Of a DNA stretch of 64,000 nt, positions 1 through 64,000 are shown in pieces. The stretch is from Terebella lapidaria (lineage: Eukaryota; Annelida; Polychaeta; Terebellida; Terebellidae): contig OX424564.1 of the NCBI GenBank assembly GCA_949152475.1, positions 25,976,165-26,040,164 on the forward strand, given 5' to 3'. A program made the translations under genes and the position numbers. Under the pieces are notes generated by a model that saw nothing but the letters and a program-made list of their open reading frames with translations, had not been told where the DNA came from and made no database searches. How positions within the stretch are numbered: the first letter of the stretch is position 1; each line of letters opens with the position of its first letter.

Positions 1-189
1 TTCCGCGTACATATCACACTCTCTACGACAGGCTTTGTACCCCACACTGTGTGAGTGTTTTGTTAAAACAGTTCCATTGTATCGAGTGTTTCCTATCTCA
101 AGGTAAGGTTGATATGCACACTGTATGGCATAATGACATTCAAAGTTGTACAGTGAAATAATGGAATATAAAAATAACCAGCCCTCCAT
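1..189 (-). CDS. PAN/apple + C-type lectin gene A, exon 1 only (runs off window)
   Basis: This is the first 63 codons of a fourth member of the secreted PAN/C-type lectin family. Reading starts at the ATG at 189-187 (MEGWLF...), continues through a hydrophobic signal-peptide-like stretch, and reaches the PAN/apple motif CRRECDMYAE at the window edge. It aligns without gaps to exon 1 of gene B (4992-6572), including the GYKACRRECDMYAE segment. The remaining exons (end of PAN, C-type lectin domain) must lie left of the window. No stop or frameshift is seen in the visible part. Start choice follows the position conserved in copies B and C. Function is unproven; such proteins are usually extracellular recognition or adhesion molecules. 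Confidence 0.8.
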   Translation of the reverse strand, partial: MEGWLFLYSIISLYNFECHYAIQCAYQPYLEIGNTRYNGTVLTKHSHSVGYKACRRECDMYAE

Positions 190-248
190 TATCACCTTCT
201 GTGTTTGAGTGATCCTTTCAAAGACAATATTGTTCCGCACGTCTCCAC

Positions 249-256
249 TATTTATA
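249..256 (-). promoter_or_regulatory. TATA box of lectin gene A
   Basis: TATAAATA on the minus strand, 60 bp upstream of the ATG of gene A. The same position relative to the ATG holds TATA-like sequence in genes B and C, and the following AGTGG is shared by all three. That conservation is the main support. Confidence 0.65.
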
Positions 257-744
257 TTAATTAGTGCATGGTTGGGGCCGTTTCCTGTATTATTGACTGG
301 ATACTATTGAACAAAGTTAGAACCAGGTTACTGTTTATGCAATGTGAACCTCCTGCACTAAATCAGATATTCCACTTTGATCTGTTGGTCTTGTGGTTCA
401 TCCTAAACGAACCATACATATGCTAAGAACCATGCATCACTAAGAGCAGAGTTCTACTTCATACCTTGGCGATGTTTAAACTTGAACCCAAGAGAAGATC
501 CATAATGGAATTGTCTCTAGACGTACAGCAGTCCTCGGGTAAAATGTGTATATAATAATATTTGTGTTATCTCACGTTTGATGCATTGTTAATAGAAGTT
601 TTCAATACAGATGAAGATCATATCAAATGTGCATTTTTACAAGTTCAACCAATAATACTACTGAGTATCTACAGCACATGAGTAGAGTATTTGCGGAAGA
701 CAATTGTCTGTAAAACGTAGTTATATTGAATTTCACATACAACA
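257..744. other. Upstream flank of gene A, no gene
   Basis: No coding sequence recognised. The stretch from about 440 to 640 is similar to 6690-6860 upstream of gene B (shared blocks around ccataat.aa.tggtctct.gacgt and a later catatcaaa.gt), so the tandem duplication included at least 500 bp of 5' flank. Confidence 0.5.
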
Positions 745-1218
745 TTATTGCTTAAAGTATGTATACAAAAGGCACAACCGAAGAAGTGCCAGGCACCTGT
801 CACCTTTAAAAACACCCATCATGGATTCTGAAGAAAATAATACACAAAGCTTGCTAGATAATAGTTTGACATAAACCATCTTTATGCCTGAAATTGTACT
901 TATCAACTGTTTACCAAGCACACATATGTCTATCGCAGCAGATGCATTCCAATTATTAGCAGAATTGTTTAGGATTTCAAATTCCCGATTTAGTAACTCC
1001 ATAATATCTACACTATATCTTGATATTTTCATGAAACCCACAGTAAATTTTTGTTGTTCGGAATCGATTTCGTTTCTCGATAGCTCGGTATCTTGATAAA
1101 TATCAACCTCAACACAGTATATCACAACACAGGATGTAAATGCATGTGCATACGAGGAAACATTTGCATGTATATACAGAATGCATCTGTATGCAATATT
1201 GTATGAGAAGATACACAT
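745..1218 (-). CDS. Unrecognised ORF, possible internal exon
   Basis: A 157-codon open frame, longer than expected by chance at this base composition. The most protein-like part is about 806-1108. It is preceded on the minus strand by a possible acceptor (tgtgttgag) and followed by a possible donor (aaag/gtgaca). The translated core includes the segments SRNEIDSEQQKFTVGF and MELLNREFEILNNSANN, which look like a soluble helical protein. No family is recognised and no partner exons were found. It could be a decayed exon or chance. Confidence 0.2.
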   Translation of the reverse strand: MCIFSYNIAYRCILYIHANVSSYAHAFTSCVVIYCVEVDIYQDTELSRNEIDSEQQKFTVGFMKISRYSVDIMELLNREFEILNNSANNWNASAAIDICVLGKQLISTISGIKMVYVKLLSSKLCVLFSSESMMGVFKGDRCLALLRLCLLYTYFKQ

Positions 1219-2101
1219 GTCGTATTAATACCATAAAAAACCCAAAATAAAGTATTGAACTGGTTATACATATATGCACCTGCTTTGTCCAACGGATGCT
1301 GTTCCTTTAATGATTTCATTTTAAGATATTAGTGGAGGTAGTTTGAACATTTTGACATCCCACCATCCTCGTTGTTTTGATACTATTGACTTAACACGCT
1401 CTTAGCGTATTCGTATATATTATGGTAAAGTTATTACAGGCCAGGTCAAAGATAACTCTGAGTGTCAAGAGTTTACCTTATTCGATTAATTCCCCATAAT
1501 AGTCTGTTTTTCAATCTTTTCTTCTCGCTCAGGCTATCATGTATACATGATACATGATGTTTTGTGACAACATATCTATCTTTGAATGATATCACATTGT
1601 AGCAGACACGAGGAGGAACTGCTTGACGAATTAAGTTCTTAACATAAAGCAACATATTGCCCATACAGAGTCTCCCACTCCGAACATCTTCTTACGGAGG
1701 AAACTTCTAGAGAAAACCTTCATGTCTGTACTAGGGAGTGTAAGACGGTCACCATAGGAGTAATTGGAGTCATAGCTGTTACATGTATCATTTCATCTTT
1801 CCGATAAATGTGCTTGAAAAATACTAATTAAATCCAGTACATATAACTAAATATTCAGTTATACATTCTAAAGTTAATATTATACTTTATACTTCTCTTA
1901 AATGTCATCAATTGTTATATTGGTGCAGCCTGCTGATTATGAACTCAGTTGTGCATTATGGCCTCTTATTATAAGTGACTTGACACTTGATATTTACCAC
2001 CACAAACATACACAACTGGGCATCGGATGCCACAACAGCAAATCTATAAACCTATATTTCCAATGTGTCATCATAATGGTATAAATAAGTGGAAATTCTC
2101 C
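1219..2101. other. Intergenic spacer between lectin genes A and B, part 1
   Basis: No gene recognised. From about 1690 it is colinear with 8735-9235 in the B-C spacer: agagaaaaccttcat at about 1711 matches 8758, and aaatctataaacctatattt at about 2040 matches 9179. This is duplicated 3' flank of the lectin genes. Confidence 0.6.
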
Positions 2102-2107
2102 TTTCAC

Positions 2108-2684
2108 TACGGTGGCTGATAAACGACATGGTTAAATTGTTTTAGGGAATTAAATCCACCCTGGTACAACTGGAGCTAACTACCTGGAGAAATGTCTATA
2201 TCAGCGGAGGAAATGTTAAATCCGCGGAGGAACGGTTAAATCTCCGGAGGAAAGTTTAAATCTGCGGCGGAAAGTTTAAATCAGCGGAGGGAAGGTTAAA
2301 TCCGCGGAGGATACAGTCGCAATCGATACAGTCTGTCACTTACCTCTCTTACACTTTTCACGCCATGCGCATCCATTGCTGCTGCGTTGTAGGCCTACAC
2401 TTGTTTGTCATCACCCCGCTAAATTCAAGAGAGCAAGTGGTTAGTGGTGGCTTTCGAGTTATAGTTCCTCACATGTAGCTGTAGACCGAATATAACCTTT
2501 CCTAAGCGGATTTAACATTTCCTTCGTGGATTTAAACTTCCCTCCCTGGATTTATACTTTCCTCCCCGGATTTAAACTTTCCTCCGCTGATGTAGACATT
2601 TTCTCCAGGTAGTTAGCTCCACTTCTACCAGGGTGGATTTAATTCCCAAGAACAATTTAACTATGTCGTTTATCAGCCACCGTA
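2108..2684. mobile_element. 577-bp foldback element with 20-bp subterminal repeats
   Basis: Ends are near-perfect inverted repeats of about 110 bp starting TACGGTGGCTGATAAACGAC. TTTCAC sits on both sides (2102-2107 and 2685-2690), giving a 6-bp direct repeat; a TA duplication with CGGTGG ends is the alternative reading. Both arms contain about six copies of a 20-bp unit of the form TTAAATCCGCGGAGGAAAGT, in opposite orientation. The matching place in the B-C spacer (about 9235-9285) lacks the element. No coding capacity, so it is non-autonomous (foldback or MITE type). Confidence 0.8.
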
Positions 2685-3580
2685 TTTCACACCTTTAAAG
2701 CAATCATTTACGTATGGGACAAAGATTCGCTGGAATTGATTACTGGTATTGCCCATATCCAACTACCCAACTGTCTTTGTAGCACTGCGATGTTTTGTAT
2801 GTCCTAAATAATATGGCTACACAGTATACGATTTTATTTAGTACAGGGTCCTTTTGTCCTTTGCAATGGAATATTTTTTCATAATCTACCAGTAGTAGAT
2901 TATTTACTTTCCATAGATTATTGGAGTATTCGATTCACCATAATGTACTCCAATAATCCACCCCTGGGCTGGAATAACAAAGCCACAACAAACCGATGTA
3001 TCAACGCTACATATTTATTTAGATAACAAATTATGTTTTACAGTGTGGGATACATCACAAATTGCAATTATGTTGAGCGTTTTCATTCTAGATATTCAGA
3101 TTAACATTCCAACCAAGAAAGAAGGGTTGATTATTTCCATGTATTCTTGGCTGCAAACGATTTGATATAGAACGTTTCCTAGTTCAACCTTTTCATGGAA
3201 ATGAACACATTGTAGAATATTTATGACTATAATCGCCCAAAACCCCTCCCTTACACTTTCTCCCACTCGACATACATGACACAGATTCATCACAGGACCC
3301 AATACTTACCTTACGTCACCAGCACACACCGTCCAAGTCTACGCACCGCATGTAAGCCCTTCTACTCACGATGACACACCCCCTCATTCCCTCAAATCAC
3401 TACATTTCCAGACACTTAACCACGCCCACCCAGGCATTACATCACATTCAACGAATCACATGAACTCCTATCCCACGACGCGGGAAAATTACAGACACCC
3501 AACACATGGCCCCGCGCTTTCCCGGACTCTAGTGAGTGTTAGTTAGTATTATGTGAATGAAGAATGAAGATCACAGGCAC
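2685..3580. other. Spacer between two foldback elements, no gene
   Basis: 2710-2790 matches 9285-9350 in the B-C spacer. The stretch 3310-3530 is more GC-rich and C-heavy than its surroundings but has no frame or motif I recognise. Confidence 0.5.
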
Positions 3581-3582
3581 TA

Positions 3583-4163
3583 CCCACGGGCACTTGGAAG
3601 CTATTTAGTCGAGGGTACAATGTGCTATCTATAATAATATATACAAGGCACTCAAGCTGCTGTCGGGAAAATGGCGGTTGGACGAACACCCGAAACTTTA
3701 AAGCTCCAAAAATGCTATTTGTCCACCAAATTGATACAAACCAGCATGTCCCGTGAAAGCCGTGAAGACTCTATATCCAAATTAGTATAGTATTGACACA
3801 TTATATCCATGAAATAAGGGTTTTCTAGCTCATTTTATATCACCACTACCGCTTCCAAGACCTTGCGTGGCTGGAATTTGGATTCAAAACATCCGCGGTA
3901 CAGGTGATATAAAATGTGCTAGAAAACCCTTATTCCATGGATATATGTTTCAACAGTGTACTTATTTGGATATAGTGTCTTCACAGCCTCCACAGGATAT
4001 CCAGGCTTGTATCAATCTCGTGGGCAAGTAGCATTTTTGGAGCTTTGAAGTTTCGAGTGTTTGTCCAACCGCCATTTTCCCGACAGGAGCTTGAGTGCCT
4101 TGTATATATTATTATAGATAGCACATTGTACCCTCGACTAAATAGCTTCCAAGTGCCCGTGGG
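3583..4163. mobile_element. Near-palindromic 581-bp MITE with TA target site
   Basis: The sequence is almost one giant hairpin: arms of about 270 bp are inverted copies, starting CCCACGGGCACTTGGAAGCT at the left and ending with its complement at the right, around a 50-60 bp centre near 3850-3900. It is flanked by TA on both sides (3581-3582, 4164-4165), as expected for Tc1/mariner-type insertion. It encodes nothing. A fragment resembling its centre (tatatcacca...ggattcaaaac) is also found near 13550-13615. Confidence 0.75.
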
Positions 4164-4703
4164 TACTAAAAAGAAGAATATTGTGAATTAAAAAGTGATA
4201 TATGGGACAGAGATTATCGGACTATATCTTGGGATTGATTACGTGTGTGTGTTGCCGTGATCTTCCTCATATAATCATCCCAATAAACCCCGGATTATTG
4301 TTGAAAGATACGTCGGACCCTTGTCTTGTGTTATCGCACGACATACATCGTACTATACGATCCTGTCGGCATAATAGCCGCCGGGAGACACGCTATTCCG
4401 TCACAACATGTATTATGCATGTTTATTTGTCCAAATGTTACGTTGCTCAAAGGGAGCAAGCAATGACAATCAGGTCTTGAACGGTGTGATATAATTGTTC
4501 GTCTTGTCTTGAGATAGAGATGTACTGGATAAAAATTTACATTGATTTGCCACACACAAACAAAGGTCTCCTATGTTTCTTCCAAGAAAAAAATATTAAA
4601 CTCATCCTCAAAAACACTTTAATATGAACTAGATGAGTTGTAATAAATACAGTGATTAGCTCTTCTCGAATAATCTTTCAACATGTAGGCTGCGTGTAAG
4701 CGC

Positions 4704-4709
4704 TTTATT
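4704..4709 (-). terminator. Candidate poly(A) signal of gene B
   Basis: AATAAA on the minus strand about 285 nt downstream of the gene B stop codon. Only the hexamer is visible. Confidence 0.4.
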
Positions 4710-4991
4710 GATGTAGAAAAGAATTCCGAGATCCTGATTTAATCCACGATATACACAGCATGTATACAATAAAACACGTTACCGGAAATTGTAAACTTGT
4801 GATCTACATCTTCGAGATACATGTACACATCAATGGTGGTATTTCAAAACAATGGTATGGGTGAAAGTTGCTGAAAGATGTATCATCAGATGATTCGAAC
4901 TCAATGCATCAAGTCAGAGGAGAAGAATGTATCCATCGGACGTCCATCTGCGTTAGAAGACATCCTCCCCACAATGATTCCATTTCAGAAA

Positions 4992-6572
4992 CTATAGTTC
5001 ACAGATGTATTTGTACCAACTTGTACATGATCCGTCAGCCCATTCTCCGTTCCATTCCGAAACTTTTACGATACAATCGGCATCACTATAACCGCGGTAT
5101 GGCTGTCCAGGGTGCCAGTTACTGTACGTTATGATGTTTCCATTTGTCGTCCAGAAGAATTCGTATCGGTTTTTAGGATTTTGTCGCTTGCCAGCCAAAC
5201 GAACATGGATATCTGCACAAACAGACATAAGAACAAATATGAGAAACATTTGGCAGTGACGTTTGATATATCCATATCCCTTCCTGTGTATTTGCATGAA
5301 GACTTCTGGCCGGGAAGGAATAATCGTATATTACAATCGGTACCAATGAAGAGGAAATCAATCGTTAGGTTAAGCACTACTTATCGAGAACAAAGAAGTT
5401 AGTCATTGATTTATATCAGTGAACTGAGGGATAACTAAATGCCACTCACTGAGATGATCATAGATGCTCTCAATGAACACTTCTTCCTCTCTGGAATCTA
5501 CATCAGCCAGGTGAGCTCCAGGATAAAACTCAATGCATGACGTCATTGCATCATCAAAACTTTCTTGACCAGGACCAAGAATGTAGCAGTGGCTGCTTGC
5601 CACATTCCCAGCCATACCATTAGGACATGTCCCTGAAATGATATAGACTAAATGCCTCGAGACAAAAAGTTCCTATAGCACCCCTTTCGTGCCACAATGT
5701 GTGTGCTAGTATCTCTTGTATTAGATACTAATTCTTACTTAGGAGATGTATACTCAAATCATAGGTAGGAGATACATGTATTGTACTAAGTCACACGTAT
5801 ATGATATTAAACCGTGAGATATAGGAGATATTAGCATATATGTCAGAGGTGCTAAGTCATACATAGGAGATACTAAAAATTGTGTATACCCGAGGTCAAA
5901 GTGAAAATACAAAGCAATGCGTACAATTCTTCCTCCATGTTCTCCATCTGACATTCTTGCTTCATTAATATTCTTCATAAGAATGGCACATCGTGTACAC
6001 TTCTGTCTAGTTATTTCGAATATCTCCTACGCATGCCTTAATATATCCTATGTATGTCCTAATATTTCCTACATATGTGATAGTATATCCTTTGTATAGC
6101 TATCTGATGCCCATTTATGTCAGTATCTCATATGTTTTACTTAGCATATCATACATAAGGCCTAGTATCTCATACGTATAAGTTAGAACTAGAAAATTAA
6201 CTTCCCTTTCTGTGGCACAATCCAGGCGCCACAGGGTCCACAAAATTTATGACATGATACACATAAAGACTTACAAAAGTATGATGTTCCACTCTCATTG
6301 ACTAAGTGCACACGATGTGAGCTGGCTGGACCTGCCAAAATCTCACACGCCCCAGTCGTCTTGTCCAAGTTGAAAGCGAGACATTCCGCGTACATATCAC
6401 ACTCTCTACGACAGGCTTTGTACCCCACATTGTGTGAATGTTTTGTTAAAGTGGTTCCATTGTAGCGAGTGTTTTGTATCTCAAAGTAAGGTTGATGTGT
6501 ACATTGTATGGCGAAGTGGCCTTTGAAGTTGTACAGCAGAATCAAAGTATATGAAAGCAACCAGCCCTCCAT
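4992..6572 (-). CDS. Secreted PAN/apple + C-type lectin protein, gene B (3 exons)
   Basis: Predicted 233-residue secreted protein. Exons on the minus strand are 6572-6275 (298 bp), 5632-5450 (183 bp) and 5212-4992 (221 bp), with gtaagt and gtgagt donors, ttcag and tgcag acceptors, and phase-1 introns. Order: signal peptide (about 1-22), PAN/apple domain (about 24-99, motif CRRECDMYAECLAF), C-type lectin domain (about 101-233, ending YICEL). The ATG at 6572 is the one conserved in copies A and C; an in-frame upstream ATG at 6611 is less likely. In the sugar/calcium site the family motifs are altered: QPY at 197-199 and WAD at 218-220 replace the usual E/QPN(D) and WND. Canonical calcium-dependent sugar binding is therefore doubtful, although the cysteines of the fold are kept. 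It sits in tandem with A and C. Exons and phases match C and D exactly, so I am fairly sure of the structure; ligand and role are unknown. Confidence 0.88.
5690..6190. repeat. Degenerate minisatellite pair inside intron 1 of gene B
   Basis: Intron 1 of gene B is 642 bp, against 84 bp in C and 81 bp in D. The extra sequence holds degenerate units of about 20 bp around tactaagtcatacataggag (5690-5890) and, further right, the opposite orientation (aatatctcctatgtatg, about 6010-6180). The two halves are therefore inverted relative to each other, suggesting a decayed foldback insertion. Confidence 0.5.
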
Positions 6573-6631
6573 AATCAACATCCGTGTTTGAACGATCCCA
6601 ATGATGTCCAACTCTCACGCAATTCCTCCAC

Positions 6632-6638
6632 TATATAT
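6632..6638 (-). promoter_or_regulatory. TATA-like box of lectin gene B
   Basis: ATATATAG on the minus strand, 60 bp upstream of the gene B ATG and followed by the AGTGG shared with genes A and C. Confidence 0.6.
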
Positions 6639-6639
6639 G

Positions 6640-6970
6640 CAGCACACATATTGACTCACTGACAGCACAATTCCACTTATCAACAGGTGCTGTTCAAGCT
6701 CAAACCAAGAATACATCCATAATTAAATGGTCTCTGGACGTCCCAAGGTACAAATTATATAGACTAAGTGTGCTGATGTCATCTCATACTTCATACATTG
6801 GTAATGAAAGTATTTGAAATAGATATAGTTCATATCAAAAGTACATGTTAAAACTACTTAGTAATGCGATAGCACATCATTAGAGTGCACAATAATGGAA
6901 GTTACGGAAAACAATTGTATGTAGTAAGTTGGTGTCATGATTCCCACTTATAGAAGTATAACACTTTATC
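6640..6970. other. 5' flank of gene B
   Basis: No gene. About 6690-6860 is homologous to 440-640 upstream of gene A, and 6645-6670 resembles 12935-12955 upstream of C (cttattgactcactgag type). These shared blocks are candidates for common regulatory sequence or simply duplication remnants. Confidence 0.5.
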
Positions 6971-6971
6971 G

Positions 6972-7793
6972 TTAGGCCTAATAAAATTAATTTTCTGTTT
7001 CTCGTCCCCGCCCGCCTGTGTTCAAAAGCAACCTCCTGGATTGTTTTTTAATTGCGATTCTCAATTAAAAAATGTTCCCGCCCCTATTTTGTGGATAGTG
7101 AATGATCGAGACACCGAATCACAGCATGGAACTTTGGCATCTATTTAACCTACCTCCTTGTTTTCACCCTCCGCCAAATGAGACAAAGATGCTACCAGGT
7201 TTCGAATAGAATTATTCCATGTGGTTACATGTGTGTTTTAAATAATACATAGAAAATTCTGATCATGAATTGATTTACTATATTTCCACATGTATACTTC
7301 AATAGATGTATTAAATGATAGAACGTTTTCCACAATTACTCGTAATTGAAACAACAAATTATCAACTGACTTCAAGCATTTAGAAAGCATTTATCTTTAG
7401 AAATTTCAAGCATTTAGAAATGAAATGATTGGAATCATGTGTACCACATGATTTCAATTCTAAAGGCCTGATTTATTTGGGCTTGAATCTGCTTGAATAA
7501 ATCAAGCCTCTAGAAATGAAATCATTAATATCATGTGTCACATGTGTTGATTTATTTGGGCTTGATTGCCTTTGTGTGTGAGTGTTTTTTTTTAAATTTT
7601 ATAAGTGTGAAATGTCGTCCCGCCAAAAAAAAAAATAAATAAAAAGTGCCCCCTACCCAATTTTCTCATGAGCTGAGGACGGTATTTTTTGCAAATCAAA
7701 AAATGAAAAATAAAAAATAAAACGACCCTCCCTACCCAGTTTTGAAAAAAAAATAGGAGGACGAGAAACAGAAAATAATTTTTTTAGGCCTTA
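6972..7793. mobile_element. Putative non-autonomous TIR element, 0.8 kb
   Basis: Imperfect terminal inverted repeats of about 35 bp: TTAGGCCTAATAAAATTAAT...TCTGTTTCTCGTCC at the left and its complement at the right end. The middle contains further inverted blocks (around catgtgtaccacatg and gattgatttatttgggcttga, 7360-7560). No open frame. The target duplication is ambiguous (TA or none visible). Confidence 0.5.
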
Positions 7794-8734
7794 CTTGGAG
7801 AACATGATAATTTGAACTGAAAATTTCATGCATCTTCAAATGGAGGATATTAGGAATAAAGTATGATGAAGGAAAAGACACTTGTTGAAACATAAATAAC
7901 ATAGCAAATTCGCAGAAAACATTTTTGTATATTGGATACCAACAGAAATACTAGTACATAACGAGAGATACAGGGCTACCGCAGTCTTTTAGGTTATACG
8001 GAGTCGGATTAAGTCATAGTTCATAGCTCGCAAGTCGCATGTCACTTTTCGCATGTCGAACCGACTCGACCATTCAATGTGCGTAAAACGTTGAGTGGAC
8101 TGGACATCCAACAACATGAAACTGATGACCAAAACGTCGGTGGAAGGAATCCAAGAGTGGCTTGAGTCATGATAGTATGTGACATTAAAACAAGCATTAA
8201 CCTATTGAACTCGCAAGCTCATTCAATACGTATACGTATTCACCTCAACAAAAGTCAACATGTGCTTAATAATCTAGCGATATAAAGTCGATATAATCGA
8301 GGTATGAATTTGATATTATAGAGGTACTTTGTCGTTGAGGCCACTGATCGACCATTTTGAATTTTGAGGTGCAATACCAATTCCAATATTACCAATAGAA
8401 GGTCGAAAATGATATAACAATTTACATAACTACAACAAAGTATGTTGTCCATCGCCTGATTTATGATAATCTGCCTCGAGTAAAGTTCCCGGATTGATTA
8501 GGTTTGTTTTCTGTTTTTCTTCAAATATTGGACAAACTCAATAAATGTACAACATTCCATAGCATGGTTTGCAAATTCTGAATCTGTTGAGTAAGTAAGT
8601 AAGTAAGTAAGTGATATATTCGTTATAAGTTGACGACACCACAATGCAGTAGCCACAATGGGGAACAATGCTTTGTCAGTTCAAGTTCTTGACACTAAAA
8701 GTATGGCGCATATAGTGCAAACCCACTTTAAACA
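7794..8734. other. Intergenic, no gene recognised
   Basis: Contains one short microsatellite (8591-8612). A segment at 8020-8060 resembles the CTCGCAGGTCGCAG units found near 37 kb (tagctcgcaagtcgcatgtc). Nothing else is supported. Confidence 0.4.
8591..8612. repeat. (GTAA)n microsatellite
   Basis: Five and a half perfect GTAA units. Confidence 0.9.
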
Positions 8735-9971
8735 TATACCTAGAATCCAACATTCCAGAGAAAACCTTCATAACTATGGTAAGGAGTGTAAGAGGCTTGT
8801 CATAGTAGATGTGTTATGTTCGCAGGTCCTGGACTTGAGTTCTGGTACGTCCAGTCAGCCCAAGTGATGCTCACTGGTTAAAGAGAATTGAAACTCGTAC
8901 TTTGAGGTCGGATACAGCTCTGTGGTCATAAACGTTGACAAATATTACTTCAATCTGGTACACATTACAAAATGTTAACTTTTAAATTCTGCAGGAAATA
9001 TAGATATTCATGTCGCACTATTCAAGCTCAATAATGTCATCAATTGTCATTGATGTATATATGTAGTCACTTGATTTTGCACTCAGGTGTGCATAGTTGT
9101 CTGGCATTGCACCTGAGTTAACACTTGAAGGTTACTAACACAAGCACACACGACGAGGCATCGAATGCCGCAACAACAAATCTATAAACCTATATTTCCA
9201 ATGTGTCAACATAATGGGATGGATAAATAAAAGATCTCGTTTAACACTGTGACAGCAGCCATACATGTGTGGCTCTTGTAATCCGAATTGATTACTAGTA
9301 TTGTGCACGTTCAACTTCCCAGTTGTCTTCGTAGCACTGGCGAGTCATGAAGATCTCCCGCTTTATGGTGCGGTAGTCTTTTAAATGAGAATACACACTG
9401 TACATACGATTTCAAGATACATAATAAATATCTTCTAGTTCAACCTTTCAATGAAAATTATCACTTGTAGTATGCATGTTTTGCTGTTCAATTGCTAAGT
9501 TGATCACTGAAAGCAAACCATGACAAGCAGGTCCTTTCCGGGCGATATATTCTCATCATCTTATCTTGAGATAGAGAGATGTCCTGGATAACACTGTACA
9601 TCGATTAAACATACAAAGTGAGTTTTTCGTGTGATTTTCCAAATTACAGTTACCGTTTCCCAAATGCGCTTTGGTGTGAAACTGGATGAACTGTCATGAC
9701 ACCAGCTATTAGTTCTTCCTGTATAAGATTTAAATATGTAGAAACGTTTGAATGTTTAATCATTTAAACATGTGTGATTACATTTTAACCCAAATTAAAC
9801 GAAATAATGTGAGCGCTTCATTCATATAGTAAAGAAATATGAGATCATGATCTAATACAATAAGACATATTAACAGAACGCAAAATTTAAAAACGTGCAA
9901 TTACTTCTTAGAGATACATGGATATATCAATGATTGTATATTAAAACAATGGTATGGGTGGAAATGTATGT
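8735..9971. repeat. Segmental duplication, copy 2 (3' flank of lectin gene C)
   Basis: Colinear with 1690-4870 (see that entry). It ends in acaatggtatgggtggaaatg, matching 4850-4870 near the end of gene B. The corresponding continuation is displaced to about 11790 by the insertion at 9972. No gene within it. Confidence 0.7.
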
Positions 9972-10217
9972 ATCAATCTATTACCGCAACGAGATCTCAA
10001 TGATCACAATAAAAGAAAACTAACAATATACACTTTCGGAATAAAAACAAAGCCCGACCAAACTTCTTTATCTGAAGCCACACTGGCGTCATCAGGGGCA
10101 GACAGTGTGAAGATATAATTGTTTCTACTGTACACCAGATGGAATTAGTGCACAACTGTCCAACAACTTACCAAACCAATTTAGGAATCCGAAACAAACC
10201 CCATGAAATAGGTGTAT

Positions 10218-10330
10218 GTCAGGGAGAATGTACGAGTAACAATAGATTCGTAGAAACGAATGTACGGGGGGCGAAGCCCCGAGTCCATTCGTATCTACGA
10301 ATCTATTGTTACGAGGTACATTCTCTGACT
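10218..10330. repeat. Long hairpin, 45-bp arms
   Basis: Arms (10218-10262 and 10285-10329) pair almost completely. The loop is itself a small GC-rich hairpin, GGGGCGAAGCCCC. It lies at the left side of the 1.8-kb insertion. Confidence 0.85.
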
Positions 10331-10359
10331 TAAACTATTTCCCACATATATACATCAAG

Positions 10360-10383
10360 GTAGATTCGTAACTACGAATCTAC
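10360..10383. repeat. 24-bp palindrome GTAGATTCGTA-AC-TACGAATCTAC
   Basis: Perfect inverted repeat with a 2-nt spacer. It contains the same TAGATTCGTAG core as the hairpin at 10218 and the motifs at 11552 and 11612. This could be a protein-binding or recombination site of the insertion. Confidence 0.8.
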
Positions 10384-10463
10384 TGCTCTCCAATACCTCA
10401 TTCTGAGTTCCAATTCTGAGTTCTAACCAGTGTGTTGAAATCACTTTCCGTGACGGGCTGCTC

Positions 10464-10471
10464 TATAAATA
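10464..10471 (+). promoter_or_regulatory. TATA box ahead of the 10511 ORF
   Basis: TATAAATA within ctctataaataca, 40 nt before the ATG at 10511, with room for a start site between. Position and composition are typical of a core promoter; nothing else supports it. Confidence 0.5.
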
Positions 10472-10510
10472 CAGTCTCGATAACTAGCTTGGTCACCCAA
10501 TGGCTCAAAA

Positions 10511-10768
10511 ATGGTGGAAGACGATGATATATTTCTGACGCAGCATTCCTTCAAGCTTGAAGACACTGTTGATACAATGACTGTCCAACATTGTGCGCTG
10601 AATTTATTGCACATAAATACTCAGAATTGTTTTATTGCGACTGCGTCTGACAACGGGATAATAGAGACCTGTGAACAGGTGAAAATCCCGAGCAGTCCGG
10701 CTACCCCGGTCCGGTATCACACACCGGTGTTTTGCGATGTTCCCGTCGATGAGCTCGTCGCTACTTGA
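10511..10768 (+). CDS. Small ORF in the 1.8-kb insertion, unrecognised
   Basis: An 85-codon frame (starts MVEDDDIFLTQHSF, ends PVDELVAT) with more balanced codon use than its AT-rich surroundings, placed just after a TATA box. The C-terminal part RYHTPVFCDVPVDELVA faintly recalls the short motif ahead of the tyrosine-recombinase core in Crypton-derived proteins, but I cannot confirm this. The frame is followed by stops in all frames within 60 bp, so it is either a short protein, an exon, or a broken gene. Confidence 0.3.
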   Translation: MVEDDDIFLTQHSFKLEDTVDTMTVQHCALNLLHINTQNCFIATASDNGIIETCEQVKIPSSPATPVRYHTPVFCDVPVDELVAT

Positions 10769-11094
10769 GTAACAAGTGTCTGTTCAACAAAATAAATTCG
10801 GAGAGAAACCACTAGACAGTCGAAAGTTAAAACAGGAAGCCGCAAAAGGTAAAATTATGTTTAATTTACAGTACATTAACTAATTTAAATGCATTTTGAT
10901 AATTTGTTTGTCTGCTTCGACAGAGTGACTGGTTTTTGATGCATACGTAAATATTGGATTTGTTATGTTTTGTAGTTTGTGTGCTTCGACGAAGAAGTGT
11001 GCGCAGCAATCGGTCTCTTCAACGAATGGAAAGCCGGGTGAATTTCGAACGCAATCGCACAGCATGACGTGGACACCCTCCAATACGACTTGAA

Positions 11095-11307
11095 ATGGCA
11101 GAAAATGAATTTTGCTTCGCTTTGAGACGTTTTGTCCTGGAGGCCAGGAAAGGAATGCCGGTCGCAACACAAAATGAGTTGGTGATCACGATTCAGTTAC
11201 ACCTCGCGCTAAAAGGTCGGGAAATATGCTCCCTACAGAAAAGGATATTTTTGTGCCTAAAAACTCACAAGAGGACGACTGGTGCAGAACGCAACCGGTC
11301 AGTGTAA
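11095..11307 (+). CDS. Small ORF, possible Crypton-like (DUF3504-type) fragment
   Basis: A 70-codon frame; the open frame also extends a few codons upstream of the ATG. The segment FALRRFVLEARKGMP followed by NELVITIQLHLALKGRE resembles the pattern F-x-E-x-R-K ... L-x-x-x-I-Q-x-x-L found in the N-terminal part of Crypton-derived DUF3504 proteins. The catalytic part of such a recombinase is not present downstream, where only a second short frame (11282-11524) follows. If real, it is a remnant or a separate exon of the gene carried by the insertion. Low certainty. Confidence 0.3.
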   Translation: MAENEFCFALRRFVLEARKGMPVATQNELVITIQLHLALKGREICSLQKRIFLCLKTHKRTTGAERNRSV

Positions 11308-11908
11308 TCCTACGACTGGCGGCGCGAAAAATCTACGTCAAGACACTGTTCTCCACTGGAAAAAAGTACCCACGGTGACTGTAATGTCCGACAGTAACGT
11401 GAGCGGCAGAGTGCATGTGACTGTAAATATTAATATGCTGGAAAATAGGTATATTCTCTTGTATAACTTTCCGCCTGCAAAAAATCGTTGTGTGAAAATT
11501 GTGTTTGTGTCTGCACTTGTATAATCCACATTTGGTAGGTCTCTCAAAGAGTGTAGATTCGTGGATCAGAATCTATACAGTTAAATCTTTATTTGGTATA
11601 TATCTCAGAAAGTGTAGATTCGTAGATAAGAATCTACAGTTGAAACAAAGGAGTGACGTCACAGGTATAGTTTAAGAAAAGTACACAGGTACCCAATCAC
11701 AAGCCAAAAGGCTACTGAGTTGATGGTATCCTCGGGGACAGACTTCACGTCCAATAGCAGTGACACCGGCTCAGTGGTAGAAATGTATGTGGAAACTGCT
11801 CAGTGGAAGTTGCTACGAGATGTATCATCCTGGCTGTATTTTTGACAGTAACTGGATTCCAACTCACAGAAGAATTAATTCCTTCCTGTAATGGTTTGAT
11901 ATCAGGAA

Positions 11909-12846
11909 CTATAATTCACAGATGAAATTGAGCCAATTGGTACATGATTCGTCACCCCATTTCCCGTTCCAGTCTGGAATTTTTGTTATACAGTCAGCAT
12001 CACTGTAACCTCGGTATGGCTGTCCAGCGTGCCAGTTGCTGTATGATACGATGTCTCCAGTTGTCATCCAGAAGAATTCGTATCGTTCAGTAGGATTTCG
12101 TCGCTCGCCAGCCAAACGAACAGGGACACCTGCACAAACACATGAAAATTGTGATCAAAATGCGGCAGTCAACTTTCATACACGTAGAACTGTTTAGTTT
12201 TTCTCTTCTCGTGCGAATAAAGATATCAAGTGAGGTCTCTGAATCGGACAGACAGCTAAGGATTTACCATCTGCCACTCACTCAGATGGTCATAGATGCT
12301 TTCTATGAAAGTTTCTTCCTCCATGGATTCTACATCAGCCAGATGAGTTCCCGGGTAAAATTGACTGCATGACGTCATTGCACGATCGAAATTTCCCTTG
12401 CCAGGACCGAGAATGTAGCAGTGACTGCTTGCCACATTCCCAGCCATACCTTTAGGACATGTCCCTGAAAGGAGAGTGACTCACTCTACTTCCAGACAAG
12501 ATGTTTCACAATCTTTATGATATGGAATATTATAGGATAAAAACTTACAGAAGTATGATGTTCCATTCTCCACTGCCGAGCGACTATGATGTGAGCTGGC
12601 TGGACCTGCCAAAATCTCACACGCCCCAGATGTCTTGTCGAGATTAAAAGCGAGGCATTCCGCGTACATATCACATTCTCTCCCACAAGCTTTGTAACCC
12701 ACATTATATGAATGTTTTGTTAAAAATGTTCCATTGTATCGGGTGTTTTTTATTTCAAAGTAAGCTTGATATGAACAATGTATGGCGGAATAACATTCAC
12801 AGTTGTACAGTAAAATCAAGGAATATGAAAGCAACCAGAACTCCAT
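11909..12846 (-). CDS. Secreted PAN/apple + C-type lectin protein, gene C (3 exons)
   Basis: Predicted 233-residue secreted protein. Exons on the minus strand are 12846-12549 (298 bp), 12464-12282 (183 bp) and 12129-11909 (221 bp), with gtaagt and gtgagt donors and ttcag and tgcag acceptors; lengths are identical to gene B. Signal peptide about 1-22 (MEFWLLSYSLILLYN), PAN/apple about 24-99 (CGRECDMYAECLAF), C-type lectin domain about 101-233 (ends FICEL). The sugar-site motifs read QPY (197-199) and WGD (218-220), so like B it has lost the usual QPN/WND calcium ligands. Its ancestral 3' flank was displaced by the insertion at 9972-11779; an AATAAA on the minus strand at 11588-11593, inside that insertion, could now serve as its poly(A) signal. 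Intact and probably functional; ligand unknown. Confidence 0.88.
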
Positions 12847-12916
12847 GATCACCCATCTGTATTTGTGCAATCCTAATGAAACACAATTGTCCCGCACTCC
12901 CACATTTTTTTCCACT

Positions 12917-12922
12917 CTATAT
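12917..12922 (-). promoter_or_regulatory. TATA-like box of lectin gene C
   Basis: GGATATAGAGTGG on the minus strand, 71 bp upstream of the ATG, at the place equivalent to the boxes of A and B. It is a weaker TATA match. Confidence 0.45.
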
Positions 12923-13777
12923 CCGAAATCTATACCTTATTGACTCACTGAGATTAAGATTCTATTTTGCAATGGTGCTTAAGCCAAAACCGATGAGACC
13001 ATAGTCAAATGAGCTTTAGACGTCATGGCAGGTTATTGAGCAACCCCTATATGTAGTGTGTAGTATGCTACGGTAGACATAAAGAAACAATGAACACTTA
13101 ATCTTTGCTAGATGAATATTATAATATGAGCTGAAGGTTTTTCTGTATTATTATCCTCTGCAGAGGCACCTGTTGAAGCATAGCGAGGTTGCAGATAACA
13201 GTTTGGTCATTCGATACTAACTGGAACTACTGGGTTGTCAACATGTCTTGAGGTGGTCAGGAAGCATCCACCTGACTGCTGTAAACTTGAATAATCTCGA
13301 ATCATCATGTCCAAAGGGTCACAAGTTCAAGTAACAATCTCCAAGACAATGAATTAATCAGTGACAATAGCTCATATATATATATGTATACTGATGAGAT
13401 TGTTTCAATAAATATTGTCCCCAGTATCAATACAGCGTGGTAGTATTGCAAGTATGATTGCTGTACTCGACGCCACAACAACCTATATTCATTTCATATT
13501 AGTTCTGATGATTTGTCATACGTTGTAAGAATATCTAAAGTCAAACACATTTTATATCACCATTCCTGATTTCAATGCCTATATGGCTGAAATCTGGATT
13601 CAAAACACCCGTTGTGTGCTTGTTTGGGGGAAATGCACATTGCTCATTGCGATAGGCACTATCAGGAAACAGCATTGTTGCTACTAATACACCTAGCTCA
13701 CTCTCTCCAAGCTCAACCCGACATGTCGATATACATAATGTACATTCCATGTGGTGGCTACCTGACGTGAACACTCT
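12923..13777. other. 5' flank of gene C and spacer, no gene
   Basis: 12975-13045 resembles the 5' flanks of A and B. A short (TA)n run lies at about 13375-13390. 13550-13615 resembles the centre of the MITE at 3583. No coding sequence recognised. Confidence 0.45.
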
Positions 13778-13885
13778 CAGAAACAACGTGTCTCGCCCGC
13801 AAAAGAGGGCTCATCAGATATTTTGAAAGGACAGAAACAACGTGTCTCGCCCGCAAAAGAGGGCTCATCAGATATTTTGAAACGA
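13778..13885. repeat. Two tandem copies of a 54-bp unit
   Basis: Two nearly identical units containing gtgtctcgcccgcaaaagag, joined head to tail. The near identity points to a recent duplication. Confidence 0.9.
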
Positions 13886-14710
13886 CATTTCAGGAACGCA
13901 ATGTAATTGGAATTGGGATATCTTCTAAACATTATCATTATTACTGTCTTGGAATACAATGATCTTCAACTGCCTGTATTATACTTCACCTTTCTGCAGT
14001 TCCATGTGTTCCCTCGTAATAATCAGGGTCATTCATTTCCACGAAAATAAAATATAGATATTACATTTCTGGGTGCAGTATATATAGCCTACTGCAGCAG
14101 CTACGTCATTGCTTCACCAAATTTTCTTCCAGCAAGATCAGTACCAGAACAAGATCACTATATGTCCATGAAAGAAACCATATTTATATCATACCTTTAC
14201 AATTCAAGTTTACATGAGTAAGATGGGCAACACAAAATAGCCAAGTTGGCTAGGTATCAGCTAGCTGGACATCACACATCTTAAGTGTTATAATACATGA
14301 TGAGACACAAAGATTTCCCATGAACGTTACAAATTGGACATTTGGACTTCTTGCTTGTAGATATCGTTTCAGCCATAGTCACATGTTACATGAAATATGC
14401 TGGTGCCTGCCATGTCCTTTGGAAAATCATTCAGCAATCAGGCGCTTTCGTTACAAGGGACTGGGGTTTCAGCATATATGTTTCAGTTGCGTGATTCATG
14501 TGTTCTCGCGGTTCAGTGTCGTCTGTTTTTAATGAATGTAATAGAGCGAAAATGTACATATGAAAAATGTACGAAATGTACGAAAATGGTATGAAATGTA
14601 CATATAAAAAGCAGGATAACACAAAAAAAGTGAATACACTTGTTTCCATTGTGGTCCCAGAAAAAAGAAAATCACAGACAGCCATAGTGAAAGTACATTT
14701 GAAAATACGA
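13886..14710. other. Intergenic, no gene recognised
   Basis: A short degenerate repeat of aaatgtacatatgaaa type is present at about 14547-14610. Frames of 60-100 codons here (such as 14431-14733 minus) are compositional and match nothing I know. Confidence 0.4.
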
Positions 14711-14983
14711 CTATAATTGAACAGACTGGACAATATATTTGATAGGTGTTATGAATGTAAATAGAGTATAAACCAAGAGGTAATATTGTAGATTATGACT
14801 AGAACACTGTAAGAGACCACAAAGGTATTGAGTATATAATACTTCTGTTTCCTGGTGAGACAAGTGGTTAAAAAAATAAGATTTTACAGCCTTTTTAAAA
14901 TTAGAAAGACTTTGAATACCGTGTAAATCTGCAGGAAGACTGTTCCATGCCTGGATACCCGTGAATAAAAATATTTTTTATTA
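14711..14983 (-). pseudogene. LINE reverse transcriptase C-terminal end, 5'-truncated
   Basis: The minus strand encodes the typical tail of a non-LTR retrotransposon protein, AWNSLPADLHGIQSLSNFKK (read from 14950 downwards), followed by about 60 more open codons to a stop at 14711. This tryptophan-asparagine-leucine-proline tail is shared by CR1- and Jockey-type proteins. The part upstream in the protein is missing: similarity to the gypsy LTR begins abruptly at about 14984. The fragment cannot be functional. Confidence 0.65.
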
Positions 14984-15378
14984 GGAATGAAATATTTATG
15001 AACTGACCTAGCTGAGGCCAATTATATGTCAACAAGCAATAAATATATCCGCTCAGGAACCTTCCAGTGATCCAAAGACAATAAAAACACAATTGTGCAG
15101 ATTCAGTATTTGATTCTCCAAGTACAACCTTTATGGCGAAGTGCTGACAAAGGAATGAAGTTTTTGAGGGAAAGTTGGTGGAAAAATACAAGGCTGTAAC
15201 TAACAACAAATATTGTTGGATTAGAACTGGTTTGCATAATTAATTAGGGTGAATGAAAAATAACTGGAACCGCTGTCACCTGCTGAATACAAATGTGGTT
15301 AATATGGTAATTAGTGCTGCCACCTAGTGAATGGGAAACATAATATAGCAAATGCCACCTGAGGGCAACACTATCACA
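14984..15378 (-). mobile_element. 3' LTR remnant of a Ty3/gypsy element
   Basis: 395 bp that match 17562-17956 at high identity. On the minus strand it starts TGTGATAGTGTTGCCCTC, directly after a polypurine tract, which marks it as the start of the 3' LTR. It is cut at the left, where LINE sequence begins. The full LTR should continue with the sequence seen at 17561-16838. Confidence 0.8.
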
Positions 15379-15391
15379 TCCTCCCCTACTT
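15379..15391 (-). promoter_or_regulatory. Polypurine tract of the gypsy element
   Basis: AAGTAGGGGAGGA on the minus strand, abutting the TG that begins the 3' LTR. This is the usual place for plus-strand priming in LTR retrotransposons. Confidence 0.7.
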
Positions 15392-15581
15392 CGGAAAATG
15401 TTGTCCCGACATTTACTCCCTAAAAGACAACACAATATACATATATGAAAATGGAGATAATCACTAGTCAACATCGGTATCATATCAGCTTCAAGACTGC
15501 TCACTGACATACCTGCAACAGTACCAGTAGTTGTAATCACAACAATCACGTAAATAAATAAATAAATCACATTAATCACAT
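15392..15581. other. Gypsy 3' untranslated end
   Basis: Noncoding internal sequence between the broken integrase and the polypurine tract, with a short (AAAT)n stretch near 15553-15568. Confidence 0.5.
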
Positions 15582-16098
15582 TCATACTTCATACAAATTC
15601 AAATACAACCACAGCTGTTTTTTTTTCGAGAAGTGGAGCCAGTAGAACCTTGACTGAACAAGGCTGAGACTTCGGTCACGCCCAGGATGTCCCATGTCGT
15701 CATGGAAGGAGTCCATCACCTGCTGGTGAAGAGTTTCCGGGAGCACCACTTGATATGCTTCCTTTCCAGACCTTTGAACGACACGACATTCGAACCTCAT
15801 TCGAAGCTTGTCCCACTGGTGCCAAAACTTCAATGTTTCTCCATCCTCGTTGCAGACTTCCTGCTTTACTTGCTTTGTCCCAGTCTCTAGCCAGGAAATC
15901 ACTCTCTTCAGCACCCTACTAGCTGTCATCCCTTCGAGCCGCAGGTACGTCGATCCTGCTCAGTGTAGGTGTGTTACCCATCACCTCGGCTACCGTCTGT
16001 GAACAACGCAAGGAGTGGAGAAAACCATCTGGCACAGAAGTTTCCAGAACGGCCTTGATAATGCTGGCTTGCTGTTCTTGCCGTGGGAGTCTTGAAAG
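15582..16098 (-). pseudogene. Ty3/gypsy integrase N-terminal piece
   Basis: The minus strand encodes part of a gypsy polyprotein between RNase H and integrase. The H2C2 zinc-binding region is recognisable as HDDMGHPGRDRSLSLVQSRFYW (split here as HDDMGHPGRDR and FYWLHF). The frame changes near 15920 and the catalytic integrase core is absent: the reading runs into stops soon after the HHCC histidines. It belongs to the element bounded by the LTRs at 14984 and 16838. It is dead. Confidence 0.8.
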
Positions 16099-16100
16099 TA

Positions 16101-16603
16101 CGGAGCCCTTAAGGGGACATGCAGAAAATTCATTTAGAATGACCACTGATTATTTCGAGCGCTCAAAATCATTTCGACAGCTCGATATATTAATTCGAGC
16201 TATCAAAATCATTTTGATAGCTTGAATTAATTTATTTATTTCGAGTGCTCGAAATCATTTCGATAGTTCGAGTGCTCGAAATAAATTAATTCGAGCTATC
16301 AAAATGATTTTGAGTGCTCGAATTAATATATTTCGAGCGCTCGAAATATTAATTCGAGCTATCGAAATGATTTCGAGTGATCAAAATTATATTTTGAGTG
16401 CTCAAATTGTTTTATTTCGAGTGCTTGAAATGATTTCGAGCGCTCGAAATGATTTCGATAGCTCAAATTAATCATTTCGGGAGCTCGAAATGATTTCGAG
16501 CGCTCGAATTAATATATTTTGAGCGCTCGGAATGATTTTGAGCACTCAAAATAATCAGTGGTCATTCTAAATTAATTTTCTGCATGTCCCCTTAGGGGCT
16601 CCG
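16101..16603. mobile_element. Foldback MITE with TTTCGAGC minisatellite interior, inserted in gypsy
   Basis: Inverted ends CGGAGCCC.TTAAGGGGACAT of about 60 bp, flanked by TA (16099-16100 and 16604-16605). The interior is about 17 units of ATTTCGAGCGCTCGAAAT-like palindromic sequence (period about 17-20 bp) in alternating arrangement. It splits the gypsy reading frame between RNase H and integrase, so it inserted after the retroelement. Termini and TA target suggest mobilisation by a Tc1/mariner-type transposase. It shares the CGGAGCC end with the element at 36312. Confidence 0.85.
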
Positions 16604-16605
16604 TA

Positions 16606-16791
16606 TTGAAGCGTGTCCGCCTGAATGTTGTTTTTACCTGAATATAAGAAACAGAGAAATCATATGACGACAGTGCGGATACCCATCTGTAACCTGTGGC
16701 ATCCCACTTGGCTGTGGTCATGCAGAACATACGTCAGGGGGTTGTCCGTCCAGACGGTGAGGGAGGATCCATAAAGGTGGTCGTGGAACTT
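16606..16791 (-). pseudogene. Ty3/gypsy RNase H piece
   Basis: The minus strand encodes the C-terminal part of a gypsy RNase H domain: LYGSSLTVWTDN, then after a frameshift TAKWDATGYRWVSALSSYDF, then ADTLQ after another. It directly follows the primer-binding region, with no gag, protease or RT in between, so most of the element was deleted. It cannot function. Confidence 0.8.
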
Positions 16792-16836
16792 CTCTTAATC
16801 CCAGGGTCGTGGGTGCGAGCCCCACAATGGGCGCCA
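16792..16836 (-). promoter_or_regulatory. Lys-tRNA primer-binding site, unusually long (45 nt)
   Basis: On the minus strand TGGCGCCCATTGTGGGGC opens a 45-nt stretch complementary to the 3' half of tRNA-Lys, reaching through the T arm to the CTT anticodon loop. On the plus strand it ends in CCA, which is not encoded in animal tRNA genes, so this is a primer-derived copy and not a tRNA gene. It begins 1 nt after the CA end of the 5' LTR. Confidence 0.75.
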
Positions 16837-16837
16837 T

Positions 16838-17956
16838 TGTAATAAAGCGAGTCGATAGGTTCTATCAAGCTTTATTCTCCCATAAAACTGAGACCAAACT
16901 AATAACAGAGGCACAAATATCTAATGATCAACCAGTAAAATATGAACACATCAAGTATGTAGTTCGAACATACATATATATACAGCAATGTCAGATAGAT
17001 AGAGCTAAACCATAATACATGGAATAATAAAATACACAGAGATAGCAATGACTGAATGATAAGTAATAATGTGAAGTTTTTATATAGCGCTTTTCCAGGA
17101 ACCTGCTCAAAGCGCTTCACAATTATTATCCCCGATATATGACCAGGAACCACTTTCCGACTCCCTGGGCTCCATAGACAATCACCTATTTGTCAGAGAC
17201 TTTTTGCTGCCATATTGGCGCAAGGTGACTAGGACACACGTACAATTTGCCAACACTGCCAATCGGGTACTCAATTATACGACTGAGTGAACCGAGACAC
17301 ATTGTGGTACACACCTTGTTCAATGATGTTTGACAGCCAACACAGCAGCGCCAGCGCCGCGGCTCGAACCAGCAATCTACTGGTCACGAGACGAGCGCCT
17401 TACCTGACTGCGCCAACTGCCCCCAGGATACTAAGTAGTATACTAAGTAGATACAGGATACTGAGTAGTTATTTGAAAAATATAAATAACTGGCTATCCG
17501 TAACCGTTCTGATATCAACTCTGGGAATATAACTTACTGTCTATCTGTAACTGTTGTGATATGAAAGAAATATTTGTGAACTGACCTGGCTGAGGCTGAT
17601 AATATGCCAACCAGCAATAAATATATCCGCTCAGGAACCTTCCAGTGATCCAAAGACAATAAAGACACAATTGTGCAGATTCAGTATTTAACTCTCCAAG
17701 TACAACCTTTATGGTGGAGTGGTGACAAAGGAATGAAATTTTGGAGGGAAAGTTTGTGGAGAAATACAGGGCTGTAACTAACAACAAATATTATTGGATT
17801 AGAAATTGTCTGCATAATTAATTAAGGTGATTGGAAAACAACTGGCACCGCTGCCACTTGCTGAATACAAATGAAGCTAATATGTTAATTCGTGCTGCCA
17901 CCTAGTGAATGTGAAACATAACATAGCAAATGCCACCTGAGGGCAACACTATCACA
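16838..17956 (-). mobile_element. 5' LTR of the Ty3/gypsy element (contains a SINE)
   Basis: Read on the minus strand it starts TGTGATAGTG at 17956 and ends ACA at 16838, next to the primer site, giving TG...CA ends. An AATAAA lies at 16871-16876, as expected for the R/U5 part. The first 395 bp are duplicated at 14984-15378. The total of 1119 bp includes about 358 bp of inserted SINE. Confidence 0.75.
17067..17424 (-). mobile_element. tRNA-derived SINE inside the LTR
   Basis: The minus strand begins with a tRNA-like head: A box TGGCGCAGTCAGG (17415-17403) and B box GGTTCGAGCC (17370-17361), 33 bp apart. It ends in AGCGCTTTGAGCAGGTTCC and GAAAAGCGCTATATAAA, a tail of the type shared by many metazoan SINEs and their partner LINEs. 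Transcription would be by RNA polymerase III. No clear target duplication is visible. Confidence 0.75.
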
Positions 17957-18360
17957 TCAATATGTCTCGGGTGCCTAGAGGGTATTGGGATAGCTGGTGG
18001 TATTGGATTATAGATTTCTCACCAGAAGTGGCCCAAGTAGCGTACCTTACTCTGTTAATACTACTCACCCACTGAATGTATACCATATTTATTCCGTCTG
18101 GCACGTTTTTAATCTTCACTGAATTTAGAAGAAATAGTAAGCTGCGCTACATGGGCCCCAGAAGTTAGGAGTGGATGTCACACACTAGTTTCAATGTAAT
18201 CATTTCTGGCCCGTGTAGCGCACACTACTCGATTATAAATACTACTACCCGGGCCCCCAGGCTCCACGGAATTAATGCATCCAATCCGTTTGAAGATATT
18301 CAATATCAATTGAATATAGAACAAGGAGCAACCTGCGATACAATGTCGGAATTTCTGAAG
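17957..18360. repeat. Mixed direct and inverted repeat module around TGGCCC.TGTAGCG
   Basis: No gene. gtggcccaagtagcgtacc (about 18027) and ctggcccgtgtagcgcac (about 18212) are direct repeats, and gcgctacatgggcccc (about 18152) is their complement. The block at 18075-18130 (ccgtctggcac) has relatives at 18640-18658 (inverted), 29460-29500 and 42988, so this is a dispersed element. Confidence 0.5.
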
Positions 18361-18363
18361 TCA

Positions 18364-18462
18364 TTAAACCATACTTGCACTGTTCTCTCAGGTGTTTAAT
18401 CAATGCTGTATGTTGGTTAAACACCTGCCGGTCACGGCTGAGTAGTTTTCTGTATGGTTTAA
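18364..18462. repeat. Hairpin with nested stems
   Basis: Outer arms ttaaaccata / tatggtttaa, inner arms caggtgtttaa / ttaaacacctg with a short loop. First of five hairpins in tandem. Confidence 0.7.
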
Positions 18463-18565
18463 AATAGAGAAACCCCTCGAGTAACAGGGAGTTATTCAAC
18501 ATAGTCTCAGGCTGCCGCCCTCGACCATGTTGAATAACCCCCTGTTCCTCGGGGTTTCTCTATTT
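18462..18565. repeat. Long hairpin, about 40-bp arms
   Basis: aaatagagaaacccctcgag...ttattcaacat pairs with atgttgaataac...ctcggggtttctctattt. About 25 nt of loop. It starts where the previous hairpin ends. Confidence 0.85.
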
Positions 18566-18593
18566 CTTCTTGTGTATTTGTAAAAATTACGGC

Positions 18594-18712
18594 TCAAGTA
18601 TCATACACTGCGCCTTCTTCCATATTCAATAAGGATCAAAAAGGTGACAGACGGATTAAACGGCATTCATATAGTGGACGAGTAGTATTAAGGCGCAGTG
18701 TATGATACTTGA
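18594..18712. repeat. Perfect 23-bp inverted repeat with 73-bp loop
   Basis: tcaagtatcatacactgcgc(ctt) at 18594-18616 and its exact complement at 18690-18712. The loop holds gacagacggatta, the complement of the motif at 29468. Confidence 0.85.
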
Positions 18713-18822
18713 AAACATCCCTCTCACGCCGTATTTGTGATAAATGCGAAGGCGTGGGCCTTATCCGACATAATATATTATTCCAGCAACAATATTACTC
18801 TAAGCAGTTGGGAAGAATCCCA

Positions 18823-18863
18823 TTTGGTGGCATATATGGCCAAACGGGATATATGCCACCAAA
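18823..18863. repeat. Perfect 15-bp hairpin, 11-nt loop
   Basis: TTTGGTGGCATATAT / ATATATGCCACCAAA around ggccaaacggg. The loop sequence recurs with changes at about 18879-18893 (tggccaaatggga). Confidence 0.85.
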
Positions 18864-18944
18864 CGGGTATACTTCCTGTATGGCCAAATGGGATATACGT
18901 CACAATCTGCCTATAGTTCATGATTCTTTTGTCATGGCCAAGTC

Positions 18945-19014
18945 CCTATTTTTAATAGGAACCTCTCAGGGAGGTTCCTATCTAGATAGGAACCTGAGAG
19001 ATATATAAAAATAG
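18945..19014. repeat. Nested hairpins around cctatttttaataggaacct
   Basis: Outer arms cctattttta / taaaaatagg; inner taggaacctctcagg... / ...taggaacctgagag blocks can pair in two alternative ways. Confidence 0.75.
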
Positions 19015-19658
19015 GAAAGACTACGAGTGTACAAAGAGTGTATGCCAAAAACTACACATGTTTGTTCACTTGAGTCGTTTCATCATTGCCGAAATTTAAT
19101 CCGGATGACGTCATAGACTGCACGCTGTGCCGGACTATGTAGATACCAGGTCATGCAATGTTGATGGTGTTCATATTGAATAACACCAACATTTGGCGAC
19201 AGGTGGCAGCACACGAAAATGAAATGTAGTGGCGATTCATTTTGAACTGGATGATCGTATTGACAACAAGATTGTCACATTAGAATGGCTTGCCTCATCT
19301 ACGATCCGAGAACGGAACACAATTATCTCCAGTCAGTGAGGAATGTATGCAAAAAACATAAAATCTTTCATGTACAGGGACAGTACACAGCCAGGGCTTT
19401 AACCAAAAGTGTCACGGTACTGGTACTCACTATAAATTCGTCTCTCATAGCCAGGATACCAAATATGTAAATGGTGTCGATACTGTGATACATGGCATGA
19501 CATATTGATATTGGTTTGTTTATACCCGTTCACATGTTAGCCACTAAGTTCATTCAAGTGTGACCACGTTTAGTTGTATGACTCGCATATAGACTGGGTT
19601 GACATTTAGTGCTTGGAGTAATATTGTTGACACTGGTACGCTGGAGAACTCAGCGATT
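19015..19658. other. No gene recognised
   Basis: Short frames only (for example 19285-19470 plus), without motifs. Confidence 0.4.
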
Positions 19659-19735
19659 GGGGGGGGGGGGGAGGGGAGGGGATTTGTATGGGGCCAAGAG
19701 GGTGGGGTGGTGGGGGAGTGGTGGTGGAGTGTGAC
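19659..19735 (+). repeat. G-rich tract, possible G-quadruplex
   Basis: A run of 13 G followed by several GGGG and GGG groups within 75 bp. The plus strand could fold into a G-quadruplex; the overlapping open frames on both strands are a product of this composition. Confidence 0.7.
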
Positions 19736-19914
19736 TGGCTGTCGTGAATCTTGTGAACAAAAGCAACTAATATATGCATGGCTTTTGGTTCTAGGAGAAA
19801 TTGTATATCATGAATATACAAAATTAATTCTATTAAAAACGTATTTGATTGGTGAAACAGATATTCCAAACTCTGTTTGTGAAATGTATCATTGGGGGAA
19901 TCCTGAACTATGTC

Positions 19915-20012
19915 GGATAGGGCCCACGGCTGAGGATCTATTGCAGATAGGACCCTCCGGCTTCGCCGTCGGGTTCCTATCTGCAATAGATCCTCAGCCT
20001 GGGGCCCTATCC
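19915..20012. repeat. Long GC-rich hairpin, 47-bp arms, TTCG loop
   Basis: GGATAGGGCCCACGGCTGAG...CCTCCGGC TTCG CCGTCGGG...CTCAGCCTGGGGCCCTATCC. Almost fully paired, with a classical stable tetraloop. The agataggaccctc block recurs at 29144. Confidence 0.9.
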
Positions 20013-20795
20013 TATACATAAAAAGGGCCACACGCACACTCGGGGTGTCAGAAACGGGCGTTAGTTAACAACAGGTGAGGCAAGCCCTGTTCGGTACAGT
20101 TTGGGCGATAATGTGTTTGAAAGACCGCGTAACATCATTTGACATAAAATGCATTTTTCTTACCCATTTTTAGCGGTCGCCTATTACATAAGATATTTGA
20201 GGCAAGTGCCATGACCTTATTTTCGAGTTGAGCAAATTACTAGCACGTGGGTTTAGTAGTTTGGGACGTATATTTCGAAATTAGAACACTTTTCTCACCC
20301 CAAAAGTCCTCCTCCGCAGCGACGCGTCAGTTTCATAGTTCATCCTGGTCTTCCGTCTGGAAAAGTATGGAACAATTTCAAAGTCATAATGCACTTACAG
20401 CACAATCGTAGTGGTGCGATGCTAACGTAAATGGGGTTCCGGGTGTCTCGCAGTGTATGGTCGCTAAATACACGCTTATAATATATCATATTGCTTGCAT
20501 ATGTCATGTGGGCAACTACAAACATGGATATAAAATGTCCGATAATGTAAATCATGAAAATCCGATTATTCAATTAATTCCATTATTCAATCAAAATACA
20601 TTGCATTGAACCAAGTACGTGTCAATAACTTCAGTACCACGTGTCAGAACAACCAACACACATTTTCCAATTTGATATGTACACATGAAACATTGAAGTT
20701 AAGGTCATGGCTCTGAGGTTATTCAATGGACATTAAAACAGTGTGTCGTATTTTCCCACACAGACACGGACATTGCAAAACTAAGCTAGTGAAAA
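20013..20795. other. No gene recognised; 5' flank of the MADS-PHD gene
   Basis: No TATA box or other core promoter motif identified before 20796. Confidence 0.4.
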
Positions 20796-22565
20796 ATGGG
20801 AAAGACAAGACGAACAACGGAATTGCAAACGAAAGGACGGCGACGAGCGGTCACGTTGTATAAGAGGAAACATACTCTTCTTGCCAAGGCAAGAGTGTTA
20901 ATATACATTGGGGCATACAGAGACATACAACCACACGCACAAAGACACGCATACCGCCACTCATGTACACACATATGGTACCATTTCCGAGAAATCTCCA
21001 ACAAAGTTGTCGTGAAATGTGGACAGCTCCTCCCAGAAAGTAATGAGAGCAGTCTTCGTCTTGGACTGTCTCATCTTTTTCCTCAAGTCGTCGACGTCGG
21101 CACCTAACTCATCCAAGTGTTGCAGTATGGTATTCGTCTCGCTCTGAATGTGTGCTTTCGTTTGGGTTTGAATATTTCGATCTGACTGGAGTATTGGAAT
21201 TTTAACGACATGAAGTCTGACTGATTTAGGGATTAAAATGTTATTGGAGATAGCGTCAATAACCGATTTAACTATGTCATTGGAAGTTAATGAGATCTGC
21301 ATTAAGGGTAATATCATCGACGGAAACATGAAGTTTGGCTAGGAAAGGGTCAGCAAGGTAATTGGTGGTTGTTAGGTGTGAGCACCACGCAGAAATCTCC
21401 TGCGAGAAACCAGTAGCTGACGGAAACATGTCATAGGATGAGGAGTTAGGCGCTGGCGGGGTGACAGACCACTTCGTCTTCATCTGGAGAAAAATAGTTG
21501 TGCTTGAAACACATGTAGATACCAAGATCCTAAACATTTTAATTGCATTATTTCACAGGAACTCATGAAAATTACACATGTACCAACCCAAAAAACAATA
21601 TATAAATATACATATTTTTTTTCTACAGGGAAAGTAATATAATGTCTTCTTTGTTCATAAAGTATGAGAATAGATGCGAAAACAATCAGAATTTCGGTCA
21701 AAGTGTACTTTCAAAATGTTTATTTTAACTATTGTGCAATATTGTAATTATTGCTTGTTTGAAAGTGCGTGTGTTAACTCAGGCATACGAGCTACACATG
21801 ACAACCAACTCCAAGGTACGTGTGTGGGTCGAGACAGACGAAGGAAGGACATATTCATATTCCAGCCCCAACTGCCCTTCACCAACACCAACGACGGTAC
21901 AACCTCCTTCAACACCAACACCTACACCACCACAGCCGGCAACAACACCACCACAGCCATCACAGTCACCTCCACCACAGCCACAGCCACCATTCACAAC
22001 AGCATCGCCCAAAACTATCTGTGCTTCTTCGTCAGCCCCCAAATGCGGTACCACTGAGTGTGCCAGTCAAACTGATCCACCAACCGACAACAAGGCAGAG
22101 GTACAGATGGACCATTTATGTAATAGATAACCGCATCTGTTTGTTCTGCAGAGTTCCGACCAAATAAAAGTATTACCTTAGTATAATAAAGGTTCATCAT
22201 ATCATTCATTGCAAGGATACATCTGAAGATCACTGCAAACTGTGCGGAATATTGTCTGGAACAGAGGAAGAAGCTGGAATGGGACCATGGCTCGGCTGTG
22301 CCGAAAAAGATTGCAGCTATTGGTGCCATGCTAAATGTACGGGCATTGTGGCCAGCAAGCGCACTCTGTCTCGTTCAAGCCTGAAATTTTATTGCCCCAA
22401 ACATAGGTATTACAAGACCAGTTTTGGTGTTTATCGCAGCATGTATGTTTTGGTATACCTTACCTTCACTGTCATTAACATTTGGTCACATCTTAACAAA
22501 GGTTTTGTCACACTGTTTGCAGGAGCAATTGCAATGACAAACGGTTGACATTGACACATAATTAG
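20796..22565 (+). CDS. Predicted MADS-box + PHD-like finger protein (4 exons)
   Basis: Four exons join in frame to 214 residues: 20796-20888, 21783-22100, 22216-22406, 22523-22565. Exon 1 starts in good context (aaaATGG) and ends KRKHTLLAK; exon 2 resumes AYELHMTTNSKVRVWVETDE. Together they match the SRF-type MADS box (family pattern RR..T..KRK.....KAYEL....), residues 1-62. Intron 1 uses a GC donor (AAG/GCAAGA) with a ctcag acceptor; the other donors are GT. A proline/threonine-rich linker follows (about 62-105). A PHD-like zinc finger follows with C144, C147, C165, C170, H175, C178, C197, H200 (GCAEKDCSYWCHAKC, then FYCPKH), so its last ligand is His and not Cys. The expected role is a sequence-specific DNA-binding factor with a chromatin- or protein-binding finger in the nucleus. 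I know no such fusion. The last two junctions are less certain than the first; without the last splice, exon 3 reads on to a stop at 22548. Confidence 0.65.
20961..21537 (-). CDS. Antisense ORF pair in intron 1 of the MADS-PHD gene
   Basis: Two overlapping minus-strand frames, 21537-21277 (86 codons) and 21329-20961 (122 codons), look like one coding region with a frame change near 21290. A possible acceptor (tttttctccag) precedes MKTKWSVTPPAPNSSSYDMF at 21483. The second half contains a likely coiled coil (ETNTILQHLDELGADVDDLR). No family recognised. It may be an unknown gene's last exons or a decayed transposon ORF, and its position inside an intron of an opposite-strand gene is worth noting. 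Confidence 0.35.
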
Positions 22566-22831
22566 TTTTGGATAAAATTACTAGTAAGGCGTCACTAGCA
22601 CTGTAAAGAACACGGCACTAGATAAATTCTGCACTTTTCTATACACCTTAATCGATAAGCATTATCATTATTCCACATGTTGAGGCATACTTTGAGCTAA
22701 AACCACATGGTTAGAAATTAATAGTGTAAGCAGTCGGTGCAACACGTCAATCCACAAAATAAAAACAAAACACATTGCTTTCATAATCAACTTGTGATGT
22801 ACAACACACAGGTGTTATGATGTGCAGTACA

Positions 22832-25045
22832 TCATATAGAAACCTTTTGAAGGTTGTCCACATTTCGACAGACGAATTTCCAGTTTTCTTCACTCGGGAC
22901 TCCCACTGGCAGCAATCGCTTCAGCCACCTATTCCTAAGCTCCAGACGAAAGTCCCCTGCCTTGGCATTACAGTGGTCCCCACCCTCAGCAAAACCTTAA
23001 TTTTTTTCCATCATTGTGCGGACTTCGGGAGGTGCAGAAAGCCTAATCATACTATCCCTAAGGAAAATCTCCACATAATTGGGCATATTCATTATAGAAA
23101 ACAGAGGGCATAGCACTGATTTGCCGATGGCAATGATTTGGGCATTGTTGTTCCTGACCCCGGCCTTGAACAAAAAGAAGGCCCACACATATTTGAAGAC
23201 ATATTCAAACATAAAGCTATAGTTTGGATTCTGGACCCTCTCAAGCCAAACCAGCAAACCAGCATGGGAGGGTTCAACACCTCTGGCCTGAGCATCATGT
23301 GCATAAGGTGCAATCAAACACTGAGCACTACCATGGAACAAAATCGTCAGGATGTCTTCACTCTTATGGAGGTCTTTGGCGGCTTGGCAGTAAGCTTGAG
23401 CTTTGGGAGTTCTGAAACCTAAAAGACGTGCTAATGGGGAAATAAATGTGTGCCAACCTAATTTGAATAATGCCTTAGCGAAATTAATTTGGAAATGACC
23501 TAAACCTGGAACAAGGATGATGGATTTATGTTTCAGATGATAAGATGGATTCGTGTTGGGTTGCATTGAATGATGTTGTGTTAAATGATGCTGGAAGTCT
23601 TGGACGCCGCTGGAAACATCTATGTGACAAATGCTGCATTCGAAACAATCGTCTTGCAGTTTGCTGCCAAGAACATATGGTGCCCCATCACAGCCCAGAA
23701 TGGTACATGACCGACTTCCTCCAGAAAGCGTGGCTGTGGTAAGTTCATTAAGCACTGTATTAACCCGGTCAAAACTGTTGGGGTTGACCATGATGGGTTC
23801 ACCCATCATGATCTTGCAGGGTAGGTCGGGAACATGATTTTCAATGGTGTATGAATTGGTGTTGCTGATGCTTGTGGTGCATGTTTCAGATTTCTGTGAA
23901 ATGGCTGTTGCTCTATTGTTTTCATAAATGAAAGTGACTTCGGTATGTTGAGATAAATGAAGTGGTTGGCGGATGACGATCCCTCGTGAGATGAGTTGTG
24001 GAATATATGGTGTCAAGAATTGAGAATGTGAAGATGAGAATGCAAGTTGGCTGTCTTCAATGGAAGTCTGGAACGCTAACGTTGGAAATGGCTTTTGGGA
24101 GCAGGAAAATGGAAACCACGAAACTGGATTAAACTGTTCATCACTTTGTATGTTACTGTTACCATTACATGCATTGTGAATGACGCTGGTAATGATGCTG
24201 CTTGGCACTATTCCACCAACAAGAACACCTCAATTGCGCGCAATCACTTGGCTATTGTCGAAGTAAGATATGCTATCTCCCTGGAGGACACACTGCAAAG
24301 GCTGGGAAGAGCGTTCTGTCAACCACAGTCGTGTGGTGTCATAGCTCTCTGAAGGACCAAAATAAGACAGCAGATTCAAGACTGTTTTGCTACCTGTCAG
24401 CAAATAAATGAGTACACTCATTCCAAATGATAAAGGACATATGATCCGGTTGCTACTGGCATGCAGCAACGATTCTAGTATGCGGCAAATAGATATATCA
24501 GATGGTTGGACATCATCAGCCTTGGTACACATGTGTTGAAGGAAAAAAAGTAGGAGCGGGTGAAAGTGTTTCATCCATAGCTGCATGTCAAAATCACTGA
24601 TGGTTGACCATGAATAGTTACTAGATTTCTGGGTGTATGCTGTTTGTGGAGGGATGCGTAAAAAATGTGCAACTGAGACAAGAAGGAGTTTCAGATCAGC
24701 CTCCGACAACGCATTCATCATGAGTGCGTCACATACAGGTTTCACCATGTCTGCCAGGGGTGTTCTGCAATCCGGCATGGGCTCGTCATCAATAGAAGCC
24801 TCAACATTCTCGTCAGAGACCTCTTGCATTTGTTGTTTGCTTGGCCGAACAGTTGCGTTTTGCAAACATCTTGCACATAAATAAGTTGCCCCCTTCTTTA
24901 GGATTCCCTCCCTCCTTAGCATCTGCAGTACTCCCTTACTAATCCTTTTGTTATTGTTAATTCGGTAACAATCTCCCTCATTTCTTTCATTTATCTGTTC
25001 ATGAGTTTGAGATGAACATTTACTGGCCATAGTTCTTGCTGTCAT
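22832..25045 (-). pseudogene. Multicopy-type uncharacterised protein gene with two in-frame stops
   Basis: A single minus-strand frame of 738 codons from ATG at 25045 to a stop at 22832, interrupted by TGA at 24232-24230 and TAA at 22999-22997. Protein-like sequence continues in the same frame after each stop, so these are point nonsense changes, not the gene's ends. Features: N-terminal Cys pair (YLCARCLQNA), a segment DSISYFDNSQVIARN just before the first stop, a C2H2-like finger (CSICH...HHLTQHH), VPGLGHFQINFAKALFKLGW, LLGFRTPKAQAYC, and near the C-terminus LPVGVPSEENWKFVCRN. This pattern matches, from memory, a large uncharacterised family repeated in cnidarian, lancelet and mollusc genomes (possibly DUF6589-like), probably transposon-linked. 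It converges tail-to-tail with the MADS-PHD gene, about 270 bp away. Function unknown. Confidence 0.6.
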
Positions 25046-25144
25046 GAGTTAAATAAATTGGAATACCAAATTGTTCAAGGGCATGATAGTTGTCCATGAA
25101 GGCAGGGTAGAAAAGGGAGGAAGAAGAAATGAATATAAAAAGTA

Positions 25145-25790
25145 AATATTGCGATTTTGCTCAAATATTTCAATAGGAGTTTCGGCCGCTATCCTACTCC
25201 ATACCTACCTGTTTTGACTCCTGCAGAACTCGTGCATTCCCTTAGTGACGCATTGTGTTTTATCTATACACCATACTGTAAAAATGGTTTCATGTCACAC
25301 ACTCGCTCTTGTGTACTTTTGTGTTTTTTTGTCTGAGTAGAGGGTCCGTGAGGACCCCGGAGTCAATGGTTTAAGGTGCGGTAAGAGCACAGTAGTGAGC
25401 TATGGTTTATTTGAGTTGGTGCTAGGGGCCTATTCAGTCAATGAGGGGGGTTAGATCACCATGGTGAAAGTCGAATACCGCACCTTGGTAAGTCAATCCC
25501 AAACAGGAGCCCAGGAGGGAGGCTGCTTTGATCCTGGGGCTGATGTCCCCATGCAGTGGTAGTCTCTCACCCTGGTATGGTGCGTACAGGCTCTGAGGGA
25601 TCGTCAGGCTATCCGGGGTTCTATCCCCGTGGTAGACCGTCGGCTAGGCTAGCCAGCAACATGCCCACCTGACTATTACCTGGACTATTACCTGGTCGCA
25701 GTTTAGTAATAACGACGCCTGCGTGACTGTGCACTCATGAGGGGCACTAGCACCCTAGGTAGCGGGCATCAAACGTTACATAAATAAGCA
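25145..25790. repeat. Dispersed repeat, copy 1, with Pol III B-box-like motif
   Basis: Matches 27780-28405 in order: gcgattttgctcaaa, actgtaa.aatggt, caggctctg, ctatccggggttctatcccc. GGTTCTATCCC at 25617-25627 fits the B box pattern GGTTCNANNCC and sits in a gggg...cccc stem like a T arm, but no A box was found at the proper distance. It may be a SINE-related or an old transposon copy. Confidence 0.5.
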
Positions 25791-27779
25791 TTACTTAAGG
25801 TAGTAATGTTCCAGAAGGCCACTGCAACACTGATACAGGATTTTATTCTTAACAAGCACATTTTATTTAATTTCAAACTGCATTTGTGATCCTCCAGCCT
25901 GTTTAATAAATTCAGAGTTCATGTGTATATCAATGACTACTGTATTAATAATAAATATCGATTGTTACAACATGTAATGCCATTATTAATCTGCTGCTAC
26001 ATACCTTTTTGGCGTAAAATAGAGTAGTAACTGAGGACTTGACAGCGTGATCTTCTATGCTGAAATAAAACACAGTATTTGTCCTTACCAGTATCATTTT
26101 GTTCTTCGCAGGTGATGTTCCAACACTTGACAAGTTACCAAGTACCACAAGGAGTGTATTTTTGGTTGTATGAATATACCGATGTAAATGTTGAATAATA
26201 AATGTTATGTGTCCTGAAGTCGCATTTCAAGGTGTTTGTGTAACTAGAGGGCGGTCGGGAGAGGCAGTCAGTCTCACGAACGCATAGGTGTCCCCCAGTA
26301 CAATTCAGAATAAATTGCAGCACGTCGTTTTCATGAAAAATATAATGTTTTTCTTCGTGACGGCCATCTTGTATCAATGAAGTGGCGGAAATTCAATAGC
26401 ATCCTGTCGCAGGGCCCGATGTATGTGTACAAAGAAGTTTCGGGAAGTATGTGAAGTTTGTTGGAAAGCATCGAACGTTTGTTGGTAAGTTTCAAACTAA
26501 AGTGCATGGCGTCATTTCTGGATGGCTCATGTCGCAGGGGAAACCGCAAAAAGTAAGATATATTGTCCCCTTTGGGTGAAATAAGTAGGTGTATGAGATG
26601 TAGATTTTTTCGAAATCAAGACGAAACAAATGGAAAGCCGGTGCTACACTGTGGTAATAATTTCACCGAAATCGCATTTATTTAAAGAAATATTCAGTTG
26701 TCAACAACGTGTGGTTGAAGCCTATCAGCCACAGCCAGTGCTATTCCTCCGTGGATAACATTACCTGTGGTGAAGCACCACAGGCTAGCAAAAGTACGTG
26801 CAGCAAGGCCCTCCGATATAACACTACATAATCCTCGGGGTACGCGCCCCACTATGCCCCACCATCTTGTGACCGGACAACAATGGCAGTGTGGTCCTGA
26901 GGGTTATTCGGCTCCGTTATACACGACAAACAGTTTCTCCATCCAGCCTCCGGACGCACCCGGTACACGTGATACCTGAACCAAAATTGCTATTGATAAC
27001 CAGTACACAACAATTCACGATATGTTCATGAACGAATATTTCAGTTCTGCCAGTTACACTTGCCCTTTGATTGTCGATTTGAACGCAATGACACCATGAC
27101 TGTTGGGGTCGACTCCACGAGCCCGAACACAGCGCCTCACTGAGCCAAGCAAACCTCGACGAGATGGCATACTTGAATGCACTGAAACATTTTTTCCGAA
27201 GGAATATGAACGCGTTGGCAATAGAATGTACCACGGAACAAGTCCAGATCTACTGTAGGATGTGAACGCGGTGTTAGTTCATTGGACAAGGTCCGACTCA
27301 TACATGCCATCAGTTAGTACAACATAACAGTTATGTAGCCTGGTGTCATGAGCCCGTGAGCCATGGAGGCGGCTCTCGGTACACAAGCACGTGGCCGTGT
27401 TGCTGGCTGGGCCTGCCGACAGTGCCACAAGCTCATAAAAAACATGTTAGCCTGAAGGGCTGTCAGAGCCTGTATGTAGTACGTCAGGCTTCAACCGATG
27501 CATCACCCTCAGGTTGGATATAATCAAATGCGTTGAAGGATATTGTCACAATTATGAAACATATGACCACCACCGTATTAACGCATGCTTCACATGTGAT
27601 GCTCCAAAAGTGTTTGACACCTGTCCACATCGATAGGCAAACCAAAAATTTAGTCTGGTCATTTAATTTCTGAGTCCGCATGACATTTTGTCCATTTGCT
27701 CAGTTTTGAAAATTTTTGAAGAAACAAATATTTTCGTACCATACACCCTACTGTGTCTTCTGGTGTAAAATCATACCAA
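25791..27779. other. Intergenic, no gene recognised
   Basis: Contains a perfect small hairpin cctgtggtg-aag-caccacagg (26763-26783) and a GC-richer stretch 26780-26960. Open frames here (up to about 105 codons) show no motif. Confidence 0.4.
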
Positions 27780-28405
27780 TGTGTGGCGATTTTGCTCAAA
27801 CATTGCGGCAGGAGATTTGTTATTAACACTATAATTGTTTTGGCCGCTTTGTGTTCAAAGCACGTCAGTTGCAAAACAACGCTCTCTAATCCTCTCGCTC
27901 CACTATACTGTAACAATGGTCTCGTTCTTGGGGTTATAAAAACTGCCAAGCCGCTTTGTGTCTTCGGATTTGTGTCAGAGCTAGCAACGCGAGAGGACGA
28001 CGAGTGAGCTCGGCCATGAGCTCCACGTCTCTTTCGTCCGGTTACAAGTGGGCTGTGAGGCCCCGGGGACGATTTCCAATTGGGCGCCCAGGAAGGGGAC
28101 CATGCTGAACCAGGGCTCGTCCATGTGACCACCAGTCTCTTGCCCTGGGATGGTACGACACAGGCTCTGGAAGACCATCGGGCTGTCCGGGGTTCTATCC
28201 CAGTGGCGGACCGTCGGTGAGCCGGCCACAGCTAACACAACGATGGTGATCTTGTATCTGAGTGGTGTCCTTACGTCCGGGCTTGTTCTGGGGACCGCTA
28301 CGTGGTTAACGTTCTAAGTAAATACTGCGCCCGCGATGATCCCTCGGTGAGTGGACTATCCGCGAGGATCTGGGATAGCGGACGGCGTCAAACTTTACAA
28401 ATGCT
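27780..28405. repeat. Dispersed repeat, copy 2
   Basis: Diverged direct copy of 25145-25790, including gctgtccggggttctatccc and the end block agcgga..gcgtcaaac.ttac. A 157-codon minus-strand frame (27659-28132) overlaps its left part. The corresponding frame in copy 1 is broken, with only short similar pieces (PFLQY, LSKIA), so an ancestral transposon protein is possible but not shown. Confidence 0.5.
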
Positions 28406-29260
28406 TCTAATTCCGATGGATGTAAACAGAACCAAATGTTACAATATGCTCTGTTTTTCGACATCCCTTTCTGGGGGAAAATTCCACATTGGGGGTAGAT
28501 TGCCAACTTCCTCAATTTTTGAGGTAGAAGTGGGAAATATTGGAAAATAAATCAGGTTGACTCAGAGGTGAAGTATGCAAAGTAATAGAAGGATAAACTG
28601 TAGCATTCCAAATATATCATGAGAAACCGGAGTGCACAAGTTGAAAATATCACAGTGCAGGAACGTACCCGCTAAAAAATTACATATCTTGAGGTCAGTA
28701 AATATTATTCGAAGTCATGAACAATTGTAACTTTGATGATTTCCAAAAATTGCCACATGATGCATTTGTTTTCAGGAATTTCATCCCTTTTTCTTGTTGT
28801 AACCACGTGACCAGATGCATACATTTATACGGAAACAATTTATTACAATCGGAAATGCAGGAATAAATTCAAGTGAAAAGTCATAAGGCATTGGTGTACG
28901 TGCATTATGAAGTTGACATTCATGTCTTTGTCCGCATATAACATAACATACATATTAACATACAAGTTTATTCTGCACAAACGTTAACTATTATTGCCCT
29001 GTCGTTTTCGGCTACATTGTTATAAATCTTACGACATGTGAAGTGTTCCATAATTCTGGATTTTTTGGAATGTATCCAAGTCAACCCTACGACATCTAGC
29101 GAATCAAGTCAAACTACACCCAGGACAGACAGGGTTTTATCTTAGATAGGACCCTCTGTGAAACAAAAGAATCATGCTCTGTGGAAGAACAAACAGCACA
29201 AGGTACTTGGACCGTGAATTTTATGATGCATGTAGTGCACTCTACTCTACTAATACGTAT
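28406..29260. other. Intergenic, no gene recognised
   Basis: Nothing beyond the block ttagataggaccctc at 29143 that it shares with the hairpin at 19915. Confidence 0.4.
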
Positions 29261-29374
29261 AGAATAGACGACGAACAGCCGTAGTGTATGACGAACACAC
29301 GAGTCGATACTCGAGCGTTAGCGAGAGGATTAACGAGTGTGAAGTCATACCCTAGGCTGTGAGTTGTCTATTGT
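29261..29374. repeat. Long hairpin, about 42-bp arms
   Basis: agaatagacgacgaacagcc...cacacgagt pairs with acgagtgtgaagtc...gttgtctattgt with scattered mismatches. The loop contains a second small stem, CTCG-agcgttag-CGAG. Same style as the hairpins at 10218 and 19915. Confidence 0.8.
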
Positions 29375-29885
29375 ACTTGTACCATGGGTGTGTCTACATG
29401 AAATAGACAACGGTCTCGCCTATTGTTATAGGTTTCAACCGTGGTACAATATACACCCACTAAATGAATTTAATCCGTCTGTCACAAATTTGTTCTTCAT
29501 CAGAACAATGAGTAACTTGAGATACATGGGTCAATTTAATATAGTGTTATACATGATGAATTGTTCACAGCAACGCGGAGAGTCCCAGTGTGTTTTTTTT
29601 ATAATCATGAGATCAAAGCTCTAATGTATATTCATCCCAGTGTGACGGTCATATAGTGTATACCTTTGTTCATGTTAGCATTATTTACTTCACGGTTTAG
29701 GCTATATAAAGTAGTTCAGTCATTCATGATAAAATATGTACGGTTGCCAATTTCAATTATATCGGTTCATTTGAATAGAATATGATGCATCAGAGGATCA
29801 TATATGCATAGAATGAAGCGGTAGAGTGTAACGTCGCCTCATCTAGTCGATAAATTTCGAACGATCTGTATGTATTCCCTAACTA
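29375..29885. other. No gene; relative of the 18.1-kb module
   Basis: 29455-29530 (cccactaaatgaatttaatccgtctgtcac) resembles 18068-18130. No other feature. Confidence 0.4.
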
Positions 29886-29995
29886 TTTGAATATATAGTG
29901 TATGGGCCGGACACGCCAAATTAAGGTCATTGGTACCACTTGCAAATGCCCACTATATATTTTTGAAAGCTGTCCCTAGATCACATTTCTGCATG
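29886..29995 (+). repeat. Dispersed repeat, copy 1 (inverted copy at 33515)
   Basis: atatagtgtatgggcc...ggtaccacttg...tgcccactata...tccctagatcac matches the complement of 33515-33620. Confidence 0.75.
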
Positions 29996-30780
29996 ATAGC
30001 CCTCTGGTTCAATTAGCTCAAACCAGTAAATAAGTTATAAATAGATAAACGACCATGTAAAAAATATGATAACGACCACGACCTGTACTCATCAGTGAGC
30101 ATGAGGTCCTCCTGGTTTGAAAGAGGCGGGATTCAATGAGAGATCAAAGGTCAAGCAGTAGGAGTAGCAGTCCATTCCGAGACGGGTCAATGAGTCAGAG
30201 ATTGGCAGATTTCAGCTGAGGCCTCAATCTCGTATTTGATTCACATGGATTTGACGGGGTGTATTCAAAACCATTTTTTTTGTTAAACACATCTAATGCA
30301 ATATAACAAAAGGTGTGCTCAATGATTTTGACGATTACAGTTCGTCCGAGTTGTCTTTTAATCCGTTTTAGTGCCCATTTTGTAAATAAACAAACGAAGT
30401 GTATCCATCAAACCCGAAAGTAAACAAATGCTTAAATCGCGCTTAAAAGTCCACATCGAGTACATTTTCCAGTTCGTATGTGCATATAGTGTAGTTGTGA
30501 GGGAATAATCAGTGATAGAACATGAGGTGCGTGGAATTGTCAGTATATCTTGCACTTCTACGCTTTGTTTACATCTGTGTGTGATGGATACAGTTCCTGT
30601 ATTTATGCGAGAACCGCCTGTTCAAATGAGCAAAATTACCCTGAGGACTGGTTATTTTCATGACATTTGATGTGAGTATGTTTCATTCAGTTAGTTTAGC
30701 GTGTTTGGTATGAAATATAGTTCTAAAAAAATATTGACTGGTTTCGAAGGCAGCTGCTTTCAGTATATTTATTCGTGGAA
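29996..30780. other. Intergenic, no gene recognised
   Basis: No repeat or frame that I can support. Confidence 0.4.
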
Positions 30781-32590
30781 TAGCTCTCAATGATATTCAT
30801 CTGGGTTTGGAGATTGACAATATCTTTGGACTTCAGATCTATATCGTCTGCATATGTGTTTGAGTTCTGACCTCCGGTCCGATGAGAGCCCCCTGATGAA
30901 GATACTACTTGCTCATGTAGCTGATCTACATAGGTCCCGTAGTTTTATGTAGACATAATTCTGCTTTGTCCGACACCCTGATTGATGGTGAAGGGTTCAC
31001 CGAGATTATCCTGGATTTTAATATGGACATCTGCTTTTTAGAATGTGAGACATATGGATCTAGCTGGATGTGTCCATCTGGAAGAATATAGCTTCCTCAG
31101 CAGACAGCTGTAGTCCACCGCATCAAATGTCTTCTGGACGTCCAGTGTCGCAACATACAGGGATGCATTTGTAATGGCAAGGGAAGCCAAGGCTGGGACA
31201 GGGCTCTCGTAAAACTGTATTGTGGAGATGCCTGGATGAGTCCGGGTTCAGCAAGGCAAACAGCATGACATTGTGCTCGAGGGGCTTCGCCAGGATCGGC
31301 GTGATGGTGAAGCCCCTGAAGTTAATTAAGCTCAGCTTATTCTTTCCTTTTTTATGTTGTATGATGATGTAGGCAGCCATCAGGTTTTCTCGACAGATCC
31401 CTCCCTGCTATGAATACCGTATTGGTCCTAATAGTGGCAGGTGTCACTATAGTAGAGCGCCCCTTTCTTTTCCCCCTTGATGTTCGATCTTTGTAACCCT
31501 GTAGTTCACTCCATATTTTTCTAGTAAACTATTGGAGTGTTTCAATCTATATATCTCAGTTATTTGAATTACAATAAAGGGGATTGAAGGCTAGGGGTAT
31601 ATTATACAGTGATTTTCTCAAATTTGACTTCAAGTTTGACCTCGTTTTTGCGCACGCTGCTGCAGGAGGTCTTGCATTGGCTCACCGTGCTACTATTGGG
31701 ACCAATACGGTAAGATGATGTAAAGGAGGTTACTATGTTGTAGGAAGATTTCATCGCAGGCCATCTCCAAGTGCTCAGTTCTGTCCTATTGTTGGGTGCA
31801 TAAAGGGCCTTTGCAACTTCTCATTGGTCAATGGGAATTAAATTTACGAGATTGTTCGTGGCCATCCAGCATTAGTTCATGGTCAAGCTTCAAAGATAGT
31901 ATTCAGTCAGAGCTTGTGGTTGGAGTGATCAAATTACTAAAGTGATTTGACCATTCTTCATGGATTTCATTCCTGTTTGTGATTAGTTTTCCATTTACCG
32001 ATACTAGCAGTTCTGAAGCAGCTGAGGAGGGAGTAGCTGGCTGTTTCTGAATGAGTTTATTGAGTAGCTTTGTGTTTCTTAAAGTGGCTTGAGTGACGTC
32101 TTTGCACAACTTCGAGCAGTTTTCGGTATTTGTTTGTCGTTGAGAGTGACAGAATAGCTTCTTTGCGAGGAGACGATCCTCCTGTAGTGCTCCCGAGCCA
32201 CATTTAGGTAATAGGCCGTCACGCCGCCATGCACGGAGGGTTACTCAGTTGACAGCCACTGCCTCCAAGACAGCACATTACATGTGTATATGCACTGCTT
32301 TTAGGGGAGCTGTGGTATGCCAGTATCAGAGAAGGCCTATCCCTGTTATCTATGGGATGGATCGTGGCACAGGTGAACTCTCCACTCAAACCTACCATCT
32401 GGCGTAGGCACTTGTTGGAAACTTGCCATTATTTTTATACCACTTCTATAACTTTCGATCTTTTCTGTTGAAGCCGCCAATGATGATGATGTTATATAGA
32501 GGCATGTTCTGTCTATGATGTTTTCTAGAATTTCCAGGTCATCATCAAATCATTCTGAAGATTGGTTTCCCCAAAACAGAATGTACACGT
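30781..32590 (-). pseudogene. LINE ORF2 remnant (endonuclease to reverse transcriptase)
   Basis: Read from right to left: an endonuclease piece with IIIIGGFN (near 32475), a linker resembling LINE ORF2 (SYSVTLNDKQIP, then KLLNKLIQKQPATPSSAASE at 32060-32000), then RT motifs FRGFTITPILAKPLEH (about 31335-31288), YVATLDVQKTFDAVDY (about 31170-31115) and YADDID (30854-30837). The order and motifs fit a Jockey/CR1-like non-LTR retrotransposon. Several frameshifts and stops break it, and a 294-bp MITE is inserted at 31417. Dead copy. The LINE end at 14711 is a different fragment. Confidence 0.8.
31417..31710. mobile_element. MITE with CCGTATTGGTCC ends, TA target, inside the LINE
   Basis: Inverted ends CCGTATTGGTCC(T/C)AATAGT of about 20 bp, flanked by TA at 31415-31416 and 31711-31712. 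LINE coding sequence resumes on both sides. No coding capacity. Confidence 0.8.
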
Positions 32591-32630
32591 TGATTAGGCA
32601 GAGCCACGGGGTGATGTATTTTTGACGATG

Positions 32631-32778
32631 GGCAGGATTGCTTCATTGCCATGGGCTCTCTCCACTCATGGGCACTCAGACAGGCAGGTAATTGTTTGGG
32701 AGGAGGCAGGATTGCTTCATTGCTATGGGCTCTCTCCACTCATGGGCACTCAAACAGGCAGGTAATTATTTGGGAGGA
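32631..32778. repeat. Two tandem copies of a 74-bp unit
   Basis: ggcaggattgcttcattgcc starts both units, with only a few differences between them. Lies just outside the recognisable LINE endonuclease part. Confidence 0.9.
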
Positions 32779-33514
32779 ACTTGTGAGTTGGCGGGCATAT
32801 TATTCACGCCAAAACATCTAAAAAAAAACACCTGATGTTACACAAGTTTATAACCATCCACAAGAACTGAGATGCATCAATCCAAACTTCGGCAGTGGCC
32901 ACCTTGGATGTTAACATCTGCACATTATCACAGCTACAGGGAGTTGCTTGTTGTGAAATTTTAAACAGTGTATTCCTATGAGCTATTACTTACCGAAATT
33001 GACATGAAAATTCCAGACCAGTAGCTAATAACATGAATGATGTGCCAAGTTGCAAAAAAAGTGTGACTTATTCATGAATTGTAACACTCTGCGCGCATTC
33101 AATTTTGTTTTCTAATTTCAACGTAAATGTGAATGTCATATCAATTTTGGCAGCGATGTTTGACTTCCCATAGGCAAGTTCTGCACTAGATCACGAGCAA
33201 AGAAGTTTTGTTTTGTATGCCATATTTCAGTGTTGTAAAGTAATGTTGTTTTCGAAGTAAAAACTTCACGATTTTTGGCGGTCATCTTGGATTTTTGCCA
33301 TTGTGAATTTTTGAAAAACTTTAAATACATTTATTCCAAAGACATTGCATATCTGCCGATATTTCTCATGGGTTTTGTGAAAATAGGTTGATTTATTGGA
33401 ACCCTACATCATAATTTTTGTCCGAAACGTCGATTTTCAAACATGCAAAAATTAGAAGGGGGTGGGTCCACATTTGGCGTGGTAACGCCGTTAAGCTACC
33501 AGATCCAGAGGACT
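32779..33514. other. Intergenic, no gene recognised
   Basis: 33430-33514 still shows weak similarity (inverted) to the sequence following 29995. Confidence 0.4.
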
Positions 33515-33620
33515 TTCATGCACAAACGTGATCTAGGGATATATAGCGTTCAAAAAATTATAGTGGGCATTAGCCCCCAAGTGGTACCGACCACCCCCTC
33601 TGGCCCATACACTAATATAT
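33515..33620 (-). repeat. Dispersed repeat, copy 2, upstream of lectin gene D
   Basis: Inverted relative of 29886-29995 with gatctaggga, agtgggcatta, aagtggtacc and ggcccatacacta. It ends about 100 bp before the gene D ATG. Confidence 0.75.
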
Positions 33621-33717
33621 TCGTCAACATATATCTCCATGGTTGAGACATTAACACTTTCAGTTGGAACCAGTTGGCAAACGTTTCAGTGAAGCACTTA
33701 TACACTGGTGATACAGC

Positions 33718-34710
33718 GTGATGAAAGTCAAAATGGACGGATGCATAATCCATTCAGTTTTGGTAATGTTACTGGTCACCAGACTAACTTTGTCCATACA
33801 GTGCATCCCACGTCAAACATACTTTGAGATGCCAAACACTGGCTACAGTGGAACCCATCTAACAAAACATTCACACAATGTCGGGTACAAAGCTTGTCGA
33901 CGAGAGTGTGATTTGTACGTGGAATGCCTGGCTTTCACCCTGGAAAAGTCATCTGGGGCCTGTGAGATTTTGACAGGTCCAGCCAGCTCACATCGTGCAC
34001 ACTTGGCTGACGAGGGTGGAACATCATACTTTTGTAAGTCATTACTTCACACTATGCGTATCAATTTTTGTGGAACTTTTCTTGTATCCATGTATTAAAT
34101 CTTTATCATTTCAGGGACATGTCCTAAAGGTATGGTTGGGAATGATGCAAACAACCACTGCTACATTCTTGATCCCAATAAAGAAAGTTTTGATGGTGCA
34201 ATGACGTCATGCAGTCAGTTTTATCCTGGAGCTCACCTGGCTGATGTAGATTCCAAGGCGGAAGAATTGTTCATTGAGAGCATCTATGACTACCTGAGTG
34301 AGTGACACTAAGTTAAAAGTATCCCTTAATTGGCGGATATAATCCATAGCTTGACTTCCTTGTTTATATCGTTATTGACACGAACGAACACATTATTCTT
34401 TTGTAATAAAACAATTGATGCTACATGAAAGTTACTCCGTTTCACGTTCTTATTTTGCTCATGCATATATGTTGCGTTTGATAATGCAGAGTTTCCTGTA
34501 CGTTTGGCTGGAAAACGAAAGAATCCAGACAACCAATATGAATTTTTCTGGATGACAACTGGAGCCATCGTCACATATAGTAACTGGAGAGCTACGCAAC
34601 CAAACAACGGAAACAGCGGTGCTGATTGTATCATAAAAATTGCAGCATGGAATGGAAAATGGAATGACGGATCATGTTCCAATGGGTTTCATTTCGTCTG
34701 TGAATTATGA
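33718..34710 (+). CDS. Secreted PAN/apple + C-type lectin protein, gene D (3 exons)
   Basis: Predicted 239-residue secreted protein on the opposite strand to A-C. Exons 33718-34033 (316 bp), 34115-34297 (183 bp) and 34490-34710 (221 bp); introns are 81 and 192 bp, phase 1, with gtaagt/gtgagt donors and ttcag/tgcag acceptors. Signal peptide about 1-25 (hydrophobic VLVMLLVTRLTLS), PAN/apple about 28-105 (CRRECDLYVECLAF), C-type lectin domain about 107-239 (ends FVCEL). Unlike B and C it keeps calcium/sugar-site motifs, QPN (203-205) and WND (224-226), so carbohydrate binding is plausible. It starts at the first ATG; MDG at codon 5 is an alternative. It stands alone 21 kb from gene C. No TATA box was identified; the repeat at 33515 abuts its 5' flank. 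Confidence 0.9.
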
Positions 34711-36310
34711 ATGGTGAAATTATTTCACTTTACATAGGGTACCATTAACAGTTGGGAGTCCAACGGGAACAAGCTAATTTAGCTCACAAAATAAGTATCA
34801 GCTTGATTTTGTGTGTGTGTGAGTTAATGCACGTATATTATTAGTACATTTCCGTCAAATTGCTATGTTTCATTGTGTGGACACTTATATCTTTAACAAT
34901 TGTATTTTAAATCGTGTACAACGTATCAAATTAGTAGTTTCAATAATATTTGTATGCATCAACATATTACCATCAATAGTATTTTGATAATGACAATCAA
35001 TAACCTGAAATGAAACATTGTAATATATACAAAGTCCAATTACACATTCTATCCGAAGACACAGTTGTTCCTGTTGTACACCTGTGTACAACTGCCTAAC
35101 AACTATTAAACTATTCAAAAGTCTGTACATAATGCACGAAACACCCGTAACCGAAAGATCACTGAAGTTAAAGTGGCATAATAGGTATTCTGTGTGAATC
35201 AGTCAATAGCCCCTGGTCCGTCCGTGTAGCTCAGTCCGTGTAGCTCCTGGACAGTCCAAAATTGTCAGTGCCCAGACAGATTTTTCTTAATTTGACACGC
35301 AAAAGTTTTGGAATACCTTTGCACGAAACCATTCCCCTGCGGTATCATGAAAATAAAAAAAAAATGGAATAATACACAGTTTAAATTTTCGTAACTCAAT
35401 TATGTGAGGCTTATTATTCTAGTGGAATCCCAAGTGTTCAATTTAAGCCTTTTATGTTACAAATAACGATCTTAAAAGAAATTTCATTTCTGTGTTACCA
35501 ATACTGTAAACAATTAGTTCACACTGAGCTTATTTTTGGTATGTTCAAACTTCACTACATGGTCACGAAGGCGTATTTTAAAGGATGTAATTGTCTATAT
35601 CATCGAATATATGCTAGTCACTTGATCTATAACTAAATCAAGAAAACAGATTAAGCTCATTTAAACAAAGCAAGCGGTATAACATAAATGAGTGACCCGG
35701 GTTGTGCATTCAATTGTGCTGCCCAGATCAAGCTTATCCCTTAAGTACATTATTTTTTGTATGTACTCATAACATGGACATAGTGTCCCAATAAAAAGGT
35801 AAATGAAGACATTTAATTATGGAATTCTGGGGCTCTTTTTATAGGACACATCTATGCATACATATAATAATAAAGCTGGATATCATAACTCGGAAAGTCA
35901 GATATATCGGGGAAAAAAAACAATAACATTTGAGTATACAAAATGATTGCTTATGTGACTCTAGGTTCGGAAAAACTGAAGACGGTGTGCTCTTTTCCAT
36001 TTATTACATCGTACTCGTATACATACACACAGAACTACAAACACATATAAAAAACAACAGTCATATCTTGCACATGCATACATATTGCGGAATGATCATT
36101 GTCCATGGTCTCTAGCATTATAGCATATCGATACTTGATATATTTCCTATTTTTTAGTCTCAAAATAAGGTTGTACCAATTCACTAGCTGTATTGTTGAA
36201 GGACCACACTAATATGTCAGCTTCTCTAGTAATTTATAAACCATTGATTGGTGATCACCCTGAGCAGTAAAGGATTGTGATTATCGAAGTGCCCAGCTAG
36301 TCTCTAAACT
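34711..36310. other. Intergenic, no gene recognised
   Basis: AT-rich sequence without repeats or frames I can support. The 3' end of gene D must lie at its left; no clear AATAAA close to the stop. Confidence 0.4.
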
Positions 36311-36311
36311 A

Positions 36312-36907
36312 CGGAGCCGTATTGCTGCCAATGGAGAAATTTTTTTAACTCAAAATTTCAAGATAATAACTCGAAATTTCGAGATAATAACTCAAAATTT
36401 CGAGATAATAACTCAAAATGAACTAAAAGTTACGGAATAAATCATATATAGTAATATCTCAAAATTTCGAGTTAATTTCTCGAAATTTCGAGTTTTTATC
36501 TCGAAATTTTGAGTTACTATCTCGAAATTTTGAGTTACTATCTCGAAATTTTGGAATGGAAAGTTCGACTTACTATCTCAAATTTTCGAGGTAATATCTT
36601 GAAATTTTGACTTAATATCTCAAAAGTTTATAAGATTATAAGTCCAAATTTGGAGATATTATCTCTAAATTTTGAGATATTAACTCGAAATTTTGAGTTA
36701 TTAACTCAAAATTTTGAGAGAAAAAAATTTCAGGCCTGGCAGCAATACGCTCCCGTAATCTTGAGTTATTATCTAGAAATTTTGAGTTACTATCTCGAAA
36801 TTTTGAGTTATTATCTCAAAATTTTGAGTCATTATCTCGAAATTTTGAGTTATTATCTCGAAATTTTGAGTTCAATAAATTTCTCCCTTGGCAGCAATAC
36901 GGCTCCG
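36312..36907. mobile_element. Foldback MITE with CTCGAAATTTTGAG minisatellite interior
   Basis: Inverted ends CGGAGCCGTATTGCTGCCAA of about 40 bp, flanked by TA (36310-36311 and 36908-36909). The interior consists of about 20 degenerate units of 17-18 bp around ctcgaaattttgagttatta, left units largely inverted relative to right ones. An internal copy of the terminus (ggcagcaatacgctcccgta, about 36739-36757) shows that it is a compound of two elements or was internally duplicated. It shares the CGGAGCC end and the ATTTCGAG theme with the element at 16101. Confidence 0.85.
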
Positions 36908-36940
36908 TACTAAACTGCTGCCACAAGGGTATGTTTTATA

Positions 36941-37305
36941 TGGAATTCTCATTACGAACCGCGAGCTGCGACCTGCGTACTGCGACCTGCGAGCTAATAT
37001 AGAAACGAGAAATGATCGTATATGGCTTATTCTGTAGTAAACCATTGTTTAATACGGAAAATGTATGTATACCTACCAATATGTTGTATTTTGTTGCAGT
37101 TTGTAGGCCTAATGCGAGTTCGCAGGTCGCAGTTCGTACCTCGCAGGTCGCAGTTTTACCTCGCTGGTCGCAGTTTTACCTCGCAGATCGCAGTTTTCAC
37201 CTCGCAGGTCGCAGTTATAGCTCGCAGGTCACATGTCTGTATCAGTTTATAGCTCGCAGCTCGCAGTACGCAGGTCGCAGCTCGCGGTTCGTAATGGGAA
37301 TTCCA
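36941..37305. mobile_element. Foldback element built of CTCGCAGGTCGCAG units
   Basis: Inverted ends TGGAATTCTCATTACGAACC of about 60 bp flanked by TA (36939-36940, 37306-37307). Both the ends and the interior carry a unit of about 20 bp (tcgcaggtcgcagttttacc), ordered in opposite directions on the two sides. It lies only 31 bp from the previous element. Confidence 0.8.
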
Positions 37306-37307
37306 TA

Positions 37308-38570
37308 GTTTTACCAAGACTTATAGCTGCCTTCAAGAAATTATAAGGACGTCATCATGATCTGGTTGATAAACACACCAAATCCATGACTGCCATGCAA
37401 CTAGATCTATTTTCATGTTAATTTTGAGAAATTCATGACGGGTGCCACTAGTGGGACAGGAAATGCTCACTCTTTCCGGAACACCTTATTTCACCTCCTA
37501 ATGTTTTTATTGTATTTTTGTTGTTGCGGGGAGGGGGGGGGGGTCCATGAGTTTCCTTGTCATTATTGTTTTCTCTCACTTCGTATGCCTGATAAGACTT
37601 TTTGTCCCGCCATGAGATCACAGTCATATATAATGACGTGATGAGGTGCATAAGTATATACCAACACTGGTGCTCTACACCATAGCCTGGTTATGTGGCC
37701 AAAATTTCATCCACGTGATACACTTCGGCTGTTGATAATGTAATTGGTGCTGTTTCGGTGGCCTTGATGTTATTCAGCTCCACCGAAACATGCCTTTCGG
37801 GTCCACCGAAACACTGAGGAAATAGTATATGACAAAGGCATAATCATAATCAACACGGACAAACTTTATAAATATATATTCATTTGTAGATATAACATTG
37901 TAAGTATACCGTGTTTTGTGTTTTTAGGCACATGCACTCAAACTCTAATATGTGCTTATACTAGAGTATATGCGCATGTGCTTATATGCGGGAAAACTAA
38001 TATTTAGCGGGAACGTCAGTAATAATCAAGTATGAGCACAGGTAATCACAACATCAACGATGTAAATCAAGTTAGTGTAAATCGAATATACTAACGTGTG
38101 TCAAATTAGTGCACCTCCTAACTGTACTATTAAAGACAGCAGCAGGTAGACGTTGCACACCCATGATTTATATGACACAAGTCACGTCAGCCTATATCTG
38201 AACTTTGATGGCAGCTTCGAACATTTTTTTTTCAGAAGTTGAAATAAATTATATTATCAATATACTGATTAAACTATTTCAGAAATAAGGGAAAAAAAAC
38301 ACAATTCAATAAATGCAGTGTTTCTAATCTCAAATTAAATGGGGAGTTCTAAAACTGGGGACGATGTATTGCGCATATATTCAAATATAAGCGCATGCGC
38401 TTGTAATCGGGAAAGATAAGACGTAAAAGCCGTAAAGATGCAATATTTTGCGTATAAGGGCATGCGCATGAAAGCGCATAAATACGGTAAATATAGTAGT
38501 TAAACAAAACAGGCAACTTGACTTAGGCTACAGAAAGACTGCGAAAACGTACAGACACAGCGAAGATATT
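37308..38570. other. Intergenic, no gene recognised
   Basis: Holds a G-run (37529-37543), an inverted pair tgtttcggtgg / ccaccgaaaca (about 37750-37800), and two stretches rich in gcgcatgcgc motifs (37960-38000, 38370-38490) that may be ends of a decayed element. Confidence 0.4.
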
Positions 38571-41037
38571 CAGCATATATTATTTCCTCTATATTTTCAC
38601 AATTGATTGCTAAGCTGTAAAGTCGAAAATAACAGAGATATTAACCATGTTTTGCTCTGACCTTGAAAATAAGGAAAAAAGTCAACTTCAAGGTCATGCT
38701 AAAACAGCATATATATTTTCTTATATGTTCACTATCACTGTAGGAACCCTACTACCGTAACGCGGCGTTACGGTAGTACGGGACGATGGCGGTAGGCGAG
38801 TGGTTCGATTGGTTTTTTTGAGATTATCGTTTATAGAACACATATCACTCTTCTCCGATGGTGTGTTTTGATGCCTCTTGAAGTTTCGCATCTATTGTCG
38901 TATTGTTTTGTGGGAATATTGCTCTTAATTAGTCAGAAAATGGGAAATGGAGATCAAGTGAATACTACGGTAACGTCAGATCAGTAGCTGCGGGGTACTA
39001 CCGTAACGCCAAGCATGTACTACCGTAACGTTAACCTTGGTCTCAAATTGGGTCTTTCGTAAAATGTCTTTTGCATCGTTTCAGATAAGAATTTCGTATA
39101 TAAGGAGCTTGCATATACGAAATTGATTTCGAGGTACAATTGTTTTCATATTATACTACTGATACTGTATGGTGTCATGTAAAATGACGAAATGTGGTGT
39201 TTTGGGACGTCTATAACTGAACATATTACACGGGTTGTCGAAGAAGCAAAAAGTGAGCAAGCAAATAAGCAATTTTTTAACATTGAATAATGACATTTTC
39301 GAATGTTACCCTAGCGTAGGAAATTTAGTTGTACTAATTTTATGATAAGGTATGAGTGAGAACATAATATTGACAAGATACCCTTATTTTAACGAAGATA
39401 ATGATATTCTGATTTTTTTCAATGCCATACATTGTTGTCGTATTAATATATAAAATGTTAAGATAAATTTGTGTATTCCGAGCCGTATAATTTACATGTA
39501 TGCAGACGTTGACCGTTGCACAGTATTTTACACACTCGTCTGAGTTAAAAAAGACAATAACGTTCAGAACAAGATTTAATTGGCATCAATTATTAGTATA
39601 GATTCGCACAGTGATATGCATCAGATATGGTCTCTTTTTGACATTTGATTTTTCATCGACGTCTGTGAAATCATATCAAAAGATAATGCATACTATGAAA
39701 GAGTGAATCCTTTTTTTATGCACAATGTTTTGTTTGGTGTCAGTCAAACTTTGAAACGTACGGTATAAGGTAAACTTCAACTTTGAGGTGAACTTGAAGA
39801 TAAGGTAGCCACTGGTCCAACCGCAATGTACCCACGGAAGAACCGCAAAGGTTTCCTCTTAAAACGTTTATACACTGTCCCCCAAAAAAATCATCATCAG
39901 AAGGCTGTAACGATTATTGAATTTCTGTCAGGATATCAGGTATTCTTTAATTTATGAGTAAGTGTCTGGGGTCAAAATCGTACCAGGACCCAAAGTCTTA
40001 AATTCCATTCCAAAGTGAACGGGACACCCTGAATCATTACCAGATTCATCGTCTAGACATCTGAGACTGATGCTAAAATGAGACTCTGAATGATGTTAAA
40101 TAACATGCACTAAAATTCTGTTCGCCGAATGGCTTGTCAACGGGCAGTAATATGTATCCTGATGTATTTTTCACATAGGCTACATATATGCATGACGAAT
40201 TCCGAAACTCTATTGTCCCGATTATGATCATCGATCGACAACAATATTTGAACTATTTATCGATAACGAAAATCCTAAAATATTATTAAAATCCAAGTGT
40301 TACAACATGTTAATTTTTTATATATGCAAGCGTTACGGTAGTACTTGAAATCTGGAAATTGGCGTTACGGTAGTGGGCCGCTAACGTTACGGTAGTAATC
40401 GTCGCATATTTAAAACCGTTTTTTCTCGCAAATCAATCAGATTCACAGTTTAATTATATTGCCACACTATAAAGCGTACCTAGACAATTCGCCTCATGTA
40501 GATGTTATGTGCGAAACCTACCTAATACCCAGTTTATCGTGAAAAAACTTTTCGAAGCTAATAACCTTCCGCCATCGTTTGGACTACCGTAACGTCGCGT
40601 TACGGTAGTAGGGTTCCTACAGTGACTATGAATCCCTAAGCTATAAAGTCGATAATGAGCGAGATATTAGCCATTTTGTTCTCTTGACATTGAAAATGAG
40701 GTCAAAAGTCAGAGTCACCAGTATATTCGGCATATATCATTTACCACATGTTTACTATGGATTCCTAAGCTGTAAAGTTGACAATTGGCGAGATATTAGC
40801 CATTTTGTGCTCTGACCTTGCAAATAGGGTCAGAGGTCAACTTCAAAGTCATGAGAATATTCAGCATATATCATTTCCTATATGTACACAATTGATTCCT
40901 AGGCTGTAAATTTGATAATAATTGAGATATTAGCCGTTTAGTTCTCTGATCTTGAAAATTAGGTTAAAGGTCAAATTCAAGGTCACGAGACCAAATTCAA
41001 GGTCAATAGTATATTCAGCATATATCATTTCCTATTG
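38571..41037. repeat. 134-bp satellite, short array (interrupted)
   Basis: About four units of the same satellite seen at 62-63.6 kb (attcagcatatatcatttcc, gattcctaagctgtaaagtc, gagatattagccattttg, gaccttgaaaat). Units here are more diverged. The array is split by the 1.9-kb element at 38736. Confidence 0.85.
38736..40624. mobile_element. 1.9-kb TIR element with 5-bp target duplication and ACTACCGTAACG motifs
   Basis: Ends CACTGTAGGAACCCTACTAC, inverted repeats of about 57 bp with few mismatches, flanked by ACTAT on both sides (38731-38735, 40625-40629). Satellite units elsewhere show the uninterrupted target (gttcactatgg), confirming the duplication. The termini contain the palindrome ctaccgtaacg-cg-cgttacggtag. 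Further copies of actaccgtaacg lie inside both ends (38965-39030 and 40330-40400), as transposase-binding sites would. No frame above 60 codons, so it is non-autonomous. CAC ends plus a 5-bp duplication suggest the Transib/RAG-like group. Confidence 0.8.
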
Positions 41038-42263
41038 TTACGGACAGTATTTATCCGGACCGTCAGTGCAGGTTAGTACAGCGAGTACCTGATATATGTA
41101 TATATGCGTATATGTAAATTTTGACAAGAAAGGCACCCCATAGGAGCTGCCGTCACCCTGTCGTACATCCGGGCTTCTCGCAATAGGTGCAAAATTTACT
41201 GTCATGCAATATGCGTTACGTCTTCAGATCCCAAAAGTTGTGAATTTAGCATTGTTATTTTACATGTATGTGCATATGGTATCATGCTGTGATAACTTAT
41301 GCACGGTAAAGTGCCCATTTCAGAGCAGATACTTCATGACTTCCTAAAAAAATTAATTTTTCTCCTGAAAGTGAAGACGTAACTATGACGCAATACCAGC
41401 TTTGCTCGATCCTTTTTAAGCAATTAATAATGGTATAAACACAGCAAAAGGCAACAAACTGGTCAATGGGACACAATACAGTTAAGAATATAGGACATGT
41501 TCACGGAAACACAAAGAATGCAATGAATAAGAGCCGTTTGAGAGCAGAAGACGTAACAGGACACAAATTGTTACTTCGAACCAGCAATGCGATGTATTCA
41601 TGCTCACCAACAACCTACAAGTCACTTTCATGAGTAGTACATCTAAAGGAGAAGTTAACTTGAATAATTGGTTGCATATACATGTGAAGAACCAGCAATA
41701 TGTACAATTAAAAATATTTGTGTCTCCGTTACGTCTTGAAAGGACACCTAAACTGTGTTGAGCAGGATCGGCCGTCGTTCGCACAATGAAGGAGTGACAA
41801 AATGTGATGTGTCCTTATGTAAATATCAAACCTGTATGTTTGACAGTTTATTGCTTGAGTTGTTTTATCACTAAAGAAGTACAGTACTGTATACAAGGTG
41901 TACCAAAAACAAGTCACGTAGCTCATTGATGTTATTTTCATGAATATTAAGATTTTACTCACGCTTTCTTTGATTTGATTAGCAAATTATGCCAACACAT
42001 GTGAAATTTCTTTCAAACTGGCGAAGTATGGACGTAATTATGTTCCTCGTTTCATTTTTCACACTCTCAGTGTGTTGTTAAAAACATCAAGTCAATGGCC
42101 AATCATCATTTGGTGTAAGATGTAACCGTGTCTTCATAACAAAATTGAAATATTATAATACAAAATGGCGGGAATTGCAGTTGCCATTTTGATGCATTGA
42201 CTGTACTTTCTACAGGTGAGTCATTTCGTACATTAATTACATATTATATCTGATTCAAGATAT
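41038..42263. other. Intergenic, no gene recognised
   Basis: 42170-42232 resembles 46797-46860 (ttgccattttga, gactgta.tttctacag). The minus frame at 41482-41784 (100 codons) shows no motif. Confidence 0.4.
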
Positions 42264-42567
42264 GAAGGGACAGGTCGTGTACATATAAGAGAAGGCAAGA
42301 ACACGAAGGGATAGGTCGGAAATATATATGAGAGAAGGCAATAACACGAAGGGACAGGTCGGGTACATATAAAAAAGGGCAAGAACACGAAGGGACAGGT
42401 CGGGTACGTATAAGAGAGGGCAAGAACATGGAGAGACAGGTCGGGTTGAAATAAGAGAGGGCAAGAACACGGAAGGGACGGGTCGGGTACATGTTGGAGA
42501 GAGCAGGACAACAAAGGGACAGGTCGGATATATAGAGGATAGTACAAGAGCTCGAAGGGATAGGTTC
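42264..42567. repeat. 41-bp minisatellite, 7.5 units
   Basis: Unit of the form aagggacaggtcgggtacat followed by ataagagagggcaagaacacg. Because 41 is not a multiple of three, the minus strand is open in all three frames with a repeated peptide; these frames are products of the repeat, not genes. Confidence 0.9.
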
Positions 42568-44498
42568 CAGGCCTGGGGTCAATTACTTTGAAATGTAATA
42601 CGAGGGTTGTTCAAAAATTTTCAGGAAATTGGTCATAAAATTGTCAATAATGTAGTTATATACATAAAATTTTTAATAGTTTTTCTTCAGACAGTTTTGA
42701 GTTTATCAGCATATTATTGCGAGTTGGCGCGCATTGTTATGCGTATGATTGTAACCATGGCAACACGTGAATGTGTAACCTTGACCACCTGTAGAAATTG
42801 CTAGATAACCCCTAAAAACACTTCAAAACACCGCAAAATAACTTCTCAAATATTGGAAATACTCGTGGATACTAACGAGGTTTACCTTGGTAACCTTTGT
42901 TAATCAGTTGCCGGGTAAAACGAATATCACACAATAATCTATATCTGAAATGAAGTAACATTAATTCACACTGCAAAATGGTGTCTTAGTTCCGTCTGGC
43001 ACAACGAAATTGATCAAATTCTCTGTTACCATGGAAACCATCAAAACTGTTGGTCTTAACATGCTCCTTTTTCCACTATATTATCCTCCTGACACCCTGA
43101 CTATACTCACCCTGCGATTCCTGCCTCTTCCCGAAATTGAAGGCTGAGTTACAAAGCAAGCATTTCTAGAATGTTCCCAATCCGGAATTGGCAGTGCACA
43201 GGAACCAAATTAAAGTTTCTGATTTGCAATCCTAACTTGAGTGGACCGCCACCGTAAATACATCATTGCTGACGGACGATATTTTGGAAAAGAATTAAAA
43301 CTTGTTCCACAGTAGTTCAGAGCTAATTCTGAACTTGTTCCTTGTATTTCTCTAAAATAAATGTACGTTTATTGGGGACAATAATTTGTCATATCGAGCA
43401 ATATTACAAGTGATCCTACACATGCTCTACACATGCACGCGTTGCCATGGTTACAGCCATATACACAATAATGCGCGCAAACTTCCAATAGTTTGCGCAC
43501 AAACACAAAACTGTCTAATGTTAAAATATTGAAAATTTCACAGAGGTACTTACATTACTGACAATTTTATGATCAAATTCCTGAAACTTTTTGAACAGCC
43601 CTCGTATATTATTTTACTATTACTTCAGAATTTGCAATATTACTATTACTATTATAATTACTTTATTTTTTAAAAGTAATCTATTATATTACTATTACTT
43701 TTGCACCAATTACTATTACAATTACTATTACTTTCCAAATTCAAAGTTCACGACAAATATTGTTCAACACAAATCATCAACAATTAATGTATTCATAAAA
43801 CAAAGTTTGTCATCGTGTTCATTGAAAAACAATTACAAGATTAAATCAGTATCATGATCAACAGATTCATGAGTGTATCATTCTATAACACACATTCACA
43901 CACCGTGTTGGCTGGGCTTTTGCGTGTTTGGTTTCAAGTATAAGAATTATAATTCAGGCAAACTCCACCCCTGACCTGTATTATCGAATCAGAGTTGATA
44001 CAACATTTTACAACACCTGTACCTATGATCACAGTGCTTTTTGAGTCTGAACCCCTATAAAATGGTGCGAACAAGATCATCAAACAAATTAATGTGGTGA
44101 TTTCTTGAATTGACTGGATGATAAATACCGTGGCTGCCGATTGATGCCTCGCTTGCCATCAAACTGATTACTCAATCACTCCCTCCAAAAGGCAGGGGGG
44201 GGGGGGAGTATAATGTCTCATTTACAAAAAACAGTTGGCGTTTGTCTGACCAGCTACAAGAACAAAGTGAATGCTCTAATTAAGAAAAGTCCAAAATATT
44301 CCTGCTGAAGGTATAGAGTAATCTGAAGTAATACCACTTGTAATATATATTACATATTACAATTGAAATATAGTAGTATTACTATTACCATTACATCCAA
44401 TGTTGGAAAAGCTGATTACTACCATATTACAATTACTTGGAAAAATGTAATCGTTACTATTACTATTACAATTACATATTACTATTACCCCAGGCCTG
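42568..44498. mobile_element. hAT-type non-autonomous element with 8-bp duplication
   Basis: Ends CAGGCCTGGGGT..AAT.ACT in inverted orientation, flanked by ATAGGTTC at 42560-42567 and 44499-44506. The 8-bp duplication and CAGG... ends are typical of hAT. Inner ends are rich in ttactattac repeats (43607-43735 and 44370-44490). It inserted into the 41-bp minisatellite and itself contains the mariner-type element at 42601. No transposase. Confidence 0.85.
42601..43604. mobile_element. Mariner-type 1.0-kb MITE nested in the hAT element
   Basis: Ends CGAGGGTTGTTCAAAAATTT, long inverted repeats of 200 bp or more (including gttgccatggttaca blocks at both sides), flanked by TA (42599-42600, 43605-43606). 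The CGAGGG.TGTTCAAAAA end is characteristic of mariner-like elements. No transposase frame remains. Confidence 0.85.
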
Positions 44499-44506
44499 AT
44501 AGGTTC

Positions 44507-45690
44507 CTGTCTGATACTTCAAAGGCTAGTCGGTTGTTCCGTTCTTATTATTCGAATCACTGTTATATGTTTTGGTCTATATAAGGATTTGATTTAAACA
44601 GTCAGCCAAACTGTTCTGAAACATTGATTGCTAATCAGTTCTTCCGTTCTGAGAGATTAAATTATAGTATTTTTTTAGGTCCTGTGAGTTTATATGCTAG
44701 CCAAGTATAAAAATTGCTTAGAGAGTGTACATGCTTGGATAAAGAATACAGTACATGGTGCACCATGAGGGGCGATAGTCAATGACTATCTGCTCAACTT
44801 CCTGTTTTAGTGACCGAATGCAAATCTGCTGTTGTGTTCAGAAGGTGATATCATGAGATGTTATTTGCTAACTGGGTGGTCTTCTGAATAAAATGTATGT
44901 AAATTAACATGTTTGTTTGTGAGTTGTTCTATCATAAATAAAACGAAAAAATGAATTAAGTGTTTATCCTACGAAAAAAATCCCTCCAGACGACAATAGC
45001 TCATCTGGATAAAACCAGCAATAATAGTACAAATCATTATCAGACATGCACAACCATACATTGCTGAAAAAGGTATTTCAATTCTGATTCAAATAAGGTA
45101 TAACATGAAATGATTATGGTGTCCTGGACAGCAAAAAGTACTTTGGTGTAAGTATACCCTATAAAGTGTTCCTTTTTCGACTGAAAATAGCATCAAGCTG
45201 CATGTCACCAATGAGATTATAATGGGAATAACGAGGTAAATCTTCGATACAAGTAAGAAAAGCAGATGCCATTAGAAATGCAATTGTATTACGTTTCCAA
45301 GATACAGTAGATACACCTTATGTGGAAATCCTTCGAATCAGTGAGGAACGGCAGCCTGTTGAGTAACCCTACCCCCTAAATATCGCTAACCGGTTTTTCA
45401 CACAAAGTCTCGCATACGGTACCCTGTTTCAATAGGTCATAACTTATTTTCCCCTTGATTCCTGGCTTGGCATCATCGTGTTCCATCAACTAGATCTATA
45501 CATCTGCAAGAAAAACCTTGATGACAAATGTAGTACAGCCATGTTGGGTTAACTTCCCATGAGCTAGCAAACGTAGGTGTGGAATTATTTAGTGTGTACT
45601 CTGAATAACTATGTATATTATTCATTACAACCTACAACTTAAACTATATTGTATGGTTTATTCAAGTGTATGTAAATAATGTATTTTATT
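44507..45690. other. Intergenic, no gene recognised
   Basis: The block near 44520-44540 (cggttgttccgttctta) is repeated loosely near 44635-44655 (cagttcttccgttctga). Nothing else. Confidence 0.4.
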
Positions 45691-45712
45691 GTCGCCTCCA
45701 TCAGGAGGCGAC
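45691..45712. repeat. Perfect hairpin GTCGCCTCC-atca-GGAGGCGAC
   Basis: 9-bp arms with a 4-nt loop. A related motif (gtcgtaggcgacc) occurs at 49699-49711, so these may mark the two ends of a 4-kb repeat. Confidence 0.75.
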
Positions 45713-47341
45713 ATACTCAAATACGATTAAAACGGCCCATGGATAGATGCGTTGGTCCGGTCCTGTAATAGTACCGCAGCATTTGTTTTAAAATTTTTAG
45801 TGACAACAAGCAGATGGAGACAATCATTGAAAAAATAATCCAGTTAGATTGTGAAACGTTCTAAAATTTTCTTCATGCCTGACAACCGCAAAATATCGCG
45901 AGTACTTCGATAGATTTGACCGATCAGACAGCGGCTTCCCGACTCCGTGGGGATGGCTTGTTGATATCATCATGGCTTGAGCACTGTTCCGAAAAATGTC
46001 ATTCTTGAATGAGAACGTATTGCCCACCATTCAAATTGTCGGGGAAAAAGTTTGTCAAAAAATATTCATGTACCGGTTCCCTTCTTATCAACCGATTTAC
46101 CCAGTATACTTGCGATAATGAAGTTTTTCAACATGATTGAATGGGCATTTATTTTGCAGCATTTAACGAGAACTTAGAAATATAAGGCATTTGTATTTAT
46201 AGGAAACTCTTCAAATCTACACAATCTTATTGATATGACAGTCAAACATGCAAAAGGGGACGGGTGATCAAACACCGCTGACACGGCGCTGTGTATGTAT
46301 CGATTTTCTACTCGGTACATGTACTGGTGACAGGGTGCACAATGCTTTGCGGAAATATGTTTTATAGCGATCTTTCTCGTTCCATGCAGTTTGACGAAAT
46401 ATTTCACCCAAAAAATGTTGTTTTACAGGTCGAATACTATATGCATAGATGTGAATAATGGAGCCTAAGCTTACACGTTGGGTTTATGTAGCATGTTAAA
46501 TTTATATTAACGAGCTATCGTGCATAAGTGTTTCGAATTGATATGGGTCTGGAAAAGGTCTGGAAAGTGTTCCATTTTGAGTCTGCAAAGTCCCTGATCT
46601 TGTTGTTCACAGAATAGTGAAAAATATGTGACTGTAATTGCAGTATGTCAAAACTACAGCAATGCAGACTCAAATAAACTTCCCATTGCCCACATTGGAA
46701 TCGAGCTATGCACTGCTGAGAGGCGACACATGTCTTTTACTACATTTCCTGACGCTTACTTGTCAATATCTGTCATGTCGATATACATGTATACAGGCAG
46801 TTGCCATTTTGAATGCCTGGAATGCATTGTAATGCTCTGACTGTAATTTCTACAGGGACCGCAGTGGAGATTTTTTTGTGAACGCTCTTCAGGTTGCAAA
46901 TCTTAACCGATTCTAATAATTTTTTTTATACAGACACATCTTATGGTTAGATCCCGACACCGATTGGTGACACATTTCGTGCTCGAATTAGCCTGTTTAA
47001 CACACATTACTTGTGAACAATCTATGGTTTGTGAATTGCACACGCTTGTATGGCTTGTAAATCGCACAGGCTTGATGAGAAAGACAGTCACACGAAACCT
47101 ATTGTTTTTTTCTTCAGAATGATCGAACAAATTTTAATTATTTAACAGACTAACTTATTACGACCATTAAAATGCCCACTCTGACATCTGTGATCACTCC
47201 AATACCTTGTACTGTGAAAGCAAAAGGCACTAGAATCTTGTTCAGAATGGAGAACTGATTTGGTGAAAACAGAACAATATTATCAAATAAGTTAACGTTA
47301 GTTTTACCAATTAAGTATATTATTGACCACAATAAAATTAC
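45713..47341. other. Intergenic, no gene recognised
   Basis: Only the similarity of 46797-46860 to 42170-42232 was found. Frames of 60-77 codons show no motif. Confidence 0.4.
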
Positions 47342-47345
47342 TTAA

Positions 47346-47758
47346 CGTAGTCCGCCACAAACAGGGAGGTTATGAAAACTCAAAATTTAGAAGTTATATC
47401 TTGAATATTATCTCTTCAAAATAACATATTCTATAGAGTAACTGATCAGCATTCTAATACTGGAAAGAAAATAGGGGGTTACCGTGCTGGTTTCTTCAGC
47501 ATATTCGATCAAAAATCACAAACATTTACTAAAATGACCTAATTTATGGTATTTTTACACATTTTTGCCCATATTCACATCTTGCACCTTGTTTTCCAGA
47601 AGAACGGATACGGTGACCCCTATTTTCTTTTCAGTTTTGGGATGCTGATCAGTTACTCTATAAAATATGTCATTTTGAAGCTCTAGATTTTGTTAATACA
47701 GTCATTTATTTTGAAAAACTCTTTGACCCCCTCCCCTCACTGTTTGGAGCGGACTACC
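47346..47758. mobile_element. Foldback element flanked by TTAA
   Basis: Arms of about 190 bp are inverted copies (tagagtaactgatcagcat, gaaaagaaaataggggttac and outer tagtccgc..caaacag). TTAA is present at 47342-47345 and 47759-47762, the target of piggyBac and Kolobok transposons; a TA target is also possible. No coding capacity. Confidence 0.7.
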
Positions 47759-47769
47759 TTAAGATGGAA

Positions 47770-48125
47770 ACATTAATTATTAGATCAACAAGGTAAAGGT
47801 TTTGTCCAGTACAGATTTCTTGGGCGTAACCGAAAAAGTTAACATTATTTTTACTAGTTAAGTCTATTATTGACCACAATTAAATAGTTAAGACGAGAAA
47901 TATTTAACAAGGTAATGATTCTGTCATGTAGAGATTTTATGGTTGTAACCAAAGAAGTTAACATTATTTTCGCTGGATACGTCTATTATTGACCTCCGTG
48001 AAAATAGTTAAAACGAGAAACATTTTTTTATTGAGGTCAACAAGGTAAAGATTTTGTCCAGTTAGCATTATTTTCGCATATTATGTCTATTATCGACCAC
48101 AATAAAAATAGTTAAGGACTGATTG
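47770..48125. repeat. Degenerate tandem repeat, about 115-bp unit
   Basis: About three units containing tctattattgaccacaat, gttaagacgagaaacatt and caacaaggtaaag.tt.tgtccag. Another unit lies at 48830-48965 and a partial one at 47150-47340. The stretch 48126-48829 between them holds no gene. Confidence 0.7.
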
Positions 48126-48974
48126 CACGTAACATACCAGGGATTACAGTGAGGTACTTTCCCATTGACTCAAAATGTGAAAGTAAAGGTAACAAAATCA
48201 CGAAGACAATACAATCCCCTGACCCAAAACTTGGCTAGCACACACACATATACTCATGGATGTTGAACCGAGACATGGTTTCATAAATAATATCGCGGAA
48301 GCTGTGCAATTCGATGATTAGATAAATCATTTTATACGTTTCACCAGAAAGAACATTCGTGTGTTCTGCTTGACAAACACTGGTTGCTGTGTATATGTAT
48401 ACTTTGTTGTGGTCAAAATAACGAGAATATCTAGAGCTATAATTTCTGTGAGATGAATACAATGATCGGAACATTCCTAATCCCAAGCACCCGAGTGCAT
48501 ATCACCCGTGAGTTTTACCAGTATCACTAGCTATTTGCTGTACAACATTATCCTCTCACTCGCCATGTTGTGAGTGTACTTTGTCTACTGAGAAATAGGT
48601 CAGAAAATGACATATGAAAACGATGTTCTTAACAGATTTAACATTGTTAAGTTAAAACCGGAGTCGCAGTTAGTAATCCTTGATGACTAACAACCAGAAT
48701 GGCAAAGTTTCACGTTGATTGGAAGTGTGTACGTGTATGAATTTGTTACCTTTATATTTACATTATAAGTGAATGGACAGCTGGTCAGTTCCATGCTCAT
48801 GATAATTACATACAACCAATCCCTAAGACAAATATTCATTATTGGCTTCAACAAGGTGAGGGTTCTGTCCAGTAGAGATTATATGGCTGTAACCAAAAAA
48901 GGTAACTTTTTTTGCTAGTTAATCTATCATTGACCACAATAAACATAATCAAGACGAGAAACATTTGAGCTCAA

Positions 48975-49460
48975 GCAGGTAACTGGAATTTCACATTCGA
49001 ACCAAATTTGGAACATATTTGGGGTGGGAATAGTGCTTTTGTGAAAAAATTGATCTGGCTCCAATCATCTTGAAGTGCAATTTTGGTCAACTTTTACTTA
49101 GAATTCTTGGCTCCAATTTCGACATCTTGAAATTCAGTTTTGGTCAACTTTTACTTTGAATTTCAACTTGAAACGAAGTTTGGCACATATTATGAGTTAA
49201 AAATATAACTTATGCTGAAAACTTCGATCTGGCTGCAATTTCGTCATCTTGAAATGCAGTTCTGGTCAACTTTTACTTTGAATTTCAACTTGAAACCACG
49301 TTTGGCACATATTCTGAGTTAAAATATAATTTATGATAAAAAGTTCGATCTGGCTCATATTTCGTCATTTTGAAATGCATTTTTGATCTACTCTTACATT
49401 GAATTTCAATTTGGAACCAAGTTTGTCAAATATTCTGAGTTGAAATATAACTTGAAAAGT
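48975..49460. repeat. Degenerate tandem repeat, about 125-bp unit
   Basis: About four units with ttttggtcaacttttacttt, gaatttcaacttgaaac, tttggcacatattctgagtt and ttcgatctggctgcaatttcg. Confidence 0.75.
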
Positions 49461-51207
49461 TTATTCTGGCTGTTATTTCAGTTATTTTATCGAACATGTC
49501 GAAATGGACATTCATATGCAATGCTTTCAGTGGTGATCTTGAATTCGAATACAGCAATTTTGGTGGGAAAAAAAAGTTGTGGTTTAAGATTTTTCGTTTC
49601 TCTGGTAATCTTTTATAGCCCTTGCTCTAGTTTTTCACACTTATCAATAATATATTCGGGGCAAAAGGGATGATAGGGCTATGGGGATACACGCAAGCAG
49701 TCGTAGGCGACCGGAATCATCTAGTTTTGTATACAATGTATATTCATAATACAAATATGTCTATCTACGAGTACTTCGTCCGCAGAGGCCAATTTACACA
49801 TTTCAGGTCAGGCGTGACCTTGAGATTTAGTCTCCGAGGTTGAAGGTCATCAAAAGATGTACCATATATGACTTTCTATATGCTAATAATGCAATCCTAA
49901 CCTGTATGTGCAAGTGTTTTAGCTGCACAGGCCAATTTACACATTGACCTCAGCTGGAATTTTTAGGCCTTTTTCGGGCCTTTTGAGTATAAATTTTCGG
50001 GCCTTTCAAGCGATTCAAGGCACTCCATCCTTATAAACAATGTCAAGGACCCCAACTAGCATGTTTGAAACAAAATATCACAAAACTGATCAGACAGTAT
50101 GTGAGAAATTGACCGTCAAAGACCCAAATTGAGTGTTTTTTTTATAAAATCGGACGCCATTTTGACAAAAATGTGAAAATAAAAAATCTAAAAAATACCT
50201 CCTCAAATGATTTTTAAGCATTTCTGTGCGAAATTTCAGGAAGATTCGACAGGAAAACTTTGAAGATAAAAATGCTAACGCCGGATGGACAGCAAGACGG
50301 ACGGCGGGCGCAGCGCCATGCCAATAGGTTAACGGACCAAAGGTCCGGTAACCTAAAAACTGGAAAAGTACTGGAGTTGATCAATAACTTGTGTTAAATA
50401 TGGTTTGAATAACAGATTACTTTCATGATGATTGAATTACATTTTTATGCACTAATGTTCTGTGTTTTTGTTTACATGACATTAAAACTAGTAATCTAGT
50501 TACACACAACAGCTAACGTTTATTCAAATTGGCATGGCACAGCATGTCTTTTTGAAATCATCAGCATTGATGCAGAGATACAGATAATCTATTTATTATG
50601 GATATAGTACTTGATATATAAATAAAAATGGAACAATAACATTAATATATTTACTTAACTTGAATATGTGCAGAATATCTTGTTATATAACTTTATCAAT
50701 GCACATTGCGCCGGGGATGTCCTGCAATTGTTTTAAACTAAACACACAATTTATATATTCAATGATGTCAAAGCGGTATGTGTATACAATTTTCAGACAT
50801 TCAAAATACCAAATGGTCGTATGGGTTAAAACATGAATATATGCATGCACTATACATTCAAATACATTCAAATATCAATAAATGTAACAACGAAACGTTA
50901 TTGTACAACAAATGTGCAACCACATTCCACAGTTGTGTTGTTCACATAAACTAAACATAAACACAGCCACCCCGCACAACATGAATATGATTGTTGATAG
51001 AATAATATTATATGTTGTGATTTGTCTGGTGAATTCATGCACAATATATATGAACCTGTACAATATGTTATATTTGTCTGACCTCAAGCACAGTATAATG
51101 AACCTGTACGACATGTTATATTTGAGCTACCACACAATTCAGACAGAAGATATTCATGTCACATGATCAGTTGACCAGTACATAATCCTAATCACTGATA
51201 TAACTAA
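49461..51207. other. Intergenic, no gene recognised
   Basis: 49800-50350 resembles the long satellite unit at 63.6-63.9 kb (gggcctttcaag.gattcaagg, acagtatgtgagaaattgaccgtc), with ggaccaaaggtccggtaacc near 50340. 50360-51200 is plain AT-rich sequence downstream of the TRIM-NHL gene. Confidence 0.45.
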
Positions 51208-52977
51208 TCACATTTCAAACAGCTGAACACGCCTGTTATAACTCTCATACACTACTATGTTGTTGTTGCTCACGGCGACACCCATTGGGCACCTCAGCTC
51301 TCCCGGTTGACGTCCCTCTCTCCCCACCACACATGTCAGCTGTCCCCGTGAATCTAGTACAATCAGCTGGTGATTACTGTGGTCTGCTATGATAATGTTG
51401 CCGTGAGAGTCGGCTGTGAAGCCCCATATACTGATCACATTTGGTGTGTTTGGTATGCTGGGTATGATGACCCGTACGTATGCTCCACTCAGTGTAAACA
51501 TCAGTAATCTGGCCGCGCCCCTTTCATTCACGAGCACGTGGCCGTATGGTGTTGCCGCTATACTGATTGGTATATCGGCAAACTGTCCCGGCCCCTGACC
51601 CTTGGAGCCGATAGTACAGATGTGCGAGCCTTCAGCACTCAGCACCTTGACACGGTAATTAGCAGCGTCAGCAACCAATAACTGTCCAGTCTGTGTGAAA
51701 GCCAGTCCTAATGGTTCATTCATCTCATCATTGCCAGATCCCTCAGAACCAAATGTCCTGACAAGCTGGAAGTACTTGTCATACACCTTTATCCTAGCAT
51801 TCCAAGAATCACTGACATACAGTTCACCAGAAGGACTCACACACAGTCCAGCAGGCCAGTTGAACTGGTGTTTCTTGGCACCTTTTTCACCGAATATAAA
51901 CATCAAATTGAGATCTCTGTCGTATACCTTCAATCTATGATTGCGCGTATCAGACACAATGTAGCTGTGGTCTGTGCAGGCCACGTAGCTTTCTTCAGCG
52001 AACTCCTCTGGGCCCGATCCTCGACTGCCGCTGACAGCTACGGACCTGGCACGGGTGTAGTCTGCCGATGTCGGCTGAGGGCCGCTGGTTGCTGGCGGGA
52101 ATGTGGTCTCTCCCACGTCTGGTGCCGATGTCGGCTGATGGCTGCTACTGGTCGCTAGGGGGGATGTGATCTCTCCCATGTGTGGTGCTGACTGTGACTC
52201 CACGAATGTGTACTCTATGAGGGTCGGTGTACTCTTCTGATAATCTTGTAAAGTGGACAGGAACTCCAGGGCTTTAGTGTGGATTTCTGTCAAGGATTCT
52301 CTGAAGAGATTTGAAGAAATGCTGCTAGCAAATGTGACGTCTGATTTCAGTAGAAATGATTTACATTTAGCAACTTCAACTTTAAGTTTGTGTTGCCATA
52401 CTGTGTAACTTTCTGTGTTGAGTTTCTGCAGTTCAGTCACTTTGTTCTTCAGTCTTGCTTCCAGTTTCCTGATCTCGTCTTGGTACGTATGTATTTTCTT
52501 CTGGATCTGTTCTATGGCGGCAGCTGCCCGTGTCCTCTCTTTGTCAAGGACGCTATCATCTGAAGTCAGGTCTGATGACTTTCTGACTTCCTTTCGGAGT
52601 TGATCCAAATGCTGCTTGACATCACCTTGGAAGATTTGGTCATGAGCAGCCAGACATGTAGCACAGAGATTTTGTGCTTCGATCTCCCGGCTTTGACATG
52701 AATAACATAACTCACTCAGAACATCATACAGTGCAAAATTCTTCACCAGATTTTCGGTTTCACATCTTCTCTTGCACTTTGGACAAGTGATGGGAGGTTT
52801 TGTGGCCAAAGTATTGACACATTGTTTGCAGAATGTGTGTTGACACTTGAGAGCTGTGGGAGTGCGGGCGTCCAGATCGTAGGTCAGTAGACACACAGAA
52901 CATTTCAGCTGCTGTTGCAGGAACCCTTCTATCGGAGGGATGTCAGCCATGTTGTGTTCTATAAGTGTTGCAGGCAA
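51208..52977 (-). CDS. TRIM-NHL protein (RING, degenerate B-box, coiled coil, NHL repeats)
   Basis: Single-exon gene of 589 residues. RING finger C3HC4 with C26, C29, C45, H47, C50, C53, C66, C69 (CSVCLLTYD ... CQHTFCKQC ... CPKC), which predicts E3 ubiquitin ligase activity. A B-box-like region with C92, C95, C106, C109, H113, H124 is degenerate. Coiled coil about 135-230, then a Ser/Thr/Pro-rich linker containing two similar segments (about 275-315), then six NHL repeats (about 320-589; FGEKGAKKHQFNWPAGLCVS, LYVSDSWNARIKVYDKYFQL) that should form a beta-propeller binding RNA or protein. The family includes TRIM2/3/32/56/71; such intronless RING-NHL genes are greatly expanded in molluscs and lancelets, often considered with innate immunity. 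No close orthologue is claimed. Two start codons are possible (1 or 10). A rearranged fragment lies at 53706-54216. Confidence 0.92.
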   Translation of the reverse strand: MPATLIEHNMADIPPIEGFLQQQLKCSVCLLTYDLDARTPTALKCQHTFCKQCVNTLATKPPITCPKCKRRCETENLVKNFALYDVLSELCYSCQSREIEAQNLCATCLAAHDQIFQGDVKQHLDQLRKEVRKSSDLTSDDSVLDKERTRAAAAIEQIQKKIHTYQDEIRKLEARLKNKVTELQKLNTESYTVWQHKLKVEVAKCKSFLLKSDVTFASSISSNLFRESLTEIHTKALEFLSTLQDYQKSTPTLIEYTFVESQSAPHMGEITSPLATSSSHQPTSAPDVGETTFPPATSGPQPTSADYTRARSVAVSGSRGSGPEEFAEESYVACTDHSYIVSDTRNHRLKVYDRDLNLMFIFGEKGAKKHQFNWPAGLCVSPSGELYVSDSWNARIKVYDKYFQLVRTFGSEGSGNDEMNEPLGLAFTQTGQLLVADAANYRVKVLSAEGSHICTIGSKGQGPGQFADIPISIAATPYGHVLVNERGAARLLMFTLSGAYVRVIIPSIPNTPNVISIWGFTADSHGNIIIADHSNHQLIVLDSRGQLTCVVGREGRQPGELRCPMGVAVSNNNIVVYESYNRRVQLFEM

Positions 52978-53705
52978 TGATGATATTAGAGGTGATTACA
53001 CAAGTGAATTATATTGTTACCCTCACCTTCTGGTAATTCTTGTGAACTATTTCTTATGATTACTTGTCGTTGTGCTTCAGTGATTGAGACTATTATTCCA
53101 GATGTCGAGTGTATCCCATTCAATGAATGGTCTGCTTCCAAACAGGAAAACAGTGGAACTTCCTCTTCACTTCTGTAACAAAATGATAGAGCTGGTCACA
53201 AGTGAATAAAAAACAGGAAGTCATTTTGTATGCCCTGACTTTTTCTAATCTATCAAAAATTACAGCTATAATCACTTTTAGAATTGACAAAAATTCATTC
53301 ATTCTGCGGTAGCTTCATATTGTGTATAGGATGAGAAATCGTACAAATTTAGGTATGAAAATGTGTATTACGTGCCTGAATTGAGTTGCCAAATAAGATT
53401 CGAATTCGGGCCAGTCTATTTCGTATCATTTTTTTTCCTCAAAGCGATCCGCCTTGCGAGCGAGTTCTACACACAGTTTCATGACGTCATTGATATTTGT
53501 CTAGATACTGTGGCAACCGGCAATGTAGGCAGACCGATCATTCTCTATCCACTGTTTTCATGCACGATTAACGACAATTTTCTGAGTATCTGTTGTCGAA
53601 CTGTGCATATTTCCTATATTTTTCCGACTATCTTGAGATGTACTTTCAAGTTTGCGTGACAAACAAAAATGCTAAATTTGGCTGATTTTAAAATTGATTC
53701 CAACT
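52978..53705. other. 5' flank of the TRIM-NHL gene
   Basis: 52978-53280 is copied at 53888-54194. No intron acceptor obvious near the ATG, so this is promoter or 5' UTR. 53290-53705 shows nothing recognisable. Confidence 0.5.
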
Positions 53706-54216
53706 TTAATATAAGCACCGTTTCCCATCCTAATGGTTCATTCATCTCATCATTGCCAGATCCCTCAGAACCAAATGTTCTGACAAGCTGGAAGTATTTG
53801 TCATACACCTTTGTCCTATCATTCCAAGAATCACTGACATACAGGAACAGGAACCCTTCTATCGGAGGGGTGTCAGCCATGTTGTGTTCTATAAGTGTTG
53901 CAGGCAATGATGATATTAGAGGTGATTACACAAGTGAATTATACTGTTATCCTCATCTTCTGGTAATTCTTGTGAACTATTTCTTATGATTACTCGTCGT
54001 TGTGCTTCAGTGATTGAGACTATTATTCCAGATGTCGAGTGTATCCCATTCAGTGAATGGTCTGCTTCCAAACAGGAAAAAAAGTGGAACTTCCTCTTCA
54101 CTTCTGTAACAAAATGGTAGAGCTGGTCACAAGAGAATAAAAAACAGGAAGTCATGTTGTATGCCCTGACGTTTTCTAATCTATCACAAATTAATATAAG
54201 CACCGTTTCCCATCCT
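53706..54216 (-). pseudogene. Rearranged partial copy of the TRIM-NHL gene, flanked by 26-bp repeats
   Basis: The minus strand holds about 300 bp of the gene's 5' flank, then the first 19 codons (MADTPPIEGF), then a jump to the second NHL repeat (YVSDSWNDRTKVYDKYFQLV) up to NEPLG, where similarity stops. The coding part between (RING to first NHL, about 1.1 kb) is deleted at a junction with short shared sequence (caggaac). The same 26 bp, beginning ttaatataagcaccgtttcc, bounds it at 53706-53731 and 54191-54216. It cannot encode a functional ligase. Few differences from the parent suggest a recent event. Confidence 0.85.
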
Positions 54217-55568
54217 GAGTATAATGATGATCAATCGACATAAAACTTATCATTGGATTGCTGAAAATGCGCGATCCTGCTTGTCAATTTCCCGACAATA
54301 CCACGCCGTACTAGGATAGCTCTGACGCGACCCTTCAATACGTTGTGGGTATCAGACGGGCAATATGTACGGAATGATGTTTTGGAGTTTCATATGAATG
54401 ATAAATTGTTACCTTAGCCTTTCAGACCCCGATATGGCGTGATATATACCTCTTGTAATATGAAGATGTCTACCGTAAATTACATGCAGTTTTCTTAGAA
54501 TGGTTGGGGATAAGAGCTTAGATATTGGTACATTAAAATGGGAGGCATAGAATTGACAGGAAATGGAAATATAGGTGTTATTTTGAGAAATTGATGTAGC
54601 CAGCAAATATTATTTTGTCACGATACTAGTTTGCTTCTGCCGCGGTGGCAACAATCCTTCAATTGGCTTTCAAACTTCTAGATTATGTGGAAAGTAGACG
54701 ATAATCTACCGTGGATGAAGCAGAAAATGATTATCAAAACTCGGGAGCAAACACGTGATACCTAACATTGAGGGAAATATCACGACCTGTCTTCTATAGC
54801 TCTCCAGTTGAAGGTAGTAAAGCATAGCCAGATTTCTATAAGGCTTCATGAGACTTCCAAATGTGCGAATCTACAGGAATGCACATGTCCCATAAGTTCC
54901 CATAAATGTTCAGATTTAAATGTTCAAATTTTAGACCATGTATAGTTATTTCCCTTTCCCATGTTTGGAAGGTGGCTGAGGTGAAATGCCTGCTAAGAAT
55001 CCGCTGTGCTTTTCAACAAGTCAAATTTTACTGTTCATTCATTTTCAGATTTCCTTTTGATATGAGATTCCATTGACTGAAACTAAAATGTGTACTTCTA
55101 ACATGAGCATAATGAGGTCCAATTGCTTAGAATCTAAAATAAACTGTCTCTGTGTTGATTAAAATATAAACCTTGTCTTATATCAATAAAAAGAAGAAGC
55201 AGGCTTCAAAAACCAACACAATGTTAATACAACATATATAGGTCCATTCTCACCTACACCATGAAGTTCTACGTATTTTCTCGAATTTTATTTAACAAAA
55301 ATGTGACGAGAAATCAAATCATCATTTCTGTCAAATTGAACCTTCAGGCAGTAAATCAATTTGTAATTATTCGAACACACTTGAATGTTGTGTTTGGAAA
55401 CTCGATATCATAAATTTCACACAAATAATGTCATATATTCCACACCGGCAATGTGTGAGATTAATTGAACTCGTCTGATTAACTTGATTAACTGGTTTCA
55501 TTCAGACAGACTTATGATGGAGTAAAACTTCCTGGTTGAATTTGTAGTTGTAATTAAATCGGAATGTA
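54217..55568. other. Intergenic, no gene recognised
   Basis: No repeat or frame that I can support. Confidence 0.4.
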
Positions 55569-56104
55569 CACGGTGGGGAGACGTACCGACTTCTTACATG
55601 ATTACCGCTTTCTATATGATGCAAAACCATTTCTACATGATTGAAAGATGGGTGTCGACGAGGGGCCTGCCAATGAAAATCCAAAATCCGTCAATTTTAG
55701 GTTGGATTCCATAAACACAGTCACACCACGGAACATCTAAGTGATCCATACTCGCAATGACCAATTGTGAATAATATTGAATCCATCAGTTTATCTGTAA
55801 AGTCGTGTACAGCTTGATGTGATTGTGTCGTGAAATTTTCTGACAACTTCGTTTTCTGTGAAAACTCACTGATTCCACGGAAAAATCTACGGAACAAAGG
55901 AAGAGAAACATAACTATCGATATCATGTAGCATATTCCGTCTAAATAGAGCACCTGTAACGCCTGTTCATCATCTTATATGCATTTTTTTTTCATATTTT
56001 CCTCCTTTTTGCATGATCTGTAGGCTGTTGTTTCCCAAGTCTTACATGATTTTTTTCTTCTCCATTAAAGACGGAAACGGAGATCCATCCATCCATTATG
56101 TTGT

Positions 56105-56158
56105 AAATTAGTAAATTTATTGTATAATAATAAATTAGTAAATTTATTGTATAATAAT
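56105..56158. repeat. Two tandem copies of a 27-bp unit
   Basis: aaattagtaaatttattgta(taataat) twice in perfect register. Confidence 0.9.
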
Positions 56159-56304
56159 AAATACACTTAAAATAAACTGTACATGTACATGACTTTGTAG
56201 GACATGAGACCTAATCAACAACAGGAGACCTAATCAAGCTGGTGGCCATATAACACACACACAAAAACATTTATAAAAAGAATAAAAATTCTATGGTAGC
56301 TTGT

Positions 56305-56764
56305 ATCTGCCAGGCATTCTTTACGTCGAGGGTCCATTCTTTGAGTGAACCTAAATGTATTGTTTGCACGTAAAGAATATTCGTTTGCGTGCAAACAATT
56401 ATTTATTACGTGAAAACAATATCATCAGGCCTATATTCTTTACGTGCAAACAATTTTTTTTTTCGCGCCAATAGTTATTGGTTACGTGAAAGTTGTTTTC
56501 CCGCAAAGAATAATTCTCTGCAAACGAACAATATGTTTTGCATGTAAAGAATGTTGTTTTCGCATAAAGAATATTTAATGTCTCACAAAGAACATTGTTC
56601 TATCCTTAAGAATAGTCCTTTAGGCGCAAATATTATTGTTTTCGTGCCAAGAACATTATCTGTGAATGATTGTTAATTATGCGTATAAACAATCGTTTGC
56701 CCGCGAACAATACATTTTATTTCGCGCCAAGGAAGCCCTCGGACGAAAAGAATGCCAGGCAGAT
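56305..56764. mobile_element. Foldback element with CGTAAAGAAT/GCAAACAAT units
   Basis: Inverted ends ATCTGCC.GGCATTCTTT(A/T)CGTC.GAGGG (about 28 bp), nested in the Transib-like element. The interior has about 12 degenerate units of about 20-25 bp combining attctttacgtgcaaacaat with variants. No clear target duplication. Confidence 0.7.
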
Positions 56765-57475
56765 TGAAGCCACCGTATACTCAACAATTTATTGGATGAA
56801 CTGTCAAAATGTCAAATGTTATTCAATATTCAGGTGTAGCTTTATGACGTGGTGGCTACATTAGTTGTGAACTTGTGACACCACAGTTATGGCGCGAATG
56901 TTTATAAGACACTCGTTGACACTCCAGTAATGGGTTATATCTCTTTATCGTGGGGTCGCCGAACTTTACACAGGTAATTAAGAATCATGCAAGACTTGTT
57001 TGGGGGATCATGCAAGACAGCGATATTAAATTTGTTCCTGCTTTTTTGGTGTTTTTCTTGTGTTATTGGTGTCCAATTTAAACAATTTGTCATCAACTAA
57101 CCGTCATTTGGCTAACTACACATAAATATGTGTATAACTTCAATTATATAGCACAATAGGTGCTTTACTGACACTATTCCGTCTACCGCAAAACGACTTG
57201 TCCGTTTTCGTTGCGTCATTCTCGATATGTATTGACTATTGTGACAAATTCATAAGCCCGTGCATCAACATGAACAATGTGTTGGAAAATAAAGTATGTC
57301 TAATGTTCGGTGCAAGTACAGATTATTTCTTTGTGGGCAAAATGACACCACAATACTGTGTTTTCCATAGAGCCCCCTGTGCTTATCGCCTGATCCAATC
57401 ATGTAGAAAGAGTTTTACATCATATAGAAAGCGGTAATCATGCAAGAAGTCGGTACGTCTCCCCACCGTGATGTA

Positions 57476-59690
57476 GGTCGGCATTTGTGCGGATTGATAT
57501 TTTAAAGTTTTGCCAATTTTCTCGGATAACGGATGCTAGAGATTGTGAGTACATTTGATCTACTGATATGTGTGTGTCTGTGATAGTAGAATGCAACATA
57601 CATAATGAGAAATAGTCAAAATCTGAAATTATCATAAAATAATTGTAGGAAATGAAACATGTGTGTACATATTTTATGATGTCAGTTATTATATCAATGA
57701 TGTATATTCAAACATGCTCATACAATATTAAAAACAGGGAAAATGCTTTGGTTAGCTAAGCCAAATATTGTTGCATGTTAACTGATTTCTGGACGGACAA
57801 CTTTGGTGGGCCGATTGGCCAACAGATCTTCCACACTAGGACTTTTTTATTTATTTTGATTGAAGTTGGATTTCGGATTGAAATATCAAAAGCAAGATAA
57901 ATTGTTCTCCACTTTGCATGAAGCCACAATGAAGGCATACTTTATATAATGACCTTAAGGATGCTTATCAGTCAGGATCCATGCCTTATCAGCAGAATTC
58001 TGGTATGTTTTGTTTGGCCTATAACTCTACAGTTTGGTAATGGATTGCGCTGAAAACTGTTGTGTAGGTTCTATCGACGACTACAATGCTAGCCCAATGG
58101 TCATATTGAAGACCCGGTCGGTATTCATACATATCCTGAACGTTTTACACCGCCAATCAAATGCAACTTACATAGAAAACTGACAGCGTTTTAGGGTACA
58201 GTTTCTTGACTATGGTTAGATTACCTATCATAGAACAATAACCTACTGCCTGTTTTGGGATTTTCCTAAACACTTGATGGGAGTTTGATGGTCAAAATAC
58301 CATGATATATATCATCCGCATTGAAAATACACTGGGCAAAAGAAATTGATTGTCAATCGCATTAATAACGTCTATATCCGTTGGCATTGTAAACTCAACC
58401 GCAAACTACATCAAGAATTCAGCGACTCTAATATTTTCTAACTGCAGTATATAACCATAATCACAACAACATCTCACTCCTGAGTACAACGTTCTCGACA
58501 GCTGAGCATTGACGGTATTTGCCATACGAATAATCCGCTGATCTGTACTTAGCGCTTCACTGACCAGCGGCACAAGACATTTTCGCCAGATCGCAATAGA
58601 TATACACATTTGCACATCAATTTGACATGATTATCGATGGGATACCTAAAATTCAAGGGTAGGTTATTGATCACGGATATGTGCACTCGTTGCAGTTAAG
58701 AAAATACACCATGTAATGCTTCGTGTACGCAACGTAAGTTACATTTGTTCAAACAACATTCAACTCCATTTATATACTAATTTATCAATGAAATCTTCGA
58801 TATCTTATTCACATCAGCTTCACAGATATATACAGAATATATATTCCAAATTTCATGTAAGTTAGTTATGAAACGGCCGAGATATGAACCAAAATTGCAC
58901 GTGGTATGAAACCATTGAAATTACGTGGATCGTGCCTGATACTCAATCTTAAAACTTGTGTAAATCACATCGACTCTTGTTAATTAACATCTATTCACTC
59001 AATGGGACAATGTTTCGAGAAGACTAAAATGACAATTGTTTATTGTTAATGGCATGACATATATATCATTCCAATTATTGTATATCAAGAGAAAATAATG
59101 ATATTGATCAAATACATTAGGCAATTACGTTTATTATGCATTTTCGAGTACGCAAAGTCATTAATTACAAATTTGCAAAAAAAAAACTCCCCAAAATGTA
59201 TATCTGAGTTTAGGACATTTTTCTTGGCTGTATTTGCATTGATATGCATCACAATAGACATTTATCGGTTGTTTGTCAAACATGATTTTTTGTTTATGAA
59301 GAAATTAGTTGTCTACATCAGCAAAACCAGCTGCAAGGAAAGAAGAGTGAAAAATATATCCCTGGATTTGATACTGATATTCAGTAAAACACGACATTAA
59401 TAATTGTCATTGACCTCAAGTCCGCTTTAATTAATGGTTGTTGATTTCGCTCATAATAAATATGTTTTCTTTCTTCAAAAACATCATTAAAATCTGATCA
59501 TAATAGCATGCAAAAACAGTTCCCTATTAGAAAATTGGCCGTTTGTTATATTATAGCAGGTAATTAACATATATTCAATGAGTTATTGACAACATCTTTT
59601 ATGGACAATACTTAATATGGGAGGCCGTACAGTGACCTTACAAGGATCAATGTCATTTCTGACTGGAAATAAGGCATTTCGATGCCTTTA
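57476..59690. other. Intergenic, no gene recognised
   Basis: Plain AT-rich sequence. The 100-codon plus frame at 59098-59400 is lysine/isoleucine-rich, without motif, and I do not call it. Confidence 0.4.
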
Positions 59691-59699
59691 TGGTTTCAG

Positions 59700-60860
59700 C
59701 ATAATTTTTGTTTTCCTTTTTTCCGCCGTTTCAGTTTCCGCCTGGTAACTTCGCCAAATTTTCAGCATTGGTCAGACATAATATGTGGAAGAACCCTATT
59801 GTTTCTTCGGCCCGATTCGAGGTCCGTGAGGTCCATCAGGATGAAATCCATGTCAGTTTTCGGAAATTATTTCCGTGCGATAACTCAAAAAGTATACAGA
59901 CAACAGCTGCAAAACCGTTGGTTCATATACCATGAAAACCCTATTGATTTGGGATTAATACGCCAAACGACCTTCGACCTAGAGGTCAGAAGAATTTTTG
60001 CCAAGTCATCCTTGAGGTTTCCTGCATATCTCGGTAACAGTGCGTCATAGAGTCAAACAGACGTTATTATTGGACTGGTCACTCTGGACAAGCATGTCTG
60101 ACGGGTGTTATGGATAATTTTTGACCCTGACCTTGAATTTTTTCGCCAAGTCGGCATTATTAGTTTTCTTCGATATCTCGGAAACGGTGCATCGTAGAGT
60201 GAAACGGACGTTATTTTCGGACTCGTCGCACTAAACGAACATTTCCAAGTGGCAAAAGGGATGATCTTGGACCTTGACCTTAAATTTTTTCGCTGAGTCG
60301 GCACGTTTTCATTTTGGTCGACATCTCGGAAACAGTGCGCAGTGGAGCGAAACGGACGTTTTTTTCTGACTGGTCGCCCTGGACAAACCTTTCTGAGGGG
60401 TAATAGGAATAACCTTTGATCTTGACCTTAAATTTTTTTCGCTGAGTCTGTATTTTTTTTATTTTGTCAATATCTCGAAAGCGGTGAGTCGTAGAGCTAA
60501 ACGGACGTTATCTTTGGACTCGTCGTCCTAGGCAAAAATGTCTAATGGGTATTATCAGAAACCCATAAGTCTCTTATGCGTTTCTGGTATTATGGTTGAC
60601 CTTTGACTTTGACCTTGACCTTAAACTTTTTCGCTCAGTCGGCCTCTGATTCGTTTTCGTTGATATCTCGGAAACGGTGCGTCGTAGAGCAAAACAGACA
60701 TTGATTTCAGACTCGTCGATCTGGGCTAACATGTCTAAAGTATAATATAGGGATGAACTTTGACAAAACAGAACCTGACCTGATTTTTTTAGCATTTTGT
60801 TCGTTTGTTTGGTATCTCAGTACGGTGTGTCATAGAGCAAAAGGGATGTCATTCATGGTA
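59700..60860. repeat. Tandem satellite, about 148-bp unit
   Basis: Clear units start near 59985. Each contains gatatctcggaaacggtgcg, tcgtagag..aaacggacgtta and ttgaccttaaattttttcgc. At least six copies of the gatatctcgg block, spacing about 143-152 bp, one unit enlarged by a 32-bp palindrome (cagaaacccataag...) near 60557-60588. 59700-59985 holds more diverged related sequence. Confidence 0.8.
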
Positions 60861-62044
60861 AGCATATTATGAATGTTATAGGTTAATCTCTACACTGGAA
60901 TGCCCGAAGGCATCTTTAGGCCTTGACGTCTAGTTCTTATTGCTTTTTATGGTACAGTGATTCCAAATTTGTTTGGACACCTTTCTGTTGATGAAATCTG
61001 CGTCACTGGAAGCGAATGATTCAATATGTTAGTCTGAGACACCACATGGCTTCCACAAAACTGACCACACTGTACTGGTCGAGGGATGAGTGAAAAGCGT
61101 GAATTGATTTGGTGCAACACTACCTCCTTTTTAGCCGGCCTTTTGTAATAATGCATAGAGCAAAGAAAAATTCAGGTTTCTGTGTAGAAAATTTTGTCGA
61201 AATTGGCCAAGACCTGAGTCGCTGAACTTCGAAATAGTCCGAGAGAAGAAGACATGATATACAGGCTATTTCAAGATATAGTGGACACCACACAATTTTA
61301 TGATTGAGTGAACGGGAGTTGATGTATCTAGCTGTTTGGCTATAGATGTAAATATATTTTGCATTAGAAAAGCATTTTGTCTATCTACGAGTTATTTGTC
61401 CTAAATTCGTCACAGTCCAAAATTCACCATCTCAGAGCTCAGTTTGTAGAACAATAACTGCTGGTACAAAGAATGGGATATCAGATATCTGGTGTCATTT
61501 GCTTAAGGCCTGGATTTAAAGCACTGTTGGCGAATTTAGGACGGATGGCTCGTATGATATTTTGTTGTAGTACTAGGGATATGCAATTGTCATGCCTACA
61601 TATCAACCGATCAACACAGATTTGAAAATTGATCAAAATTGACTGATTGCTTCATGAAATATTATATAATATTTCATGAACCAATCAGTTATACAATATT
61701 TATAAAAGTTATACAATTATACAATATTTCATTAACCAATCAATCATTATTGAAATGACATTGTGAAATATTCTTGGACATTTTCTAAAATCCTTGTCAC
61801 CAACGTGTTTAACCCACTGCTGGATCTTAGAAATAAATGTGGATATGTTGCGGGAGTCTTGTATGCCTTGTGTTCCTTTCCTATTTGAATAATAAAATAT
61901 GTTATTAACTTGATATCAGTTCCTCATGCCGTCATAATGCACACTACAAGCTTAAACTATGGAGTAATATGTACTCATTACTGCACAAATGATTTTATTC
62001 TTGTACAAAAAAATTAGCCCAATGGGCTAGAAAGGTTACCGGAG
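60861..62044. other. Intergenic, no gene; one AT-rich palindrome
   Basis: 61642-61689 is a 48-bp near-perfect palindrome whose central 30 bp, starting ttcatgaaatattat, are perfect. Otherwise nothing. Confidence 0.6.
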
Positions 62045-63560
62045 AAATATACAGAGTTGAGCCGAGAAAGTTGGTCAAATTCAAGGTGACCACTGAAATC
62101 GCCATATCTCTAACCTTGAAAATGGGATCAAAGGTTAAATTCTAGATCACCAAACTATTCAGCATACATCACTTCCTATATGTTCACTATGGACCCCTAA
62201 GCTGTAAATTTGATAATAAGCAAGATATAAGCCATTTTGTAATCTGACTTTGAAAATAAAATGACTGACCTTGAAATTTAGGTCAAAGGTCAAATTCAAT
62301 ATCATTAAAATATTCAGAATATATCATTTCCTATATGTTCACAATTGATTCCTAAACTGTAAAGTCGATAATAAGCAAGATATTAGCCATTTTGTCCTGT
62401 TGACCTTGAAAATGAGGTCGAAAGTCAAATTCAAGGTCACGAGAATATTCAGCATATATCATTTCCTATATGTTCACAATTGATTCCTAAGCTGTAAAGT
62501 TGCTAATATGTAAGATATTGGCCATTTTGTCCTGTGACCTTGAAAATGGGGTCAAAGGTCAAATTCAAGGTCACGAGAATATTCAGCATATATCATTTCC
62601 TATATGTTCACAATTGATTCCTAAGCTGTAAAGTCGATAATAAGCGAGATATTAGCAAATTTTGTCCTGTGACCTTGGAAATGAGGTCAAAGGTCAAATT
62701 CAAGGTCACGAGAATAATCAGCATATATCATTTCCTCTATCTTCACAATTGATTCCTAAGCTGTAAAGTCGATAATAAGCGAGATATTAGCCATTTTGTC
62801 ATGTGACCTTGAATATGAGGTCAAAGTCAAATTCAAGGTCATGAGAATTTTCAGCATATATCATTTCCTATATGTTCACAATTGATTCCTAAGCTGTAAA
62901 GTCGCTAATAAGCAAGATTTTGGCCATTTTGTCCTGTGAGCTTGAAAATGAGGTCAAAGGTCAAATTCAAGGTCACGAGAATTTTCAGCATATATCATTT
63001 CCTATATGTTCACAATTGATTCCTAAGCTGTAAAGTCGCTAATAAGCAAGATATTGGCCATTTTGTCCTGTGACCTTGAAAATGAGGTCAAAGGTCAAAT
63101 TCAAGGTCACGAGAATATTCAGCATGTATCATTTAATATATGTTCACAATTGATTCCTAAGCTGTAAAGTCGATAATAAGCGAGATATTAGCAATTTTGT
63201 CCTGTGACCTTGGAAATGAGGTCAAAGGTCAAATTCAAGGTCACAAAAATATTCAGCATATATCATTTCCTATATGTTCACAATTGATTCCTGAACTGTA
63301 AAGTCGATAATAAGCAAGATATTAGCCATTTTGTCATGTGACCTTGAAAATGAGGTCAAAGGTCAAATTCAAGGTCACGAGAATATTCAGCATATATCAT
63401 TTCCTATATGTTCACAATTGATTCCTAAGCTGTAAAGTTGATAATAAGCGAGATATTAGCCATTTGGTCCTGTGACCTTGAAAATGAGGTCAAAGGTCAA
63501 ATTCAAGGTCACCAGAATATTCAGCATATATCATTTCCTATATGTCCACAATTCATTCCT
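62045..63560. repeat. 134-bp satellite array with nuclear-receptor-type motifs
   Basis: Eleven or so units with a period of 133-135 bp, most nearly identical (atattcagcatatatcattt, cctatatgttcacaattgat, gctgtaaagtcgataataag). Most units contain AGGTCAAAGGTCA (two half-sites one base apart, DR1) and TTCAAGGTCA, and the opposite-strand TGACCTTGA. Same family as 38571-41037. Confidence 0.95.
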
Positions 63561-64000
63561 AGTCTCTAATTTCAATATTAAGTGAGATATTAGGCTTAAT
63601 GTGTCCCATTATAAAGCATAGGAAATTTTAACATGGGAAAGTCACATTTGGGCCGAGTTTGGGCCCAAAATGGCCCATTTCAAGAGATTCAAGGGCAACA
63701 AAATTTATACATGTCACAGGGGTACATATGAGGAGTGTTTTTCATCAATAAGAAGAAAAAGTTACTGAACAGTTTTTGAGAAAACGACCGTCATAGTCCA
63801 AAATTGGCCATTTTTCGACGAAAACGGCCGCTCTGACCTTGAAACCAAGGTCAGAGGTCAAATTCAAGGTCACGACAATATTCAGCATATATCATTTCCT
63901 ATATGTCCACAATTGATTCCTAGTCTCTAATCTCAATATTAAGTGAGATATTAGGCTTTAATGTGTCCCATTATAAAGCATAGGAGAATTTAACATGGGA
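63561..64000. repeat. Longer related satellite unit (about 362 bp), continues past window
   Basis: tagtctctaatttcaatatt at 63559 recurs at 63921, with a unit that includes cccattataaagcatagg, a middle part resembling 49920-50140, and one 134-bp-type block (gaccttgaaaccaaggtcag). It is a higher-order variant of the neighbouring satellite. Confidence 0.7.

What the first reader, a model, noticed from the sequence alone, without database searches (positions are those of the whole stretch)
20796..22565. A MADS box spliced to a PHD-like finger: apparently new domain architecture
Seen: exon 1 ends KRKHTLLAK and, 894 bp on, exon 2 begins AYELHMTTNSK after a good acceptor. Joined in phase 0, they recreate the SRF-type MADS core across the splice, which is unlikely by chance. 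The same frame runs into a Pro-rich linker and, after another in-phase intron, an eight-ligand PHD-like finger. Known: animals normally have two MADS classes (SRF, MEF2), neither with a PHD finger. Inference: a third, lineage-specific animal MADS regulator, perhaps derived from or captured by a mobile element.
Basis: partly seen in the sequence, partly recalled or inferred. Interest (0 to 1): 0.88.

Follow-up and report, generated by a model that had tools for sequence, protein, structure and literature searches.

The report
Transposon carrying a MADS-PHD protein gene
The odd gene that joins an SRF-like DNA-binding domain to a chromatin-reading finger is real, but it belongs to a family of jumping genes that carry it beside a transposase-like gene, and is not an ordinary animal regulator.

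Summary
The spliced exons form an SRF-type MADS box (PF00319 35.6 bits, cut-off 26), the best of 249,331 splice joins in the window, with controls peaking at 14 bits. The window's own genome (761.6 Mb) shows what it is. MADS-PHD genes recur in the same exon order facing a DUF6589-like, probably transposase, gene: 29 of the 35 PHD loci found have one convergent within 5 kb. A complete 9.8-kb copy has 137-bp inverted ends and a 5-bp target duplication; three copies about 99% identical (10.1-10.5 kb) have 161-167-bp ends and three different 5-bp duplications. The window holds a damaged copy: left end at 18805, right end missing, transposase-like gene broken. Intron 1 sits at the same codon boundary and phase as in the host SRF gene, suggesting capture of an SRF gene. 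Likely role: the element's own DNA-binding, chromatin-reading partner for its transposase, analogous to RAG2. Function is untested, and animal genomes other than this one could not be searched.

The parts
18805..18915 (+). Left terminal inverted repeat, outer 111 bp (starts CAGTTGGGAAGAATCCC)
   Evidence: 111 of 111 identical to the C5 copy's left TIR
18916..20017 (.). Stretch absent from the C5 copy, interrupting the left TIR; includes a 98-bp foldback at 19915-20012
   Evidence: C5 alignment jumps from 18915 to 20018; foldback
20018..20046 (+). Inner remainder of the left terminal inverted repeat
   Evidence: 29 of 29 against the C5 right TIR, inverted
20796..20888 (+). MADS-PHD exon 1: start codon and first half of the MADS box; GC donor follows
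   Evidence: read also in the C5, C11:26.54M, C12:6.15M, C13, C15 copies
20961..21552 (-). Antisense coding-like stretch inside intron 1, two overlapping frames (21277-21552, 20961-21338); one open frame of 258 codons in the C5 copy
   Evidence: tblastn matches inside intron 1 of the C5, C12:28.19M, C11:26.54M and C15 copies, open in C5, 30% over 50 residues in C1. Codon score not raised in the window
21783..22100 (+). MADS-PHD exon 2: second half of the MADS box (AYELHMTTNSKVRVWVETDEGRTYSY) and Pro/Thr-rich linker
   Evidence: exon start at the same place in other copies
22216..22406 (+). MADS-PHD exon 3: PHD finger
22523..22563 (+). Probable last exon and stop of the MADS-PHD gene
   Evidence: good acceptor; not confirmed further
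22758..22763 (+). AATAAA/ATTAAA polyadenylation-like signal
22850..25045 (-). DUF6589-like, probably transposase, gene, convergent with MADS-PHD; interrupted here by in-frame stops at 24230-24232 and 22997-22999
   Evidence: open frame of 764 codons in the C5 copy and 841 in the C1 copy, which matches PF20231 at 21.8 bits, E 8.7e-5, cut-off 27
25046..29126 (.). Right arm of the element; homology to the C5 copy stops at 29126, before its right TIR; no second copy of the TIR start in the window

Best explanation
The window holds a damaged copy (18805 to 29126, right end missing) of a DNA transposon about 10 kb long. Complete relatives have 137-167-bp terminal inverted repeats starting CAGTYRGGAAGA and 5-bp target duplications (shown). 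The element carries two convergent genes: a DUF6589-like protein that is probably its transposase (inferred) and a protein with an SRF-type MADS box, a Pro-rich linker and a PHD finger (shown as sequence). A third conserved coding stretch lies antisense inside intron 1 of the MADS-PHD gene (seen in the window and four other copies, more weakly in C1). The MADS box most likely came from an SRF gene captured with its intron (inferred from the shared intron site and phase). Most likely mechanism: the MADS-PHD protein dimerises and binds DNA in or near the transposon ends or at host sites, while the PHD finger reads the histone H3 tail (probably H3K4me3), so that it steers the transposase complex to chosen DNA or chromatin, as RAG2's PHD does for RAG1 (inferred, untested).
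For: MADS real; five of five further copies exceed the PF00319 cut-off (31.1-44.6 bits). Profile of six transposon MADS boxes against PDB: MCM1 6.6e-10, SRF 9.2e-9, ahead of SEP3 3.5e-6 and MEF2 1.5e-5. Same intron site and phase as host SRF GIMKK|AYEL; the host MEF2 exon runs through that place. Mobility: C5 copy with 137-bp TIRs, 99.3% identical, CTGTC on both sides; C1, C8, C13 copies 98.8-99.4% identical with TSDs TCCTT, TATAT, GTATA. Gene partnership: 29 of 35 PHD loci have a convergent transposase-like match within 5 kb. Selection: dN/dS 0.04-0.24 in the 5 of 14 exon comparisons where it could be computed; dS was saturated in 7 and zero in 2. PHD: all eight ligands and two tryptophans invariant in six copies. 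The 19 PDB matches of exon 3 are ING4, DIDO1, TAF3, BPTF, RAG2 and KDM5B chains, E 0.067-1.9; the 12 of the six-copy profile are SIZ1, BPTF, RAG2, DIDO1 and one plant protein, best E 3.2e-4. That these are PHD fingers, mostly readers of H3K4me3, is established knowledge, not a call.
Against: No transcript, binding or transposition data. The second helix that completes a MADS dimer is not seen; a Pro-rich linker follows at once. The copies compared for selection were those whose exons could be read open, some share the same exon sequence, and other copies are decayed: C12:28.19M lacks the start codon, C3 has stops, C8 and C13 carry a stop inside the PHD, C7:10.9M and 11.0M have a damaged exon 2. 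Window against C5 gives 5 replacement and 3 silent changes (0.48), too few to judge. A CArG-like box at TIR position 26-35 is in two TIR types but not in the C11 copy, so TIR binding is unproven. The DUF6589 match is below its cut-off and no catalytic residues were tested. The tree does not place the transposon MADS clade beside SRF. Six of 35 PHD loci showed no transposase-like match.
Confidence: 0.86

Rival explanations
1. A third, host-serving animal MADS regulator, perhaps domesticated from the element in this copy.
For: The window's MADS-PHD frame is open while its transposase-like gene is interrupted; both domains look constrained across the family.
Against: The same open protein sits in a complete element in C5 with TIRs and TSD. 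Window and C5 copies are about 95% identical over 9 kb including non-coding parts, so the open frame may only reflect youth.
Confidence: 0.06
2. MADS exons and PHD exon belong to separate genes that happen to be adjacent in the element; the protein never contains both.
For: Intron 2 donor and acceptor are only top-11% sites, and a second acceptor (22192) scores nearly as well; exon 2 runs on to a stop within 30 bp of the donor.
Against: Exon order and strand are kept in diverged copies; 22101/22216 is the best of the in-frame pairs tried.
Confidence: 0.1
3. The MADS-PHD protein is not a transposition partner but a transcription factor or silencing-escape factor that drives the element's own promoters.
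For: MADS proteins are transcription factors (PMC13293092, passages seen); a PHD reader could keep the element near active chromatin (inference).
Against: No promoter or binding evidence; not separable from the main reading with sequence alone.
Confidence: 0.3
4. Chance resemblance to a MADS box.
For: None beyond the short length of the domain.
Confidence: 0.005

Closest known systems
SRF / MCM1 (SRF-type MADS-box factors, PF00319)
   Same: MADS box over the curated cut-off; best PDB profile matches MCM1 and SRF; intron at the same codon boundary and phase as host SRF
   Different: No second helix seen; Pro-rich linker and PHD finger instead; encoded by a transposon in many copies
MEF2
   Same: MADS domain family
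   Different: Weaker match; host MEF2 exon runs through the KK|A place
RAG1/RAG2, ProtoRAG and Transib
   Same: RAG inserts at 5-bp target sites and its partner RAG2 has a PHD (PMC11844651, abstract and passages seen); convergent gene pair in ProtoRAG (recalled)
   Different: The 841-aa protein matches no RAG1/Transib family in Pfam and nothing in PDB; the partner has a MADS box and no RAG2-like part was found; that paper says ProtoRAG's RAG2-like protein lacks the PHD
DUF6589 proteins (PF20231)
   Same: 841-aa ORF of the C1 copy matches at E 8.7e-5, best stretch 592-695
   Different: Below the family's cut-off (21.8 versus 27 bits); paired with a MADS-PHD gene
Two-gene DNA transposons such as Harbinger (Myb-like partner) and CACTA/En-Spm (TnpA) (recalled)
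   Same: Transposase plus a separate DNA-binding accessory protein
   Different: 5-bp TSD, DUF6589-like protein and MADS-PHD partner; no direct comparison was run

Membership tests
SRF-type MADS-box protein | MADS domain over PF00319 cut-off | tested here: met
   35.6 bits in the window; 31.1-44.6 in 5 of 5 further copies
SRF-type MADS-box protein | Intron at KK|AYEL, phase 0, as in host SRF | tested here: met
   host SRF L003/L004; transposon copies
SRF-type MADS-box protein | Second helix after the beta strands | tested here: not met
   Pro-rich linker follows at about residue 62; judged from sequence only
SRF-type MADS-box protein | Groups with SRF in a tree | tested here: inconclusive
   own clade (100/99) on a long branch, attachment unresolved
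SRF-type MADS-box protein | Dimeric binding of CArG-like DNA | not testable with these tools
   needs an assay
PHD finger | Eight zinc ligands in PHD order | tested here: met
   invariant in six copies; last ligand is His
PHD finger | Score over Pfam PHD cut-off (24 bits) | tested here: inconclusive
   window 17.4-22.4; other copies 24.7, 22.5, 25.8, 27.4, 24.6
PHD finger | Binds histone H3 tail | not testable with these tools
   two invariant tryptophans fit an aromatic cage (inference)
Cut-and-paste DNA transposon | Terminal inverted repeats | tested here: met
   137 bp in C5; 161-167 bp in C1, C8, C13; the window copy has only the left end
Cut-and-paste DNA transposon | Target site duplication at different sites | tested here: met
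   CTGTC, TCCTT, TATAT, GTATA
Cut-and-paste DNA transposon | Transposase with catalytic core | tested here: inconclusive
   DUF6589 E 8.7e-5, below cut-off; AlphaFold model of the window fragment too poor
Transib/ProtoRAG | RAG1-like transposase | tested here: not met
   no such match in Pfam or PDB by sequence
Host-serving MADS gene | Single locus without mobile-element features | tested here: not met

The most novel reading that the evidence does not exclude
A previously undescribed group of animal DNA transposons (5-bp TSD, DUF6589-like transposase) captured an SRF gene with its intron, joined it to a PHD finger and uses the product as a DNA-plus-chromatin targeting subunit, a solution parallel to RAG2 that arose independently; an antisense coding stretch sits interlocked inside the MADS-PHD intron.
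Probability: 0.42. Interest if true: 0.92.

Novelty: new variant of a known kind. Interest (0 to 1): 0.83.

Why it matters
Animal genomes are described as having two primary MADS types, SRF and MEF2 (PMC13293092, passages seen). Here an SRF-type MADS box sits in a mobile element and is kept with a PHD finger across diverged and partly recent copies. It offers a second testable case, besides RAG2, of a transposition system with a PHD partner, and a possible source of new MADS genes in animal genomes. Annotators may meet such genes as 'SRF-like' or 'PHD' models.

Tried and rejected
No relatives of the MADS-PHD protein: 5.8 billion proteins (806 candidates, none at E up to 0.01), viral contigs and prokaryote contigs. 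No relatives of the transposase-like ORF in viral contigs or prokaryote contigs; in the protein collection it found one relative, with a profile three including that one, unnamed and without a Pfam family over its cut-off. These misses say little, since the collections seem to hold few animal genomes (inference).

An inverted-repeat search within the window found nothing above shuffles; the ends were seen only once another copy was at hand. AlphaFold models of the finger (pLDDT 44) and the transposase fragment (33) were too poor, so no fold search was made. Codon-use score was uninformative. CArG and MEF2 sites are not enriched in the window. Each of two TIR types has one CArG-like box (one mismatch) at position 26-35; in 2000 shuffle pairs a shared position came up once, but the TIRs are themselves related and the C11 copy lacks the box: weak. 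Ten paper searches listed no paper on a MADS protein in an animal transposon by title or abstract; four had no result, and only 15 of 184, 20 of 5,345 and 10 of 2,014 papers were listed. Passages of three SRF papers (PMC9348820, PMC8806183, PMC10703445) did not give the mouse SRF intron position. PNAS 1321818111 was not held. A genome-wide count of the inverted repeat did not complete.

Full report
The sequence claim. Residues 15-57 match SRF-TF PF00319 at 35.6 bits, above the cut-off of 26. Exon 1 alone gives 14.7 bits and exon 2 alone nothing, so the match depends on the splice. The first intron is GC-AG. The intron 1 acceptor and both intron 2 sites are unremarkable. The finger in exon 3 has eight ligands and matches PHD models below their cut-offs. 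Its 19 PDB matches are ING4, DIDO1, TAF3, BPTF, RAG2 and KDM5B chains, each weak on its own, E 0.067-1.9; that these are PHD fingers is known, not a call.

The surroundings. On the minus strand at 25045-22850 lies a transposase-like gene in one frame, interrupted here by two in-frame stops. Inside intron 1, also on the minus strand, is another coding-like stretch (20961-21552). From the window alone neither inverted repeats nor relatives of the MADS-PHD protein were found.

The own genome. The genome search answered three times. The window is contig C11:25976165-26040164 of a 761.6-Mb assembly. A PF00319 search returned five matches, which I read as host MEF2 (C8), host SRF (C7, two exons) and two SRF-like boxes (C9, C5:26.89M). 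The spliced window box is not in that list, because the search ignores introns. Host SRF is interrupted at GIMKK|AYEL in phase 0, the same place and phase as window intron 1 (LLAK|AYEL). The host MEF2 exon runs through that place.

Copies. The MADS-PHD protein matches 46 stretches. At C5, C12:28.19M, C3, C11:26.54M and C15:12.17M, MADS-PHD pieces, transposase-like pieces and, except in C3, the antisense stretch lie in the same order and strands. The second MADS exon, starting after an AG with A[YIAHQ]EL, was then read upstream of the finger at further places: C12:6.15M, C1:2.6M, C13:28.87M, C8:32.86M, C15:6.28M, C2:19.29M and C7:24.74M, weakly at C2:28.5M, damaged at C7:10.9M and 11.0M, and near a transposase-like match at C8:39.57M. 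First MADS exons were read in C5, C11:26.54M, C15:12.17M, C12:6.15M, C13, C1 and C8; C12:28.19M has lost the start codon. Only fetched loci were examined for a MADS box, so not every PHD locus was. Of the 46 rows I took the 35 that cover the finger (10 rows of MADS or linker only and one double row dropped); 29 of 35 have a transposase-like match on the opposite strand, convergent, within 5 kb; six have none. Both searches score only the best candidates (92 of 92 and 102 of 122), so counts are lower bounds.

Mobility. The C5 copy (G000:C5:32531513-32541309, 9,797 bp) has inverted ends of 137 bp, 99.3% identical, with CTGTC on both sides (the duplication was read by eye). Its MADS-PHD exons are open with the same splice sites and, by my count on the alignment, about 97% like the window's, with a 24-base in-frame difference in the linker. 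Its transposase-like frame is open for 764 codons, departing from the window's frame near the end, and its antisense frame for 258. The C1, C8 and C13 copies are 98.8-99.4% identical to each other over their main aligned stretches, 10,502, 10,506 and 10,075 bp long, end in 161-167-bp inverted repeats and have three different 5-bp duplications, TCCTT, TATAT and GTATA. In C1 the transposase-like frame is open for 841 codons and matches DUF6589 at E 8.7e-5, below the cut-off; it has no PDB match at E up to 1. Of these three copies the finger is open in C1 and carries a stop in C8 and C13. The window copy keeps the left inverted end (18805-18915, then 20018-20046 behind a stretch that C5 lacks) and loses homology to C5 at 29126, before the right end.

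Conservation. Five of five further MADS boxes exceed the PF00319 cut-off (31.1-44.6 bits) and four of five further fingers the PHD cut-off. All eight ligands and two tryptophans are invariant in six fingers. A profile of six MADS boxes finds MCM1 and SRF before SEP3 and MEF2; a profile of six fingers has 12 matches: SIZ1, BPTF, RAG2, DIDO1 and one plant protein, best E 3.2e-4. Of 14 exon comparisons, dN/dS could be computed in five (0.04-0.24), silent sites were saturated in seven and unchanged in two; the whole window-C5 comparison gives 0.48 on eight changes. The comparisons are not independent (some copies share an exon sequence) and used copies whose exons are open, so they show constraint in those lineages, not in every copy. 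In a tree of 22 boxes the six transposon boxes form one clade (100/99) on a long branch whose attachment is not resolved; the C9 and C5:26.89M boxes pair (98/97) near SRF and MCM1 with weak support.

Reading. The gene is part of a transposon (shown by order, ends and duplications in other copies). That the MADS box came from an SRF gene is inferred from the intron and the profile; the tree neither supports nor excludes it. That the protein binds DNA as a MADS dimer, reads a histone tail and guides the transposase complex is inference from the families. RAG is the nearest analogue: it can insert at 5-bp sites, and RAG2's PHD both recruits RAG to H3K4me3 and restrains transposition, while ProtoRAG's RAG2-like protein lacks the PHD (PMC11844651, abstract and passages seen). 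The transposase-like protein here is not RAG1-like by Pfam or PDB sequence search. Animal genomes are described as having two primary MADS types (PMC13293092, passages seen). My ten paper searches listed no report of a MADS protein in an animal transposon, with the limits given under tried and rejected; that is not proof of novelty.

Noticed in passing
L002 + L056 (G000:C9:6408263-6414900): A second kind of SRF-like MADS box, not interrupted at KK|A (a very weak candidate for its first part lies about 0.5 kb upstream), with a distant convergent transposase-like match 3.3 kb downstream: perhaps an independent or older association.
   Followed up: partly
L005 + L058 (G000:C5:26890500-26896327, minus): Another divergent MADS box, paired with the C9 one in the tree (98/97); no transposase-like match in the 5.8 kb fetched.
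   Followed up: partly
20961-21552 (-): Conserved antisense coding stretch in intron 1 (DELGADVDDL motif); a good-looking acceptor precedes it at 21483 and it may be the last exon of the transposase-like gene, which would make the two genes interlocked.
   Followed up: partly
4992-6614, 11909-12936, 33712-34710: Repeated PAN-domain plus C-type-lectin stretches, a likely lectin gene cluster (several matches below cut-off).
   Followed up: no
51208-52995 (-): 595-aa open RING plus NHL-repeat (TRIM-like) frame; 53614-53925 (-) repeats parts of it.
   Followed up: no
16149-16557 and 36346-36877: Arrays of imperfect palindromic units (TTCGAGCGCTCGAA-like and CTCAAAATTTCGAGAT-like).
   Followed up: no
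62266-63593: 134-bp tandem satellite, about 10 copies, 92% matches; a similar 134-bp unit at 40628-40990.
   Followed up: no
15582-15959 (-): Integrase zinc-binding (H2C2) fragment of a retroelement.
   Followed up: no
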